Assembly: GCF_002153655.1 (NCBI RefSeq)
Contig: NZ_JOPJ01000020.1
Location: 1 to 64,000 of the forward strand
Direction: 5' to 3'
Source: Acetobacter okinawensis
GTDB taxonomy: Bacteria > Pseudomonadota > Alphaproteobacteria > Acetobacterales > Acetobacteraceae
DNA: 64,000 nucleotides
The notes beneath the pieces are model-generated. The model did not search any database. It was not told the origin of the DNA and was given only the letters and a program-made list of their open reading frames with translations. Positions 1 to 64,000 of this stretch are shown here, piece after piece (the stretch's first letter is position 1; each line of letters begins with the position of its first letter). The position numbers and the translations under genes are program-made.

Positions 1-436
1 GGGGCGGGCGGGCCGCTGCCCCGACCCGGCCTTGCAACTGCTGTATTATCCCTCGCTCTATGGCCGCAACAACCTGCCATCGCAGGCAACGTACGAGGAT
101 GGGTATTTTCTCTCCCGCCGGTCCATGGAGTGGTATGCCGCCCAGTATGTGCAGCGCGACGAGGACTGGACCCACCCCAGCTTTGTACCCGGCCACACGG
201 CCGAACTGGGTGGGTTGGCTCCAGCGGTGATTGTGACGGCGGAATGCGACCCCATGCGTGATGAAGGGCGGGCCTATGCCTCGGCCCTCCAGCGGGCCGG
301 GGTGGCGGTGCTATACCGCTGCTACCCCGGAACCTTACATGCTTTTCTCAATTTTTATGCCCTTATGCCCCATGGCAAGGCCGCCTTACGCCTTGGGGGG
401 AGAGCACTGCGCAGGGTCTTTGCCGCCCGCACATAA
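1..436 (+). CDS. alpha/beta hydrolase (HSL/acetyl-esterase type), C-terminal part
   Basis: Partial gene that enters the window from the left; the reading frame is open from base 2, so the first in-frame TTG is not the real start. The visible part is the C-terminal half of an alpha/beta-hydrolase-3 type esterase. After the strand reading PALQLLYYPSL there is the acid segment with CDPMRDEG, whose Asp is the expected catalytic acid, then GTLHAFL with the catalytic His. The nucleophile Ser lies outside the window. Family members hydrolyse short-chain esters in the cytoplasm; the substrate is unknown. It is convergent with the following minus-strand gene. Confidence 0.8.
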   Translation, partial: GRAGRCPDPALQLLYYPSLYGRNNLPSQATYEDGYFLSRRSMEWYAAQYVQRDEDWTHPSFVPGHTAELGGLAPAVIVTAECDPMRDEGRAYASALQRAGVAVLYRCYPGTLHAFLNFYALMPHGKAALRLGGRALRRVFAART

Positions 437-478
437 CTACGGGCGACCCGCGACCTGCCCAGATATAGGGGAGGTGGT

Positions 479-949
479 TCAGGGAATGGGGTGGAAAAAG
501 CCCGGTGAGCCCTGATCGGAGAGGATGACCCGGTTCATGCGGTCCACCTTGAGGGTGAACAGCTTGTTCAGCTCACCCTTGGGGGCAGGGCATGTGCCGG
601 TGCTTTTTTCCATCACATCAATGCGCGATGCCGTGGGCTGGTCGTTGCCATTGACAACAAACAGCAGACATTCCGGTTTGTCGTGGGTCATGCCGTTCTG
701 CGTGACCTTGAGCCGCAGGTGCTGGACCAAAGCCGTGTCGTTGTACCAGCTTTGGGCGGAGAACGTGTAACGGTCCACCATACGTTCCAGAATACCGCTC
801 TTTGCCAGCACCAGCATAAGCAGGGTCAAGGGCAGCACCATGGCCAGCCTGCGCAGGATATGCTGGCGCAGGGTGCGTTTGGCAAACGGGCCGCGCTTTG
901 CCCCTATAACAGGGCGGGCGGAAGGTGGGGTTTTGTTGGTGTCTGTCAT
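479..949 (-). CDS. hypothetical membrane-anchored protein downstream of zwf
   Basis: A 156-residue protein I do not recognise. Residues 1-30 are basic and cytoplasmic-looking, residues about 34-50 form one hydrophobic segment (MVLPLTLLMLVLAKSG), and the rest looks like a small soluble domain with two cysteines. Its start overlaps the end of zwf by four bases, so it is probably translationally coupled to zwf. In many bacteria this position holds 6-phosphogluconolactonase, but this protein does not resemble that family. Function unknown. Confidence 0.7.
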   Translation of the reverse strand: MTDTNKTPPSARPVIGAKRGPFAKRTLRQHILRRLAMVLPLTLLMLVLAKSGILERMVDRYTFSAQSWYNDTALVQHLRLKVTQNGMTHDKPECLLFVVNGNDQPTASRIDVMEKSTGTCPAPKGELNKLFTLKVDRMNRVILSDQGSPGFFHPIP

Positions 950-2418
950 GTCAGCATATCTTCATGCCACAAGGCGCCATCGCGTGCCAGCAAGGCTCTG
1001 GTGGAGGCTGGCCCCCAGCTTCCGGCGCGGTAGGGCTCCAGCGGGGTCATGGCATGGCGCCATGAGTTGAGAATGGGCTCGATCCACCGCCATGAGGCCT
1101 CGACCTCATCACGGCGGATGAACAGGGCAGGGTCACCGCGTACCGCATCAAGCAGCAGGCGCTCGTATGAGTCCTGATAGGTGACGGAAAACGCATTTTC
1201 GTAAGACATGCTCAGCTTTGCGTTACGTACGCGGAACCCGCCAGCACCGGGGTCGCGCACCGCGGTCACAAGGGACAGTTCCTCGCGCGGGGCAATGCGG
1301 ATGACCAGCCGCCCCGGTGAGGGCATGTTGGTAAAGATCGGCCACACCTGCGGGCGGAACTGGATAACAATCTCGGTGGTTTTTGTTGCCAGCCGCTTGC
1401 CGGTGCGCAGGTAAAACGGTGTATGCCCCCACCGCGCGGTGCGGATTTTGGTGCGGATGGCCACAAAGGTTTCGGTATTACTGGCCCGGCCTGTGCCAAG
1501 GTCATCATTATAACCGGGCACATCCTTGCGTTTGAGTTCCCCCGCCACGTACTGCCCGCGAATAACATTGCGGCGCACCATGTCCGGGGTCATGGGGCGC
1601 AGGGCGTTCAGCACCTTCAGTTTTTCATTACGCAGGTCATCGGAGCCGAGGGAGGCCGGGGCGTCCATGGCCACCATGCACAGCATCTGCAACAGGTGGT
1701 TTTGCACCATGTCGCGCAGTGCACCGGATTCATCGTAGTAGGAGCCGCGGCTGCCAACGCCCACCGTCTCGGCTGCGGTGATCTGCACATGAGCTATGGC
1801 CTCGGACGACCACAGTTTTTCCAGCATCGGGTTGGCAAAGCGTAGGGCCAGAATGTTCTGCACCCCTTCCTTGCCCAGATAATGGTCGATCCGGTAGATG
1901 GAGGCTTCGGGGAAGAACTGCCCCACGCCATGGTTAATGGCCTGTGCGGTCTCCAGATTAACGCCAATGGGTTTTTCCAGCACCACGCGGGAGTGCTGGT
2001 TTATCAGGTCATGGCGTGCCAGTGCCTCGCAGAGCGGGGAGTACAGGGCCGGGGCCGTGGCCAGATAAAAAACCCGGGGGCGGTCGTTTGTGGCTAGCAG
2101 GGTTTTGAGCGCCTGCCAGTCCCCACCGGGCTGGAGGGCATCAAGCGTGATATAGGTCAGAAGGCCCAGAAAATGGTGCAGGGTCTGCTCGTCCTGCGCG
2201 GTTTCGGGGGCAAATTCACGCAGGGCGGCTTCTGTCTGCTCACGGAACTGCTCCGTGTTCAGGGCTGTGCGGGCAACACAGATGATCTGCGCGTCATCGC
2301 TGAACTCCTGCGCATGAAAGCGGCGCAAAAAGGCAGGCAGCAGCTTGCGGCGCGACAGGTCGCCAGTTGCGCCAAAAATGACAAAGTCAAAAGGTCCCGT
2401 GTGATTGACAAGAGCCAT
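946..2418 (-). CDS. zwf: glucose-6-phosphate 1-dehydrogenase
   Basis: A 490-residue protein of normal family length. It oxidises glucose-6-phosphate to 6-phosphogluconolactone with NAD(P)+, the entry step of the oxidative pentose phosphate pathway, which is a main sugar route in acetic acid bacteria with weak glycolysis. Residues 14-30 carry the nucleotide-binding motif GATGDLSRRK. The active-site signature RIDHYLGKE lies near residue 175, with the catalytic His-containing region following. The ATG at 2418 gives the expected N-terminus. The downstream hypothetical gene overlaps it by four bases. Confidence 0.96.
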   Translation of the reverse strand: MALVNHTGPFDFVIFGATGDLSRRKLLPAFLRRFHAQEFSDDAQIICVARTALNTEQFREQTEAALREFAPETAQDEQTLHHFLGLLTYITLDALQPGGDWQALKTLLATNDRPRVFYLATAPALYSPLCEALARHDLINQHSRVVLEKPIGVNLETAQAINHGVGQFFPEASIYRIDHYLGKEGVQNILALRFANPMLEKLWSSEAIAHVQITAAETVGVGSRGSYYDESGALRDMVQNHLLQMLCMVAMDAPASLGSDDLRNEKLKVLNALRPMTPDMVRRNVIRGQYVAGELKRKDVPGYNDDLGTGRASNTETFVAIRTKIRTARWGHTPFYLRTGKRLATKTTEIVIQFRPQVWPIFTNMPSPGRLVIRIAPREELSLVTAVRDPGAGGFRVRNAKLSMSYENAFSVTYQDSYERLLLDAVRGDPALFIRRDEVEASWRWIEPILNSWRHAMTPLEPYRAGSWGPASTRALLARDGALWHEDMLT

Positions 2419-2676
2419 GGAAGAACATTCCCGCAGGGGTGGTGGGCTGGGCCGCCGTCAATAAAAGTGTTGTGGGGGTGCGCGCCCGCAACACAACAAT
2501 TGTTTCAGCTTATGGAAGGCTCGGGGCGGGTTTGCAAGGGTTAGAATGGTGTGTGACATTGACCGCATGCACGCGGCACGATAAGCCCGCAGCCTTTGGC
2601 TAGGCCGCACGGTACGGTTTTTGTTATCCCGTACTGATGAGCCTGGGATACGATGCGCAACTAAAGGGAGCCGAAC

Positions 2677-2937
2677 ATGGATGGCGAACATGAAGACGCA
2701 GCAGTAGGCGGTATTGCCGCAGACCGGCTGAGAAGCATTATTGAACGGGTTGAACGGCTTGAGGAAGAGCGCAAGGCACTTGCAGGTGACATAAAGGACA
2801 TTTTTACCGAGGCCAAATCGGCCGGGTTTGATGTTAAGGTCATCCGCCAGATTATCCGCTTGCGCAAACAGGAACCCTCGGAAGTGGAAGAGCAGGAAAC
2901 CCTGCTGGACATCTACCGCCGTGCTCTGGGCATGTAA
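2677..2937 (+). CDS. gapR: GapR-family nucleoid-associated protein (DUF2312)
   Basis: An 86-residue protein matching DUF2312/GapR. It has AADRLRSIIERVERLEEE followed by the segment with IKDIFTEAKSAGFDVKV and RKQEPSEVEEQE, all typical of the family. In Caulobacter, GapR binds overtwisted AT-rich DNA ahead of replication and transcription and helps chromosome topology. The whole protein is predicted helical with coiled-coil character. A good ribosome site (AAAGGGAG) sits 6 bases before the ATG. It is transcribed divergently from zwf and in the same direction as the next membrane protein. Confidence 0.9.
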   Translation: MDGEHEDAAVGGIAADRLRSIIERVERLEEERKALAGDIKDIFTEAKSAGFDVKVIRQIIRLRKQEPSEVEEQETLLDIYRRALGM

Positions 2938-2979
2938 GAGTACCCGCGCAGGCGCAACACAAGGTCGGGATGGCTTTTG

Positions 2980-3636
2980 ATGATGACATTGTCTTTTCCC
3001 GAATGGGTGCCGCTATGGGGCCAGTTGCTGGTGCTGGCGGTGGGCATTGTGTTCGGGCTTGCGTTTATGATGATGCCTTTTGCAGTTTTTGGCGTCAAAA
3101 GCAGGCTGTCTGAGCTCTCTCTCCAGTTGGAGGAGCTTCAGGCAGAACTGCGTGCACGCGCCATGCAGGGGAATGGGGCTTCCGCCGGATATGCCTCTGG
3201 CGCGGTGGAAGGCCCGCTCCCCTTTGTTGCCCGGCGGACGGATGCGCCCGTGGTGGAGGAGGTGCGCCCACCCGTGGTGGAAAAAAACCAGCCACCACGC
3301 AGCACTCCCGTTTTTGCAGAACTGCGTGCGCCAAGGGTCTCGGATGCTTACGAGCCACGGCAGGATGTGCCCCCCGCCCCACATATTGAGCCTGACCCCT
3401 ACAAAGCTGCCCCAGCCAGACGTATGCCCTGGCATGAGGAACAGCCCCCTGTAGCCGAAAGCGGGGCCGAAATTCTGCGCCGCCAGAGAGCGCCCGACGC
3501 CAATCAGGTTGCCTACAGGCCCGATTTTTCACACGAGCAGTCACCCATACGCCCATCGGTGTCCGAGACGCGTTATGACGCGCATACGGGCCGGGCTGAA
3601 CCTGTGCTGCATTTTCCATCCCGCGACAGGCCGTAA
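2980..3636 (+). CDS. hypothetical single-pass membrane protein with Pro-rich tail
   Basis: About 218 residues. One membrane segment lies near residues 10-33 (WGQLLVLAVGIVFGLAFMMM), followed by a short coiled-coil-like stretch (LSELSLQLEELQAELRARA) and then a long, Pro-, Arg- and Glu-rich tail that looks disordered. The open frame begins at a TTG at 2977; the ATGs at 2980 and 2983 are more likely, with AAGG about 16 bases upstream. It follows gapR by about 40 bases and may be co-transcribed with it. No function recognised; the layout resembles small inner-membrane scaffold proteins. Confidence 0.65.
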   Translation: MMTLSFPEWVPLWGQLLVLAVGIVFGLAFMMMPFAVFGVKSRLSELSLQLEELQAELRARAMQGNGASAGYASGAVEGPLPFVARRTDAPVVEEVRPPVVEKNQPPRSTPVFAELRAPRVSDAYEPRQDVPPAPHIEPDPYKAAPARRMPWHEEQPPVAESGAEILRRQRAPDANQVAYRPDFSHEQSPIRPSVSETRYDAHTGRAEPVLHFPSRDRP

Positions 3637-3712
3637 CTTCTGGCTACGGCTGCCCGGTTGTTACGCCCGACCTGTTGTTGGCGCGCCCTGCGGCTGTTGT
3701 GCGCAAGGCGGC

Positions 3713-4843
3713 TCAGACCATGACAAGGTCATCACGGTGGATCAGCTCGTCGCGTCCCTGCCAGCCCAGAATATGCACTGTCTCGCTTGACTGGTGGCCC
3801 GCTATGCGGCGGGCGTCGTCCGCATCGTAGGCGGCAAGGCCGTGGGCGAGAATACGCCCGTTGGCGTCCACCACCTCAACCAGATCACCCTGTGTAAAAT
3901 TGCCCTGCACATGCAGGACCCCTGCAGGGAGCAGGGAGCCGCCTTTGCGCAGCGCCTCGGCTGCGCCGTCATCCACCCTGATTTCACCCGTGGGGTTCAG
4001 GCTCCCCGCAATCCATTGCTTGCGGCCTGTGTGCCCGTTGCTATGGGGCAGGAACCACGAGCAGCGCGCGCCATCCATAAGGGCCTGTAACGGGTGCAGG
4101 GGTTTGCCTATGGCAATGGCCATGGCGCAACCCGAGCGCGTGGCAATGTTGGCTGCCAGCAGTTTGGTGCGCATGCCACCAGAGGAATAACCCGGAGGTG
4201 GCTCCCCCCCCATGGCTTCTATTTCAGGGGTCAGGTGCTCAATGACCGGCAGGTGCTGGGCATCGGGGTTGGTGCGGGGGTCGGCTGTGTAGAGCCCATC
4301 AATGTCGGAGAGCAGAACAAGCTGGTCGGCATCGGTCATCTGCGCCACGCGTGCGGCAAGGCGGTCGTTGTCCCCAAAGCGGATCTCGGCCGTGGCAATG
4401 GTGTCGTTCTCGTTGATCACCGGCACACACCCAAGCTCCAGCAGGGTGTTCAGCGTTGCGCGGGCGTTCAGGTAGCGCTTGCGGTCTTCAGTATCTTCGG
4501 GGGTCAGCAGGAGTTGGGCCGCGGTCAGCCCGTGGGCGGAAAGAGCATGGCTCCACGCCTGTGCAAGGCTGATCTGGCCCACGGCTGCTGCGGCCTGTTT
4601 TTCCGCCAGCCGCAGGGGGCCGCCCGTAAGGCCCAGCGTGTGGCGTGCCAGAGCAATAGCCCCGGAGGAGACAACACTGACAGCAACACCCTGCCTGCGC
4701 AAAACCGCAATATCTGCGGCAACGCTTGCCAGCCACTCCTGCCGTGGGGCCGCTTTTTGCGGGTCCACCACCAGAGCGCTGCCAATTTTGACAACAAGCC
4801 GTTTGGCACGCAGGAGGGAGGGGCGGGTACTGTGTGTGGTCAT
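3713..4843 (-). CDS. proB: glutamate 5-kinase
   Basis: Phosphorylates L-glutamate to glutamyl-5-phosphate, the first step of proline synthesis. From the ATG at 4843 the protein is 376 residues (MTTHSTRPSLL...), the normal ProB length; the frame extends upstream to 4972 but that would overlap obg. The N-terminal amino-acid-kinase domain begins with RLVVKIGSALVV, contains SVVSSGAIALARHTLG and NENDTIATAEIRFGDND, and is followed by a C-terminal PUA domain from about residue 285. It lies just downstream of obg on the same strand, as in many alphaproteobacteria. Confidence 0.95.
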   Translation of the reverse strand: MTTHSTRPSLLRAKRLVVKIGSALVVDPQKAAPRQEWLASVAADIAVLRRQGVAVSVVSSGAIALARHTLGLTGGPLRLAEKQAAAAVGQISLAQAWSHALSAHGLTAAQLLLTPEDTEDRKRYLNARATLNTLLELGCVPVINENDTIATAEIRFGDNDRLAARVAQMTDADQLVLLSDIDGLYTADPRTNPDAQHLPVIEHLTPEIEAMGGEPPPGYSSGGMRTKLLAANIATRSGCAMAIAIGKPLHPLQALMDGARCSWFLPHSNGHTGRKQWIAGSLNPTGEIRVDDGAAEALRKGGSLLPAGVLHVQGNFTQGDLVEVVDANGRILAHGLAAYDADDARRIAGHQSSETVHILGWQGRDELIHRDDLVMV

Positions 4844-4898
4844 GGGCTTATCCGTTGGGGGTATGCCCCCTCCAGCTATGGCATTGTAGGGTATTGGG

Positions 4899-5984
<1,086 letters not shown>

Positions 5985-6019
5985 CTACGCTAAAACGTAG
6001 GCTGGAAAAACCAGCCTGC

Positions 6020-6289
6020 TTATTCGGCTGCGAGGGGCAGCGCGTCAACAGAAACGTGGACGCGGCCTTCTGCACGGCGTTCAAAACGCACGCTGCCGTC
6101 AACCAGAGCAAACAGTGTGTGGTCGCGGCCAACACCAACGCCAACGCCAGCCTTAACCTTTGTGCCGCGCTGACGAATGATGATGTTGCCAGCAATAACC
6201 TGCTCGCCACCAAACTTTTTTACACCAAGGCGGCGTCCGGCGCTATCGCGCCCGTTACGGGATGAACCGCCAGCTTTTTTTTGTGCCAT
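6020..6289 (-). CDS. rpmA: 50S ribosomal protein L27
   Basis: An 89-residue L27. It starts [16 protein letters not shown] and continues with [10 protein letters not shown] and [10 protein letters not shown], the conserved N-terminal half whose tail reaches the peptidyl-transferase centre. The ribosome site GGAGG lies about 10 bases before the ATG. It follows rplU by 49 bases, giving the universal rplU-rpmA pair. Confidence 0.97.
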
Positions 6290-6338
6290 GACCTAAGTCC
6301 TCCGTGGTCGTACCGGCCTGTTGTTCCCCTTGGGGAAA

Positions 6339-6653
6339 TCAGGCGGCGTTAATTTCCTGAATGCGCAGAACGGTAACCGGCTGACGGTGGCCGTTTTTGC
6401 GGCGGCTGTTCTGCCGACGGCGCTTCTTGAAGATGATGACCTTCTTGAGGCGGTCCTGAGCGATAACGGTGGCCGTTACCTTTGCGCCAGCTACTGTGGG
6501 AGCACCAATGGTGGTGCCGCTCTCGCCACCAACGGCCAGAACGTCATCAAAGGTGATGGTGGAGCCGGCTTCGACTTCCAGCTTTTCAACCTTCAGCACC
6601 ATGTTGGGCTCAACCCGGTACTGTTTGCCGCCAGTGCGGATAACTGCGAACAT
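6339..6653 (-). CDS. rplU: 50S ribosomal protein L21
   Basis: A 104-residue L21 starting [19 protein letters not shown]. The frame is open for 36 codons upstream but the ATG at 6653 matches the family. The C-terminal part [21 protein letters not shown] is the conserved 23S rRNA-binding region. It is first in the rplU-rpmA-obg-proB row; the 270 bases upstream (6654-6924) hold no gene and must contain the promoter. Confidence 0.97.
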
Positions 6654-6924
6654 AAACTGTCTCTCTTTCCGATCTCTTGACCCTCGCGGCACCTTGGGCA
6701 CAGGCGAAAGATCAGCTCGCTTTTTATTCTTTGACCGTGACTTTGCACGGCATGCTTCCATCTGCGTGGATCAGCGGGGCTTTTACTGGCAGACTCGCCG
6801 CCACGTCAACAACGAACTTGCGCGTATGCCACGGTTCTGGCCGCATGGGGTGGTTTTGGCAGTCTGTACCGTGCAGATTGGCCACACTCCGCCTGCCAGA
6901 CGTACCCTTGCGGCACCTGCACGC

Positions 6925-7842
6925 TCAGGCCCGTGGTGGTATTTTGCGGACCAGTTTTTTGATCTCACGCCACGCCTGTAACCCCAGCCCGTGCGCAGAC
7001 AGGTTGGTGTATTTTACATCAATCAGGGTCACGTTGCCTGCGGCTGCCAGCGTATGCATGCCCTCTGTATAAGGGGCGTAGCTTGCGGGCCTGCGAATGG
7101 CCGCACCGGCGTGGGTTATGACCTTCTGTGGACTCAGCTCATCAAAAATCAGGGGGCGGATGGCCCCGCCATAAGTGTGGGTGCAGTCCTGCACGGGCAG
7201 CACAACCTTGCCGCCGACCACACAGGGGGTACCACCGGGGCGGGTGCTGGCGTTGTCCAGCCGTACGGGGTTGGAGGGGTGGCGCTGCCACGGGCCAAGC
7301 AGGTTGGGGGCGTAGGCAAGGTGGAGTTCACCCACAGGGGCGGCCGGGCGTCTGGCGGGTGTGTAGAACAGCCACCACAACCCGTCGTGGAAGAAGGGTG
7401 TTGCATCCACGGCAATATCTTCCCCTAGGGGGATAACGGCCGCTTCCTCCCACTGGTCAGGAAAGTTGACGGCCCGATACAGCGTGAGCCTGCCCGAGTG
7501 GTGGGCCTCGGGGAGCATCCATGTCTGCCCGTCTGCCTCAAAAACATAAGGGTAGGAGAGATGCCACGGAGTCTGGAGCGCCTTGCGCTGCTCCTGAAGG
7601 TTGAATGCCGCGTCATAGATAAAGACATCTATGGAACCCACGCGCACGCGGTGGTCGTAATCCTCCACGAACACATGCAGCCTGCCATCGCGCCATAGCC
7701 CGAACGGGTCTGCACGGAAGCAGAAGCTACGCATGGGAGGGGTCCAGACAACAGGCAGCCCTTCAAGCGTGCCGCGCTCAAGAATGGCGGGCAGGGGGCT
7801 GTCGACAATACCAACGCGCCAGATGTCTTTTCGCAATCCCAT
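6925..7842 (-). CDS. GIPC-transferase-like beta-propeller protein (GH43-like fold), polysaccharide cluster
   Basis: A 305-residue protein resembling the N-terminal domain of 'glucosamine inositolphosphorylceramide transferase 1' type proteins. This propeller-like fold is seen in bacterial polysaccharide loci, often attached to or beside formyl- or glycosyltransferases. Repeated blade-like motifs include FRADPFGLWRDGRLHVFVED, WHLSYPYVFEADG, WMLPEAHHSG and VDATPFFHDGLWWLFYT, with acidic residues placed as in GH43 and related folds. No signal peptide is seen. It lies downstream of the flippase on the same strand, so a role in modifying or assembling the repeat unit is likely; the reaction is unknown. 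Confidence 0.6.
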   Translation of the reverse strand: MGLRKDIWRVGIVDSPLPAILERGTLEGLPVVWTPPMRSFCFRADPFGLWRDGRLHVFVEDYDHRVRVGSIDVFIYDAAFNLQEQRKALQTPWHLSYPYVFEADGQTWMLPEAHHSGRLTLYRAVNFPDQWEEAAVIPLGEDIAVDATPFFHDGLWWLFYTPARRPAAPVGELHLAYAPNLLGPWQRHPSNPVRLDNASTRPGGTPCVVGGKVVLPVQDCTHTYGGAIRPLIFDELSPQKVITHAGAAIRRPASYAPYTEGMHTLAAAGNVTLIDVKYTNLSAHGLGLQAWREIKKLVRKIPPRA

Positions 7843-7908
7843 GGTGGAGTGTTCCTTGCTTGTCGGGTCAGGTGTCGGGGCGACCTTGTGGAGGGCGGCG
7901 TAGTCTGC

Positions 7909-9252
7909 CTAGCCCTGAGTGGTCTGGCCTGTGGGCCGGGGCTGGACGACTTTGTGGTTGAGCTGGCGCAGGACGGGGAGTGCACAGGCCACAAACATCA
8001 TCAGCGAGGCCAGAAGTGTTTCCAGCGATGCGCCTTTGATGCCGCCAAACGCCATGAACACAAAAAGCAGCGGAAAATAAAGGCACATCACAATAATACG
8101 CCACCGCAGCAGAATGGAAACCCTGTCGATCATGACAAGGAATGGCTCCAGCGGGATCAGGCAGATATCCAGCAAGGAGCCGCCCACAAGCAGCAGGAGT
8201 ATGGTCTGCTGGCCGGGCCAGACGTCATGCAGCATGTAAGAAAACAGGCGGTTACCCACAGTTGCCGTCAGCACAAGCGAGAGGGCTGAAAATGCAAAGA
8301 TCAGGCCGAATATCTTGAGCATAACGGTGCGGATGCCCTGCCAGTCCTGTGCATCCCGCAGGCGAATGAATTCGGGGTAGAGCGTTGGAATCATCAGCTG
8401 TGCGGGTTTGGCCAGCCCGTTGCTGATCTGGCGGGCGACTTTGTACACCGCAGCTTCGCTCGCGCCCAGTCTGCCACCGATCAGCAGCGTGGCTCCTTGC
8501 GAGAAAAAGGATTCCAGAACCTGATTGACGCTTGTCTTGATCGTGTAGGGCCATATGCCCGCAATGCCTGACCTGCCCAGAACAATATGGGAGAGGGAGG
8601 GAAAGCCCCCGGTCTGTTTTTTAACCAGATACACTCCGGCGCAGCTACAGGACACAAACATGGTCAACTGGGTTAAGGACCAGACAAGCAGAAAGTAGCC
8701 AATGCCCAAATGGTACATAAAGCCAATACCGGTGCCACCCGTACGCACACAGGTTGTCAGGAACTCGTAGACGGGCACAAGTTTAAAGCGGTTGCACAGC
8801 CGCAGCATGCCGGTTGACCAGCCCGTGTTCATCAAAAAAATGGTCAGCATGCACAAGGCTGCATCAAGCTGGACCTGCGGGCTCCACCCCATAAAGGAGC
8901 CGCCCAGCAAGGCGACCCCCCCTAGGCCTGTAAGCACCCCAACCAGCCCGCTGATAAAATCTGCACGGATGCAGAAGGTGAGCACATCATAAAACCGGTC
9001 AAACTGTTTTTGTTCAAAATAACTGGTGCCGTAATGCAAAAGGGACTGCCACGATTGCAGGTGTGTGATGTCACACACCATGGCGGCAAAGGTAATGACA
9101 AGCAGCATAACGCCAAAGTCCTGTAACCCCAGCGTCTGGGCTGCCCAGGCAACATACACAAAACTGCATACGGCGTTGACCACGCGGCTGCCGATCAGAA
9201 TTCCTGTATTCCCCAGAATACGCATAAAAACAGAATTGTGGCTGTGGTCCAT
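7909..9252 (-). CDS. polysaccharide flippase, Wzx/MATE-like
   Basis: A 447-residue integral membrane protein with roughly 12 hydrophobic segments, spread from residue 12 (GNTGILIGSRVVNAVCSFVY) to near the C-terminus. Family knowledge: such proteins flip lipid-linked oligosaccharide repeat units across the inner membrane for polymerisation in the periplasm. The motif GRLGASEAAVYKVARQISN, with flanking hydrophobic segments, is typical of the polysaccharide-biosynthesis flippase family. ATGs at 9252 and 9228 are both possible. It is divergent from the first glycosyltransferase, with a 410-base AT-richer gap between them. Confidence 0.85.
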   Translation of the reverse strand: MDHSHNSVFMRILGNTGILIGSRVVNAVCSFVYVAWAAQTLGLQDFGVMLLVITFAAMVCDITHLQSWQSLLHYGTSYFEQKQFDRFYDVLTFCIRADFISGLVGVLTGLGGVALLGGSFMGWSPQVQLDAALCMLTIFLMNTGWSTGMLRLCNRFKLVPVYEFLTTCVRTGGTGIGFMYHLGIGYFLLVWSLTQLTMFVSCSCAGVYLVKKQTGGFPSLSHIVLGRSGIAGIWPYTIKTSVNQVLESFFSQGATLLIGGRLGASEAAVYKVARQISNGLAKPAQLMIPTLYPEFIRLRDAQDWQGIRTVMLKIFGLIFAFSALSLVLTATVGNRLFSYMLHDVWPGQQTILLLLVGGSLLDICLIPLEPFLVMIDRVSILLRWRIIVMCLYFPLLFVFMAFGGIKGASLETLLASLMMFVACALPVLRQLNHKVVQPRPTGQTTQG

Positions 9253-9663
9253 GCAATCTCACACATCAAAGGCCTGAAGCGCGGCTTTTACACCAATTGC
9301 TGGTGTGTGGAAAATAAGACCCATACCTGCCCATTTAGTGCTGATGTGGCATGTATGCTGTGCTAAAAACGCCTGACAGGCGGGTCTGCCGTGTGATCAG
9401 ATGTGTGCTCCGGTAGGTAAAGATGGGTTATTACTCCGCCAGGGTAGGGGGCAGCATTTGGCGTGGGGCGGTATATGCTTTCTGTTTTGTGGAATGCATG
9501 CTGATAAAGAGTGTTAAAAATAATTTTAATTTCATCAGGTCGTGTTGCGCAGGCCATGTGCGGAATATAGGTAGGATTTCACTTTGTTATTCTATACAAA
9601 ACATTCATCAATTGCACATGTTTGAGACAAAGCAGGAATTGTAGAAACCATCTGATAATAAAG
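9253..9663. other. intergenic region between divergent polysaccharide genes
   Basis: No credible gene. The stretch is AT-richer than its surroundings, especially from 9490 to 9660, and contains a small CACCA/TGGTG hairpin near 9291. It should hold the promoters of the flippase (minus) and first glycosyltransferase (plus). Confidence 0.5.
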
Positions 9664-10806
9664 ATGTCGGTAATGGAACATTTTGCAAGCCAGCAACTTT
9701 TTAAAATAGGGGTTGTTCTTAGGGACTTCAGGCTTGGCGGCAGCGAGCGTGTTGCCATAGGTCTTGCCAATTACTGGTCCGGGCTTGGTTTTCTGGTCAC
9801 GGTGTTTGTCGGGCGGAGCGAGGGCGAAATGCGGGAGCTGCTGCGCCCGGAAATTATCGTGCATTCCGCATCACTCCCCACAACGGTCCCGGACAGGCTT
9901 CTGGGCGAAAAAACAGCCTGTGCCGCACAGCAGCATTTTAGGGCCAACCCCGTGCAGGCATGCTATGTGCCTGGCAATGGCCACTGGCCCATTACCCGGC
10001 GTCTGGCGCAATTGCCTAAGCGGGTCAGGCCGACCCTTGTGTCGCAGGTCAGTTCTCCCATCTTCCGGCAGGGGCGCAGCCTGCTGTCGCAGTGGCTGTA
10101 TAATGTGCGCATGCGGTTTTTGCTGCGTGCCAGTGATCATGTTGTCGCTGTCAGCCGCGAACTGGCCAAAGACACCCGTAGCGTGCTGACAGGCAGGGAG
10201 GTCAAGGTTATTCCCCTGCCCGTTGTGTGGGAGGAGCACGACCTTGTGCCCGTGCCCGAAAAGGGTGCGCTGAACATTCTGGCAGCAGGCAGGCTGGTGC
10301 CGGTCAAGGGGTTTGATGTGCTGATTGAGGCCATTGCCCTTGTAAAAAAACAGTGCCCCACCGTGCGCCTGACTATCTGTGGCGAGGGGCCGGAGCGCCC
10401 AAGGCTGGAAAATCTGATCAGCACTCTGGGGTTACACGACAATGTGGTTCTCGCGGGTTATGTTTCCTGCATCCGTCCGTGGCTGGATGCGTGCCGCATG
10501 TTTGTCCTGTCTTCCTATGCGGAAAGTTATGGCGCTGTTCTGGTGGAGGCTCTGGCAGCGGGGCGGCAGATTGTCAGCACCCGGTGCACGCCTGCGTTAC
10601 AGGACCTGATGCAGGCTCCATGGGTGGGGGAGGCCGTGTCTGTGGGGGACCCATGTGCTCTGGCGGACGCTATTGTGCGCTTGCAGTCCCAGCCAGCTCC
10701 GCCGTGCGAAAAACTGGCTGAAACCGTGCGCTCTTTCCATCTGGCTCATGGTGGGGAGCATTACCTTTCCCTGCTGGCGTCATCTCAGGGGGCACGGGGC
10801 CGGTAG
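9664..10806 (+). CDS. glycosyltransferase family 4 (copy A)
   Basis: About 380 residues from the ATG at 9664; the frame opens at a TTG at 9622 and a second ATG lies at 9673. GT-B fold: the N-terminal domain begins IGVVLRDFRLGGSERVAIG, and the C-terminal GT4 domain has LAAGRLVPVKGFDVLIEAI, TICGEGPERPRLE and the nucleotide-sugar site SSYAESYGAVLVEALAAG, where the last Glu is the usual E-x7-E position. It transfers a sugar from an activated donor onto a lipid-linked acceptor, presumably in the cytoplasm. It is clearly paralogous to the enzyme at 12032-13162 along its full length. Confidence 0.88.
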   Translation: MSVMEHFASQQLFKIGVVLRDFRLGGSERVAIGLANYWSGLGFLVTVFVGRSEGEMRELLRPEIIVHSASLPTTVPDRLLGEKTACAAQQHFRANPVQACYVPGNGHWPITRRLAQLPKRVRPTLVSQVSSPIFRQGRSLLSQWLYNVRMRFLLRASDHVVAVSRELAKDTRSVLTGREVKVIPLPVVWEEHDLVPVPEKGALNILAAGRLVPVKGFDVLIEAIALVKKQCPTVRLTICGEGPERPRLENLISTLGLHDNVVLAGYVSCIRPWLDACRMFVLSSYAESYGAVLVEALAAGRQIVSTRCTPALQDLMQAPWVGEAVSVGDPCALADAIVRLQSQPAPPCEKLAETVRSFHLAHGGEHYLSLLASSQGARGR

Positions 10807-10959
10807 GCCGTATGGTCGTGTGGTGAATTTCTGCTGCGCGTGTAAGAGGGATTGGTTTATGCCGCTGACTGATGATAGTAAAACGCAATCTTAATGGCTG
10901 CATGCGCCCTTAACCCTGTGCCGGGTGCTTGCTGTTCAGGCGTATAGGGTTGGCATGAT

Positions 10960-12021
10960 ATGCGCGTAGGGTTTCTCATTCAGCACATCAATGGTCTGGG
11001 CGGGACAGAACGGACCGCCTGCGCTGTGATGAATGGGCTGGTCGAGCATGCCAGCGTATCCCTGATCGAACTCTGGTCCCAAGGCCCTGCGGCATATGGG
11101 CTGGACCCCAGAGTACAGACCGTTTCCCTTTTTACCAGACATGTGCCCATGCTCAGCCACTGGGGGCGTCTGGTCTGGCAGTGTTACAAGCAGATCCGCG
11201 CCTTGGGGCTGGATGTGCTGGTGGTGGTGGAAAGTACGCACGCCCTGTACGGCGTTGCGGCCTGCCGTCTGGCGGGTATTCGCTGCGTTGTCTGGGAGCA
11301 TTTTAACTGCAATGTGGATATGGGTAAGCGCAAGCGCCGCTGGGGGCGGTGGATAGCGGCGCGCTGGGCGGATGATATTGTAACCCTGACCAGCCGGGAC
11401 ATAGCCCTGTGGCGCCAGAAACTGGCCCCAAAAGCCAGACTGGTCTGTATTCCCAACATGGTGCCCGCACTGCCGCCTGTGCAATATGACCCGGACTCAC
11501 GCCATGTTGTTGCTATTGGTCGGCTCACGCACCAGAAGGGGTTTGACAGGCTTCTGGCTGCTTGGGAAAAAATTATACAGGACAGGCGTGCTGCGGGTTG
11601 GGTGTTACAGATCATAGGGTCTGGCCCGGAACTGGAGCCGTTGCGGCACAAGGCTGCATCCCTCACACATATAGACTTTTTGCCTGCCCAAAAGGATGTC
11701 AGTGCTGTGTATGCGCGCACGGGTATTCTGGTCTCCACGTCACGGTATGAGGGGCTGCCCATGGTTATGCTGGAAGCGGAAGCCGCAGGAATACCAATTG
11801 TCGCTTTTGATTGTGAAACAGGGCCTGCTGAGATTATTGTATCAGAGCAAACGGGTTTTCTTGTAACGCAGGATGATGTTCAGGGCTTTGCCCATGCCGT
11901 GCTTGAGTTGATGGATGACCGGGCCATGCGCGTGCGCTTTTCTGCTGCGGCCAAGGTGCGGTCTGGTTTGTTCTCACCCCATAAAATTATGGAAAAATGG
12001 AGGCATCTTCTTAGAGTTTAA
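10960..12021 (+). CDS. glycosyltransferase family 4 (copy B)
   Basis: A 353-residue GT-B enzyme. The N-terminus MRVGFLIQHINGLGGTERT is the typical GT4 start. The donor-binding half holds VVAIGRLTHQKGFDRLLAAW, IIGSGPELEPL and STSRYEGLPMVMLEAEAAG, the last being the EGxPxxxLEA motif of retaining GT4 enzymes. It follows copy A by 153 bases and is followed after 10 bases by copy C, so B and C are probably co-transcribed. Donor and acceptor cannot be told from sequence. Confidence 0.88.
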   Translation: MRVGFLIQHINGLGGTERTACAVMNGLVEHASVSLIELWSQGPAAYGLDPRVQTVSLFTRHVPMLSHWGRLVWQCYKQIRALGLDVLVVVESTHALYGVAACRLAGIRCVVWEHFNCNVDMGKRKRRWGRWIAARWADDIVTLTSRDIALWRQKLAPKARLVCIPNMVPALPPVQYDPDSRHVVAIGRLTHQKGFDRLLAAWEKIIQDRRAAGWVLQIIGSGPELEPLRHKAASLTHIDFLPAQKDVSAVYARTGILVSTSRYEGLPMVMLEAEAAGIPIVAFDCETGPAEIIVSEQTGFLVTQDDVQGFAHAVLELMDDRAMRVRFSAAAKVRSGLFSPHKIMEKWRHLLRV

Positions 12022-12031
12022 GCAAGGTATC

Positions 12032-13162
12032 ATGGGTGCAGGTATGGGGGGCACGGCGCTGTCAGGTATTGGTGTGGTCATTCACGATTTCAAGTTCGGT
12101 GGTTCGGAACGTATAGCCATCCGACTTGCAAATTACTGGTCTGGTAACGGGTTTTCGGTAACGGTTTTCTGCGCCTCCGCTCAGGGGGAGATGCGCCACC
12201 TCCTTTGCGACAGTGTTAAAGTGGTTTGCACATCTCCCGCCCTGTCGCGCCATTATGGCAGTATGTATCAGCTTGCGCGCAGGGCGCGGCGGTATTTTGC
12301 TGAGCATCCTGTGGATTTTTGCTATATTCCGGGTAATTACCACTGGCCTGTTACGCATGAGATGGCCCGGCTACCTTTGCCTGTACGGCCTGTTCTTGTC
12401 TCCCAGATCAGCTCTCTTATCTACAAACCCGGTCGTTCGCGCTTCAGGCAGATGCTGTTTAACCTACGCATGCGCTACCTGCTGAACAGGAGCGACCTTG
12501 TGGTGGCCATGGATAGCCTGAGTGCGCGCCAGAGCAACGCCATTTTGCACAGAACGGACACTCTGGTCATCCCGCTGCCCGCACTGGATGCAATAGGAAT
12601 GCCCCCTACGCCGCGCCCGGCAACACTGTCCGTTGTTGCCGCAGGACGGCTCACTGAGCAAAAAGGGTTTGATGATCTTGTCCGGGCATTTGCGCTGGTG
12701 CGGCGCGCGTTGCCACAGGCACGGCTGACCATTTGTGGCGAGGGGGAGGAAAGACCCGCTCTGGAGCGGCTCATCCGCCGGTATGGGCTGGAGGATACCG
12801 TAACGCTGGTCGGGTATGTGCAGAATATACGCCCGTATTTGGACAGGAACGCCATTTTTGTCCTCTCCTCCCGCCGGGAAGGGTATGGTGCGGTTCTGTT
12901 GGAGGCGCTGGAAGCCGGGCGTTATGTGGTGACAACGGATTGCACCCCAGCCGTGTACGATATTTTTGACGATGGCGTTTGCGGCAAGGTTGTGCCGCCG
13001 AACAACCCGAAGGCTCTGGCTAAAGGGCTGGTCGAGGCTTTGCGGAACGGACGGGATATTACCCATCTTGTCGGGGAGCGTGTGGCCCGTTTTCGGATCA
13101 ATGTGGGTGCACAGATGTATCTTGCCGCTGTGGACAGTAAAATGCGCGCAGGTCGTGGGTAA
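12032..13162 (+). CDS. glycosyltransferase family 4 (copy C, paralogue of A)
   Basis: About 376 residues from the ATG at 12032; AAGG lies about 7 bases upstream. The frame extends back to 11915 but that overlaps copy B. The N-terminus GIGVVIHDFKFGGSERIAI and the later segments AAGRLTEQKGFDDLVRAF, TICGEGEERPALERL and SSRREGYGAVLLEALEAG align closely with copy A at 9664-10806. GT4 donor-site residues are intact. Likely adds one sugar of the surface polysaccharide repeat. Confidence 0.88.
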   Translation: MGAGMGGTALSGIGVVIHDFKFGGSERIAIRLANYWSGNGFSVTVFCASAQGEMRHLLCDSVKVVCTSPALSRHYGSMYQLARRARRYFAEHPVDFCYIPGNYHWPVTHEMARLPLPVRPVLVSQISSLIYKPGRSRFRQMLFNLRMRYLLNRSDLVVAMDSLSARQSNAILHRTDTLVIPLPALDAIGMPPTPRPATLSVVAAGRLTEQKGFDDLVRAFALVRRALPQARLTICGEGEERPALERLIRRYGLEDTVTLVGYVQNIRPYLDRNAIFVLSSRREGYGAVLLEALEAGRYVVTTDCTPAVYDIFDDGVCGKVVPPNNPKALAKGLVEALRNGRDITHLVGERVARFRINVGAQMYLAAVDSKMRAGRG

Positions 13163-13218
13163 TCTGCATAGGTACAGGGCAGGTGGACCGCATTGCCGCA
13201 GGGGTCAGCCCCTTGTTT

Positions 13219-14304
13219 TTAGCGGCGGGCTCTCACAATCTGTTCGACGCGGGCTAGTATGGTGCGCCCCGTCTGGTCAAAACGGGCTGCGCCAAAACGG
13301 TCGAGCACAGTGCTGCGCGCACGCTGGCCCATGAGTGCTAGTTGGTCAGGCTGGCGGAGCAGTTCATACAGGGCAGAGGTTAGGGCTTCCACATCCTGCG
13401 GAGGCACAATGCGCCCGGTCTGGGGTGTGATTGTGGCGGGCATTTCCCCGGCTCTGGAGGCGATAACGGGCAGTCCAGCCAGCATGGCCTCGTGTGCGGC
13501 CAAGCAGAACCCCTCCCACAGGGAAGGCTGCACATAAAGGTGTAGCTGCGACAAAAAACCAGCCGGGTTTTTGACATGCCCCATAATCCGCACGGGCAGA
13601 TTACCCCGCGCAATCAGCTTTTCCAGTTTCGGACGTTCTTCTCCCTCGCCCGCAATCAACACCTCAAATGGGGGCAGGTCGGGGAGGGATTGAAGCCGGG
13701 CAATGGCGGCGCACAGGATGTCGTACCCTTTTACGGGGTGCAGGCGGCCCAGTGCGCCAATACGCACGATTGTCCCCGGCTGCCATGGAGTTGCGATGGG
13801 GAAAGATGCATCCGCGCGGAAGATGGGCCACAGCACAAGATGCTCGGGGGAGATGCCCAGTGTCTGCCGTGTCTGCTCCGCCACGCATGAGGAATCTGCC
13901 ACCCATAGCGCAGTTTTGTCCCTGAAGCGCCTGAGCATAAAGGCGTTAAAGGGCTTAAGGCGGGCTGAATGCTGCCAGCTTATAACCGGCACATGGCGCC
14001 ATTGCCCTACAATCTGCCCCAGCAGCGTTGCCCGGCTAAGGGATGTCCATATGACATCGGGCTGGTAGGTACGCATTTGTCTGTTCAGCCAGTACAGGGC
14101 AGGGCCGTGGTCTTTGCGTGTGCCGGGGCGGATATGCACGCTAAGGCCCGCCTTGTGCATTGGCTCTATGGCCAGTCCGTCCCGGCGGGTCAGGGCAAAG
14201 ACTTCCACATGGTGCCCTGCCTCACGCATGACCTGCGTTATGGCTGGAACGGGTGAGGCCGCGCCGCCGCCTTCCACGGAGTTTATGACATATGCGATTT
14301 TCAT
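13219..14304 (-). CDS. glycosyltransferase family 4 (copy D)
   Basis: A 361-residue GT-B enzyme starting MKIAYVINSVEGGGAASPV. The donor half contains RIGALGRLHPVKGYDILCAAI, LIAGEGEERPKLEKLI and QPSLWEGFCLAAHEAMLAG, the GT4 E-x7-E region. It is convergent with copy C and upstream of nothing on its strand except the gene at 14380, which precedes it by 75 bases; those two may form a small operon. Closest in style to group-1 transferases of LPS and EPS loci. Confidence 0.88.
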   Translation of the reverse strand: MKIAYVINSVEGGGAASPVPAITQVMREAGHHVEVFALTRRDGLAIEPMHKAGLSVHIRPGTRKDHGPALYWLNRQMRTYQPDVIWTSLSRATLLGQIVGQWRHVPVISWQHSARLKPFNAFMLRRFRDKTALWVADSSCVAEQTRQTLGISPEHLVLWPIFRADASFPIATPWQPGTIVRIGALGRLHPVKGYDILCAAIARLQSLPDLPPFEVLIAGEGEERPKLEKLIARGNLPVRIMGHVKNPAGFLSQLHLYVQPSLWEGFCLAAHEAMLAGLPVIASRAGEMPATITPQTGRIVPPQDVEALTSALYELLRQPDQLALMGQRARSTVLDRFGAARFDQTGRTILARVEQIVRARR

Positions 14305-14379
14305 TGCCGCGAGTTTTGCACAAATCAGCCCAATAGGCGAGGGAGCAAGCCCCTGCCGTGTGCGCGGGCCAGCCAGACC

Positions 14380-15603
14380 TCAGGCAGATTTTTGCAAAAA
14401 CCGGACAATTGCATCCGCTGCACCAGGGGAGGTGGGGCCTTGGGCATAATGTTCAAAGGTTTCCGCTACGTAGGCGCGCTGCTTGGCCACAAATTCGTTT
14501 TGCCGGGCAAAGGCTACGGGGAGTGCTTTTTTCAGGTCTGCGGGGTTATCAATGACCTGCCCCAGTGTCCAGAAGCGGTAGTCCTTGTTGTTCTGCCACG
14601 CCGCATGATGCGCGTTCAGAAAAATGCAGGGGCGCGGGCGGATCAGGAATTCAGCAACCTGACTGCTCACATCGCCTAGGTAAAGGTCCGCAGCCATGGT
14701 GTAGGTCATGTCTATGCTGCTGGTGCTGCCAGTATCGATCAGGATGTTGGGATACTGTGCAAAGCGTTTGATAAGCGCCTTGCCCTGTTTTTGGTGGCTG
14801 TTGAACAGGCGGTAATGGGGGGCGCAAATCAGGTTGTAACGGTCCTGATTGGCAAAATAGTTCAGGATCGCCTCACCAAACAGATACCAGGAGGTCAGGT
14901 TACGCGAAAAATGCGGGTTATACAGCACAATTGGCTTGTCATTATCAAACAGGCGCGACCGCTTTTTTTGCAGCCGCTCAACAATGTCAAACTTGGCGTA
15001 AGAGCCCATATAGTAGTTGCCCGGTGTAATCAGGCGGCGTTCGAGCAGCCTTTCCTCCACTTTTTTGCCGGACAGGAGCACAAAGTCGAACCGTTTGATA
15101 TCTTTGGCAAACCCTATGGCGCGGTCACCCGCACCATGCCTTGTCCAGATGTAGCGTGGTTTGGTAACGCCCATGCGCTTGAGGTAGAGCGATGTGCGCT
15201 CGGGCACCACAATGGCCTGAAACTGGTCAAAATAATGCCGGCTAAAAAACAGGGAGGCCACTTTTTCAAACGGGCCGGGGCCGTGCCGCTCAATCAGTTT
15301 TGTCAGCCATGATGGGATGGGCAGCAGCTCATAAATAACTCTGGCGGAGGGGTAGAGCTTGCCGAGCGAGCGCACGTAATCCAGATGGCGTTTGGTCAGG
15401 CAGGTGACGTGGACTTCCACATCCGGGTGACGTGTTGCCATTTCAAAAGCGATTGGCAGGGAGTGCAGCGTCTGGTGTGGCTGGGCGATCAGAAGAAAAA
15501 CCACCTTGATGTGGCGTGGCGCAGACTGCTCAGGTAAATGGTCTTTCAGCACGTCCTGATGGGCCATGGTCATGTTCTGAAGGCGTTCCTGATGATCTGT
15601 CAT
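14380..15603 (-). CDS. CDP-glycerol glycerophosphotransferase-like protein
   Basis: About 407 residues from the ATG at 15603; the frame extends to 15651 and a third ATG lies at 15573, none with a strong ribosome site. The C-terminal half carries motifs of the TagF/TagB-type family: a central KPIVLYNPHFSR, ICAPHYRLF, and the acceptor/donor site MAADLYLGDVSSQVAEFL. In Gram-positives this fold transfers glycerol-phosphate from CDP-glycerol; in Gram-negative surface loci it may transfer another phosphoalcohol. No membrane segment is seen. The context suggests phosphodiester decoration of the polysaccharide. Confidence 0.65.
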   Translation of the reverse strand: MTDHQERLQNMTMAHQDVLKDHLPEQSAPRHIKVVFLLIAQPHQTLHSLPIAFEMATRHPDVEVHVTCLTKRHLDYVRSLGKLYPSARVIYELLPIPSWLTKLIERHGPGPFEKVASLFFSRHYFDQFQAIVVPERTSLYLKRMGVTKPRYIWTRHGAGDRAIGFAKDIKRFDFVLLSGKKVEERLLERRLITPGNYYMGSYAKFDIVERLQKKRSRLFDNDKPIVLYNPHFSRNLTSWYLFGEAILNYFANQDRYNLICAPHYRLFNSHQKQGKALIKRFAQYPNILIDTGSTSSIDMTYTMAADLYLGDVSSQVAEFLIRPRPCIFLNAHHAAWQNNKDYRFWTLGQVIDNPADLKKALPVAFARQNEFVAKQRAYVAETFEHYAQGPTSPGAADAIVRFLQKSA

Positions 15604-15651
15604 GTCAAAAAAATGGATGCGCAGGCTGGAATGGCAAGTGCTGTTATGCAT

Positions 15652-16249
15652 CTTCGCTCAGGATAAAGCGTGCCGGGGGATTGATGTCATATTAGGTGGC
15701 CCCATACCATTCAGCGTCAACAAAAACAAAAGATCGCCCGCTGACTTGCGCCAGATAGCTGCCAGCGTCAAGACGCAAACAGCGTGTGGAATGGCTGGTA
15801 TAAAGCTGAGAAAGCTCACTTAATATGGATGTCAGACACATATTTTGACCACGCTGGCATCAAGGTGGGGCCCATACCGGAGACAAAGATGTGGTGATGG
15901 ACCTGATCACCTGTTCCAGCTCAGACGCAAAGACCGAGAGCCAATAAGCCGGTAACAAGAGCACCTGACTTCTATATCCTGCCGCCAATCCACTATCCGG
16001 TTTTTCTTGACGTCAAGAACAGAAGAGACCCGCAGTGAAGGTATGGATGCAATCAGCCTTCTCGCTCTGCTCCTCCTGTCGGACATTTGATGGTGGCTGA
16101 TAATGTTGCAAAGCACGCCTTTACCGGCAGGTTTTTTGTGTCTGCATTTCATTACATGCCAAATGCCGGCCAGCATCCCGCTCTGAGCGAGGTCATGAGC
16201 GACATCAACTCGTCAGCGTCGTCAGGCGCTAGTTTATGAGAATTGAGGT
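15652..16249. other. 598-base gene-poor stretch 3' of tRNA-Ser
   Basis: No supportable gene. Short frames exist (for example 15907-16176, minus strand, 89 codons) but have no recognisable domain and no good start. A near-direct repeat reading AGGTGG(-)CCCCATACC occurs near 15693 and again near 15870 with one base changed. Its position against the 3' end of a tRNA gene fits a decayed insertion, but no integrase remnant could be read. Confidence 0.35.
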
Positions 16250-16339
16250 TGGCGGAGAGATAGGGATTCGAACCCTAGGTACGATTGCTCGCACAACGGT
16301 TTTCGAGACCGCCCCATTCGACCGCTCTGGCACCTCTCC
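16250..16339 (-). tRNA. tRNA-Ser (anticodon CGA)
   Basis: Read on the minus strand from 16339, the acceptor stem GGAGAGG pairs with TCTCTCC (one G-U pair). The anticodon loop is CTCGAAA, giving CGA. A long variable arm typical of serine tRNAs follows, then the T arm with GGTTCGAATCC, discriminator G and an encoded CCA at 16252-16250. Total 90 bases including CCA. It decodes UCG. Confidence 0.95.
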
Positions 16340-16481
16340 GTGAGCACGGTTTATAGGTGTGCTTGTTCAAATATGCAAGGGCTGATCTTGGGGGCGTATG
16401 TCCCCCAAAGATCAGTGCACATATCAGTGCCGCCATGGTGTAAAAACTGCTCCGGCAGGGTATTTGCCGCAACAGAATTGC

Positions 16482-17492
16482 TCAGGAAATAAAGGGCAGG
16501 CAGGCGTAGCGTTTTCCTCGGGTTACGGGGGTTACAGCGTGGAGCAGAGCGCAGGAGAAAATGACGGCGCCCCCCGCAGGAGCCGAAAACTCCTGAAGAC
16601 TGAATTCAGGAAAAAACAATCTGCCGCCGTCAAAATCGCTGTTAAGATTGATGGAAATTGCAAACTGCCTATGCGCGGAGGAGGAGACGGTGTTGTCTCT
16701 ATGAGGGCCAAAAAACCCCTGATCTTCCGCATGGTATGCGCTGATGAGCAGGCGCTCCATCCGGCTTGCCTGAAAACGGAATACTTTAAAAATAGCAGGC
16801 ACGGCCCGACGTATGACGCGCGCTTGCAGTCCCTCTACCAGATGTTTGTCCCGTAAAAAACAATCATGTCGTCTTTTGAAATCAGGGGCGATAACGCGTT
16901 GCGGGTTTCCGTCCCTGTCTGCAAACAGAATGGGGGAGGGCTGCGCATCATGGGTTTGGTAATAATGCATGAGGGCGGCGCAGAACTCTGGTTCCAGAAC
17001 ATGCGGCAACACAAGAGCGGGGACCGGGCACTCCATACCCAATGGCACGGCCTGCTGCTGGCTCACCCATGTGTGGAGGGCCTGCCATATTTGTGGTGTG
17101 TGCGGCATCCGCTCAGCAACATGTAACATCGGATTAACAATGACCCATTGGGTGGGGGCGTTGGGTGGTATGCCAAACAGCTTATGAACTTTGTGGTCAC
17201 AATCAAAAAAGAACACGCAGTGTGGATAACGCTTTTGCAGGTCTGCATCAGTTGAATTGATTGTGCCGGAGCAGACGATAAAAACAGAGCAGTTTGGCGG
17301 ACCAGCGGGCGGAGGATTGGCCTGAATGGCATCCAGTGTCTCTGTGATTGTTGGTGTATTGAGCGTGCTACAAAACAAAAGCAGGTTAAAGCGCCCGCCG
17401 CTCATATCAAATGTATGGCTGCCCGTGGGGGTACTGGCTCTTTGTGTAAAAGGAGCAACCGGGTCCCCGATATGGCTTGCAGGCTGATGCAT
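16482..17492 (-). CDS. 2OG-Fe(II) oxygenase with redoxin-like N-terminal domain
   Basis: About 336 residues from the ATG at 17492, which has GGGA about 8 bases upstream; the frame extends to 17534. Residues 25-150 look like a thioredoxin-fold AhpC/TSA-like domain without a clear peroxidatic Cys motif. Residues 155-336 form a prolyl-4-hydroxylase-type domain with the iron ligands H264 and D266 (GPHRDN) and H318 (LLHAV), and R328 for 2-oxoglutarate. It should hydroxylate something using O2 and 2-oxoglutarate; the substrate is unknown. It is divergent from the TonB receptor, and a HutC-like palindrome sits 17-28 bases before its start. Confidence 0.75.
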   Translation of the reverse strand: MHQPASHIGDPVAPFTQRASTPTGSHTFDMSGGRFNLLLFCSTLNTPTITETLDAIQANPPPAGPPNCSVFIVCSGTINSTDADLQKRYPHCVFFFDCDHKVHKLFGIPPNAPTQWVIVNPMLHVAERMPHTPQIWQALHTWVSQQQAVPLGMECPVPALVLPHVLEPEFCAALMHYYQTHDAQPSPILFADRDGNPQRVIAPDFKRRHDCFLRDKHLVEGLQARVIRRAVPAIFKVFRFQASRMERLLISAYHAEDQGFFGPHRDNTVSSSAHRQFAISINLNSDFDGGRLFFPEFSLQEFSAPAGGAVIFSCALLHAVTPVTRGKRYACLPFIS

Positions 17493-17508
17493 GATAAATC
17501 CCATACAA

Positions 17509-17520
17509 ATGTATGTACAA
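17509..17520. promoter_or_regulatory. HutC-like operator before the 2OG oxygenase
   Basis: Reads ATGTATGTACAA, matching the Pseudomonas HutC operator core TTGTATGTACAA at 11 of 12 bases. It lies 17-28 bases upstream of the preferred oxygenase start and about 450 bases before the TonB-receptor start. Similar sites occur at 25094, 28972 and 34929. Confidence 0.5.
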
Positions 17521-17968
17521 CTTGATTTTGCCACTATCAGGATAAAATAATCTCAAGTTCTTGTATAGAAGATAATATTTTATAAAATATGATGGTGGAA
17601 TCAGGCGTATCGGAGACAGGTTTGGGCTGCTTACTGATTCAAGAGAAAATAACATACCTATACAATATTTTATTTTTCGGAATTTCTGAACGAATCCCAC
17701 TTTCTGAGGCGCTTTGGTTCTTGGTGAGAATGACTTTTCCGCATGTAAGAGCGTGTGTGGTGGCGTGATGTTGTGCAATTTTATGGGTTTAAGTAACTGT
17801 AAATAAATAAAATTATTTTAGGTGCGCGCTGATTTTTGGCGTGAGGTGAAAATTTTTTAATTCTAAATCGTAATGTTTTTTCGGTCTGGATGAAAAATAT
17901 GGTTGCATAGACAAGTTAAACAATGTCATTGCTTGTTTGAAACAAAAATACCATCCAGGGCAGGTGCC
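17521..17968. other. AT-rich intergenic region upstream of TonB receptor and hutU
   Basis: About 450 bases of low GC with no convincing gene; small frames here lack recognisable content. A degenerate HutC-like half-palindrome, CTTGTATAGAAG, lies near 17559-17570. The region must carry the promoters of the divergent oxygenase and TonB-receptor genes. Its composition differs from its neighbours and may mark acquired DNA. Confidence 0.45.
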
Positions 17969-20410
17969 ATGCTAACCATCGTACATTATCGTGCGTGTAA
18001 GACATACATTGCACTTTCAACCGCATCCTTTCTGGCTTCCACTGCCTTGGCGCATGCCGCTGTCGATCATACCCATGTGCGCAGTGCTGCCGGGCAGCAT
18101 GAGGTGGCATCCGGGTCGCATGTTACGTCGGGCAAGGCCGCTTCGGGCAAGACTAAGGCTGCGGCACCCCGGACACTAGTATCGCATGGCACGGAAGAGG
18201 TGCAGGTTAACGCAGCCTTGCAGCATGGCGCTTATGGGCGGATGCGCCGCATTGCCGGTGGTGGCCTTATGGCGCGCCAGACCGGTGGGGATATGCGCAG
18301 TACGGTTACGTCGGAATATATTAACAAGCAGGCAGCAACCACCACGGCTTATCAGGCTGTATCGCTGACGCCGGGCGCTAACTTTTCGCAGAGCGATCCG
18401 TACGGTTTTGCCGCCAACTCCATGCTGAGCGTGCGCGGTCTGGGTGGGAATGAAGTGGGGCAGGTCTGGGAAGGCATGCCCGTAAACGACATTGAAACCT
18501 ACAATGGATACCCGACCTACTGGGCCGATGGTGAGGATATTGAGTCCGTCAGCCTGACGCAGGGCTCTGCCGCCATTACGGCCCCGGTCATGAACGCAGC
18601 AGGCGGGCAGATTACCACGACCATGCGCGATCCGGGCAAAAAGTTCGGCGGGCTGGTAGATTATAGCTATGGCACGCTGAATCTGGAGCGGTTTTATGGC
18701 CGCATTGACAGTGGCGAAATCGGTCACACGGGTTTGACGGGCTACGTCTCTTTTTCCAACGGAACAGCCAAGAACTCGCTCGGTCCGGGGCGGCAGATGC
18801 GGCGGCATGTTGATTTTGCTGTGAAAAAAGACTTTGAAAACGGCGATGTCATCAAGCTGAATGGCTCTTACGTTGACATGGACTACATGAATAACCCCAA
18901 CCCGACCAAGGATAGCTGGAACACCTACGGGCGCAGCTATGCATGGGGTGGAACCTTCTCACCCGGTAGCTCGGATTACTGGCAGCAGAACCGTTGGAAG
19001 TGGGAGCAGATCATGCTCAGCATGCCATCTCTGTTCAAACTGCCGGGCAAAACCGAGTTGAATGTTACCCCTTATTTTCTGGAAGCATGGCAGAACTCTC
19101 CTGCGTCTTCCACTTTGTCTGAGACAGGGAATTACTATGGCACGCAGCCTGTCTCCGTCACTATTCCCGGTGTTGATGAATCAGGCGGGAGCGTGCGGAG
19201 CGATTATGTGGGCACGCAGAGCGTGGGTGGGGTCAATGCAGCCCTGTCGCGCAAGTTTGGCGACCACAAAATTACGCTTGGGTATTGGTACCAGTATGGT
19301 GTGGATGACCTGTCCATGCCGTTTTCCGGCGTATCGTCTTCGGGGCTGACGGGGTCTGCATGGAGTTTGCACAACGTCACCATGGGCAATGGCGAGCCCT
19401 ATATGGCGGAAAAAGAACATACCGTTACCCAGACAAACGCCCTTTACCTGCAAGACGAGGTCTCTCTTTTGCAGGATAGGCTGAAGATTGTGGGGGGTAT
19501 TAAGGCGCTGATGGTGAACAAGGAGGGCACCAACAGCCTGCCCGGGCCGCAGTACCATGTGGGGAGCAACAACTTCCAGCCACTTCCCCGGCTTTCGGTG
19601 GCGTATAAGTTCAGCAAAGACCATCAGGTGTTCTTTAACGTCACCACCAATACGCTCATGCCGATCGATGACACGCTGTACAACAGCTATTCGGGTGGGG
19701 CGATCAGTACGCAGGGGAACTCCAACCTCAAACCCGAATATTCCATTTCGGAAGAACTTGGGTATCGGTATCAGGGGAGCATTGTTCATGCATCTGTTGC
19801 ACTCTTCAACTACAACTTTACCAATCGTCAGGTTTCCAGCCAGCGGTACGTGAACAACGTGCAGGTTTACTCCACCATCAATGGCGGTGGGCAGACAACG
19901 CGCGGTGTGGATTTTGAGGCAGGCTTGATGCCCTTCCATGGGTTTTCTCCCTATGTTTCGGCCGAGTACCTGCACGCAACGATTGATAACAACATTCAGG
20001 TTGGGAATGATTACCTGCCAACGGCTGGTAAAACAGCAGTCAGGAGCCCGCATTTTCAGGGTGCTATCGGCATTGTTTATGATCACCGGAACTTTTTTGG
20101 CACATTCTCTGTCAAATACACCGGCTCGCAGTATTCGACCTTCATGAACGACGAAAAAATGCCGAGCTACAAGACCCTCAACCTGTCTTTGGGGTATCGT
20201 CTGCCCAGCTTCGGGTTTGTTAAAAATCCTGAAATACGCGTTGCATTCATGAATCTTACTGATGAGAAAGTGCTCTCCGGTGTGGCGTCTCCCCAGTTGA
20301 ACGCCCAGACCGTAACGGGAATACACGGCTCCAGCATAGGAGGCTCTTCGCCCCAGTATTACATTGCGCCGCGCTTTACCACGTCCATGACTATTGCCGC
20401 CGGTTTCTGA
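17969..20410 (+). CDS. TonB-dependent outer-membrane receptor of the hut region
   Basis: About 813 residues from the ATG at 17969 (CAGGGCAGG upstream); the frame opens at a TTG at 17903. A signal peptide covers about residues 1-32, ending ALAHA. A TonB-box-like EEVQVNA is near residue 78. The plug domain follows ([26 protein letters not shown]), then a 22-strand type barrel with many alternating aromatic strands and a C-terminal Phe. TonB receptors take up scarce substrates using proton-motive force. It is 47 bases before hutU on the same strand, so it probably imports a substrate of the pathway or a metal complex of it. No sigma/anti-sigma pair is nearby. Confidence 0.88.
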
Positions 20411-20457
20411 CTTTATCGCGTCAAGTCCATTACAAGAAAAACAGAGGTTTCAAGTCT

Positions 20458-22155
20458 ATGCAAAATGAGTCCTTTTCTTCCGAGCAGGTTGTGGCAAACG
20501 GTCGCGTGATCCGGGCCGCCCATGGGACGGAAAAAACTGCCAAATCATGGCAGACAGAAGCCGCATTGCGCATGCTCATGAACAACCTGGACCCCGAAGT
20601 GGCCGAAAAACCGGACGAACTGGTGGTCTATGGCGGTATTGGCAAGGCAGCCCGCAACTGGGCCTGCTACGACCGCATTGTAGAATGTATTCGTGGGCTG
20701 GGGGATGAGGAAACACTGGTCGTGCAGTCCGGCAAGCCGGTTGGGGTGTTCCGCACCCATGCCAATGCGCCGCGTGTGCTGATTGCAAACTCCAATCTGG
20801 TGCCCCACTGGGCCAACTGGGACAAGTTTAACGAACTCGATCGGCGTGGCCTGATGATGTATGGCCAGATGACGGCTGGCTCATGGATTTACATCGGTTC
20901 GCAGGGCATTGTGCAGGGGACGTATGAAACCTTTGTCGAGATGGCCCGCCAGTATTACAACGGCAGCCTGAAAGGGCGCTGGATTCTGACAGGTGGCCTT
21001 GGCGGCATGAGCGGCGCGCAGCCTCTGGCGGCGGTTATGGCCGGTGCTTCCATGCTGGCGGTTGAGTGCGAACCCTCACGTATTCGCAAACGTCTGGAAA
21101 CCGGCTACCTTGACCGGCAGGTTGATACGCTGGATGAGGCGCTGAGCATTATCCATGATGCCTGCGCAAAAGGCGAGGCTGTTTCTGTTGGTCTGCTGGG
21201 CAATGCGGCAGAGGTTTTCCCCGAACTGGTGCGCCGTGGTATCCGCCCCGATGCCGTAACGGACCAGACATCCGCCCATGACCCGCTGAATGGCTACCTG
21301 CCTGCTGGGTGGACGCTGGAACAGGCCGCCAAAATGCGGGAGACAAACCCCGCAGCAGTGGAAAAAGCTGCCCGTGCCTCCATGCGTGAGCATGTTGCGG
21401 CCATGGTTGCGTTCCACCGCATGGGTATTCCCACCTTTGATTATGGCAACAACATCCGTCAGATGGCGTTTGAAGACGGTCTGGAAGATGCCTTTGCCTT
21501 CCCCGGTTTTGTGCCGGCCTATATCCGCCCGCTTTTCTGCCGGGGGATTGGTCCGTTCCGCTGGGCTGCTTTGTCCGGCGACCCGGAAGATATTTACAAG
21601 ACCGACCAGAAGGTCAAGGAACTCCTGCCCGACGACAAGCATCTGCACAACTGGCTGGATATGGCGCGTGAGAAAATCCAGTTCCAGGGTCTGCCCTCGC
21701 GCATCTGCTGGGTTGGGTTAGGGGATCGGCACCGTCTGGGACTGGCCTTTAACGAAATGGTTGCCAAGGGTGAACTCAAAGCCCCCATCGTCATCGGTCG
21801 TGACCATCTGGACAGTGGTTCGGTCGCCAGCCCCAACCGCGAAACAGAATCCATGCAGGATGGTTCGGATGCTGTGTCTGACTGGCCGCTGCTCAATGCG
21901 CTGCTCAACACGGCCTCTGGCGCCACGTGGGTTTCCCTCCATCATGGTGGCGGGGTTGGCATGGGTTTCTCGCAGCATTCGGGCATGGTCATTGTTGCGG
22001 ATGGCACACAGGATGCTGCTGCCCGGCTTGAGCGTGTGCTGTGGAATGACCCGGCAACCGGTGTGATGCGTCATGCGGATGCAGGGTACGACATTGCAGT
22101 CAACTGCGCGGTGGAAAAAGGCCTTGATCTGCCTATGATTACCCGCAAAAGCTGA
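20458..22155 (+). CDS. hutU: urocanate hydratase
   Basis: A 565-residue urocanase that converts urocanate to 4-imidazolone-5-propionate using tightly bound NAD+. The sequence closely follows the Pseudomonas enzyme throughout: [45 protein letters not shown], the NAD site [11 protein letters not shown], the active-site Cys in [13 protein letters not shown], and [19 protein letters not shown]. That closeness argues for a true urocanase rather than a thiourocanate hydratase. It lies in a row with the TonB receptor upstream and an MFS carrier downstream. Confidence 0.96.
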
Positions 22156-22270
22156 GACCACGTAAGGAGCATGGGCCAGAGATGTTCTGCGGGCACTCTG
22201 CGCCCATGCTGTATGCCTTGCACGCTCTTCTTCCTCCTTCGTTAATGCATCATCAAAAAAGGCAAGATAT

Positions 22271-23482
22271 ATGGCCAGATCAGAACAAGCGCACTCTGCT
22301 CAGGATCGTTCCGTTCTGGTTCTGGCCATGGGTGCGAGTATCTGCTCGGGCTGCGCGCATCTGGGGTCATCCATCATGCCATTCCAGATTGATGCGTTAA
22401 TGACCGGTTTGCATCAGTCGGCCAGTCTGGCTGGTGTTTTCGGTTTTTTTGAAATTTTCTCCTTCGCGTTGTTCATGCTCCTGCTCTCTCGCGTGTTTCT
22501 TGCGCTGCCGGTCATGTATTCTGCTTTGTCTGGTATGGCTCTGGGCGTGGTTGCCTGCCTTTTGCTGTATATTGGACCGGGGGTGGAGGTTTGGATCTGT
22601 AGTGTGGCCATTCTGCTTGGCCTTTCTGCGGCTTTACTGTGCCGCTCCTACGTGCGGGCCGTCTCCTCGTCTTTGAACCCCGAGCGGATATACGCCATTG
22701 CCAGCGGGGGCGGGCTGGTCATTATTGTGTCTGTTATTGCTCTTGTGCCTGTGAGCACACGGTATTTTGGCCCGTTAGGTGTTTTTCTGGCTGTGGCCTG
22801 CATCATGCTGCTTGCCATGCCATCTGTTATCAGCTTCCGCCATGTGCATGCAGGCAGGCCGCTTACCCGGCAGCAGAAGGGTGGACCGCTGCTAACGGGC
22901 GGTGCCATTGCCCTGCTGTGTGTGTGGGTGGGCTGTTCCCTAGGCTCCAGCATGGCATGGTCTTTTGCTGAGCGTATAGGCCGCAACCTTGGCCTTACTC
23001 CAGACTTTATTGTCTCCCTCTCGACCGTTGGCATTGTTACCAGTGTTCTTGCCAGTCTGGTTGGGGCGGCTCTGGCCCATCGCTGGCGCAGGGAGACGGT
23101 TTTGCTGTTGACCCTGCTGGGAACCGGGGCAGGGTGCCTGCTGACCTGCGTAGCGTGGGATGCCCTGAGCTATGGTGCTGGTGTGGTTCTGTACTGGAAT
23201 TGCGCCATGTTGTCTTACGCATGGTTGCTGGGGAGTGCGGCAACGCTGGATGGCAGTGGCCGTGTTGGCACGTTTTGTGGTGGCATGGACCGCATGGGCT
23301 ATGCGCTGGGCGCGCCACTTGGCGGGCTTTTGGTTGACCATACCTCTTTTACCATACTCGGGATTTGTGGATTCCTGATGTGTGTTGCCCCGTTACCTTT
23401 TGCATTGCCGGTTCTTTTTAGGGCATTGCACAAATCCACTGTGGCCCCCACAGAGCATGAAGCGCATCTGGAAATGGTATAA
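22271..23482 (+). CDS. MFS transporter in the hut region
   Basis: A 403-residue protein with about 12 hydrophobic segments, from residue 14 (VLVLAMGASICSG) to about 385. The layout fits the major facilitator superfamily: a first half with GLSAALLCRSYVRAV, a central polar loop (HVHAGRPLTRQQKGG), and a second half with SLGSSMAWSFAERIG. It follows hutU by 115 bases on the same strand and likely moves the pathway substrate, or a by-product, across the inner membrane. Common hut transporters (hutT, hutXWV) are different families, so the substrate is open. Confidence 0.75.
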   Translation: MARSEQAHSAQDRSVLVLAMGASICSGCAHLGSSIMPFQIDALMTGLHQSASLAGVFGFFEIFSFALFMLLLSRVFLALPVMYSALSGMALGVVACLLLYIGPGVEVWICSVAILLGLSAALLCRSYVRAVSSSLNPERIYAIASGGGLVIIVSVIALVPVSTRYFGPLGVFLAVACIMLLAMPSVISFRHVHAGRPLTRQQKGGPLLTGGAIALLCVWVGCSLGSSMAWSFAERIGRNLGLTPDFIVSLSTVGIVTSVLASLVGAALAHRWRRETVLLLTLLGTGAGCLLTCVAWDALSYGAGVVLYWNCAMLSYAWLLGSAATLDGSGRVGTFCGGMDRMGYALGAPLGGLLVDHTSFTILGICGFLMCVAPLPFALPVLFRALHKSTVAPTEHEAHLEMV

Positions 23483-23504
23483 CCCTGCTAAAGCACTAGG
23501 GTAG

Positions 23505-23541
23505 CCAACAAAAAAGGCGGCTGTGACAGCCGCCTTACTGC
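23505..23541 (-). terminator. intrinsic terminator downstream of the histidase-like gene
   Basis: A perfect 10-bp stem, AAGGCGGCTG/CAGCCGCCTT (23514-23523 and 23527-23536), with a 3-base loop. On the minus strand it is followed by TTTTTTG, giving an intrinsic terminator for the gene ending at 23571. On the plus strand it may also slow the MFS transcript. Confidence 0.8.
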
Positions 23542-23570
23542 ATGGTGCCAGAGGTTGGCGTACCCTTGTC

Positions 23571-25070
23571 TCAGGGCTGGGTAGTTCCAAGCCACTGGGT
23601 CATGGTTGCAATATCATCCGCCAAAGGGTGGTCTTCCTGATAATGGGGCACTTTGGCGCGGACCTGTGTGTAAAGCTCCTGTGTTTTTGGGGCCAGATCA
23701 GGGTAAAGCCCGGCAAGGTCTATGGCCTGGCATAGTGCCAGCAGTTCAATGGCAAGGATGGTGCGGGTATTGTCCACAACGTTCTGGGCTTTAAGGGCCG
23801 CAGGTGTGGCGTGGACCAGAATATCCTCCTGCAACCCGGAGGTAATCCCCCCGTCCAGACTGGCGGGTGCCGCCAGACGCCGGTTCTGCCCAACCAGAGC
23901 GCAGGCTGTGTACTGCGCGATCATAAACCCACTGCCTGTGCCGCTATCGCTCGGCAAAAAGGCGGGGAAGGGGCTGACAAGCGGGTTGACCATCCGGTCC
24001 AGCCGCCGCTCCGCTATGGCGCCGAGCGATGCTGCTGCCAGTGCGGTTTCATCCATAATCCGGGCCAGACTGGCCCCAACCGCATGCGCTTGAGAAAAAG
24101 CCTGTGGCTGGTTGTCAATGTTAATAATTGCGGGGTTATCAGACAGGCTGCTGAGTTCCTGCGCCAGTGTGCGCTCAATGCCCTCAAGCGCGTCATGCAC
24201 GCTACCATGAATATGGGGGACGGCGCGCAGGCTCAGGGCGTCCTGTGTTCTGCCGCCCTGCCGTGCGGCAAGGTGTGCGGAACCCTGTGTCAGTGCGCGT
24301 AGTCTGGCGGCAACATGCTGCCCGCCGGGCATGGTGCGCAAGGTCGCGGAGCACGGGTCAAACGCCCGGCTTTGGCCGCCCATAATATCAAATGTTGCAG
24401 CGGCAATCCGGTCGGCCCAATGCAGGGTTGTGCTCAGGCTGTGTGCACTCAGGCACCCAAGCCCGGTTGCACAGGCCAGCCCATTGACCAGTGCGAGCCC
24501 TTCCTTGGCTTCTGGCTGCAAGGGGGTAAAGCCCAGTTTTTGCAGGACAAGGGCTGCGGGTTCCAGCCCTGTGGGTGTTTGCAGTGTGCCGTGGCCGATG
24601 AGCGCCAGCGCAATATGCGCCATATGGACCAGATAACCCACCGAGCCTTCGCTGGGAATAATGGGCAGGCTGTTGCTGTTGAGCAGGGCGAGCAGCCTGT
24701 CAGGAATATCTTCCCGAACACCAGTATAACCCAGTGCATAGGAATTGATGGCACAGGCCATAATTGCACGTGTCTGTGCAGCGTCCAGCGGGCGGCCAAC
24801 GCCCACGGCGTGGCTGAACAGAATTTTTTTGGACAGTTCAGCCTGCTGTGCGGCGGATATTCTCTGCTCGGATAACCCCCCTACGCCTGTATTCAGGCCA
24901 TAAATGGGGGTGTCACCTTCAATGAGCTGGCGCAGGCTGGTGTTGGCCTGGCGGATGCGTAGGCGCGCCGCGCTGGACAGGTCCAGCTTTACGGTATTTT
25001 GCGCAATATCCCAGACCTGCTGGGGGGTAAGGGGGGCATCCAGTAACAGGGTTTGTCGCGTATCGGGCAT
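23571..25070 (-). CDS. histidine ammonia-lyase-like protein lacking the MIO triad
   Basis: About 499 residues from the ATG at 25070; a GTG at 25091 is less likely. HAL/PAL fold signatures are present: YGLNTGVGGLSEQRI (with the active-site Tyr near 57), SHAVGVG, TQDALSLRAVPHIHG, LSDNPAI, ERRLDRM, SGFMIAQYTACAL and QEDI. The MIO region is changed: residues 139-148 read PSEGSVGYLV, whereas active histidases read SVG-ASG-DL. The Ala-Ser-Gly triplet that cyclises into MIO is absent, so normal histidine deamination is not expected. The gene follows hutC with a HutC-like operator between them and holds the place hutH normally has. It may be an MIO-independent lyase, such as the ergothionase type, or an inactive paralogue. 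Confidence 0.85.
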   Translation of the reverse strand: MPDTRQTLLLDAPLTPQQVWDIAQNTVKLDLSSAARLRIRQANTSLRQLIEGDTPIYGLNTGVGGLSEQRISAAQQAELSKKILFSHAVGVGRPLDAAQTRAIMACAINSYALGYTGVREDIPDRLLALLNSNSLPIIPSEGSVGYLVHMAHIALALIGHGTLQTPTGLEPAALVLQKLGFTPLQPEAKEGLALVNGLACATGLGCLSAHSLSTTLHWADRIAAATFDIMGGQSRAFDPCSATLRTMPGGQHVAARLRALTQGSAHLAARQGGRTQDALSLRAVPHIHGSVHDALEGIERTLAQELSSLSDNPAIINIDNQPQAFSQAHAVGASLARIMDETALAAASLGAIAERRLDRMVNPLVSPFPAFLPSDSGTGSGFMIAQYTACALVGQNRRLAAPASLDGGITSGLQEDILVHATPAALKAQNVVDNTRTILAIELLALCQAIDLAGLYPDLAPKTQELYTQVRAKVPHYQEDHPLADDIATMTQWLGTTQP

Positions 25071-25093
25071 GGGTCGGATTACTACCTGCACTA

Positions 25094-25105
25094 TTGTATG
25101 TACAA
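25094..25105. promoter_or_regulatory. HutC-like operator upstream of the histidase-like gene
   Basis: Reads TTGTATGTACAA with AG following, matching the Pseudomonas HutC operator core exactly. It lies 24 bases upstream of the ATG at 25070, in the gap after hutC, and would control the histidase-like gene from its own promoter. Confidence 0.7.
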
Positions 25106-25161
25106 GTATGTTTCATGCTATTTTCCATGCTGTCAATCAGACAATACGGAGCCTGCCCCGA

Positions 25162-25887
25162 TCAGGGTTTGTAATGCCCACCAAAGCTGTAACGGTTGCC
25201 GGGGTAGGTAAAAATCCCTTTCATCACGACATGATTGTCCACCCATGTGCGCCGGACAAGTTGCAGGCAGGCATCATGCTGGCCAATCTGCAAATCCTTG
25301 GACATGCTGGGGGAGGGGGAGACAGCAAACACCACGTGTTCAATTTCCTCCGGGCCCGCAATGCCAAACAGGTAGCGGTGGGGAATGGTCGTGGTAAAAT
25401 CCTGCTCCAGATAATCCGGCGCAAAGGAGGGCAGAACAAAGCGTTCTTCTAGCTGGAGTGGGGTGTCGTCTTCGTAATGCACAATCAGGGAGCGAAAAAG
25501 CCGCGCCCCCGGCCGCAGGTCAAAGGCAATGGCCAGATCACTGTTGGCCCGGATCATTTCCAGCGCCAGAACCTGAGCGCGGTAGTTGTTGCCGCTGGCA
25601 ACAATGTCATCAACAATATCGCGGATTTCCAGCAGTTCTACCCGTTTGGCGGGTTTGGCCACAAAGGTGCCAACCCCTTGTGCGCGTGTCACAATACCGT
25701 CTGCCGTCAACTCACGCAGGGCGCGGTGCACCGTCATGCGTGAAATGCCAAGTTGTTCAACAAGTTCGTTCTCGGAAGGAAGGCGGTAGCCAACATTCCA
25801 TTCCCCCTTGTTAATACGGTCGGTAATAAAGGTTTTGACCTGTACATAACGAGAGGCAGAACGGTTTTTTTTCAGAGTCTGTGACAC
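25162..25887 (-). CDS. hutC: histidine utilisation repressor, GntR family
   Basis: The frame is open upstream to 26412 without content. A GTG at 25887, preceded by GGAA, gives 241 residues starting (M)SQTLKKNRSASRYVQ, the usual HutC length. Residues 12-75 form the GntR winged helix (RLPSENELVEQLGISRMTVHRALREL), and the remainder is a UTRA ligand domain. In Pseudomonas, HutC represses hut genes and is released by urocanate. Four HutC-like palindromes occur within this 18-kb region. It is divergent from hutD, with a half-site (ATTGTATAAG) near 26052. Confidence 0.9.
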   Translation of the reverse strand: MSQTLKKNRSASRYVQVKTFITDRINKGEWNVGYRLPSENELVEQLGISRMTVHRALRELTADGIVTRAQGVGTFVAKPAKRVELLEIRDIVDDIVASGNNYRAQVLALEMIRANSDLAIAFDLRPGARLFRSLIVHYEDDTPLQLEERFVLPSFAPDYLEQDFTTTIPHRYLFGIAGPEEIEHVVFAVSPSPSMSKDLQIGQHDACLQLVRRTWVDNHVVMKGIFTYPGNRYSFGGHYKP

Positions 25888-26064
25888 GGTTGTTCCATGA
25901 AATCGTTGCCTGATTGCGCACACCTTAGCATTGGTGGCGCAAAAAGCGAGCATAGGAAAACTGTGGGAGTGGGGGATGTTGTATTGACCGCCTGTTATAC
26001 GCCCCAGCCATATTGACATTGCCAGCCCGGAAAAACCAATAAAGACAGTTTGATTGTATAAGGT

Positions 26065-26640
26065 ATGGCGCGCATGTCTCAGACTGTTTTTTTTGAGGAG
26101 TGTCACTGGGAGCCTTGGAAAAACGGGCAGGGGCTGACCCGTGTGCTGGGGGGAGATGCCACATGGCGGCTCAGTCTGGCAGAAATCCGGACGTCCTCCA
26201 GCTTCTCCATTTTTGAGGGGCTGACGCGCGAAATTGGTCTGATGTGTGGCCATGGCCTTTCTCTTCAGCCACAGGATCAGGCGCTTGCCCCCATGGTGCT
26301 GGATAGGGCCGGTGTGTGTTTTGCTTTTTCTGGCAATCTTGCGCTGACTGGCATGCTGCATGATGGCCCGGTGCAGGTGCTGAACCTGATGTACGGTGCC
26401 GGGCAGCGCCATCTATTGCGTCCGATAACACAGGCATGCAGGGTGGACGGTCTGCTCGCCCTTGTGCCTGTGCGGGGGGGCTGGCGTATTGGTGCCATGC
26501 CGCCGGAGGAGGAGGTGCGCGTTGCAGCGGGAACCTCCTTTTTACGCTCTTCCACCCCGCAGACGCTGGATTTGGTGCCGGACGAGGGGGAGGCCCCGTT
26601 GGCCTATGGCGTGTTCGCTGTAACGGATGGGGCAGGTTGA
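26065..26640 (+). CDS. hutD: HutD family protein
   Basis: A 191-residue cupin-fold protein of the HutD/Ves family, with WKNGQGLTRVL and RLSLAEIRTSSSFSIFEG near the N-terminus and VQVLNLMYGAG in the middle. In Pseudomonas hutD is part of hut loci and is proposed to limit the upper level of hut expression, possibly by binding formylglutamate. The ATG at 26065 has AAGG only one base away; the ATG at 26074 has better spacing and would give 188 residues. It is divergent from hutC and convergent with hutG. Confidence 0.88.
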   Translation: MARMSQTVFFEECHWEPWKNGQGLTRVLGGDATWRLSLAEIRTSSSFSIFEGLTREIGLMCGHGLSLQPQDQALAPMVLDRAGVCFAFSGNLALTGMLHDGPVQVLNLMYGAGQRHLLRPITQACRVDGLLALVPVRGGWRIGAMPPEEEVRVAAGTSFLRSSTPQTLDLVPDEGEAPLAYGVFAVTDGAG

Positions 26641-26655
26641 AGGCTTAGGGGCAAA

Positions 26656-26694
26656 TGCCCCGGTGGCGCGGTTTGGCAAAGTGCCGCCGGGGTG
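26656..26694. terminator. hairpin between convergent hutD and hutG
   Basis: An inverted repeat CCCCGGTGGCGC / GTGCCGCCGGGG (about 26660-26692, two G-U type mismatches) lies in the 66-base gap between the two stop codons. No T-run follows, so termination is only suggested by position. Confidence 0.45.
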
Positions 26695-26706
26695 TGTTGT
26701 GCGTTT

Positions 26707-27507
26707 TTACCTGTCAGGCCGGTAGGCAATGGCAAGTTTGAGCAGGCCTTCTATCAACTGGCCAAGCTGGGCTGCGGCGGGCAGGCTTATGGGCCATGGC
26801 GCATCCTCGCTGGCAAGGTAGGCGGACTGGGCCAGTTCAAGCTGCACGGCATGGATGCCGTTCTGTGGCTGCCCGTAATGGCGGGTTGTATATCCACCCT
26901 TGAAGCGACCATTGAGCACATGCGTGTCGCTGCTGTGTTGCGCTGCGTGCTGCACAAGCTGCTCCGCCAGAGTGGCTGCACAGCTTGCGCCGCTGTTTGT
27001 GCCAAAGTTAAGGGTGGGGAGTGTGCCTTCAAACAGGTGGGGAATGTGCGAGCGGATGGAATGGGCATCCCACAGGATGGCCCAGCCCCATTTGGCCCGT
27101 AGTCGCTCCAGTTCCGCTGTTATGGCGTTGTGGTAGGGGTGCCAGTACGAGCTGATACGCTCCTGTATTTCGGCCTCGTCCGGCTCCTGCCCGGCCAGAT
27201 ACAGGGGCGCACCATCAAAGGCATGTGTGGGTACAACACCCGTGCTGGGGCGGCCGGGATAGAGCACGGCATTGTCTGCCCCCCTGTTCAGGTCCGTGAC
27301 ATAGCGTGAATAGCGTGCCCGCAGGGTGCTGGCACCCAGTGCGTGCGCGCAGGCGTAAAGGTGGTCCACGTACCAGTCCGTGTCCGGCAGTGTGCGGGCA
27401 TGGGGTGTCAGGCGCGCCTCCATGCCGGGAGGGAGCAGGGTGCCGGAGTGGGGGATAGTGACCAGAAGAGGCAACTGACCGGGAGAATACGTAAAAATAT
27501 CGCTCAT
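26707..27507 (-). CDS. hutG: N-formylglutamate deformylase
   Basis: A 266-residue FGase. It hydrolyses N-formyl-L-glutamate to glutamate and formate, the last step of the five-enzyme hut route. Conserved parts are LVTIPHSGTLLPP with a metal-binding His, DTDWYVDHLY, RYSRYVTDLNRGADNA and the metal motif WDAHSIRSHIP. It lies 20 bases downstream of hutF on the same strand and is probably co-transcribed with it. Confidence 0.93.
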   Translation of the reverse strand: MSDIFTYSPGQLPLLVTIPHSGTLLPPGMEARLTPHARTLPDTDWYVDHLYACAHALGASTLRARYSRYVTDLNRGADNAVLYPGRPSTGVVPTHAFDGAPLYLAGQEPDEAEIQERISSYWHPYHNAITAELERLRAKWGWAILWDAHSIRSHIPHLFEGTLPTLNFGTNSGASCAATLAEQLVQHAAQHSSDTHVLNGRFKGGYTTRHYGQPQNGIHAVQLELAQSAYLASEDAPWPISLPAAAQLGQLIEGLLKLAIAYRPDR

Positions 27508-27527
27508 GCTTTTGGGCCTGCTTGGAG

Positions 27528-28898
27528 TTAATTGGACAGGAGCGGACGCACCGCCTGACGGAACGCCTGACGCAGGGCGGCGGCGTTGTGGTGTTGTCTG
27601 TCACGCACGCGCCATTGCCCGGCACTCATCACATGCAGCACGGGCGGCGCTGTCTGCGAGAAAATGGCAGCGTCCAGCACATCATCCCCCATCAGGTCGG
27701 GGAGGAGAAACGCCTCTGTATCCAGCACGCACAGGTCTGCGCGGGCTCCGGCTTGCAGGCCCCACTCAGGCAGGCCACAGGCCTGTGCGCCGCCTTTCAG
27801 GCTCTCGCGGTAGAGCCAGCCGCCGGTAGAGCCAAGATGCCCCGATGGCAGGCCGACGCAGCGCTTCTGGTGGTGCAGGCGCTGGCTGTATTCCAAAATC
27901 CGCAATTCCTCCCATGGGCTGAGAAGAATATTGCTGTCGCTCCCCAACCCGAAGCGGCCGTTGTGGCTGACGTAGTCTGCCAGAGGGAAAATACCATCAC
28001 CCAGATTGGCTTCCGTAATCGGGCAGAGGCCCGCTATGGCCCCACTTTTTGCCAGAGCCTGTGCTTCGGCCTCAGTCAGGTGGGTGGCATGCACAAGGCA
28101 CCAGCGTGCATCGACCGGGGTGTGGGTAAGCAGATGCTCTACCGGGCGCTGGCCGGTTGCCGCTATGCAGTCCCGCACTTCCTGCATCTGTTCGGCAATA
28201 TGGATGTGGACGGGCGTATGCGGGCCCGCAATGCGCAGCATGTCGGCGACCGTATCGAGTGCTACAGCGCGGAGTGAATGCAGGCCAACACCCACCCTGA
28301 CCAGTTTGGAATCCTGTGTGGCTGTCTGTGTGGCGGTTACAATATCAGCTATGAGTTCTGGCGTGCTGGCAAAGCGTTTTTGGGCGTCTTGTAGTGGTTT
28401 TTTGCCAAAGCCCGCATAGGTGTAAAGTGTGGGCAGCAGGGTCAGGCCCATGCCTGCTTCTTCCGCCGCATTGGCCAGACAGAGGGAGAGTGTGGCCTTC
28501 TGGGCATAGGCCGCACCGTCATGCGCGTTGTGCAGGTAATGGAATTCAGCAACCTGCGTGTACCCTGCACACAGCATTTCTGCGTACAGGTAAGCGGAGA
28601 TGGCGTGCATCTGCTCGGGCGTTATGCGGTGCGCGAGCTGATACATGAGCTTGCGCCATGTCCAGAATGTATCATCCGGGTTGGCGCGTTTTTCCCCCAG
28701 ACCGGACATGGCGCGCTGGAAGGCGTGCGAGTGCAGGTTGGGCATGGGCGGCACAACACAGGCCACCTGCTCCACGCCCGCGGGGGCTGCGCTGTCGGGC
28801 GTAACCTTTGCAAAGGTGCCGTCCTTGGCAAGAGTTATTGTAACATTCTGGTGCCATCCATCGGGGAGGAGGGCCTGTCGTGCAAAAAGATCGGACAT
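27528..28898 (-). CDS. hutF: formimidoylglutamate deiminase
   Basis: About 456 residues from the ATG at 28898; a TTG at 28922 is less likely. It converts N-formimino-L-glutamate to N-formylglutamate and ammonia, which defines the five-step branch of histidine breakdown. It is an amidohydrolase-fold metalloenzyme: [13 protein letters not shown] holds the HxH zinc ligands, HIHIAEQ and LVHATHLT the next His residues, and [16 protein letters not shown] the catalytic Asp. It is divergent from hutI with a HutC-like operator between, and leads into hutG. Confidence 0.94.
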
Positions 28899-28971
28899 CT
28901 GAAGTTCTGCGAGCTCGAGCAAGGGTTCACCACAACGGGTCTGTTTCGAAACTATAACGGAATTGACATAG

Positions 28972-28983
28972 TTGTATATACAT
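28972..28983. promoter_or_regulatory. HutC-like operator between hutF and hutI
   Basis: Reads TTGTATATACAT, 11 of 12 bases of the symmetric TTGTATATACAA form. It sits in the 123-base gap between the divergent hutF and hutI starts and could repress both. Confidence 0.65.
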
Positions 28984-29021
28984 ATATTGCTAGGTCAGTC
29001 GAAGAACAAAAGGAACAGGCT

Positions 29022-30290
29022 ATGACGTGGGATACTTTGTGGCTGGACGTCCATCTGGCGACCTCCGACCCGGAGCGGATATCCGGGGAGGATGGCTTTG
29101 GCTGCATACGCAATGGCGCTCTGGCTGTGCAGGATGGCAAGATTGCATGGGTCGGGGCTATGGAGGATCTGCCTGCCCCCGCCCATACGCTTGCGCGTGA
29201 ACTGCGCCACGGGCAGGGACTGTGGATGACGCCCGGTCTGGTGGATGCGCATACGCATGTTGTTTTTGGTGGTGACCGGAGTGCCGAGTTCTCCCTCCGC
29301 CTTCATGGCGTGTCGTATGAGGAGATTGCGCGCCAGGGGGGAGGGATTCTCTCCACAGTCCGGGCCACGCGTGATGCCACGGAGGAGGAGTTGCTACACA
29401 AGGCCATCCCCCGTGTGCAGGAGATGATTGCGTCGGGCACAACGGCCATAGAGGTCAAATCCGGTTACGGCCTGCGCACAAGTGATGAGTTGAAGCAACT
29501 GCGGGTTGCGCGGGAGCTGGCGCGCCGCTTGCCTGTACATGTGCACACCACGTTTTTGGGTGCGCACGCTCTGCCAGAAGAATACGTTGGCCGCGCTGAC
29601 GAGTACATCCGCCACCTGAGTGAAGAGATGCTGCCATGCCTGATGGCAGAAAATCTGGTGGATAGTCTGGATGTTTTTTGTGAAAACATAGCCTTTTCCA
29701 CAGAGCAGGCTGAAAAACTGTTCAGCAGGGCGCAGGAGCTCAAGCTGCCCGTGCGCATTCATGCTGACCAGTTGTCGGCCAGTGGTGGTGGGTTGCTGGC
29801 TGCACGTTATGGTGCGCTGTCTGCTGACCATCTGGAATATGTGAACGAGGACGCCGTAAGCTGTATGGCGCAGGCCGGCACGGTTGCCATGCTGCTGCCC
29901 GGCGCATTCTACTTTATCCGGGAGAGCAAGGTACCTCCTATCAATCTGTTCCGCCATTATGGTGTACCCATGGGGCTGGCAACGGACTGCAACCCCGGAA
30001 CTTCCCCCATATTAAGCCTGCCCGGTGTAATGAACATGGCCTGCACATTGTTCAGAATGACACCGGAGGAAACATTCAGGGCTGTCACAACCGTAGGTGC
30101 GCGTGCACTGGGGCTGGAGCAAAATCTGGGTATGCTCAAACCCGGCTGTCAGGCGGATATGGCCTTGTGGGACATGGCTGGCCCCCATGAACTGTCTTAC
30201 TGGATCGGGGGCAGAAAACCGCGTGGGGTCATTTTTGGTGGCCGTGTGGTGGTGGACCCGCAGAACTGCGCGCTATCCCCCGCCGTATAG
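29022..30290 (+). CDS. hutI: imidazolonepropionase
   Basis: 422 residues from the ATG at 29022, with AGGAA 8 to 12 bases upstream; the frame runs far upstream but antisense to hutF. It opens the imidazolone ring of 4-imidazolone-5-propionate to give formiminoglutamate. Amidohydrolase motifs are intact: [14 protein letters not shown] (HxH), [25 protein letters not shown] and [11 protein letters not shown] with the catalytic Asp. It is slightly longer than the usual 400-410 residues. A GGGGGCAG/CTGCCCCC hairpin follows at 30308-30328. Confidence 0.95.
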
Positions 30291-30307
30291 TCCAGCAAAG
30301 ATGTATT

Positions 30308-30328
30308 GGGGGCAGGCCCGCTGCCCCC
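30308..30328. terminator. GC hairpin after hutI
   Basis: Perfect 8-bp stem GGGGGCAG/CTGCCCCC with a 5-base loop in the gap between convergent hutI and the enoyl-CoA hydratase gene. No T-run follows, so a factor-independent role is uncertain. Confidence 0.45.
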
Positions 30329-30404
30329 GGCGTGTCTGGTAGAGAGTGCGGGTAGCAGGCGCAAAGCCGGGTTGCAGGGCGCTGCCTTGTTGTGGCGTCT
30401 GATT

Positions 30405-31178
30405 TTAACGCCCGTGAAAAATAGGTCTGGTTTTGCTTGCAAGGGCGCTCAGGCCCGCCTGCCGGTCCTCGCTCGCGGCGACCAGTGCGGAGAGTGTGCG
30501 CTCATATTTGATACCCGCAGTAAGCGGCATGTCATAGCTGGCCAGCAGGGCAGCTTTGGCCATGTGTGTAGCCAGCGGGCCAGCCTGAGCAATGCGTTCG
30601 GCTACTGCCATGGCGGTGGATACGGCCTCGCCTGCTTGTGTTATCTGGCTGACCAGCCCTTGTGTGCAGGCTTCTGTTGCCGTGAGCCTGCGCCCGGCCA
30701 GAACCATTTCCATGGCAAGGGACTTGCCAAGTGTGCGGGTCAGCCTTTGTGTGGCCCCTGCACCGGGGATAATGCCCAGTGTGGTTTCAGGCAGCCCAAA
30801 AACAGCGTCTGGGGCTGCAATAATAATATCGCACGCCATCAGCAGTTCCAGCCCGCCGCCCAGCGCATAGCCCTGCACTGCGGCTATGATCGGGGTCTGG
30901 CAGGCGGCAATCTGGTCCCAGTGTTCGCTAAATCCGCTGGTGTACAGGGCTATGGCGCCACTCTGGGCAAGTGTGCCAACGTCTGCCCCGGCGGCAAAGG
31001 CGCGAGCCTGCCCGCAGATGACAATGGCCCGCACATCTGTGGCCGCATCGTATTCCCGTATGGTTGCGACAAGTTCGGCCAGCATAGGCAGGCTGAGCGC
31101 ATTCAGCTTTTGGGGGCGGTTGAGGGTAATCTGCCCGATACAGCCCTGTTTTTGCTTGAGGATGAGTGGTTCAGTCAT
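30405..31178 (-). CDS. enoyl-CoA hydratase/isomerase family protein
   Basis: 257 residues from the ATG at 31178 (MTEPLILKQKQGCIG); the frame extends to 31301, but that lies inside the upstream dehydrogenase. Crotonase fold with the oxyanion-hole motifs FAAGADV and QGYALGGGLELLMACDI. Both catalytic Glu are present, one in GGGLEL and one in LPETTLGIIPGAG, so syn-hydration of an enoyl-CoA is expected. It is the last gene of a four-gene operon and overlaps the dehydrogenase by 8 bases. The likely role is hydration of the enoyl-CoA formed after the lyase and CoA-transferase. Confidence 0.88.
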   Translation of the reverse strand: MTEPLILKQKQGCIGQITLNRPQKLNALSLPMLAELVATIREYDAATDVRAIVICGQARAFAAGADVGTLAQSGAIALYTSGFSEHWDQIAACQTPIIAAVQGYALGGGLELLMACDIIIAAPDAVFGLPETTLGIIPGAGATQRLTRTLGKSLAMEMVLAGRRLTATEACTQGLVSQITQAGEAVSTAMAVAERIAQAGPLATHMAKAALLASYDMPLTAGIKYERTLSALVAASEDRQAGLSALASKTRPIFHGR

Positions 31179-32085
31179 GGCTGGCGACCTTGCGTGCATG
31201 GGTGACCATCTGGTCTCGTCTGCTGCGGGCGGATGCAGCGCTTTCTTCCGTCCATGGGTAAAAACCCCGTCCGGTTTTGGTGCCGAGTGCGCCTTCAGCA
31301 ACCCGTTGCGTTACCAGAGCAGGAATATCCGTGGCGTTGCTCAGGGCGGGCATAAGAATGGCGGAGACATTTTTCACCGTATCCAGCCCGGCCATGTCCA
31401 TCAGGCGTAATGGACCACATGCGGACCAGCGCGGCGCCAGTGTGCTCTCAACCGCCAGGTCCACATCGGCCATGCTGGCGACCCCCTGTTCGACCAGAAA
31501 AAGGGCCTCGCGCAGCATGGCGTATTGCAGGCGGTTGACCACAAAGCCCGGACAGTCCTGACGCACGATAATGGAGGCTTTACCCGCAGCTTTGGCCAGT
31601 GCCTGTGCCTGAGCCACAACGTCATCCGCTGTTGCCTCCCCCAGCACAATTTCCACCAGCGGCATGACCTGAGGGGGGTTGAACCAGTGTATGCCAATCA
31701 ACCTTTGTGGGCAGCGCAGGGCTGTTGCCAGTTGGGTAATGGGCACGCTGGAGGTGTTGGTGCTTAACAGGCAGGCTGGAGGAACCTGTTGTTCAACCTC
31801 CCGCAGAACGGTTTTTTTCAGCTCGGGGTTTTCAGCCAGATTTTCACTGACCACATCGGCATTTTCCAGACAGGCCTGCAAGGATGTGGTGTAAAGAACA
31901 TGGGCAGCAGCATTGCCAGCACCGGCCTCTACAATGGTTCTGGCGGTATCCAGCGTGGTCTGGCTGCGCGAGTACAGGGCAACCTGCCACCCGAGTGCGG
32001 CAAAGACGCTGGCAATGCCTGCGCCCATGGTCCCCGCACCGACAACGGCAATTTTACTTTGGGTCATGTGTGCGGTGTCCGTCAT
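31171..32085 (-). CDS. 3-hydroxyacyl-CoA dehydrogenase
   Basis: 304 residues, the length of a stand-alone HBD/HAD enzyme. Residues 10-40 form the Rossmann motif KIAVVGAGTMGAGIA. The catalytic set is complete: Ser in NTSSVPI, His in GIHWFNPPQVMPLVEIV, and Asn in CPGFVVNRLQYA. It oxidises a 3-hydroxyacyl-CoA with NAD+. The related carnitine dehydrogenases share this fold, so a non-CoA 3-hydroxy substrate is possible. It starts 18 bases after the CoA-transferase stop. Confidence 0.88.
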   Translation of the reverse strand: MTDTAHMTQSKIAVVGAGTMGAGIASVFAALGWQVALYSRSQTTLDTARTIVEAGAGNAAAHVLYTTSLQACLENADVVSENLAENPELKKTVLREVEQQVPPACLLSTNTSSVPITQLATALRCPQRLIGIHWFNPPQVMPLVEIVLGEATADDVVAQAQALAKAAGKASIIVRQDCPGFVVNRLQYAMLREALFLVEQGVASMADVDLAVESTLAPRWSACGPLRLMDMAGLDTVKNVSAILMPALSNATDIPALVTQRVAEGALGTKTGRGFYPWTEESAASARSRRDQMVTHARKVASHD

Positions 32086-32103
32086 TGTCTGTTCTGCCCG
32101 GGC

Positions 32104-33315
32104 TTAAAGCACATGGTCTGCGCGGAGTTGTGCGATCTGCGCGTCCGACAGTTCCAGATCATCGTGCAAGATCGTATCGGTGTGTGCACCCAGAACCGGG
32201 GCTGCACGCTCCGGCGCGGGGTTGAGCCCATTAAATCGTACAGGCTGGGGAATAATCTGTATGGGACCGGCAACGGGGTGCTCAACCTGCTTTACAATGC
32301 CGCGCTCATGCACATGCGGGCTTTGCAGTGCCTCAGCAAGGGTGTTGACCGGGGCTGCGGGCACACCTGCTGTGACCAGCATGGTCATGGCCTCCTGCGT
32401 GGTCAGGGTGCTGGACCATGCGCTCAGGATGGTTTTCAGGGCGTCCTGATTCTGGTGGCGCTGTGGGTCGGAACTAAAACGGGAGTCCTGATCCAGGTCG
32501 GGCTGGCCTATGGCTTTTGCAAGGCGTGTAAACAGGCTGTCGTTGGCTACGGCAATAACAATCTCCCCATCCGTGGTCGGGAATGTGTCCATCGGAGCGC
32601 TTATGGCATGGGCATTACCCAGCAGGCCGGGTGGGGGAGCACCCCCCATAAGCTGTGCGAGTGAGACAACCTGAAGCGAAATAACAGCATCCAGCATGGC
32701 CACATCAATATGGGTACCATTGCCGCTGATCTGGCGTTGGAGAATGCCTGCCAGTGCGCCCCATGCGCCATACAGGCCGGACACCACATCGGCAATAGGG
32801 TCACCCACCCTTGTTGGCCCGGTGGACGGCCAGCCGGTGCTGCTCATAATCCCGCCTATGGCCTGAATGACGTGGTCATAGGCCGCGCGCTGGGCAAGGG
32901 GGCCTTCCTGCCCAAAGCCTGAAATACTGACATAGACAAGGCGGGGGTTAATGGCGTGGAGGCTGGCATAATCAATGCCCAGACGGGCTGTTACGCCGGG
33001 CCTGAAGTTTTCGACCAGAACATCGGCCTGTTTGACTAGTTTGAGAAAAATGGCCATGCCATCTTCTTTTTTTAGGTCAAGGGTGATGCTTTTTTTACCT
33101 CTGTTGAGGAGCATGAAGTAGGTGCTCTCTCCGTTAAGGTAAGGCCCGAACGCGCGGGAATCATCCCCTCCGTCTGGCCGTTCGATCTTGGTGACATCCG
33201 CCCCAAGGTCTGCAAGCATGGCTGCGCACAAAGGCCCTGCCAGAACCCGGGATAAATCCAGAACCTTAACACCCTGCAATGGCAGGCATGGTGATGATGC
33301 AGCGGTCACGGTCAT
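32104..33315 (-). CDS. class III CoA-transferase (CaiB/BaiF)
   Basis: A 403-residue protein with the family start VKVLDLSRVLAGPLCAAMLADLGADV and the later ENFRPGVTARLGIDY. The catalytic Asp is D176 in DPIADVVSGLYGA. Such enzymes move CoA between carboxylates through an aspartyl-CoA thioester. It overlaps the end of the second lyase-like gene by ATGA, so the two are translationally coupled; a simple reading is activation of the enoate made by that lyase. Acceptor and donor are unknown. Confidence 0.9.
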   Translation of the reverse strand: MTVTAASSPCLPLQGVKVLDLSRVLAGPLCAAMLADLGADVTKIERPDGGDDSRAFGPYLNGESTYFMLLNRGKKSITLDLKKEDGMAIFLKLVKQADVLVENFRPGVTARLGIDYASLHAINPRLVYVSISGFGQEGPLAQRAAYDHVIQAIGGIMSSTGWPSTGPTRVGDPIADVVSGLYGAWGALAGILQRQISGNGTHIDVAMLDAVISLQVVSLAQLMGGAPPPGLLGNAHAISAPMDTFPTTDGEIVIAVANDSLFTRLAKAIGQPDLDQDSRFSSDPQRHQNQDALKTILSAWSSTLTTQEAMTMLVTAGVPAAPVNTLAEALQSPHVHERGIVKQVEHPVAGPIQIIPQPVRFNGLNPAPERAAPVLGAHTDTILHDDLELSDAQIAQLRADHVL

Positions 33316-34886
33316 TCTCCTGAGGGTGAGGGGGCCAGAGCGTCCCGCACGCAGGCGCTGAGGACACCCGTGTCCATGAGTGTGCGGATAGCGCCTAGCT
33401 CGGGGTGGAGTGCAGTGTCCGCGTGGCGGGGGGGAACATGGGCGCGAATGGCCTCATACGCTGCCTGCACGGCCCTGCCAGCACGCAGGGGCTGGTGGTA
33501 CTCCAGTGCCTGTGCGGCGCACAGGAACTCTATACAAATAACATCCAGCGCGTTGTCTGCCGCGGTATGGGCTTTTTGGGCCGCATACACCCCCATGCTG
33601 GTATGGTCTTCCTGCCCGGCACAGGTGGACAGGCTGTTCACGGAGGAGGGGGTGGCAAGGCACCTGTTCTCTGCCGCGGCTGCTGCGGCGGCATAAGGGG
33701 GGATCATCAGGCCGGAAAGCCCACTGCCCTTTGGGGCCAGAAAAGGCGGCAAGCCGCTTAAATACGTATTGGTCAGCCGGTCGGAGCGGGCTTGCGACAT
33801 GTTGCTGATGGAGGCAATGGCAATGGCCAGTGTGTCCAGCGCCAGAGCCGTGGGCGCACCGTGCCCGTTCCCGCCCGGTAGGGCCTCGTAGCTATTGTTG
33901 CGCCAGAAAAAAACAGGGTTGTCGGTTACTGCGTTTATTTCCGTCTCCAGCACCTGCCCGACATAGTGCATGGCGTCCCTGACTGCGCCATGCACCTGTG
34001 GAATGCAGCGCAGGCTGAGCGCATCTTGCAGGCGGTGGTTCCTGTTTGCAGCCATGATCTGGCTGTCGGCCAGAAGCTGCCTGAGAACGGCAGCCGTGTG
34101 GACCTGCCCCGGATGGGGGCGCAGGCTTTGCAGGTCAGGGTCATAGCCACGGCTGTTCCCACGCAATGCTTCCAGCGCCATACAGCCAGCCAGGTCAGCC
34201 AGTTCCACCGCATGGCGGGCCTGCTCAAAGGCCAGAGCGCCAATGGCTGTAATCTCATATGTGCCACTGATCAGGGCATGCCCTTCACGCGGGCCGGGGG
34301 TGAGGGGGGGTAACCCCGCCCGCTCCATGGCAACACGGCCGGGCAGGCGCTCGCCCCTGTAGGTGGCTTCTCCCTCCCCAAAAATAACCAGACCGATATG
34401 GGCGGTGGCAATCAGGTAGCCCACAGACCCTTTGGAGGGGGAGCAGGGAATGACCCCCCTGTTCAGCATGGCGGCCATTGTGGTTACAAGGGGTGTCCCC
34501 ACGCCACTATGGCCTTGCAGGAGTGCGCGGAGCATGGTGGCCATAATAGCGCGCACGACTGTATGGGGGTGTGGCGCGCCTATGCCGCAGGCATGGCTGC
34601 GGAGCATGCCAATCTGAGCATTGCTGATTTCTTCAGCCGAAAGCAGAACCGAGTACTGGTCACCGACCCCTGTGGTCAGGCCATAAACGGGGCGCTTCTG
34701 GGCGATGGCGTCCTGTAGGCTGGCCTGTAGCGCGTGGAGTGCCGCCAGTGCGCCCTCATCCACAACAACAGGTGCTCCATGGGCCACGGCAACGATCTCG
34801 GCAATCGTGGTTGTGTGTGTGCCAAACGTAACAGGTTGAGTGGGGGTGTGCTCTTTTTTACAGGAGGTCTCGTATTGGACGCTCAT
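33312..34886 (-). CDS. second HAL/PAL-like lyase lacking the MIO triad
   Basis: A 524-residue protein with HAL/PAL fold motifs: YGLTTGVGDQYSVLLS, SHACGIGAPH, QDALSLRCIPQVHGA, VTDNPVFFW, SDRLTN, SGLMIPPYAAAAAAAE and AGQEDHTSMG. At the MIO site residues 150-159 read PSKGSVGYLI, missing Ala-Ser-Gly exactly as in the protein at 23571-25070, although the two differ widely elsewhere. MIO cannot form, so ammonia elimination by the standard route is not expected. It heads a tight operon with CoA-transferase, 3-hydroxyacyl-CoA dehydrogenase and enoyl-CoA hydratase, and a HutC-like operator lies 43-54 bases upstream. The substrate is unknown. Confidence 0.87.
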   Translation of the reverse strand: MSVQYETSCKKEHTPTQPVTFGTHTTTIAEIVAVAHGAPVVVDEGALAALHALQASLQDAIAQKRPVYGLTTGVGDQYSVLLSAEEISNAQIGMLRSHACGIGAPHPHTVVRAIMATMLRALLQGHSGVGTPLVTTMAAMLNRGVIPCSPSKGSVGYLIATAHIGLVIFGEGEATYRGERLPGRVAMERAGLPPLTPGPREGHALISGTYEITAIGALAFEQARHAVELADLAGCMALEALRGNSRGYDPDLQSLRPHPGQVHTAAVLRQLLADSQIMAANRNHRLQDALSLRCIPQVHGAVRDAMHYVGQVLETEINAVTDNPVFFWRNNSYEALPGGNGHGAPTALALDTLAIAIASISNMSQARSDRLTNTYLSGLPPFLAPKGSGLSGLMIPPYAAAAAAAENRCLATPSSVNSLSTCAGQEDHTSMGVYAAQKAHTAADNALDVICIEFLCAAQALEYHQPLRAGRAVQAAYEAIRAHVPPRHADTALHPELGAIRTLMDTGVLSACVRDALAPSPSGE

Positions 34887-34928
34887 TGGGCCTGAATCCT
34901 ATTCCGCGCATGCGTACCGCCCCTTTGG

Positions 34929-34940
34929 TTGTATATACAT
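34929..34940. promoter_or_regulatory. HutC-like operator upstream of the lyase/CoA operon
   Basis: Reads TTGTATATACAT, identical to the site between hutF and hutI. It lies 43-54 bases before the ATG of the second lyase-like gene, a usual place for a repressor site over a promoter. It ties this operon to HutC control. Confidence 0.65.
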
Positions 34941-35150
34941 TAAATAATATTGCAATATCGTATCGAATGATTCGTGCGCCATGGGCAAAAAACATGCGTG
35001 CAGCAGCCGGGCGTAACCACCCGGCGCTGTTCTGGCACGCAGGCTCATGTTTTTCACATTGCGCGCCTTTGTGGCGGCAGAACGTGCAAAAACAGTGTGA
35101 CTACCCGCCAGACGTACTACCGGTATGGGGGGCAGGCGCACGCCCCTATG

Positions 35151-35858
35151 TTACGCTTTGTTGTCAGGAGTGGTTCTGGTTGTTCTTTCCAGCGCGTGCT
35201 GTTCAGCAAGGAGTAGCAGGTGCTGTAGATCCGCAGGGTCTATGTCAAACGCATCGCCCATAGTTGTCAGGGCTGCCTCAATATCTTCCATGGCCAGCCG
35301 CTGGGAGGGGGAGGCAAGTGCCGCCTCGGCCGAGTGTGGGTAACGGTGCCCGGATATTTTGTGAAACAGCACCCCCACAAGAACCAGAATAAGGGAGTTC
35401 AACGCCACCGGCAGAAAAGGGAAAAGCAGTGCGGCAGACAGGCTGGTGGCGGAGGGGTGCACCAGAACGGCAGTCAGGGCCGCAGCCCCACCGGGAGGGT
35501 GCAGGGAGCGGGTCATGATCATGATGATAATGGCGAGTGCCACAGACAGGCCCGCAGCTATGGTCATGTTGGGCACAGTAAGGGAGACGGCCACCCCCAC
35601 GGCGGCGCTCAGAGTATTGCCACCCACAATGGACCAGGGCTGGGCTAGGGGGCTGGAAGGCACTGCAAACAGCAGAACCGCCGATGCACCAAGGGGTGCC
35701 ACAATAAATGGAAATGCCGAATGCGCGAGCAGGCTGCTGAGCAGGGCTGTAAGCGTAATGCCAAGGAGTGCTCCGGTAGCACCCAGCAACTCCATCCGGC
35801 TGGCGCGCCCAACAGGTATGGACAGACGCCCGACCAGCGCGCCAAGGTGCAAAATCAT
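35151..35858 (-). CDS. HPP family membrane protein
   Basis: 235 residues from the ATG at 35858, which has GAGGA about 8 bases upstream. It has four or five membrane segments between residues 20 and 165 and the family motif LHPPGGAAALTAVL, followed by a soluble tail. HPP proteins are poorly known; plant and cyanobacterial members have been linked to nitrite transport. It is the last gene of a likely operon with flavohaemoglobin and the DUF488 protein, which supports a role in handling nitrogen oxides or their products. Confidence 0.85.
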   Translation of the reverse strand: MILHLGALVGRLSIPVGRASRMELLGATGALLGITLTALLSSLLAHSAFPFIVAPLGASAVLLFAVPSSPLAQPWSIVGGNTLSAAVGVAVSLTVPNMTIAAGLSVALAIIIMIMTRSLHPPGGAAALTAVLVHPSATSLSAALLFPFLPVALNSLILVLVGVLFHKISGHRYPHSAEAALASPSQRLAMEDIEAALTTMGDAFDIDPADLQHLLLLAEQHALERTTRTTPDNKA

Positions 35859-35877
35859 GACAGGTCCTCGCCGGGGT

Positions 35878-36246
35878 TCAGTCTTTGCCGTGTTTATCCA
35901 GCCATGCCGCCAGCACAACGGCCTCGTTGTGTTCAGTGTCCCGCGCGCCATAAAGCAGTGTGACCGGCCCTTGTTTGATGAGCGCCATAATCTGGGCCAC
36001 CGCAACCGGATTGGCTGAGAGTTCCGCCTGATAACGTTCCCCAAAAGCAGACCATTTTGCCGGGTCGTGGTTAAACCACTCCCGCAGTGCGGTGGAGGGG
36101 GCAATATCTTTCAGCCACAGGTCCAGATGCGCGCGCTCTTTGCTGACCCCGCGTGGCCAGAGACGATCGACCAGAACCCGTGCGCCATCATCGGCTTCAG
36201 GCGGGTCATAAACCCGCCTGACCTGAATATGGAGTTTGTGAGTCAC
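35878..36246 (-). CDS. DUF488 family protein
   Basis: A 122-residue DUF488 protein with the family pattern VRRVYDPPEADDGARVLVDRLWPRG, then LWLKDIAPSTALREWF and, near the end, VTLLYGARDTEHNEAVVL. The function of the family is not established. It overlaps the end of hmp by four bases and precedes the HPP gene by 19 bases, so it is in one operon with them. Confidence 0.88.
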   Translation of the reverse strand: MTHKLHIQVRRVYDPPEADDGARVLVDRLWPRGVSKERAHLDLWLKDIAPSTALREWFNHDPAKWSAFGERYQAELSANPVAVAQIMALIKQGPVTLLYGARDTEHNEAVVLAAWLDKHGKD

Positions 36247-37448
36247 GTGACCAGATCGGCATCGCTGGCCGACCCGAAAAATTCGTAACGTACCTGAGCT
36301 TTTGGCAAACCGGCCTCTCTGAGTGTTGCAATCACATCCCGCATAAAGCTGTCAGGACCGCAGATGTAGTATGTCGCACGCGGGTCGATCTGGCTCTTCA
36401 GCCAGTCCTGCGTCATCCGCCCCGTGTGTTGGGTCACAGCACCATGTGCACTGGTGGGGGCCTTTTGGCTATAGAACACGTCTGCCTGAATTTTCCCCGA
36501 CTGTGCCAGAGTGTTGATGTACTCTCCAAAGGCTTCGGTGTCGGTTGAAGGCGTTGTGTGAATATAACGGATGGCGGCAGGCGTTTGTGCCGATGTGAGC
36601 GCACCCAGCAGGGAGATCATGGGGGTAAGCCCAACGCCTGCGCTGAGCAGTACAACCGGAGCCGAGGATGGCTCACTCAGTGTAAAATCACCCGCCGGGG
36701 CAGAGACCTGAAGTTCCGTACCGGGTTGCACGCTGTCATGCAGCCATTCGGATACGACACCACCACCCATCCGCCGGACACTGATGCGGTAGCTGTTGTC
36801 GCTGGGGGCGGAGGAAATGCTGTAGTTGCGGCGCTGTGAGCCATGGCCGGGAATATCCAGCCGGAAGCTGAGGTACTGGCCGGGCTGGTGGCGCATGACC
36901 GGCTTGCCATCTGCCGGGGTCAGCACGAACGAGGTAATATTCTCGCTCTCACGCACACGGGTGCTTACGGTAAAGCTGCGCCAGCCGGTCCAGCCACCGG
37001 GGGCGGTCTCATGTGCATGGTAAATCTGGCCTTCACGCCCGATCAGAATATCGGCTAGGAACCAGTAGGCTTTGCCCCACGCGTCCAGCACTTCCGGCGT
37101 TGCTGCATCGCCCAGCACATGGGCAATGGCCCCCAGCAGCGCAGTGGCCACAAAGGGATAATGCTCGGGCAGAATGTTCAGGCCGACATGTTTTTCGGCA
37201 ATGCGTTCGACCATGCCACCCAGTGTGCCAAGGTCATCAATATGGCGGGCATAGGCCAGCACGGCCAGTGCCAGCGCCTTTGGCTGCTCACCATCCTTCT
37301 GGTGCGACATGTTGAACAGGTCGCGGATTTCTGGTGTGGCCAGCAGGCGTTTGTACATCTCCTGAGTGATGGTAAGGCCGTGCGCTTCCAGTGCGGGAAC
37401 GCAGGCTTTGACTATTGCGCGGGTTGCGTCGTCCAGTGGGGCTGCCAT
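36243..37448 (-). CDS. hmp: flavohaemoglobin, nitric oxide dioxygenase
   Basis: 401 residues from the ATG at 37448 (MAAPLDDATRAIVKA). It turns nitric oxide and O2 into nitrate using NAD(P)H. The globin domain covers residues 1-145 with the proximal haem His in YARHIDDL. The FAD domain contains RNYSISSA, and the NAD domain GVGLTPMISLLGA and CGPDSFM, ending YEFFGSAS. A large perfect inverted repeat lies 10-42 bases upstream. It is followed by the overlapping DUF488 gene. Confidence 0.95.
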   Translation of the reverse strand: MAAPLDDATRAIVKACVPALEAHGLTITQEMYKRLLATPEIRDLFNMSHQKDGEQPKALALAVLAYARHIDDLGTLGGMVERIAEKHVGLNILPEHYPFVATALLGAIAHVLGDAATPEVLDAWGKAYWFLADILIGREGQIYHAHETAPGGWTGWRSFTVSTRVRESENITSFVLTPADGKPVMRHQPGQYLSFRLDIPGHGSQRRNYSISSAPSDNSYRISVRRMGGGVVSEWLHDSVQPGTELQVSAPAGDFTLSEPSSAPVVLLSAGVGLTPMISLLGALTSAQTPAAIRYIHTTPSTDTEAFGEYINTLAQSGKIQADVFYSQKAPTSAHGAVTQHTGRMTQDWLKSQIDPRATYYICGPDSFMRDVIATLREAGLPKAQVRYEFFGSASDADLVT

Positions 37449-37457
37449 GATCGCTTC

Positions 37458-37490
37458 TTTATAAGGTGTAGAACAAATGCACCTTATAAA
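37458..37490. promoter_or_regulatory. NsrR-like operator before hmp
   Basis: A perfect 11-base inverted repeat, TTTATAAGGTG and CACCTTATAAA, with an 11-base centre. The inner part AAGGTGTA...TGCACCTT fits the general shape of NsrR sites (AAGATGYA-type arms). NsrR is the nitric-oxide-sensing repressor of hmp in many proteobacteria; its gene is not in the window, so the assignment is inferred. Confidence 0.6.
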
Positions 37491-37530
37491 GCCTTTTAAA
37501 AATGTCAAATGAATATATCTATTCGCCTGC

Positions 37531-38514
37531 TCAGCGGTTCACATCCACCACCAGCCTGCCACGGACCTGACCAGCCAGCAGGGATTGAGCATAGGCAATG
37601 GACTCGGTCAGGCCGATTGTGCGGGTCAGGGTTTCCAGTTTTTCAAAGTCTATGTCCCGGCTCAGGCGCGCCCAGGCGGTTACGCGCTCGGCCTGCGGGC
37701 GTGTTACGCTGTTAATGCCAAGCAGGCTGATACCGCGCAGAATAAACGGTGCTACCGTGGTCGCCAGTTCCAACCCCTGTGCCAGACCGCAGGTTGTCAA
37801 AACGCCATCAGCCTGCGTGCTGGCGCAGGCATTGGCCAGAGTATGGCTGCCCAGAGAATCAATAACTCCTGCCCAGCGTTCTTTTTGCAGGGGTTTGCCC
37901 GGCGCTATAAGTGTGGCGCGGTCCACAACCTCGGTAGCCCCAAGGTTGAGCAGGTGCTCTGCCTCATGCGTGCGGCCTGTGGAGGCCACAACCCGGTACC
38001 CCAGCCGTGCAAGCAGGAGCACGGCAATGCTGCCCACGCCCCCATTTGCGCCGGTGACCAGAATATCGCCCTTTTCTGGTGTTACGCCGTGTTTTTCCAA
38101 CGCAAGAACACACAGCATGGCGGTATAACCCGCCGTGCCAATGGCCATGGCCTGGCTGGGGGACAAACCAGCGGGCAGGGGGATCAGCCATTCCCCCCGG
38201 ACGCGGGCTTTCTGGGCCAATCCGCCCCAACTCTGTTCGCCAACACCCCAACCGTTCAGCAGAACAGGCTGCCCTTTGTGGTAGGCGGGGTGTTCGGAGC
38301 TTACAACCGTGCCGACCAGATCAATCCCCGGAACCATGGGGAACTGCCGGACCACAGGCCCTTTGCCGGTTATGGCAAGAGCGTCTTTATAATTGAGCGT
38401 GCTGTGGCTGACATCAACCAGCACGTCATATTCAGGCAGGCTGTTTTCTGCCAGTTCTGTGTAGGTTGCGTGGTAGTCGGTCTTGTCTTTGTCAACCACA
38501 ATGGCTTTGAACAT
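37531..38514 (-). CDS. acuI: acrylyl-CoA reductase-like MDR oxidoreductase
   Basis: A 327-residue zinc-free medium-chain reductase of the YhdH/AcuI type. The N-terminal part holds STLNYKDALAITGKGPVVR and PGIDLVGTV; the NADPH-binding part is TGANGGVGSIAVLLLARLG. AcuI reduces acryloyl-CoA to propionyl-CoA, a detoxifying step. It lies 44 bases after the nitronate monooxygenase on the same strand. The exact substrate here is not proven. Confidence 0.8.
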   Translation of the reverse strand: MFKAIVVDKDKTDYHATYTELAENSLPEYDVLVDVSHSTLNYKDALAITGKGPVVRQFPMVPGIDLVGTVVSSEHPAYHKGQPVLLNGWGVGEQSWGGLAQKARVRGEWLIPLPAGLSPSQAMAIGTAGYTAMLCVLALEKHGVTPEKGDILVTGANGGVGSIAVLLLARLGYRVVASTGRTHEAEHLLNLGATEVVDRATLIAPGKPLQKERWAGVIDSLGSHTLANACASTQADGVLTTCGLAQGLELATTVAPFILRGISLLGINSVTRPQAERVTAWARLSRDIDFEKLETLTRTIGLTESIAYAQSLLAGQVRGRLVVDVNR

Positions 38515-38554
38515 TAGCGTTTTCCTTCAGGGGCGTGCGTGAGTTTGCGCGGTG

Positions 38555-39625
38555 TTACCGGGTGGCGGCCTGCTGCAATTCCTCGGCCAGAACCTGCATA
38601 AGCCGGGTCGCAGGGAGTTCTCGCGCCAGTGGAGCGCCTTGCCCTGCCCAATGGGCAGAAAATTCCGCACTGCCCTGCCGTGTGGCAAGGGCGTTCAACT
38701 GCTTGGCGGCGTCATAGGCAAAGGGGTAGTCGGCGGCTTTGGGCTGTCCTGCCCCTTCGCTTTGCAGAATGAAGCGATTGACAAGCCCGCGGGCCGGACG
38801 ACCAGATAAAACAGAGGTCAGGCGCGTGGCAGACGCTCTTTTGCTCTTCAGGCTTGTGCGGTAGGGCGCGCTGGCGGCAGATTCGGGGCATAGAATAAAA
38901 GCCGTGCCCAACTGGGCTGCCGTTGCGCCCAGGTCGAGCGCTGCTTGTATGGCATATCCATCCATTATGCCGCCTGCTGCCACAAGTGGCAGGGTTGTCT
39001 GGCGTCGCAGAAGTCTGAGCAGAACAGCCGTACTCAACTGCTCATCAACAGCGTTCGGGTCAAACATGCCCCTATGCCCGCCGGCTTCTATGCCTTGGGC
39101 AATAATTGCGTCCACGCCTGCGGCTTCCACCAGTGCGGCCTCCTGCGGGTTGGTGGCGGTGGCCATTGTTGTAATGCCCAGTTGGCGCAGAGCACTTAAA
39201 TGGTGGGCATGGGGCAGACCAAAATGGAAGCTGACATAAGCGGGCCGGAGTGCCAGCAGGGTGTGAAAAAGCGCATCATCTGCCAGAAAGCTCTGGTAGA
39301 TTTCCGTCAGCGCCTGAGGGGGCTGCGCACCAAATTCTGCAAAAAAAGGGGCGAGGTGCGCGAGCCATGCCGTATCCCGCGCATTGTCCCGCTTGCCCGT
39401 GGTGTGGCAAAAAACATTTACGTTGAATGGCTTGTCCGTAAGGGCCTGTGTTTCCTCAATCATGGCGCGGGCTTGGGCTGCGGTGCACGCACCAAGCCCC
39501 AGTGAGCCAAGCCCCCCGGCGTTGGATACGGCGGCTGCCAACCGGGGGGTGGAAACGCCCGCCATGGGTGCCTGAATAATGGGTAAGGGCAGGTTGCTCA
39601 GGGTCGCCCGGGGTGTTGCAACCAT
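38555..39625 (-). CDS. nitronate monooxygenase
   Basis: A 356-residue FMN-dependent TIM-barrel enzyme of the 2-nitropropane-dioxygenase family. It has IIQAPMAGVSTPRLAAAVS at the start, IAQGIEAGGHRG with the catalytic His region and LVAAGGIMDGYAIQAALDLGA for FMN phosphate binding. The family oxidises alkyl nitronates such as propionate-3-nitronate. It is divergent from a LysR regulator and followed by acuI. Confidence 0.87.
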   Translation of the reverse strand: MVATPRATLSNLPLPIIQAPMAGVSTPRLAAAVSNAGGLGSLGLGACTAAQARAMIEETQALTDKPFNVNVFCHTTGKRDNARDTAWLAHLAPFFAEFGAQPPQALTEIYQSFLADDALFHTLLALRPAYVSFHFGLPHAHHLSALRQLGITTMATATNPQEAALVEAAGVDAIIAQGIEAGGHRGMFDPNAVDEQLSTAVLLRLLRRQTTLPLVAAGGIMDGYAIQAALDLGATAAQLGTAFILCPESAASAPYRTSLKSKRASATRLTSVLSGRPARGLVNRFILQSEGAGQPKAADYPFAYDAAKQLNALATRQGSAEFSAHWAGQGAPLARELPATRLMQVLAEELQQAATR

Positions 39626-39711
39626 GATATTCTCCTTTTGTGAATATCCATTGCAATTTATTATTAAAGTAAGAATATATGGCCTGTGTGTTTATGCAAC
39701 GGGTCAAAAGA

Positions 39712-40560
39712 ATGGATTTTCTATCGCTCACAGTCTTTTGTGCAGTCGCTCGGGAGCAGAGCGTCACACGGGCTGCGGCGCTGCTGGGGCGTGCACCATC
39801 AAACATCACCACCCGTCTACGCCAGATGGAGGCTGAACTGGGTGTGCCGCTTTTTGAGCGACAGACAAAGCGCATGCTGCTCAGTGCGCAGGGCAGGATA
39901 TATCTGGAGTATGCGCAGCGGATGCTCACATTGGCTGAAGACGCCAAAATGGCCATTCAACCCGCGCACACGGCAACAACACTCCGGGTGGGTGCCATGG
40001 AGTGTACGCTGGCCAGCCGCCTGCCTGTGCCACTGGCGCGGTTTAAGGCGGCGTGGCCCGCTATTTCGGTCAGTCTGACAGCAGGGCCGAGTGCGCAGCT
40101 GTTACGAGCACTTGCGGCACAGGAGCTGGATTGTGCGTTGCTTGCGCAACAACCCGGAGCATCATTCCCCAATACTCTGCATGCGCAGGAAGTACCTGCG
40201 TTTGAGGAGGAACTGCAACTGCTCTGCTCCTCAGGGTATTGGGCGCACGGGGCGCAAAAAGTGCTGGCGGTATTTGCGCCGGGCTGTTCCTACCGCGCTG
40301 TGGCAGAAGCGTGGTTGCACGAGCACCACGCTGGCGGGGAGGGCGTAACGCTCCGGCAGGTCGCATCCTACCATGAGATGTTTGCCTATACGGCAGTCGG
40401 GGCCTGTGCCTGCATTATGCCAGCCAGTGTGATTACCCTTATGGTGCCTGATGTGACGCTGGAGCGGACAACGCTGTGCACAATGCCAACATGGCTGGTC
40501 AGCCGGTCCGGGTTTTTGTCCACTGCGTTTGCAGCTTTCAGCCGGGAGATACTGGCGTAA
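39712..40560 (+). CDS. LysR-family transcriptional regulator
   Basis: 282 residues from the ATG at 39712 (MDFLSLTVFCAVAREQS); ATGs at 39679 and 39694 also fit. The winged helix covers residues 1-60 (TRAAALLGRAPSNITTRLRQME, GVPLFERQ), and the rest is a LysR effector domain. It is divergent from the nitronate monooxygenase with about 85 bases between, the usual layout for a regulator and its target. Confidence 0.88.
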   Translation: MDFLSLTVFCAVAREQSVTRAAALLGRAPSNITTRLRQMEAELGVPLFERQTKRMLLSAQGRIYLEYAQRMLTLAEDAKMAIQPAHTATTLRVGAMECTLASRLPVPLARFKAAWPAISVSLTAGPSAQLLRALAAQELDCALLAQQPGASFPNTLHAQEVPAFEEELQLLCSSGYWAHGAQKVLAVFAPGCSYRAVAEAWLHEHHAGGEGVTLRQVASYHEMFAYTAVGACACIMPASVITLMVPDVTLERTTLCTMPTWLVSRSGFLSTAFAAFSREILA

Positions 40561-40605
40561 AAGCAGCATCATCCCGGCTGGTTTTGGGTGTCGTGGCGGT
40601 TTTTG

Positions 40606-42294
40606 TCAGGTCATAAGCAGAATAATCACCATGCCCCAGATAGTCAGCAGCGTGTTCCCTACGGCGTAAGTAACGGTGTAGCCAAGGGTGGGGACCTGAC
40701 TGCGGGCAATTTCGTTGATCATGCCCAGTGCTGCGGTTGTTGTGCGCGCCCCTGCGCAGGCGCCAAGCAGGATGGCAGGGTGGAAGCGGAACAGATATTT
40801 GCCAATAAAGATGGACAGAACAAGCGGGAGCGTTGTTGCAAACATGCCCCACAGGAATATTCCGGCCCCCAGATTTTCCAGCCCGGCAACAAAGGTTGGC
40901 CCCGATGCAATGCCCACGCCTGCAATAAAGACGTTTAGCCCCACAGAGTTCATAAACCAGACTGTTGAGGTGGGTATGTAGCCAAAGGTCGGGTGGATGG
41001 AGCGGAGCCAGCCAGTAATAAGGCCCGCGATCAGCGCACCACCAGCCGTAGACAGGGTAAGGGGTATGGACCCGATACGAATGGTGACCGCACCAACAAG
41101 GCAGCCAATGGTAATGGCGAGTGCCAGTGTCATAACATCCGTAACACTGCCGGGGCGGTCCACACGGCCCCATGCCTTGGCGGCGATGGAGGTATCTGCC
41201 GTGCGCCCACTCACCGAGAGCACGTCTCCACGCTGCACAACTGTTTTGGGCAGCAGGGGAATTTCCTCCCCGGTCAGCCCGCGTGCAATCCTGCACAGGA
41301 AAACGCCGTGTGCTTCGGGCATTTTTGCAATTTCAGCAATTGTTTTCCCGCTGATCGCACGGCTGGTGATGAAAATATCAATGCCTTCCATGGGAACCGA
41401 GAGCAGCTCGCGGTCGTCCACTTCCTTGGCATGTGTGCCAATAATATCGATCAGGATATGGCGTGACCCGGTAATGGCCAGAACATCCCCGGTCTGGACA
41501 ACCATATCCCCTTTAGCTGCCATGACCTGAGAGCCTCGGCGCACGCGTTCAATAAAAACACCGCCATGGGGAAAGAGATGTTCGATCTCCGAGACTGTCT
41601 GCCCGCTGACCTTGGTTGACTCCCCAACCTGAAAAGCGCGGAGTTCGTAAGGGTGCCAGGCCAGATCGCCACTGGCATTGTGGTCCATGCCGCCCATGCT
41701 GGCTTCGTAATCCGCACATTCCTTGGCAAGGTCCACGCGCAGCAGTTTTGGCCCGAGTAGTGCAAGGATAATGGCAGAGCCAACCGTGCCAAACAGATAG
41801 GTGACCGCATAGGCAACTGGCATTTCGTTCAGCAGGTGGCGTTTTTCTTCCACCGTAATGGCAAGCTGGTTAATGCTGTCGGTCGCAAGCCCCATGGAGG
41901 CAGAAAGTGTTTGGGACCCGGCAAAAAGACCCGCAGCCGTTCCTGCATTATACCCGGCAAGGCGCGCTGCCAGCCACACGGAGCCAAGGCAGAGCAGGCA
42001 GACCACAACGGCAAACAGGGCCTGCTTCAGCCCGTCCTTTGCCAGCCCCCGCACAAACTGCGGGCCAACGCCATAACCAACAGCAAACAGGAAGAGCAGA
42101 AAGAAAAAGGACCCCACCATGGGCGAGATCGGGATGTTGAACTGCCCGATCGCAACTGCGGCAATCAGCGTGGACGTGACTGCACCCAGCCCGAGACCAC
42201 GGTAGTTGAATTTGCCGAACCAGTACCCAAAGGCCAGGGCTATGAATACTGCAATCGGAGGGTAGGTTTTCAGTACAGTTTCAATCCATGCCAT
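40606..42294 (-). CDS. aspT: AspT-family amino acid antiporter beside gadB
   Basis: A 562-residue AAEx-family carrier. Membrane helices occupy residues 10-190 and 385-560, with two RCK/TrkA-C-like cytoplasmic domains between (GDMVVQTGDVLAITG and KTVVQRGDVLSVSG). AspT exchanges aspartate for alanine in lactobacilli and makes proton-motive force together with a decarboxylase. Here it sits 111 bases after glutamate decarboxylase, so it may exchange glutamate for GABA. The two genes are separated by a strong hairpin. The symbol reflects family, not proven substrate. Confidence 0.85.
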   Translation of the reverse strand: MAWIETVLKTYPPIAVFIALAFGYWFGKFNYRGLGLGAVTSTLIAAVAIGQFNIPISPMVGSFFFLLFLFAVGYGVGPQFVRGLAKDGLKQALFAVVVCLLCLGSVWLAARLAGYNAGTAAGLFAGSQTLSASMGLATDSINQLAITVEEKRHLLNEMPVAYAVTYLFGTVGSAIILALLGPKLLRVDLAKECADYEASMGGMDHNASGDLAWHPYELRAFQVGESTKVSGQTVSEIEHLFPHGGVFIERVRRGSQVMAAKGDMVVQTGDVLAITGSRHILIDIIGTHAKEVDDRELLSVPMEGIDIFITSRAISGKTIAEIAKMPEAHGVFLCRIARGLTGEEIPLLPKTVVQRGDVLSVSGRTADTSIAAKAWGRVDRPGSVTDVMTLALAITIGCLVGAVTIRIGSIPLTLSTAGGALIAGLITGWLRSIHPTFGYIPTSTVWFMNSVGLNVFIAGVGIASGPTFVAGLENLGAGIFLWGMFATTLPLVLSIFIGKYLFRFHPAILLGACAGARTTTAALGMINEIARSQVPTLGYTVTYAVGNTLLTIWGMVIILLMT

Positions 42295-42329
42295 GGCAGG
42301 AGAACGCTCCGGGGAAAAAAGTTTGGGAC

Positions 42330-42375
42330 AAAATGAAAAAAACTGCCACGTTCCAACAAAGAGCGTGGCAGTTTT
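42330..42375 (-). terminator. hairpin between gadB and the antiporter
   Basis: A 12-bp stem, AAAACTGCCACG/CGTGGCAGTTTT (42339-42350 and 42364-42375), with a 13-base loop. On the minus strand it runs into a T-rich tract. It is a strong intrinsic terminator after gadB, so read-through or a separate promoter is needed for the antiporter. Confidence 0.8.
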
Positions 42376-42405
42376 ATCAGGTACTAAACGTTACAAAGAC
42401 CGGTG

Positions 42406-43830
42406 TTACGGAGCCTTTGCGGGCACCGTGTCTTTTGAAAACGCATGGTGTGGTGTTTTCTGCCCTGCTGCGCCCAGTGGTGTTGCGGGCTTGTGGGCCT
42501 CAAGATAATCAATGGAGCGCTTCACATCTGCAAGGAAGAGGTCGGCCATATCACGGGTAAAGCCGTGGCGGACCAGAACACGCATGACAACAACATCGGT
42601 AATGTTGGGCAGCATCGTATAAGCCGCAGCCTGCCAGCCACGTGTGCGCAGACGGTCGGAAAGGTCAAAGAGCGACCAACCCGGGTTCCCCTCCAGCGTC
42701 CACGACACACCGGGAATGCCCTTTTTGCTGTCACCATCAAAAAACAGATGGAACGGGCCAATCTTGACAATTTCCTGCGCAATATGCCCGGCCGTGTCGT
42801 ACATATTGTCGAGCAGGCGGCGGTAGCCTTCGCGGCCAAGACGCAGGAACAGATAATACTGCGCAATGATCTGACCGCCCGGACGCGAGAAGTTCAGCGC
42901 AAATGTGGGCATGTTGCCGCCAAGATAGTTGACCCAGAAAATCAGGTCATCCGGCAGGTCGGTCTTGTCTTTCCACACAACCCAGCCCACGCCCAGCGGA
43001 GCAAGGCCATATTTGTGGCCGGACGCGTTGATCGAGCAGACGCGGGGCAGGCGGAAGTCCCACTCCATGTCCGGCTCTTTAAAGGGGGCTGTAAAGCCGC
43101 CGGAGGCCGCATCAACATGGATGGGAATATCCAGCCCGGTTTCGGCCTGCAGTTTGTCCAGTGCGGCTGCAATTTCAGCAACGGGTTCGTACTGGCAGGT
43201 AAAGGTCACGCCAAAGGTTGGCATAACGCCAATCGTGTTTTCATCAACCCGCTTCAGCACTTCCTCGGCATTCATGCTGATCCGGTCTTTTTCAAGCGGA
43301 ATTTCGCGGATTTCAACATCAAAATACCGGGCAAACTTGTGCCAGCAGACCTGTACGGGGCCAGTTACAATGTTCGGGCGGTCAGTGGGGCGCCCGGCTG
43401 CCTTGGCTTTTTCGCGCCAGCGCCACTTCAGGGCAAGGCCACCCAGCATGGCGGCTTCGCTGGAGCCAATGGTGGCACAGCCGATGGAGCGGTTCAGCTC
43501 GGGGGCGTTCCACAGATCGGCCAGAATGCTGACGCAACGACGTTCGATTTCCGCTGTGGCGGGGTACTCGTCCTTGTCGATCATATTCTTGTCGATGGCC
43601 AGATCCATCAGGCGATGAATTTCCGGCTCCATCCACGTCTGCCCGAAGGTGGCAAGGTTCTGGCGTGCGTTCCCGTCCAGGAACAGTTCGTCGCGGATGA
43701 GGGCTTCAGCCACGTCAGGGCGCATCTCGCCTTTGGGAAAGCGGAATTTGGGAACCGTGATTCCCGCAGATCGGGTCGCATACAGGTCGGCATCGACTTC
43801 ATGCGAGGCTGGCTTTTCCTGAATCGGCAT
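42406..43830 (-). CDS. gadB: glutamate decarboxylase
   Basis: A 474-residue PLP enzyme that converts glutamate to GABA and CO2, consuming a cytoplasmic proton; typical of acid-resistance systems. The PLP Lys is K273 in [10 protein letters not shown], and HVDAASGGF precedes it with the Asp that holds the pyridine nitrogen. [15 protein letters not shown] is the cofactor phosphate region. The C-terminal tail ends with [14 protein letters not shown], longer than in E. coli GadB. Over 600 bases of very AT-rich DNA lie upstream. Confidence 0.96.
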
Positions 43831-44456
43831 CTGGATGACCTTTCAAGCTCGTGCTGTTAACCGAAGACGGGGCAATAACACGGCCTGCAAATATGGAAAT
43901 TGACACAAATCAATTAAACAATGCCAAGGTGGAAGACAATACAAATATTTGTTCCGATAATGGAATATAAGTTAAGTTTTTATCAAATAACGATATGGTT
44001 ATATTTGAATTAACAAATGATGTTATTTTACAATTATGTTTAAATTATAGTATTTTATAGTTATCAGTGCGTTAATTTATATTTTAATTAATATTTTTGC
44101 AGTGTAGGAGGTGTGAGGTACGTCTGTTCCATTGTCACTCCCAAATGTTTCGGCATTCATGCAGGGGGTTTTGGATGTATCTGCATTGTCTGGGGGCTGG
44201 AAGTGGGGGTGTTAATATTTGGCGCAGGTCATCTGGCTTGGTGCAGATGTTTGCGTTACATAAAAATGGTGGGGTTAAAAAAGCCGCCTCCCGCACGCAT
44301 GTATGCCAGAGCCAAAACCATGCGGATGATGGGGGCGTAGACCACGCCCCTTGTTGGTAGGGGCGTGTCAGGGCATGGGGCGGGCAGACAGTCTTTTCAG
44401 ACTGTCTGGTTTGCCTGTTGGGGCATGCGTGCTGTCAGGTCGAGGTGCGCAGCGTG
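43831..44456. other. AT-rich intergenic region upstream of gadB
   Basis: No credible gene. From about 43880 to 44100 the DNA is extremely AT-rich compared with everything else in the window. A small frame at 44097-44360 (plus) has no recognisable content. Two hairpins lie near the porin end: CACGCCCC/GGGGCGTG (44343-44367) and CAGACAGTCT/AGACTGTCTG (44385-44408), the latter probably ending the porin transcript. The rest likely holds the gadB promoter and upstream control sites. Confidence 0.5.
44385..44408 (-). terminator. hairpin downstream of the porin gene
   Basis: Perfect 10-bp stem CAGACAGTCT/AGACTGTCTG with a 4-base loop, 49 bases after the porin stop on the minus strand. No clear T-run follows, so the role is inferred from position. 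Confidence 0.5.
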
Positions 44457-45776
44457 TTAAAAACCAATTACCGCATCTCCGCCAAAGGTGAACATGCCGT
44501 TGTTGTTGCCGCCATTAAAGGGGGTGGTGCTGTTGAGTGCGCGGTCAAAGCGGATTTCCGGACGAAGCTGGAAAACGCGGACATGGTGCCCAAGGTCAGG
44601 GCGGTAGGCTACGTTGAGCGAGAGGTCGCCATAGGTGGTGCCATGGCCACTTGCACCCGGCACCGTATCATACGGCCGTCCGGCAATGGCGTTCATGTAA
44701 GAGTTGTTCCCACGGAAGGTGGCAACCATGGAGTTGGTGTTGTCGCGGTAGATTTCGCCACGGTAATTGAAGGTGAAGTCCTTGTTGATCTTGTAGCTGA
44801 GGAAGCTGACAAAGCTCTCCGCATCCGTGCCAGCAAACTGGCCGCGTGCACCAATGCCACGAATGCCTTCATCATGCAGGTAGTTGAACTCTGCTGTCAG
44901 GGTCAGCTTGTCATTGACCTGATAGGTCGCGTTAATATCGTTCCAGAAGCGTTGTGCGTGGTCGGCTTCATAATGATCGCCAAGTGCCCGCCATGAGTTT
45001 TCTGGCCCAACGCGGCTGAGTTCAACAATGCGCAGCTTGCCACCGGCCAGATTGTTCAGGTTAAAACCAAAATACCCAGCAGGGCGACTGTTGTTGTCCG
45101 ATGCGCCAAAGGTTGTCTGGTTCCCCGTATCAATCCCGAATGTCACGTCCAGTATGGGGGTTACGTGCCAGTTGAACATGGCCCCAACATGTTGGAACGG
45201 CACGGAATATTCGGAGGTATACGCCAGTGTGTAAAAAGCGCGGGAGGCTGGGTCCAGCCCTTCCACACCCATGGGGGCCTGTAGAATACCGGCCTGCATA
45301 TCCAGCCCGCCAGATGTCAGCCACGGCAGGTGGACATCAATATGGGCCTGTGCGGGAATAAGCTGGTAGCGGGACTTCCATTCCTGATCGGAGATGCCGA
45401 CCAGATGGTAGTATCGTGCATCCGAGCCATAAAGCCCTTCCAGCGTAAAGCCGATCTGGTAAGTGTTCTTGCTGGTATCTATGGCTTTGGAAAGTGTGAA
45501 TTCTGCCTGATTCAACTGCACCTGATTGGCATGGTCTGCCAGAAAGTCCCCAAAGTTATAACCGGGGTTGGGGCGTGCGGGGTTGGCCATAATGCCCCCT
45601 TCAATTTGCCCGATCAGGGTGACATCCGACAGCCAGTGTGACAGGTCCGAGCCACCGCTGGAAAAAGCCGAAAAAGGGTGAACCTGAGCCTTTGCTGATT
45701 TGACGGGAACAGCCACCAGAACGGAGGCAACGCTCAGGGCAAGGGCAAGACCTGATTTTTTTCTGGGCAGATGCAT
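44457..45776 (-). CDS. outer-membrane beta-barrel porin
   Basis: A 439-residue secreted barrel protein. A signal peptide covers residues 1-30 (basic start, hydrophobic core ALALSVASVLVAV, end KSAKAQ). The body is built of alternating strands with many aromatic residues, such as YQIGFTLEGLYG and FNYRGEIY, and ends in Phe after AVIGF. It resembles the BBP2-type porins of acetic acid bacteria (SDVTLIGQIEGGIMAN near the start). It probably allows passive uptake of small solutes; the substrate is unknown. Confidence 0.8.
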   Translation of the reverse strand: MHLPRKKSGLALALSVASVLVAVPVKSAKAQVHPFSAFSSGGSDLSHWLSDVTLIGQIEGGIMANPARPNPGYNFGDFLADHANQVQLNQAEFTLSKAIDTSKNTYQIGFTLEGLYGSDARYYHLVGISDQEWKSRYQLIPAQAHIDVHLPWLTSGGLDMQAGILQAPMGVEGLDPASRAFYTLAYTSEYSVPFQHVGAMFNWHVTPILDVTFGIDTGNQTTFGASDNNSRPAGYFGFNLNNLAGGKLRIVELSRVGPENSWRALGDHYEADHAQRFWNDINATYQVNDKLTLTAEFNYLHDEGIRGIGARGQFAGTDAESFVSFLSYKINKDFTFNYRGEIYRDNTNSMVATFRGNNSYMNAIAGRPYDTVPGASGHGTTYGDLSLNVAYRPDLGHHVRVFQLRPEIRFDRALNSTTPFNGGNNNGMFTFGGDAVIGF

Positions 45777-45869
45777 GTCTCAGATTCCCGCGTTATTTAT
45801 TATTTAGATGTGTATGCTGTCGTTATGGGACCAGTTGGATTGGTAACATTCCACTTTCAAAATAAAACA

Positions 45870-45918
45870 AAAACCATAAAGGCGGTTATCACAGTTCCGT
45901 GATAACCGCCTTTATGTA
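45870..45918 (-). terminator. intrinsic terminator after the flavodoxin-like gene
   Basis: A perfect 18-bp stem (45875-45892 and 45899-45916) with a 6-base loop, followed on the minus strand by GTTTTTGTTTT. It ends the transcript from 45987 and separates it from the porin gene. Confidence 0.85.
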
Positions 45919-45986
45919 AAATATTTATGCGCGCAGTTTTATGTAAAGCTGAATAAAATCAGTTTTTAATTGTATTTTAAACCGTC

Positions 45987-46538
45987 TTATACAAATTTCT
46001 TTGTAATATCAGCAATCCGCGTGCCAAAAGCGGCTGCCGTATCCAGCCCACCTTGCGGAATTTCGTCCACGCTGGCGTCGGATGGGCTTTGTACCAGCAG
46101 GCCGGTGGAACCCCCTAGGGCGTTCAGGTCCGTATTTTTGGCAGCTTTGGTGTTGGAGGGCAGCATGCCAAGGCTAATCCACAGGCCGCCGTGCTGTGCA
46201 GCCAGAGTTTGCAGCCAGGACAGGGTCAGCCCCTTGTCCCCCACCGGGCTTGCGCTGTTGGTAAAGCCAGCAAACAGTTTGTTCTGCCAGCCACGCATGT
46301 ACCAGATTTTGGATGTGGCATCCGCGAATTTTTTAAACTGCCAGCTTACGTTGCCCATATAGGTGGGAGCACCAAAAACAATGGTTTTGGCCTGTGCCAG
46401 CTTGTCCCATGCGCTTTCGGGCAGGTCACCGTTGTCATCAATGGCCAGCAGTTCGGCTTCGGCAGCCTTGGCAAGGTGTTCGGCCACCTTGCGGGTGTGG
46501 CCATAACCAGAGTGATAAACAACAACAATATCAGACAT
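45987..46538 (-). CDS. flavodoxin-like NAD(P)H:quinone reductase family protein
   Basis: A 183-residue WrbA/flavodoxin-like protein. Residues 5-16 form the FMN phosphate loop (VVYHSGYGHTRKVA), then FGAPTYMGNVSWQFKKF, and GGLWISLGMLPSN near the isoalloxazine site. Related proteins reduce quinones by two electrons and protect from oxidative stress. It appears to be a single-gene unit, with a strong terminator downstream. Confidence 0.82.
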   Translation of the reverse strand: MSDIVVVYHSGYGHTRKVAEHLAKAAEAELLAIDDNGDLPESAWDKLAQAKTIVFGAPTYMGNVSWQFKKFADATSKIWYMRGWQNKLFAGFTNSASPVGDKGLTLSWLQTLAAQHGGLWISLGMLPSNTKAAKNTDLNALGGSTGLLVQSPSDASVDEIPQGGLDTAAAFGTRIADITKKFV

Positions 46539-46629
46539 GTCAGCATCTCCGTGTGTGGGTCAGACCCCAAGGGCTGGCTCTTGTGCTACGGAGCATGGCG
46601 TAGTCCGGCGTGTGCGATAAGCTGCTTTT

Positions 46630-46664
46630 GGGCAAAAGCATCTCACACCACAGGTATGAGATGC
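46630..46664 (-). terminator. intrinsic terminator after the cytochrome bc1 operon
   Basis: An 8-bp stem GCATCTCA/TGAGATGC (46638-46645 and 46657-46664) with an 11-base loop, followed on the minus strand by TTTT. It lies 28 bases after the petA stop. Confidence 0.65.
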
Positions 46665-46691
46665 AGGGGGCAGGGCGAGCGGGGGTGCCGC

Positions 46692-47330
46692 TCAGATCTG
46701 CTCGATCGTGGAAAAGTCGAATGTCTCCCCTTTAGGGTTTTCGCCCAGCCGGATCACCGTTGCGGAGGGCATGGCGTAGGGTGGGACAGGCAGGTTGTAC
46801 GGGGCAGGGGCCCCTTTTTGCACCCGGCCAGCCAGATCAAATTTGGAGCCGTGGCAGGGGCAGCCGTATCCGCCGGATGCCTCCGGCCCGGACCCCTGCG
46901 GCGGGGTGTAGGCCGGGACGCAGCCCAGATGGGTGCAGATGCCAACATAAATACCAAATTCCGGGGTCAGGGAGCGGTGCCAGTTGCGGGCATAACCCGG
47001 CTGCTGGTTGGCGGTGGAACTGGCATCCTTGAGCTGTGCGCTCAGTTCCGCATTCTGCAGGCTGGCCAGTTCCTGTGGTGTGCGGCGGATGATAAAAACA
47101 GGTTTACCCTGCCACACGGCGATCATCTGTTGCCCGGGGGCCAGATGGGTAATGTCCACATCAACAGGCAGGTGGGCAGCGGCGCTGTCCTGGGGTTGCA
47201 GGCTTTGTACAAACGGAATGGCGCAGGCCGCAATGCCTGTGACCGTGCCAGCCGTGGTGACCATGCCCAGAAAGTCACGGCGGCCGGGAGCCTGTTCGGG
47301 AGCTGGGGTGGTGTCAGTCTCGCGTGTCAT
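46692..47330 (-). CDS. petA: ubiquinol-cytochrome c reductase, Rieske iron-sulfur subunit
   Basis: A 212-residue Rieske protein. A twin-arginine signal anchor (GRRDFLGM) precedes the hydrophobic segment around residues 22-45. The [2Fe-2S] ligands are in CTHLGC and CPCHGS. It passes electrons from ubiquinol to cytochrome c1. It is the last gene of the operon, 18 bases after petC, whereas the common order puts it first. Confidence 0.95.
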   Translation of the reverse strand: MTRETDTTPAPEQAPGRRDFLGMVTTAGTVTGIAACAIPFVQSLQPQDSAAAHLPVDVDITHLAPGQQMIAVWQGKPVFIIRRTPQELASLQNAELSAQLKDASSTANQQPGYARNWHRSLTPEFGIYVGICTHLGCVPAYTPPQGSGPEASGGYGCPCHGSKFDLAGRVQKGAPAPYNLPVPPYAMPSATVIRLGENPKGETFDFSTIEQI

Positions 47331-47348
47331 GGTTGTTGCGTGCTTTCT

Positions 47349-48125
47349 TTACTGCGTTTTCAGGCGTTTCCAGATTTTGCGTTTCCATGCAATGGCCAGC
47401 GCAAGCAGGACGATCAGGTAGGCCATAACGGCCTTGCCAATGCTGTGGCGTTCATTGCGGTGCGGATCGGACGCCCAGACCAGAAAGGTGGTAATATCGC
47501 GCGCCTGCTGTTCCACCGTGGCGGGGGTGCCATCGGGGTACTGGATCATGCCGTTCATCAGTGGTGGGGGCATGCCAATCATATGGCCTGCTGCCCAGTC
47601 GTTATAAAACTTGCCCGGCACTACGGGTGCGTCCGCCGGTGGGGGCATGCGGTAACCGGTCAGGAAGGCATAGAGCCAGTCCGGCCCGCCGGGGTGGGTC
47701 ATGGCCAGACGGGACTGATCAGGGGGGGCAATGCCCCCCATCATGGCCGCCGCAGCCGCATCGTTGGGGAAGGGGGAGTTCAGGTGGTCATCAGGCAGGC
47801 CCGGGCGCATGGTGGGCTGGCCTGTGGCATCTGGTGCGCCGGGCTGTGGTTTGGTCTTTGCCGTTTCCGCAATCTGCTGCTGGGTCAGGCCAATGCCTGC
47901 CAGGTCGGCATAGGTCAGGTTGCGCATGCCGTGGCAGGTGGAGCAGACGTGCTGGAACACGATAAAACCGCGTTGCAGGCTGCTCTGGTCGTACTGACCC
48001 AAAGGCCCCTCAAAGCTCCATGCCTGATGAGGAGGCGCTTTGTCCGGTTCATTAGCCAGTGCAGCACCAGACAGGCCAAGGGCGATCAGCAGCCCTGCGA
48101 CAGGGCGATAGATATGGGGGGGCAT
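47349..48125 (-). CDS. petC: cytochrome c1
   Basis: 258 residues from the ATG at 48125. The N-terminal signal sequence (LLIALGLSGAALA) is followed by the mature start. Haem attaches at CSTCHGMRNL near residue 60, and a Met ligand region follows in the C-terminal half (MPPPLMNGMIQY). A C-terminal membrane anchor lies about residues 230-250. Its ATG shares one base with the petB stop (TGATG), so the two are translationally coupled. Confidence 0.93.
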   Translation of the reverse strand: MPPHIYRPVAGLLIALGLSGAALANEPDKAPPHQAWSFEGPLGQYDQSSLQRGFIVFQHVCSTCHGMRNLTYADLAGIGLTQQQIAETAKTKPQPGAPDATGQPTMRPGLPDDHLNSPFPNDAAAAAMMGGIAPPDQSRLAMTHPGGPDWLYAFLTGYRMPPPADAPVVPGKFYNDWAAGHMIGMPPPLMNGMIQYPDGTPATVEQQARDITTFLVWASDPHRNERHSIGKAVMAYLIVLLALAIAWKRKIWKRLKTQ

Positions 48126-49360
48126 CAGCGCTTTCCTTCCGCCGCAAAAATGGAGGAGGGGAGCGGGCGTGTTTTTTCCCTGCGGGAGACAAGGGGGAGC
48201 AGCACAACAAAGTAGCTGAAGTAATAAATCCCGGCCAGCCGCGCCACAATCAGCCATCCACCCTGCGCATGGTGCTTACCTGCTGCGGCGAGCAGAATAA
48301 AGGCCGCCACCAGCCCGAACAGGCCAATACGGCATAGGGGGCGAAAACGCATGGAACGCACAGGTGAGCGGTCCAGCCACGGAAGCGCAAAAAGGATCAG
48401 CAGGGACGCGGCGGAAGCCAGCAGCCCCCCGAATTTGGAAGGTACAGACTGGAGTAGCCCATAAAAAGGTAGAAAATACCATTCTGGCTCAATATCGGCA
48501 GGCGTGTGCATGGGGTCTGCCGGGGTGTAGTTATCCGCCTCGATCAGCACATTGGGCCAGAAGAACATCAGGGCGGCAAACACCATGGCAAACAGGATCA
48601 GCCCCACCAGATCCTTGCTGATGTAGTAGGGGTAGAACGGTACGGTATCCTTGGGGGTACGTGGCTCAATGCCCAGCGGGTTGTTGGAGCCGTTGACGTG
48701 CACAAGGGTGACGTGCAGCCCCACCACCGCGACAATGGCAAATGCGAGCAGGAAGTGCAGCACAAAAAAGTGGTGCAAGAACACATCCCCCAGATGGTCC
48801 CCCCCGGCCATGATGTGCTCAAGGTCCGGACCAATGCCGGGTACGGCCCCCACGGCTTTTGTAATCACATCCGCCCCCCAGTAGGACATCTGTCCCCACG
48901 GCAGCATGTAACCGGCAAAGGCTGTCGCCATGACCAGCAGCAGCAGAACCAGCCCGCTCAGCCACAGCAGTTCACGCGGGGCTTTGTAGGAACCGTAATA
49001 CAACCCGCGGAACAGATGGACGTAAAGAGCAGCCAAAAACAGGTTGGCCCCGGTCATGTGCATGGCCCGCAGCAGCCACCCACCGGCAAGCTGGCGGTCT
49101 ATGGCTTCGACCGACAGAAAAGCCCCGGCATTGGTGGAGGTGTAATTCATGGCCAGAAAAATGCCTGTGGCCAGCATAAGCATCAGGACAACCGTAAGAA
49201 TGGCGCCAAAGTTCCACAGCCCGTTCAGGTTACGGGGCAGGCGGAAGTCAATATATTCGGCCCGGAAGGCGGAAATAACAGGCAGGCGTGCCTCCACCCA
49301 TCCGGCAAGGCCGGTCATGGCGGGGGTGTTGGGTCTGGTCACCGGGTCTGGCTGGGTCAT
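48125..49360 (-). CDS. petB: cytochrome b of the bc1 complex
   Basis: 411 residues from the ATG at 49360 (MTQPDPVTRPNTPAMTG); the frame extends to 49546. It has eight membrane segments, the haem-binding region with RAMHMTGANLFL, the Qo-site motifs GQMSYWGADVITKAV and PEWYFLPFYG, and a long C-terminal tail. It oxidises ubiquinol and carries both b haems. It is the first gene of petB-petC-petA. The 350 bases upstream, shared with the rib operon, hold its promoter. Confidence 0.95.
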   Translation of the reverse strand: MTQPDPVTRPNTPAMTGLAGWVEARLPVISAFRAEYIDFRLPRNLNGLWNFGAILTVVLMLMLATGIFLAMNYTSTNAGAFLSVEAIDRQLAGGWLLRAMHMTGANLFLAALYVHLFRGLYYGSYKAPRELLWLSGLVLLLLVMATAFAGYMLPWGQMSYWGADVITKAVGAVPGIGPDLEHIMAGGDHLGDVFLHHFFVLHFLLAFAIVAVVGLHVTLVHVNGSNNPLGIEPRTPKDTVPFYPYYISKDLVGLILFAMVFAALMFFWPNVLIEADNYTPADPMHTPADIEPEWYFLPFYGLLQSVPSKFGGLLASAASLLILFALPWLDRSPVRSMRFRPLCRIGLFGLVAAFILLAAAGKHHAQGGWLIVARLAGIYYFSYFVVLLPLVSRREKTRPLPSSIFAAEGKR

Positions 49361-49713
49361 GGCTGGTCCATGAGGGTAAGAGGAATGCCAGCAGGCACCA
49401 CGCACATGACGGGATGAAAAAAACACGGAACGCGCAAGAAAAACCTGCCTTGAACTTACGGTTGCAAAAAGGGCCACCCTTACGCGCATCGGGTCAGGGG
49501 GCTGGCTTACGTCGGTCTCTCTTAACAGGCTCGCCATGCCAGACAAAGGGGCTTGCGGCTCAGGGTGCGTTTTTGGGTCGCATTTGTAATGATTTTCTTC
49601 TTATCTGTGTCAGTGCGCAACGTGGTATAAGCAGATGTGAAGCGTTTTGCCCTTGCAACCTGTGGGTGTTGGTCCCATCATACTATGCAGATGCAGCCGC
49701 GTGTGTGCGGGTG
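49361..49713. other. intergenic region between divergent pet and rib operons
   Basis: No gene seen. It should carry the petB promoter (minus strand) and the promoter of the riboswitch-led rib operon (plus strand). No standout repeat or hairpin apart from short GC stretches. Confidence 0.5.
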
Positions 49714-49858
49714 CGACGTTCTCAGGGCAGGGTGTAATTCCCTACCGGCGGTAAAGGGGGGCCTGTCCCTTCAAGCCCGCGAGCGCCTGCTTTGGCAGGG
49801 TCAGCAGATCCGGTGCAATTCCGGAGCCGACGGTCACAGTCCGGATGAAAGAGAACGG
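49714..49858 (+). ncRNA. FMN riboswitch (RFN element)
   Basis: Strong match to the RFN consensus: the P1 stem CGTTCTC...GAGAACG closes the element (49716-49722 with 49851-49857). Inside are CAGGGCAGGGTGTAATTCCC, TACCGGCGGTAAA, AGCCCGCGAGCG, CAGCAGATCCGGTGCAATTC and AGCCGACGGTCACAGTCCGG. It binds FMN and lowers expression of the rib genes that follow. A hairpin with bulges lies at about 49892-49915 and a T-run at 49922-49928, so control could be by termination or translation. Confidence 0.96.
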
Positions 49859-49979
49859 AAAAAGAGAGACTCGCTTTTTGTCCGCAAGCCCGGAATCCGG
49901 CTGCGAGCAGGAAGTGCGTATCCTTTTTTGACGCCCTGAGTCCGTCTGTAACGTGCAGGTATGGACTGAAGAGAGCAGG

Positions 49980-51032
49980 GTGAACAGTTTTTCACAATCT
50001 TTCTCCTACGCATTGCCAGAGCGTGTGGGCGCGGCGTTTGACCTTGCCGTGTCAGAGGCATGGCGTTTTGCAGGGCAGACAGCACCCAACCCCGCCGTAG
50101 GGTGTGTGCTGCTGGACGTGCAGGGCAACGTGCTGGTTATTGCCGCCCACCATAAGGCGGGTGAATTGCATGCCGAGCGTCTGGCCGTGGAGCAGGCGCG
50201 TGCCCTTGGCGTGGTGGAGCGTATTCACACCGCTGTGGTTACACTTGAGCCTTGCAACCATACGGGCCGCACCCCCCCGTGCACGCAGGCCCTGCTGTCC
50301 ACCCCGGTGCAGACGGTGTGGATCGGCTGCGCAGACCCCAACCCCCATGTACCCGGTGGTGGAGCCGCATATTTGCAGGCCAAAGGGCTGACGGTACGCT
50401 GGCTGGAGCAGGCTCCCAACGGGGCGGCATACATGGCGCGTTGCCGGGCGCTGCTGGCTCCGTTTGCGTGGCGTATGGTGCATGGGCGGCCGTGGATTAC
50501 GGTCAAACAGGCGGTTAACGCTCAGGGCAGCATGGTGCCGCCTGTGGGCCACAAAACCTTTACAACGCCTCAGTCGCTCCAGTTTGCCCATGCCCTGCGG
50601 CGCGTGACTGATGGCCTTGTCACCGGCACGGGTACAGTGCGGGCTGACCTGCCCTCCTTTACCGTGCGGCATGTGCCCGACCACCCTAACCGGCGGCGAG
50701 TGCTGGTGGTATGCGGGGCGTCGCGCAATGTACCTTCCAACTGGCTGGAGCAGGCGGAACAGCGGTTTGACGTATTGTTCTGCCCCGATTGTTCTGACCT
50801 ACCAGCTCTGCTGGCCACAACTCCGGCCCTGTGGGTCATGGTGGAGGCAGGCCCCACCCTGCTGCGCGCCCTGTGCGCGCAGAACCTGTGGGATGACTGG
50901 CTGAGTATTGGGCAGGACGCGCAGGGACGCGACCATTTTTCTGTTTCAACCCGACACGACATTTCCCCCCTTTCGCTTTTTCCCGAATGGGCACGATGCA
51001 CGCAGGAGCAGGCATGTTTTCCGGTATTATAG
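49980..51032 (+). CDS. ribD: bifunctional riboflavin deaminase/reductase
   Basis: About 350 residues from a GTG at 49980, preceded by AGAGAGCAGG; a GTG at 49953 in the same frame lacks a ribosome site. It deaminates and then reduces the pyrimidine intermediate made by GTP cyclohydrolase II. The deaminase domain has HAERLAVEQA and EPCNHTGRTPPCTQAL (zinc ligands). The reductase domain starts near residue 145 (WITVKQAVNAQGSM, VTGTGTVRADLPSFT). It is the first gene after the riboswitch and overlaps ribE by 19 bases. Confidence 0.94.
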   Translation: MNSFSQSFSYALPERVGAAFDLAVSEAWRFAGQTAPNPAVGCVLLDVQGNVLVIAAHHKAGELHAERLAVEQARALGVVERIHTAVVTLEPCNHTGRTPPCTQALLSTPVQTVWIGCADPNPHVPGGGAAYLQAKGLTVRWLEQAPNGAAYMARCRALLAPFAWRMVHGRPWITVKQAVNAQGSMVPPVGHKTFTTPQSLQFAHALRRVTDGLVTGTGTVRADLPSFTVRHVPDHPNRRRVLVVCGASRNVPSNWLEQAEQRFDVLFCPDCSDLPALLATTPALWVMVEAGPTLLRALCAQNLWDDWLSIGQDAQGRDHFSVSTRHDISPLSLFPEWARCTQEQACFPVL

Positions 51033-51616
51033 AATCTCTCGGTCAGGTCCTTGCGGTGGAGCAGGGGGCGCACTCCCTTATGCTGGAAGTACAGACCGGG
51101 CTTGCCGACGTGGCGGAGGGTGAGAGCATTGCCGTGAACGGCGTCTGCCTGACCGCAGTAGCCCCGGCGCAGAACGCCCCCGTACGCTTTTTTGTGAGTG
51201 GGGAAACACTGGACCGTACCATGCTGGGCACCCTCACAGCAGGGGCGCGTGTTAATCTGGAACGCGCGGTTACGCCTTCCACCCGTCTTTCCGGCCATAT
51301 TGTGCAGGGGCATGTGGATGGGCTGGCCCGGTTTGTCGGCGCAACTCCTGTGGGGGATGCACGGCGTGTGGAGTTTGACGTGCCAGCCACCCTGCGGCGC
51401 TACATGGTGGAAAAAGGCTCCGTCGCACTCGACGGGATCAGCCTGACACTGAACGAGGTGGGAGCAGTGCATGGGGACGTGTTCCGTATTGCCCTCATGA
51501 TTATTCCGCACACATGGGAACACACCACGCTGGGCACGCTCCGCGCGGGAGATGCCGTGAATGTGGAAGTGGACATCATTGCAAAATATGTGGAGGCACA
51601 ATGTCAGACAAAATGA
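51014..51616 (+). CDS. ribE: riboflavin synthase, alpha subunit
   Basis: 200 residues from the ATG at 51014, preceded by AGGAGCAGG. It has two lumazine-binding repeats: repeat one has [10 protein letters not shown] and VNGVCLTAV, repeat two has [13 protein letters not shown] and [13 protein letters not shown]. It converts two lumazine molecules into riboflavin. The start lies inside ribD and the end overlaps ribBA by 16 bases, so all three are coupled. Confidence 0.95.
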
Positions 51617-52941
51617 CACAGGGGCAGACCGCACCGCTCCAGCCTTCCGAGCGCCTGCTGCGCGCACTGGCTGCCGTACGCGCCGGACGCATGGTGGTGA
51701 TGGTGGATGATGAGGACCGCGAAAACGAGGGTGACCTCGTTATGGCTGCGGAGTTCATGACCCCGCAGGCCATGAACTTCATGATCACCCATGCCCGTGG
51801 TCTGGTCTGCCTACCCCTGACCGCCGAGCGCGTGGCGCAGCTTGAACTGCCCATGATGGTGCGCCAGAGCGATAACACCGCGCAGTATGGCACGGCCTTT
51901 ACGGTCTCGATCGAGGCGCGTGAGGGGGTGAGTACGGGTATTTCCGCCGCAGATCGTGCCCGGACGGTGTGCGTTGCCGCAGCCGATGGTGCAGGGCCGG
52001 CCGACATTGCTTCTCCGGGGCATATCTTCCCCCTGCGGGCTGAACCCGGTGGTGTGCTGGCGCGTATTGGCCATACCGAAGGCTCCATTGACCTGCTGCG
52101 CCTTGCCGGGCTGAAGCCCGCAGCCGTGATCTGCGAAATTCTGAACGAGGACGGCACAATGGCGCGCCGCCCCCAGTTGGATGTGTTCGCCCGCCAGCAT
52201 GACATGCCCATCATTTCCATTGCCGAACTGGTGGAATGGATCGGGGCGCATGGTCTGGCCCCACTGGAGCAGACCCAACCCGCCCAGCCTGCCACACAGG
52301 GGGAGGAAGGGTTGGCCGATCTGGCCGAGGCCGCCCTGCCCAGCGTGTATGGTGGGGATGATCTGGTGATCCACGCCTTCAAGGACGACAGCGGCGTGGA
52401 GCATGTCGCACTGGTTAAGGGCGATGTGCGCCCCGCAGGGCCGGTGCCGCTGGTACGCCTGCATTCCGAATGTGTGACGGGTGATGCGCTGGGTTCCTTG
52501 CGGTGTGACTGTGGTTCCCAGTTACAGGCCGCCTTGCGCGCCATCGGGCAGGCGGACTGTGGTGTGCTGGTTTACGTGCGTGGGCACGAAGGGCGCGGCA
52601 TTGGCCTTGTCAACAAAATCCGCGCCTACGAACTGCAAGATGCCGGGCTGGACACAGTAGAGGCCAACCACAGGCTGGGTTTTGCAACCGATATGCGCGA
52701 CTGGCGTGCGGCTGCGGGTGTTCTGCGCAGCCTTGGCGTGGGGCAGCTTGACCTGCTGACCAACAACCCCGACAAGGTGCGCGCGCTGGAGAGCCAGGGC
52801 TTTGTGGTACGGCGCAGGCTGGGGCTGGAAATTCCGGCCAACACCTTCAACCGCGCCTATCTGCACGCCAAGCGCCAGCGTATGGGTCACCACCTGAGCT
52901 GTGATTCGCCCCAGCCCGCCATGCACACGGTCCCGGCCTGA
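51601..52941 (+). CDS. ribBA: 3,4-DHBP synthase / GTP cyclohydrolase II
   Basis: 446 residues from the ATG at 51601, with GGAGG 6 bases upstream. The RibB domain (residues 15-215) has [18 protein letters not shown] and [16 protein letters not shown]. The RibA domain follows with the zinc Cys motif [19 protein letters not shown], then [20 protein letters not shown] and [12 protein letters not shown]. It supplies both building blocks of riboflavin. Key residues of both halves appear intact. Confidence 0.95.
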
Positions 52942-52985
52942 TCTGTTTTACAAGACCACGCGTTTTAACAAGGATAACATGACTT

Positions 52986-53474
52986 ATGGGTACACGTTCC
53001 CCCGTTACTCTGCCTGACCTCAAGGCACTTTCCCCGGCTCCGCGTCTGGCGCTGGTCGTCAGCCGGTTTAATGAGACAGTGACCGGCGGGCTGCGTGATG
53101 GCGCCATTGCATGGCTGGGTGAGCACGGTATTGCCGTAACACCGGGCGATGTGTTTGCAGCCCCCGGCGCGTTTGAAATGCCCCTGCTTGCACAGGCACT
53201 GGCCAAAAGCGGACGGTATGAAGGGGTGATCTGCCTGGGCTGTGTGGTCAAGGGCGATACCGCGCATTTTGAGTTCATCAGCCTTGGGGCGACCATGGGC
53301 ATCATTCAGGCAAGCCTTGCTACGGAAGTGCCGGTCGCATTTGGTATTTTGACAACCTATACAGAAGAACAGGCCACTGTGCGTTCTTCGGATGATGTGC
53401 ATAATAAAGGGCGTGAAGCCGCTGCGGCCTGTGTGGAATCCCTTGCGCTGCTCCGCCAGATCAGGGAGGGATAA
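52986..53474 (+). CDS. ribH: 6,7-dimethyl-8-ribityllumazine synthase
   Basis: 162 residues. It has LALVVSRFNETVTGGLRDGA, VFAAPGAFEMPLLAQAL and the catalytic-His segment CVVKGDTAHFEFI. It condenses the RibD product with DHBP. The ATG at 52986 follows AAGGATAAC; a second ATG at 52979 is out of frame. It closes the rib operon, 44 bases after ribBA. Confidence 0.95.
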   Translation: MGTRSPVTLPDLKALSPAPRLALVVSRFNETVTGGLRDGAIAWLGEHGIAVTPGDVFAAPGAFEMPLLAQALAKSGRYEGVICLGCVVKGDTAHFEFISLGATMGIIQASLATEVPVAFGILTTYTEEQATVRSSDDVHNKGREAAAACVESLALLRQIREG

Positions 53475-53530
53475 AAACAGGCATCACAGGCCAGCATGGC
53501 GCAGCCTCGGGCAGAAAATGGGGAGACCGC

Positions 53531-54541
53531 ATGAAGCGTATCACTCTTGTCGCCGGTGTTCTGGGGCTGGGCCTTACGGTATGGATGCTCTCGCGCTTTG
53601 GCGCGCAGGCTATTTTTGCACTGGTCATGACGGGCGGCTGGGGAATCCTTGCCGCCATTGTTTTTCATAGCGTTCAGGTCTCTCTTTCCGCGCAGGCGTG
53701 GCGTATTATCGCGCGGCGTGACCTTGCCCCCCATCTACCCTTGCGGGATTTTTTCATGCTCCGCTGTGTGCGTGAGGGGGTGAACAACCTGCTCCCCGTC
53801 GCGCAGGTGGGGGGCGAGGTTGTTGCCAGCCGCCTGCTGGGCCAGCGTGGTCTGGGTTTGCGCCGTGCTGCGGCCGCTACCATTTGTGACCTGACACTCG
53901 AACTGCTCAGTCAGGTGCTGTTCACGGTCTCGGGGCTGTTGTTGCTGCTGGCTCTTGTGCGGCGTTCGGCAGTGACCGACCGGCTGCTGGAGAGCGCTCT
54001 GGTGCTGGCGGTTGTGGGTGTGGCCGTGTTTGCCAGCCAGTGGCTTGGCGCTGTGGCTGTGGTGGAAAAACTGCTCGAGCGTATAGCCTCCCATCTGGGT
54101 TGGGGTGGGGTAGAGGGTATTCGGGGCATCCATCAGGAGGTGCTTGGCCTTTACAAGACCCGCCGCAATGCCGTGACCAGCCTGCTCCTCCAGTTTTCGG
54201 CTTGGGCGCTGGGGGCCGTGGAGGTCTGCCTGATCCTGCATTTTATGGGCCATGACTGCTCGTTGGCGACTGGCTTTGTGATTGAAGGTGTGGGGGAGGC
54301 TGCCAAATCCGCAGGGTTTGCCGTACCCGGCGCGCTTGGTGTGTCAGAGGGGGGGTATATGGTTGTGGGCGGGCTGTTTGGCATTGCCCCCCCTGTTGCC
54401 ATTGCGCTCTCTCTGATCAAACGCCTGCGTGAAATTGCTTGGGGCGTGCCCTCGCTGCTGTTGTGGCAATGGCTGGAGCACGCATGGCCCGGCCATGGTA
54501 ATGGCGCGGAAAAATCCCATTTTCCTCACTCCGGGCGATAA
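53531..54541 (+). CDS. hpnL: HpnL-like membrane protein (flippase-like domain)
   Basis: A 336-residue membrane protein of the LPG-synthase-TM/UPF0104 type, with about eight hydrophobic segments and family motifs NNLLPVAQVGGEVVASRLLG and SAGFAVPGALGVSEGGYMVVG. Members named HpnL are found beside hopanoid genes. The next gene, 110 bases on, encodes HpnN, which supports the name. A good GGGGAGA site lies before the ATG. The molecular role is not established. Confidence 0.8.
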   Translation: MKRITLVAGVLGLGLTVWMLSRFGAQAIFALVMTGGWGILAAIVFHSVQVSLSAQAWRIIARRDLAPHLPLRDFFMLRCVREGVNNLLPVAQVGGEVVASRLLGQRGLGLRRAAAATICDLTLELLSQVLFTVSGLLLLLALVRRSAVTDRLLESALVLAVVGVAVFASQWLGAVAVVEKLLERIASHLGWGGVEGIRGIHQEVLGLYKTRRNAVTSLLLQFSAWALGAVEVCLILHFMGHDCSLATGFVIEGVGEAAKSAGFAVPGALGVSEGGYMVVGGLFGIAPPVAIALSLIKRLREIAWGVPSLLLWQWLEHAWPGHGNGAEKSHFPHSGR

Positions 54542-54650
54542 AAGATAGAGTGCTCTGCCACATCGTCACTTGCATCGTGCCAAGCTGTTGGGCAAACCAA
54601 GGCGGTTTTGTGCCTGACGCCATGGCTTTTCTAGGATCTTGTCGGTTATC

Positions 54651-57245
54651 ATGCTTTTTGCACCCATAGGTCGTTTTATCACCCTTTGTGCGCGCCATGC
54701 TTGGCTGGTCGTGGCACTTTTTTGCGTGTTGTCCGGCGCGTGCGTTTATGCGGGCATGACCCAGCTTGGCGTCACCACGGATACGAGCAAAATGCTCTCC
54801 CCCCGTCTGGCATGGAAGCAGCGTTCCGACGAGATGGCCCGCCTGTTCCCCCAGAAGGAAAACCTGCTGGTTGCGGTGGTGGAAGCCGACCTGCCCGAAG
54901 AAGGGCAGGAGACCGCCCGCCAACTGGCAGAAAAGCTGGCAGCCGATCACCAGCACTTTGCTTTTGCCAACAGGCCGGATGCCAACCCCTACCTTGAGCG
55001 TAACGGGCTTATGTTCCTTGAGCCCAAACCGCTTGCTGGCATTCTTAACGACACAATTGCCGCCCAGCCGTTTTTGTCCGCTCTTGCGCAGGACCCTTCC
55101 GCCCGTGGGCTGTTTGGCGCGCTCTCGCTTATTGCGCAGGGGGTCAAGCAGGGAGAGGCCAATCTGGCAGGTTTTCAGGCGCCACTCACTGGCTTTGCCA
55201 ACACGTTGGAAAAAGCAGCAGACGGGCAGGCAAGCCCCATGTCCTGGCAGCGCCTGCTGGGTGGGCAGTTGTCCGACCTTGCTGGGCGTTACCAGTTTGT
55301 CATTACCCAGCCCGTGCTTGATTATGGCTCCTTCCAGCCCGGTGGTGCGGCAACGGATGCCATGCTTGGGGTAATTAAAGACCTTGAGTTCGTGCGCAGT
55401 GGTCACGCCAAGGTCCATCTGACCGGGCAGGTGCAACTAGATGATGAAGAGTTTGCCACCGTGGCCGAGGGCATGGTGGCGGGGCTTGTGGGTTCCTTGC
55501 TGCTGGTCACGCTATGGCTGACGCTTGCGGTCCGCTCATGGCGCGTGGTGCTGCCCATTGTTGTCACGCTGGTTGTGGGGCTTTTGCTGACCACAGGCTT
55601 TGCCGCAGTGGCTGTGGGTACGCTCAACCTTATTTCTGTTGCCTTTGCGATCCTGTTTGTGGGGATTGCGGTGGACTTTGCCATCCAGTTTTCCGTGCGT
55701 TTTCGTGCACAAAGCCCCGAGGCTGCGGGCAGGGAAGGCATGTACGAAGCCCTGCGCATGACAGGGGAGGAAACGGGGCACCAGATTCTGGTTGCCGCTC
55801 TGGCGACTTCGGCCGGTTTTCTGGCGTTTACGCCTACCGCCTTTCTGGGTGTGGCGCAGTTGGGGCTTATTGCGGGCATTGGCATGCTGGTGGCGTTTGT
55901 GTGCACCACCACCTTGCTGCCTGCGCTGCTGTGCATCTGCCGCCCACCGTTGAACTGCCCCAGCATGGGCTATGCATGGATGAAGCCGGTGGATGCCCAG
56001 ATCCGGCACCACCGCAAATGGCTTCTGGCCTTTTTTGGTGTGGTGGCGGTTATCGGGCTGGCGCTGGTGCCATCCTTGCAGTTTGACGGCGACCCGCTGC
56101 ACACCAAAAACCCCAACTCCGAGGGCATGCGTGCCCTGAGCCTGCTGATTGATAACCCTCAGACATCTCCTTACAGTGCGGAACTGCTGGTGAAATCGCT
56201 TGCAGACGCCCAGAAGGAGGCCGACCGTCTGGACGAATTGCCCGATGTGCATGACGTCATGTGGCTTGGGTCATATGTGCCCACGCAGCAGCCAGAAAAA
56301 CTCGCGCTTATTCAGGATGCAGCCTCCATGCTGCTCCCCACCCTGATTGTGCCCAACCCCAAACCGGCCCCGGATGCAGCAGCCCTGCGGACATCGGCCG
56401 CCAGCACAGCAGCAGCGCTGGCAGACGTGCTGGACAAGCTGCCTGCCAACGACCCGCTACGCCGCATTCAGGCAGCTCTCGCCCGTCTGTCCACAGCATC
56501 GGACGAGCGGGTGCTGGCTGCCAACACGGCTCTTGTGCGCTTTTTGCCGCCAGAACTGGCGCAACTGCGGACCATGCTACAGGCTGGTCCGGTGAGCATT
56601 CATGATGTGCCGCCGAGCATTGCAAACGACTATCTGCTACCCGATGGCCGCGCTCTGGTTGAAGTGCACCCCAAAGGGGTGATGAGCAGCTCTGGTGCTT
56701 TGCGCAAGTTTGTCGGGTCCTTGCAAAAGATCGAGCCGGACATGGCCGGCACGGCGGTGGATATTGTGGAGAGTGCCCGCTCCATTGTGCGCGCGTTTGA
56801 GCAGGCGGCGGGTGCGGCGGTGGTCATGATCGCCATTATCCTCATCATCGCGCTGCGCAGGGTCAAGGATATGGCGCTTGTGCTGGCGCCGCTGCTGCTT
56901 TCTGCACTGATGACGGTCATTCTGGTTGTGCTGCTGCCCGAAACCCTGAACTTTGCTAATATTATTGCGCTACCCCTGCTGCTGGGGGTTGGCGTGTCCT
57001 TTAACATCTATTTTGTTATGAACTGGCGTGATGGGGTTAAATCTCCGCTGGCGTCCCCCACGGCGCGGGCGGTGCTGTTTTCTGCCCTGACCACGGGTAC
57101 GGCCTTTGGCTCTCTAGCGCTCTCTCACCACCCCGGTACGGCCAGCATGGGGCGTCTGCTGCTGCTCTCGCTGGCCTGCACACTGTTGGGCACACTGGTG
57201 TTCGTACCGGCTCTGCTGCCCAAACGGGCGGAGGATGATGTCTGA
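54651..57245 (+). CDS. hpnN: hopanoid-associated RND transporter HpnN
   Basis: About 864 residues from the ATG at 54651; a TTG at 54639 is also in frame. It is an MMPL/RND-type pump with a first helix near residues 15-37, large periplasmic domains, and two six-helix groups (for example ILFVGIAVDFAIQFSVRFRAQ-type segment near 335-355, and GVGVSFNIYFVMNWRDG near 780). In Rhodopseudomonas and Burkholderia, HpnN moves hopanoids to the outer membrane. It forms a pair with the HpnL-like gene. No other hopanoid genes are in the window. Confidence 0.9.
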   Translation: MLFAPIGRFITLCARHAWLVVALFCVLSGACVYAGMTQLGVTTDTSKMLSPRLAWKQRSDEMARLFPQKENLLVAVVEADLPEEGQETARQLAEKLAADHQHFAFANRPDANPYLERNGLMFLEPKPLAGILNDTIAAQPFLSALAQDPSARGLFGALSLIAQGVKQGEANLAGFQAPLTGFANTLEKAADGQASPMSWQRLLGGQLSDLAGRYQFVITQPVLDYGSFQPGGAATDAMLGVIKDLEFVRSGHAKVHLTGQVQLDDEEFATVAEGMVAGLVGSLLLVTLWLTLAVRSWRVVLPIVVTLVVGLLLTTGFAAVAVGTLNLISVAFAILFVGIAVDFAIQFSVRFRAQSPEAAGREGMYEALRMTGEETGHQILVAALATSAGFLAFTPTAFLGVAQLGLIAGIGMLVAFVCTTTLLPALLCICRPPLNCPSMGYAWMKPVDAQIRHHRKWLLAFFGVVAVIGLALVPSLQFDGDPLHTKNPNSEGMRALSLLIDNPQTSPYSAELLVKSLADAQKEADRLDELPDVHDVMWLGSYVPTQQPEKLALIQDAASMLLPTLIVPNPKPAPDAAALRTSAASTAAALADVLDKLPANDPLRRIQAALARLSTASDERVLAANTALVRFLPPELAQLRTMLQAGPVSIHDVPPSIANDYLLPDGRALVEVHPKGVMSSSGALRKFVGSLQKIEPDMAGTAVDIVESARSIVRAFEQAAGAAVVMIAIILIIALRRVKDMALVLAPLLLSALMTVILVVLLPETLNFANIIALPLLLGVGVSFNIYFVMNWRDGVKSPLASPTARAVLFSALTTGTAFGSLALSHHPGTASMGRLLLLSLACTLLGTLVFVPALLPKRAEDDV

Positions 57246-57291
57246 CCCCTGATGCACTATCGGGCGTGATCGCGGCCCGACACTTTGGGTA

Positions 57292-57329
57292 TAAAAAAAC
57301 CTCCCCGGATTTTCGGGGAGGTTTTTTAT
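57292..57329. terminator. bidirectional terminator between hpnN and sqr
   Basis: A perfect 14-bp stem (57294-57307 and 57314-57327) of six A, CCTCCCCG and its complement ending in six T, with a 6-base loop. It serves both the plus-strand hpnN and the minus-strand sulfide:quinone oxidoreductase gene. Confidence 0.9.
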
Positions 57330-57380
57330 TGTCCGCCATTTCTGCCACACAGGGGGTAACCCCCGTGCGGCAAAGCAGTG

Positions 57381-58640
57381 TCAGTTTTTGGACCAGTCAG
57401 GGTGGTGCGGCACTTCAATGTCGCGGCCCTTGAGCATCATATCCCAGTAAACGCGGGGGAATACGGTGGTTTTGAGGAACCACGCAAACCGGCTGGGCTT
57501 GCGCTGGTCGTAGGGGAAGCTGGGAGCGGGTTTGCCGCCATACAGGAACTCGGCCAGCACAATCTTGCCATAGGCAACGGTCAGCGGGCATGCGCCATAT
57601 CCATCGTACTGTGCGCTGAGCGGGCGATTGTCGAGCGAGGCCAGAACATTGCGGACGACCACGGGGGTTTGTGCGCGGGCCGCCGCCATGGTTTTGGCGT
57701 TGGATGTGTTCATCACATCCCCAATGCCAAACACGGTCGGGTATTTGGCGTGCTGGAGTGTGGTGGCATTGACGTCCAGCCAGCCTGCGGCATCGGCCAG
57801 CGGGCTTTTTTTAACAAAATCGGGGGCGCTCTGTGGTGGGGTTACATGGAGCATGTCAAACTCCCTGACCACTTTTGTCACCTTGCCATCCGGCCCGGTT
57901 ACAGCAAAGGTTGCTTTGCGCTCGGGGCCGTTAACGGCAATCAGATTGTGTTTGTACTGTAGGTTGATGCCGTAATAATCTACCGCCTGTTGCAGTGCGG
58001 GGCGGAAGTAGGCCACACCAAACAGGGCGTCCCCCGCAAGGCAGAAGTCCACGCTGGTGCGGTTGAGTGTACCCTGCTTGCGCCAGTGGTCGGCAGCCAG
58101 ATAGGCAATTTTTTGCGGAGCACCTGCGCATTTGATCGGCATGGGTGGCTGGGTAAACAAGGCGGTGCCACCGGCAAGGGACTGGATGCAGGTCCAGGTA
58201 TATTCTACCGTATCCTTGGAGTAGTTGGAGCAGACGCCGTTGCGGCCCAGTGTTTCGCTCAGCCCTTCGATCTTGTCCCAGTCCAGTTGCAGGCCGGGGC
58301 AGACAATAAGGCGGCCATAGGCCACGGTGCGCCCGTCTGCCAGAGCAAGGGTGTTGTTGTCGGGGTCAAAGGTGCTGACGGCGGCACGTAGCCACACGCA
58401 GCCTTTGGGAATAAGCCCGCCTTCCTGCTCCAGCGTGTCACGCAGCTTCATCACCCCAGCACCCACAAGGGTCCAGCCCGGCTGGTAGGCGTGGGTGGTG
58501 GCAGGGTCAATAATGGCAATATCCAGTGTGGGGCGTTCGCGCAGCAGGCGTGACGCCACGGCAATGCCAGCCGACCCGCCGCCAACAATAACAATGGTGT
58601 GGCTGATATCGGCCGCCGTGCTGGGTGTTGTCTGGGTCAT
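57381..58640 (-). CDS. sqr: sulfide:quinone oxidoreductase-like flavoprotein
   Basis: 419 residues from the ATG at 58640 (MTQTTPSTAADISHT). It has the FAD-binding start IVIVGGGSAGIAVASRLL and three cysteines where SQR enzymes need them: C137 (NGVCSNYS), C171 (PIKCAGAPQK) and C351 (YGACPLTV). A second FAD motif is VFGIGDVMNT, and an amphipathic C-terminal end suits membrane binding. It would oxidise sulfide to polysulfide and reduce ubiquinone at the cytoplasmic membrane, protecting the terminal oxidases. Confidence 0.88.
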   Translation of the reverse strand: MTQTTPSTAADISHTIVIVGGGSAGIAVASRLLRERPTLDIAIIDPATTHAYQPGWTLVGAGVMKLRDTLEQEGGLIPKGCVWLRAAVSTFDPDNNTLALADGRTVAYGRLIVCPGLQLDWDKIEGLSETLGRNGVCSNYSKDTVEYTWTCIQSLAGGTALFTQPPMPIKCAGAPQKIAYLAADHWRKQGTLNRTSVDFCLAGDALFGVAYFRPALQQAVDYYGINLQYKHNLIAVNGPERKATFAVTGPDGKVTKVVREFDMLHVTPPQSAPDFVKKSPLADAAGWLDVNATTLQHAKYPTVFGIGDVMNTSNAKTMAAARAQTPVVVRNVLASLDNRPLSAQYDGYGACPLTVAYGKIVLAEFLYGGKPAPSFPYDQRKPSRFAWFLKTTVFPRVYWDMMLKGRDIEVPHHPDWSKN

Positions 58641-58749
58641 GGATACGGGGTCCCTTTCTGGTCTGCCTTGAATTATGCGTGACACTATTCCAAACACTGA
58701 CAATTAAATAAAGTATTTAATTGTCAGTGCGCCATGTTCTGGCGGCAGG

Positions 58750-58986
58750 TCAGTCTTTAAGCCAGACTTCAACCGGGCCGTTCAGCTTCATGGTCAGGGC
58801 GTTGCCACGACGGTCAACGGTTTTGCCAACAGCCACGCGGACCCAGCCTTCGCTGACGCAGTATTCCTCAACATTGGTTTTTTCCACGCCCTTAAAGCGC
58901 ACGCCAACGCCACGTTCGAGCAGGGCTTCGTTGTAGAATTCGCTGTTCGGGTTGACGGAGAGACGGTCAGGCATTGCATCGGACAT
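58750..58986 (-). CDS. DUF3297 family protein
   Basis: 78 residues from the ATG at 58986, preceded by AAGGAAG. The start MSDAMPDRLSVNPNSEFYN, then GVGVRFKGVEKTNVEEYCVSE and GKTVDRRGNALTMKLNGPVE, match DUF3297. Function unknown. The frame is open far upstream but antisense to nothing real. It lies just upstream of sqr on the same strand, about 110 bases away. Confidence 0.87.
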   Translation of the reverse strand: MSDAMPDRLSVNPNSEFYNEALLERGVGVRFKGVEKTNVEEYCVSEGWVRVAVGKTVDRRGNALTMKLNGPVEVWLKD

Positions 58987-59069
58987 AACAGAAACTTCCT
59001 TGGTAAAATGGGTGTTCGAACCGTGTTTTAAAAGCTTTTGAGCAGAAAGGCCATGCAGGCTGAACCGCG

Positions 59070-62000
59070 TTATGGCGCGGTATTGGGCCGTGCCGGGCTT
59101 CTGCGTGCCAGCCTGCGCTGGAGCCATACCCTGCTTTTGTGCCCAAAAGCTGCCAGCCTGTGCATGAGCAGATAGACAACAGGTGTGGAATACAGGGTGA
59201 GCAACTGGCTGGTTGCCAGCCCGCCCAGAATGGCAATGCCCAGTGGCAGGCGCAGTTCTGCCCCGTAGCCGTGGCCCACAATCATGGGTATGGCGGCAAA
59301 GGCCGCAGCCATGGTGGTCATGAGAATGGGGCGGAAGCGGGTCAGGCACGCCGCTTTTATGGCGTCATGCGGGCTCAGGCTCTGGCTGCGTTCGGCATTG
59401 AGTGCAAAGTCGATCATCAGGATGGCGTTTTTCTTTACAATCCCGACCAGCATGATCACCGCAATCATGCTGATAAGCGAGAACGGCTGGCCAGACAGCC
59501 ACAAGGTCAGCACCGCGCCAAAAGCGGCGGAGGGCAGGGTGGAGAGAATGGTCAGCGGCTGGATGTAGCTTTCGTATAAAATGCCGAGCGTGATGTACAT
59601 GGTGGCAATGGCGGCCACAAACACCAGTGCCTCGTTCACCAGATTTTTGTGCAGGTCGCCTGCCTCGCCCGAAAAATCACCTTTCAGGCTTTCGGGCGCA
59701 TGCAGGTCACGCATGGTTTTGCGGATTTCGGCTTCCGCATCACTTATGGAGTGGCCGGGGCTCAGGTCAAAGGAGAGTGCGCCGGAGACAAAACCGTTCT
59801 CGTGGCTGACCTGGAGCGGGGTTGGCGCGCTGACAATGCGCGAGAGCGTGGGCAGGGGCACCATGGTTTCCGCCGTGGCGGAAACGGCGGAGCCGTTGGA
59901 TGCGCCCGCTCCCCCGCCTGCCAGCCGGTTGGCAATGGCGTTGCGGAAGGATTGCTTGGACAGGTTGTCGCTGCGCGCATCTGTGGAATCGGTAGTGTTG
60001 CGTACCCGTATGGTGTTGGAGGCCACAGCCCCCGATGCCGTGCCGCCAGCGGTGGACACCCAGAGGCTCTTGAGCATTTCCGGGTTATCGCGGAACTGTT
60101 TTTGCACTTCCATGATCACGTAATAGGTGGTGAGCGGGGTGGAAATGCTCGATGCCGTGCGCTGGCCGTACGCATCGTACAGGGCATTGCCAATCAACTG
60201 CGGGGTGATCTGGTAGCGCGCTGCGTTGTCACGGTTGATGTGTACGTGCAGCGCCATGCCATGCCCCACCGTGTGACTGCTGACCCCGCTCAGGATACGG
60301 CTGTTGCGCAGGGCCTCGGTCATGCGGGGGACCCACTGGTCAATATCGGCTTCGTTTTCGCTCCGAAAAACAAAGCTGTACGCACCTTCATGTACACGCT
60401 GGCCACCGCCGTTAATATCGCCCGCGTTGGAAATGCTGGTGCTCAGCCCCGGTATGTCGCTTACAGCCTGCTGGATATGGGCGGCAATGGCCTCCGGTGT
60501 CTGGCTGCGCTGCCCTTTGGGTTTGAGCTGGGCATACACTTCCGCCTCGTTTGCCGCGTCCTCCCCGGTAAAGCCAATAACCCCCTCCACCCCCGGTGCC
60601 GCCTGCATGGCGTCAAGCACCATACGTGTTTTGGCCGACATGGCGGAAAAGGAGGATGTCTGGTCCACGCTCAGGTAGCCTTGCAAAAGGGCTATGTCTT
60701 CTGCGGGCAAAATGGTTTTGGGAATAATGATAACCAGCCCGACGGTGGCGACAAGAGTGAGCGGGAGGGAGAGCAGGGTCAGCCACGGGTGGCGCAGTGC
60801 GCCATCGAGCGTGGTGCGGTAGAGGCGCATCATCCCGGCCAGTGCATAATCCGTACCATCGGCCAGCAGATGGGCCGCACGGACCAGCGGGTTGGCCGTT
60901 TTGGCGGTGGCTGGCTGGTCCGGGCCATGCACTTCCAGAAAATGCGCACACATCATCGGAGTGAGCGATATGGCCAGAAAAAACGATACCGAGACCGCTA
61001 TGGTCAGGGTCATGGCAAATTCAAAAAAGACCTTGCCCGCAACGCCCCCCATCAGCAGCAGCGGCAGAAAGACCGCAATCAGCGAAATGGTGATGGACAG
61101 GATGGTAAAGCCGATCTCCTGCGCGCCCTGCAAGGTGGCCTGCATGCGGCTCATGCCCTCTTCCATATGGCGGGCGATGTTTTCCACCACCACAATGGCG
61201 TCATCCACCACAAAGCCGGTGGCAATGGTCAGGGCCATGAGGGAGAGCGTGTCGAGCGAAAAGCCCAGCAGATGCATGAAGGCCAGAGACCCTGCGAGCG
61301 AGACAGGCACCGTAATGGCGGGAATAAAGGTGGAGCGCCAGCTCCGCAAAAATGCCAGAACCACCAGCACAACCAGCGCCACCGCACCCAGCAGGGTCTC
61401 CTGCGTGTCTTCCAGCGCTCCACGGATGGAGACCGAGCGGTCCGATACCAGCGTAAACGCCACATCCGCAGGCAGGGCATTGCGCAGGAGTGTGGCGCGC
61501 GCGCGTATGGCGTCTGTGACCTCAATCACGTTGCTGCCCGGCTGGGCGCGGATAATGGCCAGCACGGCGGGCTGTTTGTTGAACCACCCTGCCGTGCGCT
61601 CATTCTGCGGGCCGGAGCGGACAGTGGCCACACTGCTCAGCCGCACGGGCCGGTTGTTGCGGTACCCAATGACCAGATCACGGTACTGCTCGGGGCTGTG
61701 CGCCTGATCGTTGGTTTCAAGCGTCAGCCGTTGGCCCCCGGTTTCTATAAACCCTTTGGGAGTGTTGGCGTTGGCCGAGGCAAGGGCCGAGCGCACGTCT
61801 TCAAATCCGATGCCGTACTGGTAGAGTAGCTGGGGGTTGACCTCCACCCGGATGGCGGGTTTGTCCGAGCCCACAACATCCACCCAGCCAACCCCCTTGA
61901 CCCCTGCCAGCATGGGTTTGAGGCGTGTCTCCCCAAGGTCGCGCAGGGCGGTTACGTTGCGGGTGGGGGAGCTGAGGGCGGCAACCATGATCGGGCTGTC

Positions 62001-62411
62001 CGACGGGTTGGCCTTGTAATATTGTGGCTGGTCCAGAAGTGTGTGGGGCATGTCCGCACGGGCGGCCCGCAGGGCGGCCTCCACATCACGTGCGGCACCG
62101 TTGATGTCCCGGTTGTCATCAAAAAACAGCAGGATGAACGCGCTGGAGTCCGTGGTGTCCGAGCGCATGCTGCTCACACCCGCAATCTGGCCAAGTCTGC
62201 GCTCCAGTGGTGTGGTGACGGCGCTGGCCAACTGCTGGGGCGAACTGCCGGGCTGGGAGGCAATAACATAAATGACCGGGACGGAAATATTGGGCAGGTC
62301 TGCCACCGGCATGGCGCGGTAGGCAAAAAGACCCGCCACCATAAACGCAACCGCCATAAGGGTTGTGCCAACGGGGCGCATGATAAACAGCCGACTAAAA
62401 GACACCGGCAT
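59070..62411 (-). CDS. RND efflux pump permease (HAE1/MdtB-type)
   Basis: A 1113-residue AcrB/MdtB-like inner-membrane pump subunit starting SFSRLFIMRPVGTTLMAVA. It has 12 helices and two large periplasmic loops. Conserved helix-4 charged residues appear in TLSLMALTIATGFVVDDAIVV, and GIVKKNAILMIDFA lies in the second half. It exports drugs or other toxic compounds with proton antiport. The usual membrane-fusion partner is not directly adjacent; a truncated HlyD-type gene lies upstream, separated by a small secreted protein. Confidence 0.93.
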   Translation of the reverse strand: MPVSFSRLFIMRPVGTTLMAVAFMVAGLFAYRAMPVADLPNISVPVIYVIASQPGSSPQQLASAVTTPLERRLGQIAGVSSMRSDTTDSSAFILLFFDDNRDINGAARDVEAALRAARADMPHTLLDQPQYYKANPSDSPIMVAALSSPTRNVTALRDLGETRLKPMLAGVKGVGWVDVVGSDKPAIRVEVNPQLLYQYGIGFEDVRSALASANANTPKGFIETGGQRLTLETNDQAHSPEQYRDLVIGYRNNRPVRLSSVATVRSGPQNERTAGWFNKQPAVLAIIRAQPGSNVIEVTDAIRARATLLRNALPADVAFTLVSDRSVSIRGALEDTQETLLGAVALVVLVVLAFLRSWRSTFIPAITVPVSLAGSLAFMHLLGFSLDTLSLMALTIATGFVVDDAIVVVENIARHMEEGMSRMQATLQGAQEIGFTILSITISLIAVFLPLLLMGGVAGKVFFEFAMTLTIAVSVSFFLAISLTPMMCAHFLEVHGPDQPATAKTANPLVRAAHLLADGTDYALAGMMRLYRTTLDGALRHPWLTLLSLPLTLVATVGLVIIIPKTILPAEDIALLQGYLSVDQTSSFSAMSAKTRMVLDAMQAAPGVEGVIGFTGEDAANEAEVYAQLKPKGQRSQTPEAIAAHIQQAVSDIPGLSTSISNAGDINGGGQRVHEGAYSFVFRSENEADIDQWVPRMTEALRNSRILSGVSSHTVGHGMALHVHINRDNAARYQITPQLIGNALYDAYGQRTASSISTPLTTYYVIMEVQKQFRDNPEMLKSLWVSTAGGTASGAVASNTIRVRNTTDSTDARSDNLSKQSFRNAIANRLAGGGAGASNGSAVSATAETMVPLPTLSRIVSAPTPLQVSHENGFVSGALSFDLSPGHSISDAEAEIRKTMRDLHAPESLKGDFSGEAGDLHKNLVNEALVFVAAIATMYITLGILYESYIQPLTILSTLPSAAFGAVLTLWLSGQPFSLISMIAVIMLVGIVKKNAILMIDFALNAERSQSLSPHDAIKAACLTRFRPILMTTMAAAFAAIPMIVGHGYGAELRLPLGIAILGGLATSQLLTLYSTPVVYLLMHRLAAFGHKSRVWLQRRLARRSPARPNTAP

Positions 62412-62464
62412 GGCTCCTCTGGCTGTGCTGGAGGGGGGAGATTGGGGGCGTGGTCCTGCTGGTT

Positions 62465-63223
62465 CTAGGGAGTGGTCTGGGGCAGGTTGACCTCTATGCG
62501 CCCTTTGCCGTCCCGCTCGGTTGCCAGTGTGCCTGTGGCTTTGTGCACGCTAATGCCACCATCACCCTGCACATGCAGGGCGGCAACACCTGTTGTGCCG
62601 CCAAAGCTGGCGTGGCCTTTGCCTGTGTTGTTGATGTCCAGCGCCTTGAGCGTGCCTGACGGCGCATTCAGGCTTGCCGTGCCTGCAAGGTAGACGGCAA
62701 GGGCCGGGGCATCAATCTGGTCAATGGTTATGGGGGCCGATGTAGTGGAGCGCAGGCGGGCTGCGCCTGCAAGCCTGCCAATGTGGATAGGCCCGGAGGA
62801 GTCCGTGGCAAGGTCAATTGCTCCGGTGCTTCCGGCATCCAGCCCGCCCGAACCTGCCTGAATGGACATGGGGCCACTGCGGTCATCAATGACAATGTGG
62901 GTCGCCTGAGGGCTGTCTATGGCAAGCGGCATAGAGGAGGGGGTGTGTAGCTCAAGGCTTTGCCCGCGCGGGCACCCTGCCTGTGACAGGGTTATGGTGC
63001 CGTCAGCCGCAGTTGTGCTTTGCAGCCCCGCTGGCCATGGTCCGGGAACCTCCACCGCGCCGGAGAGCGCGCTGTCGGTCACAACATGCAAGGCGCTCAG
63101 GCAGGGTGCACTCACCTGCACCCGCTGGCCGGGTATGCTGCGGGCATGGGCGGCGGTGGTCAGGCACAGGCCCAGAGCACACAGCGTAGATGCAAAACGG
63201 AACGGGGCAAAGGAATGCTGCAT
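62465..63223 (-). CDS. secreted DUF2807-like protein
   Basis: 252 residues with a signal peptide (residues 1-27, core ASTLCALGLCLTTAAHA). The mature part is a run of short strands rich in Gly, Ser, Thr and Asp, such as GPMSIQAGSGGLDAGSTGAI and APSGTLKALDINNTGKG. This is typical of the right-handed repeat fold in DUF2807 'auto-transporter adhesin head' proteins. It is probably periplasmic or surface-exposed. It sits between the RND permease and the HlyD-type adaptor on the same strand. Confidence 0.65.
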   Translation of the reverse strand: MQHSFAPFRFASTLCALGLCLTTAAHARSIPGQRVQVSAPCLSALHVVTDSALSGAVEVPGPWPAGLQSTTAADGTITLSQAGCPRGQSLELHTPSSMPLAIDSPQATHIVIDDRSGPMSIQAGSGGLDAGSTGAIDLATDSSGPIHIGRLAGAARLRSTTSAPITIDQIDAPALAVYLAGTASLNAPSGTLKALDINNTGKGHASFGGTTGVAALHVQGDGGISVHKATGTLATERDGKGRIEVNLPQTTP

Positions 63224-63271
63224 GCCTATGTTTGTGCCAGCCTGTGGGCCGGGCGTCCATACTTGCGTGTT

Positions 63272-64000
63272 TTAATACCGCTGCCCGCTCCCGCCCGTGC
63301 CCCCCATAAGGGCGTCACGCAGCCTGTTCAGCGCCTCGGTCAGGGAGTCATGGGCACGTTTGCCCTTGCTGCCCACAATGGTCACGGTGGTTGTCATCCC
63401 TGCGGCAAACTGGGTGCCGGGGGGGATGCTGTCAATCTGTACCCGCACGGGAATACGCTGTGCCAGACGCACCCATGTATAGACCGGGTCCACCGATGGC
63501 AGCCCCTGAGTGGAAGGGGTTGCGTTTGGGGTGGCAATCCCGCGTGTAATGCTGGTGACATGCCCCCACATGGGCTGGCGGTACCCCATCAGGTCCATGC
63601 GGGCGCGATCGCCAATGTGGATGGAGCGGATTTTAGTTTCCTCAAAATATCCATCCACCCAGTAGGATGAGGCATCAATGACCTGAATATTGGCTTTGGC
63701 GGTGGTGGCGTAATCCCCCACACGCATGATCAGGTTGGTCACGTAGCCGGTTACAGTGCTGCGGACATGGGTTCGGTCAAGGTTGATATTGGCTTGCGAG
63801 AGAGCGGCCATGGCGGCGGCATACTGTGCCTTGGCCACTTCCGCCGTGGCTTGGTAGACCTGTTTTTCCTCGCGGGATGCGGCGGCGTCGGTCAGGTTGT
63901 TACGCCGGTATTCCTGTGTGGCCTTGAGCACCATTTCCGCCTGCCGTTCGTTCACCACGGCTGTGGCGGAGGCGACGTTCACCTTGAAGTCGAACGGGTC
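63272..64000 (-). CDS. HlyD-family membrane-fusion protein (AaeA/EmrA-like), C-terminal part
   Basis: Partial: the frame runs off the right edge, with DPFDFKVNVA continuing from outside the window. The visible 242 residues show the end of the helical hairpin (QATAEVAKAQYAAAMAALSQ), the lipoyl half RTHVRSTVTGYVTNLIMRVGDYA and the beta-barrel YWVDGYFEETKIRSIHIGD. This arrangement is typical of AaeA/EmrA adaptors that work with FUSC- or MFS-type pumps in aromatic-acid efflux. The N-terminal membrane anchor is outside the window. Confidence 0.85.
   Translation of the reverse strand, partial: DPFDFKVNVASATAVVNERQAEMVLKATQEYRRNNLTDAAASREEKQVYQATAEVAKAQYAAAMAALSQANINLDRTHVRSTVTGYVTNLIMRVGDYATTAKANIQVIDASSYWVDGYFEETKIRSIHIGDRARMDLMGYRQPMWGHVTSITRGIATPNATPSTQGLPSVDPVYTWVRLAQRIPVRVQIDSIPPGTQFAAGMTTTVTIVGSKGKRAHDSLTEALNRLRDALMGGTGGSGQRY

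Follow-up and report, generated by a model that had tools for sequence, protein, structure and literature searches.

A MIO-less lyase and three CoA-enzyme genes beside a hut cluster of Acetobacter: a probable route for a histidine-like betaine

What does a relative of histidine ammonia-lyase (HAL) without the MIO cofactor do at the head of an operon of CoA enzymes, next to a hut cluster? The window (the whole stretch of 64,000 nucleotides analysed) carries four genes on the minus strand: lyase A (P0001, 33312..34886), a MIO-less member of the HAL superfamily and a predicted trimethylamine (betaine) lyase; a class III (CaiB/BaiF) CoA-transferase (32104..33315); a 3-hydroxyacyl-CoA dehydrogenase family protein (31171..32085); and a PaaF-like enoyl-CoA hydratase (30405..31178). 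They are joined, in this order, by a 4-base ATGA overlap, an 18-base gap and an 8-base overlap. When re-derived, the coordinates and junctions all agree with those of the first-pass annotation, and the catalytic residues that it listed are present: Asp176 of the CoA-transferase, located in GDPIADVVSG; the Ser-His-Asn set of the dehydrogenase, with STNTSS (from 108), His133 and Asn184; and the Glu pair of the hydratase at positions 111 and 131. The dehydrogenase also has the GxGxxG motif. The CoA-transferase scores under the cut-off of all 7 NCBIfam models matched, so that none of them assigns it a substrate. The best solved match of the dehydrogenase is a pyridine-aldehyde dehydrogenase. Compared with G295, another genome of the genus, the operon genes have dN/dS of 0.060, 0.089, 0.128 and 0.079, similar to the 0.078, 0.084 and 0.095 of three hut genes beside the operon. 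All four are genuine genes, coupled to one another, and evolve under purifying selection.

The lyase had been reported to lack Ala-Ser-Gly, and alignment bears this out. Residues 150–159 of lyase A read PSKGSVGYLI, and a 3-residue deletion replaces the MIO triplet in 20/20 rows of lyase A and of a second lyase of the window, lyase B, while ASG is found in all 7 canonical HutH rows. Lyase A scores 486 bits with the hutH equivalog TIGR01225 and 502 bits with the subfamily NF006871, below the respective cut-offs of 539 and 524. An ordinary HutH is ruled out by both motif and score. His98 and Glu426 of lyase A correspond to His83 and Glu414 of HAL, which we take to be the imidazole-binding residues; Tyr53, Arg283 and Gln412 of HAL are also kept. 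Lyase A also has two pocket changes in common with the ergothionase 6s7j, namely Ser for Asn195 and Leu for Tyr280, and the alignment shows the lyase A pocket conserved in Acetobacter as well as in rhizobia, Sodalis and Klebsiella. The genome encodes a third HAL-like protein, a possible ergothionase, whose site, LSEGD, resembles that of ergothionase but whose His83 is changed to Arg.

The first-pass annotation was silent on the hut cluster adjoining the operon and on the second MIO-less lyase in it. The cluster includes genes for a TonB-dependent receptor (17903..20410, plus strand; PF00593, 119 bits) upstream of urocanate hydratase HutU (20458..22155, plus; 966 bits, cut-off 375), an adjoining MFS transporter (22271..23482, plus; PF07690, 37 bits), lyase B (P0005, 23571..25091, minus), the HutC repressor (25162..25908, minus; TIGR02018, 268 bits, cut-off 220), a HutD family protein (26065..26640, plus; PF05962, 82 bits), N-formylglutamate amidohydrolase HutG (26707..27507, minus; PF05013, 251 bits), formimidoylglutamate deiminase HutF (27528..28895, minus; 624 bits, cut-off 525) and imidazolonepropionase HutI (29022..30290, plus, with an ATG start chosen; 445 bits, cut-off 298). 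Lyase B, with the site GSVGYLV, is the only lyase of the cluster, and it keeps Asn at position 195, where lyase A has Ser. Searches of the window's genome, of G295 and of A. okinawensis found no canonical HutH. HutU is canonical and falls under both thiourocanate hydratase models, NF058530 and NF058531 (708 and 722, cut-offs 930 and 880), which rules out a thiourocanate route at this locus.

HutC-type operator sites, given without strand, accompany both sets of genes. The sequence TTGTATATACAT lies upstream of the lyase A operon (34929..34940, with TGTA-N2-TACA at 34930–34939) and again between the divergent hutF and hutI (28972..28983). A third site, TTGTATGTACAA (25094..25105), lies 2 bases upstream of a GTG that was assigned, with some uncertainty, as the lyase B start, and TGTATGTACA (17510..17519) lies upstream of the TonB receptor, hutU and MFS genes, with a counterpart at a like place in G295 (L088:3333). 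The pattern TGTANNTACA occurs 4 times in the window against 0.33 expected, a count reached in 0/100 shuffles; TTGTATRTACAW, a pattern picked after the sites had been seen, occurs 3 times in the whole genome, each time in the window. Sites of this kind, among them the one before the lyase A operon, are conserved in G295 and A. okinawensis. Apparently, the operon is switched together with the hut genes, and we infer control by HutC, whose operator consensus is TGTA-N2-TACA (PMC12977541). HutC-like sites are widespread in P. aeruginosa (172 candidates, of low affinity where tested; PMC12977541), and therefore a site alone is no proof of control.

The first-pass annotation had called for a search of other genomes for the gene order and its neighbours. 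The lyase A clade appears in 177 plasmid records, 160 of them from Klebsiella and many near-identical; 10 loci, from Rhizobium, Neorhizobium, Agrobacterium and Sodalis, were opened out of the 15 records outside Klebsiella and Escherichia. All 10 keep the order lyase, class III CoA-transferase, 3-hydroxyacyl-CoA dehydrogenase and enoyl-CoA hydratase, with the lyase as first gene and an OpuABC-type ABC transporter, of the kind that serves betaine-type amines, ahead of the operon. The HutC proteins adjoining the rhizobial operon are over the cut-off in 3/3 tested (2 loci). On Klebsiella plasmids, a lyase 56% identical to lyase A lies with the same transporter among hut genes, including a canonical hutU (1020 bits), and without CoA genes in the opened stretches; it differs from lyase A at 1/12 compared pocket positions (Ser to Gly) and groups with the Sodalis CoA-type lyase (95/93). 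A single transporter type serves the CoA-type lyase A loci, the Klebsiella hut-type lyase A loci and the Aureimonas loci, where lyase B occupies the hutH slot of the hut genes. The MIO-less site GSVGY is found in 14 of the 29 best-scoring loci, the window's own left out, and in at least 5 of these 14 a canonical HutH adjoins lyase B. Among named genomes scanned with a single lyase sequence, A. okinawensis is the only match, and its draft copy of the lyase is split into three pieces. The class sample gave 1/385 matches, the own genome, and a family sample presumed to be Rhizobiaceae gave 0/297 at E 1e-120, a result that, resting on this presumption, says nothing on rhizobia.

The binding protein of the relatives' transporter has Lmo1422 and the ergothioneine-binding EgtUC as its best solved matches. 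Glu375 and Arg379 of EgtUC are kept, and Asp339 is present in 6/7 rows. In EgtUC, the quaternary amine sits in an aromatic cage; of its residues, Tyr341 is replaced by Asp and Tyr443 by Gln in all seven proteins, and Tyr419 by Thr or Leu in five, with Phe or Tyr in L054 and L087; three of the four cage positions are lost in those five and two of four in L054 and L087. With the cage not conserved, the transporter pocket is ruled out as proof of a quaternary amine. No match to this binding protein turned up in the window's genome or in G295.

The best explanation, to which we assign a probability of about 0.5 as a whole, is that the four genes would be a catabolic operon of the HutC regulon in which trimethylamine is eliminated from hercynine, or a like imidazole betaine, ahead of a CoA route. 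It is probable that the operon strips a histidine-like betaine of trimethylamine and passes the remaining acid to a CoA route. As a MIO-independent HAL relative, lyase A would release the quaternary amine of an imidazole amino-acid betaine as trimethylamine, since a leaving group with a permanent charge does not require the electrophilic MIO cofactor. The kept His83/Glu414 pair and the HutC-type operator ahead of the operon make an imidazole the most likely side chain, and hercynine (trimethylhistidine) would be the most likely substrate. The product, urocanate or a close analogue, would be converted to an enoyl-CoA by the CoA-transferase, hydrated to a 3-hydroxyacyl-CoA by the hydratase and turned into a 3-oxoacyl-CoA by the dehydrogenase. 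The amine, the imidazole and the step order are what we infer. Against this explanation stand the relatives' binding protein, which has no aromatic cage and has no counterpart found in the window's genome or G295, the possibility that His83/Glu414 persist by ancestry, and the best solved match of the dehydrogenase, which is not an acyl-CoA enzyme.

A beta-oxidation-like betaine route had been suggested before, with the last step elsewhere. The route gains from the gene order conserved in relatives, a lyase of the ergothionase kind, the betaine-type transporter of the relatives and the intact set for CoA activation, hydration and oxidation, and is sharpened here to, most likely, an imidazole. 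A last step elsewhere is not borne out, as no thiolase domain passed the cut-off in the window's genome: PF00108 gave three partial matches (24.1, 23.4 and 19.8 bits, all under 26.4), and PF02803 gave none there, in G295 or in G272, and two in G179. BKACE was not found over the cut-off in the window's genome either; its model matched in only 1/14 control genomes, yet G179 has two matches. There is accordingly no known cleavage of the 3-oxoacyl-CoA in this genome; in rhizobia, a thiolase elsewhere could perform it. If the product is urocanate, HutU at the same locus already handles it and the CoA branch looks redundant. We tentatively entertain that urocanate has a second, CoA-dependent fate beside the urocanase route, with hercynine import, MIO-free trimethylamine removal and beta-oxidation of urocanoyl-CoA under HutC control.

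Alternatively, lyase A may act on another imidazole betaine, such as ergothioneine, S-methyl-ergothioneine or ring-methylated hercynine; its enoate would be no substrate of HutU and would be what the CoA branch is for, while lyase B and the hut enzymes take hercynine. This would account for the presence, side by side, of two lyases without MIO and of two routes downstream of them, for the Ser at position 195 that lyase A has in common with ergothionase where lyase B keeps Asn, and for the closeness of the relatives' binding protein to Lmo1422 and EgtUC. However, the Klebsiella lyase, with its single difference among the compared pocket positions, goes with a canonical hutU and with no CoA genes in the opened stretches, and the window HutU is under both thiourocanate hydratase cut-offs; we regard this alternative as unlikely. 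A betaine of tryptophan, tyrosine or phenylalanine, with the operon performing aryl-acrylate beta-oxidation, is improbable. The class III CoA-transferase, hydratase and dehydrogenase fit cinnamate-like acids, and legumes, which contain betaines, are the source of many hosts; nevertheless, lyase A keeps His83 and Glu414, neither of which is present in phenylalanine aminomutase AdmH when this is aligned by way of the third lyase, and HutC-type sites, HutC regulators and sister lyases with hut genes also speak against such a substrate.

We likewise give little credence to removal of a non-quaternary amine, primary, secondary or acylated, from a histidine derivative by an undescribed MIO-free mechanism. 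In the binding protein, Asp341 (7/7), Asp339 (6/7) and Arg379 replace the cage, recalling binders of ordinary amino acids, and lyase B fills the hutH slot in Aureimonas. HAL chemistry, however, requires MIO for ammonia, the pocket changes of the lyase match ergothionase, and lyase B would be redundant where it adjoins a canonical HutH. It is very improbable that the lyase is a pseudoenzyme, without activity or with a regulatory role only, and that the CoA genes serve another substrate: MIO loss abolishes normal HAL activity and the A. okinawensis draft copy is in three pieces, but the lyase dN/dS of 0.06, its pocket conserved from Acetobacter to Klebsiella and its first place in every opened locus speak against it.

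Hercynine and ergothioneine are metabolites of fungi and bacteria. In the literature searched, from which subscription papers were mostly absent, no enzyme or pathway of hercynine breakdown was found, and no published description of such an operon was found in the literature searched. If our preferred explanation is true, many proteins named histidine ammonia-lyase in the records would be trimethylamine lyases, and hut loci would widely carry a betaine inlet. Lyase A offers a test of the HAL fold working without the MIO cofactor.

Compared with known systems, lyase A has the fold (TM 0.88–0.92), the imidazole pair and the HutC-type operator of HutH (TIGR01225; P. putida 1b8f), but is without Ala-Ser-Gly and has Leu for Tyr280 and Gly for Phe329. 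Ergothionase (Treponema denticola, PDB 6s7j/6s7q; Burkholderia sp. HME13), a trimethylamine lyase lacking MIO according to PMC13405746, is 27% identical to lyase A. Both have a HAL fold without MIO, keep His83, Glu414, Arg283 and Tyr53, and have Ser in place of Asn195 and Leu in place of Tyr280; however, the site of ergothionase is SSIGEGD, with fewer residues lost than the three of GSVGY in lyase A, its Phe329 is kept, and the lyase A locus has CoA genes instead of a thiourocanate hydratase. The CoA-type rhizobial binding proteins are 28–29% identical to EgtUC of the EgtU/OpuABC quaternary-amine ABC transporters. The carnitine (cai) pathway is a betaine catabolism via CoA thioesters, and the gamma-butyrobetaine (bbu) CoA pathway resembles the proposed route in this respect and in releasing trimethylamine. 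In bbu, as described in PMC8364193, an acyl-CoA-dehydrogenase-like enzyme releases the amine once the betaine is a CoA ester, whereas here a HAL-type lyase would act ahead of CoA activation.

The first-pass annotation described four genes at 30405–34886 as one coupled operon, and their coordinates on the minus strand, their junctions and their catalytic residues were all confirmed. The operon consists of a MIO-less lyase of the histidine ammonia-lyase (HAL) superfamily (lyase A, 33312–34886), a class III CoA-transferase, a 3-hydroxyacyl-CoA dehydrogenase and an enoyl-CoA hydratase. The four genes are presumably co-transcribed because they overlap, and a GC-rich inverted sequence can be read between the operon end and the convergent hutI. 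Against G295, another genome of the genus, dN/dS is 0.060–0.128 for all four genes and 0.078–0.095 for the comparison genes hutI, hutF and hutG; as judged from this comparison, all four operon genes are under purifying selection. The solved-structure matches of the CoA-transferase include a succinate-hydroxymethylglutarate CoA-transferase. The genome of the window (G000) measures 2.72 Mb in 147 contigs, and Acetobacter okinawensis is the sole named match to lyase A in the genome collection. In an A. okinawensis draft (L004:10001–12780), frame breaks split lyase A and the CoA-transferase; sequencing error is the likely cause, since the nearby hutG is also short. Elsewhere in the window, a transporter of the Asp-Al_Ex family (AspT-like) lies beside a pyridoxal-dependent decarboxylase (40606–43830), perhaps as an acid-tolerance pair.

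The operon adjoins a hut cluster, with a TonB receptor gene, hutU and an MFS gene on the plus strand, lyase B on the minus strand (23571–25091), and hutC, hutD, hutG, hutF and hutI. Lyase B, the sole lyase of this cluster, is also MIO-less (GSVGYLV). Relatives of lyase B are found in other genomes too, within hut loci that include a ProXWV-type transporter (L052, L063, L065); some have canonical HutH as a neighbour, and several carry the annotation hutH. Canonical HutH was not found in G000 at E 0.001, nor in G295 or A. okinawensis at E 1e-10, and a hut cluster with a canonical HutH is present in G272 of the same genus. Three HAL-superfamily proteins were detected in G000 at E 0.001: lyase A, lyase B and a third, encoded on contig C73 (L003:1474–3015) between the genes for a TonB receptor and an ornithine-cyclodeaminase family protein. 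The third is ergothionase-like at the MIO site (LSEGDLAP) but has Arg at His83. At E 1e-10, A. okinawensis yields lyase A in three pieces, lyase B and a third protein with LSEGD, and G295 yields lyase A, lyase B and a very divergent protein (L047:11195–12613, 25% identical, site GNLLLTNADFA). The gene for the latter adjoins lyase A and is followed by two frames matching the MFS protein of the window.

Matches at E 1e-60 were obtained in 155 of the 398 genomes of the phylum sample. Among its 29 best-scoring loci besides the window's own (L012–L040), GSVGY is found in 14 and Ala-Ser-Gly in 12, the pattern returning no site for 3; in five of the 14, the MIO-less gene lies beside a canonical HutH within the approximately 4.5 kb examined. 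A search of 72,556 plasmid records at E 1e-125 returned 177 that carry the lyase: 160 from Klebsiella, 12 from Rhizobium, 2 from Escherichia and a single one from each of Agrobacterium, Neorhizobium and Sodalis. The loci examined came from 3 of the 160 Klebsiella records and from 10 of the 15 that belong to neither Klebsiella nor Escherichia. The four-gene order, whose conservation in relatives the first-pass annotation had proposed to search for, is retained in all ten of the latter, as ATPase, two permeases, binding protein, lyase, CoA-transferase, dehydrogenase and hydratase. All three Klebsiella records (L045, L061, L062) carry the same transporter and the lyase with hutU, hutI, hutF, hutC and hutD, and the CoA genes are absent from them within the 17.5 kb read. 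In a tree of 28 rows, clades A and B are each supported at 100/100 and together separate from HutH (96/91); the Klebsiella rows join the Sodalis row, which is of the CoA type (95/93), inside clade A. In the family sample, a lyase of at least 58% identity is present in 3 of 299 genomes. In one of these three (G179; L048:3212–12883), an acyl-CoA dehydrogenase gene directly precedes lyase A, and the other strand encodes a CoA-transferase, an MmgE/PrpD protein and a canonical urocanase; the locus is perhaps an entry for imidazole propionate. Another HAL-like protein of G179 (L091:2209–3993) has the MIO-site variant GSIGAGDLG, with no Ser between Ala and Gly.

A connection between the operon and histidine degradation is also suggested by operator-like sites. 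The HutC operator is given as TGTA-N2-TACA in PMC12977541. This pattern occurs four times in the window against 0.33 expected (sd 0.60), a number reached in none of 100 shuffles; one of the sites is between hutF and hutI, and the other three precede the lyase A operon, lyase B and the TonB receptor-hutU genes. A stricter form, TTGTATRTACAW, picked after three sites had been seen, occurs three times in the whole G000 genome, always within the window, and its reversed pattern has zero occurrences in that genome. G295 has an operator-like site at the same four promoters, and the A. okinawensis stretch examined has one at three of them. The palindrome CCTRTATATACARG precedes the transporter-lyase operon in nine of nine rhizobial loci (one exact to the consensus, eight one base off), and no similar match precedes the operon in the Sodalis locus. 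All three GntR proteins tested, from two rhizobial loci, score above the HutC cut-off (251, 247 and 233 versus 220 bits), and BLAST finds a HutC-like regulator in the examined stretch of 8 of the 10 plasmid loci. These sites are no proof of control by HutC, since PMC12977541 reports 172 predicted HutC-like sites in Pseudomonas aeruginosa, and low-affinity binding for the six tested.

The binding proteins of the CoA-type, Klebsiella hut-type and Aureimonas loci, the last combining lyase B and a full hut set with a binding protein of the same type, are 58–82% identical to one another and agree at the pocket positions compared, save 339 and 419. The transporter is thus common to different modules, and one imported compound can therefore lead to either hut or CoA genes; for this reason we think that the lyase product is urocanate or a very similar compound. 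In EgtUC, an ergothioneine-binding protein, four aromatic residues hold the quaternary amine at positions listed in PMC9732360. Three of these are lost in five of seven binding proteins of the relatives and two in the other two, and all seven have Asp at position 341. Such loss of the cage speaks against the standard betaine-binding mode, and it counts against a quaternary amine as the substrate.

In the proposed pathway, lyase A would act on hercynine or a similar imidazole betaine and release trimethylamine, the CoA-transferase would convert the remaining product to an enoyl-CoA, and the hydratase and dehydrogenase would carry this to a 3-oxoacyl-CoA. The acyl-CoA dehydrogenase of G179 would suit a saturated acid joining the same enoyl-CoA. 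The weak end of the pathway is Acetobacter itself, because no thiolase scores above cut-off: PF00108 gives three partial matches in G000, all below the cut-off that 13 of 14 control genomes exceed, and PF02803 gives none in G000, G295 or G272, with 11 of 14 controls above cut-off and two matches in G179. The candidate cleavage enzyme family BKACE was not found in G000 or G295. In Acetobacter, either another cleavage ends the route, or the CoA moiety is returned and the 3-oxo acid loses CO2, or the route serves a purpose other than carbon supply.

The best NCBIfam models for lyase A are histidine ammonia-lyases, at 502 and 486 bits, below the respective cut-offs of 524 and 539. A MAFFT alignment with 29 rows shows GSVGY and then a 3-residue gap at the MIO site in all 11 of clade A; all nine of clade B have the same gap after GSVGY (GSAGY in one), and the seven canonical rows read GSVGASGDL. 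Pocket positions follow the numbering of P. putida HAL, in which Phe329 and Tyr280 also occur in PDB titles. Tyr53, His83, Arg283, Gln412 and Glu414 are conserved in both clades, each of which has Leu for Tyr280. Clade A has Gly in place of Phe329, and clade B has Ala or Pro; Asn195 is retained in clade B and is Ser in clade A, save Gly in its two Klebsiella rows. The AlphaFold2 monomer model (mean pLDDT 85.8) matches P. putida HAL at TM 0.88–0.92 and ergothionase at 0.85–0.90, and tells little about the pocket because the active site of the HAL family lies at the tetramer interface.

No literature was found joining hercynine with a lyase, urocanate and trimethylamine, nor any on a CoA ester of urocanate under four names; subscription literature lay mostly outside the search, and these negatives are no proof of absence. 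The phenylalanine aminomutase AdmH, aligned through the third lyase, has neither the His nor the Glu, both of which clade A possesses. Ergothionase releases trimethylamine without MIO, as stated in PMC13405746. When aligned with 12 of the 29 rows, ergothionase 6s7j shares with clade A the His, Glu, Arg and Tyr, as well as Ser at Asn195 and Leu at Tyr280, but it retains Phe329 and has Ile in place of Gln412. We regard the ergothionase-like lyase as being of a known kind, and its association with both a HutC-type operator and CoA genes as the new element.
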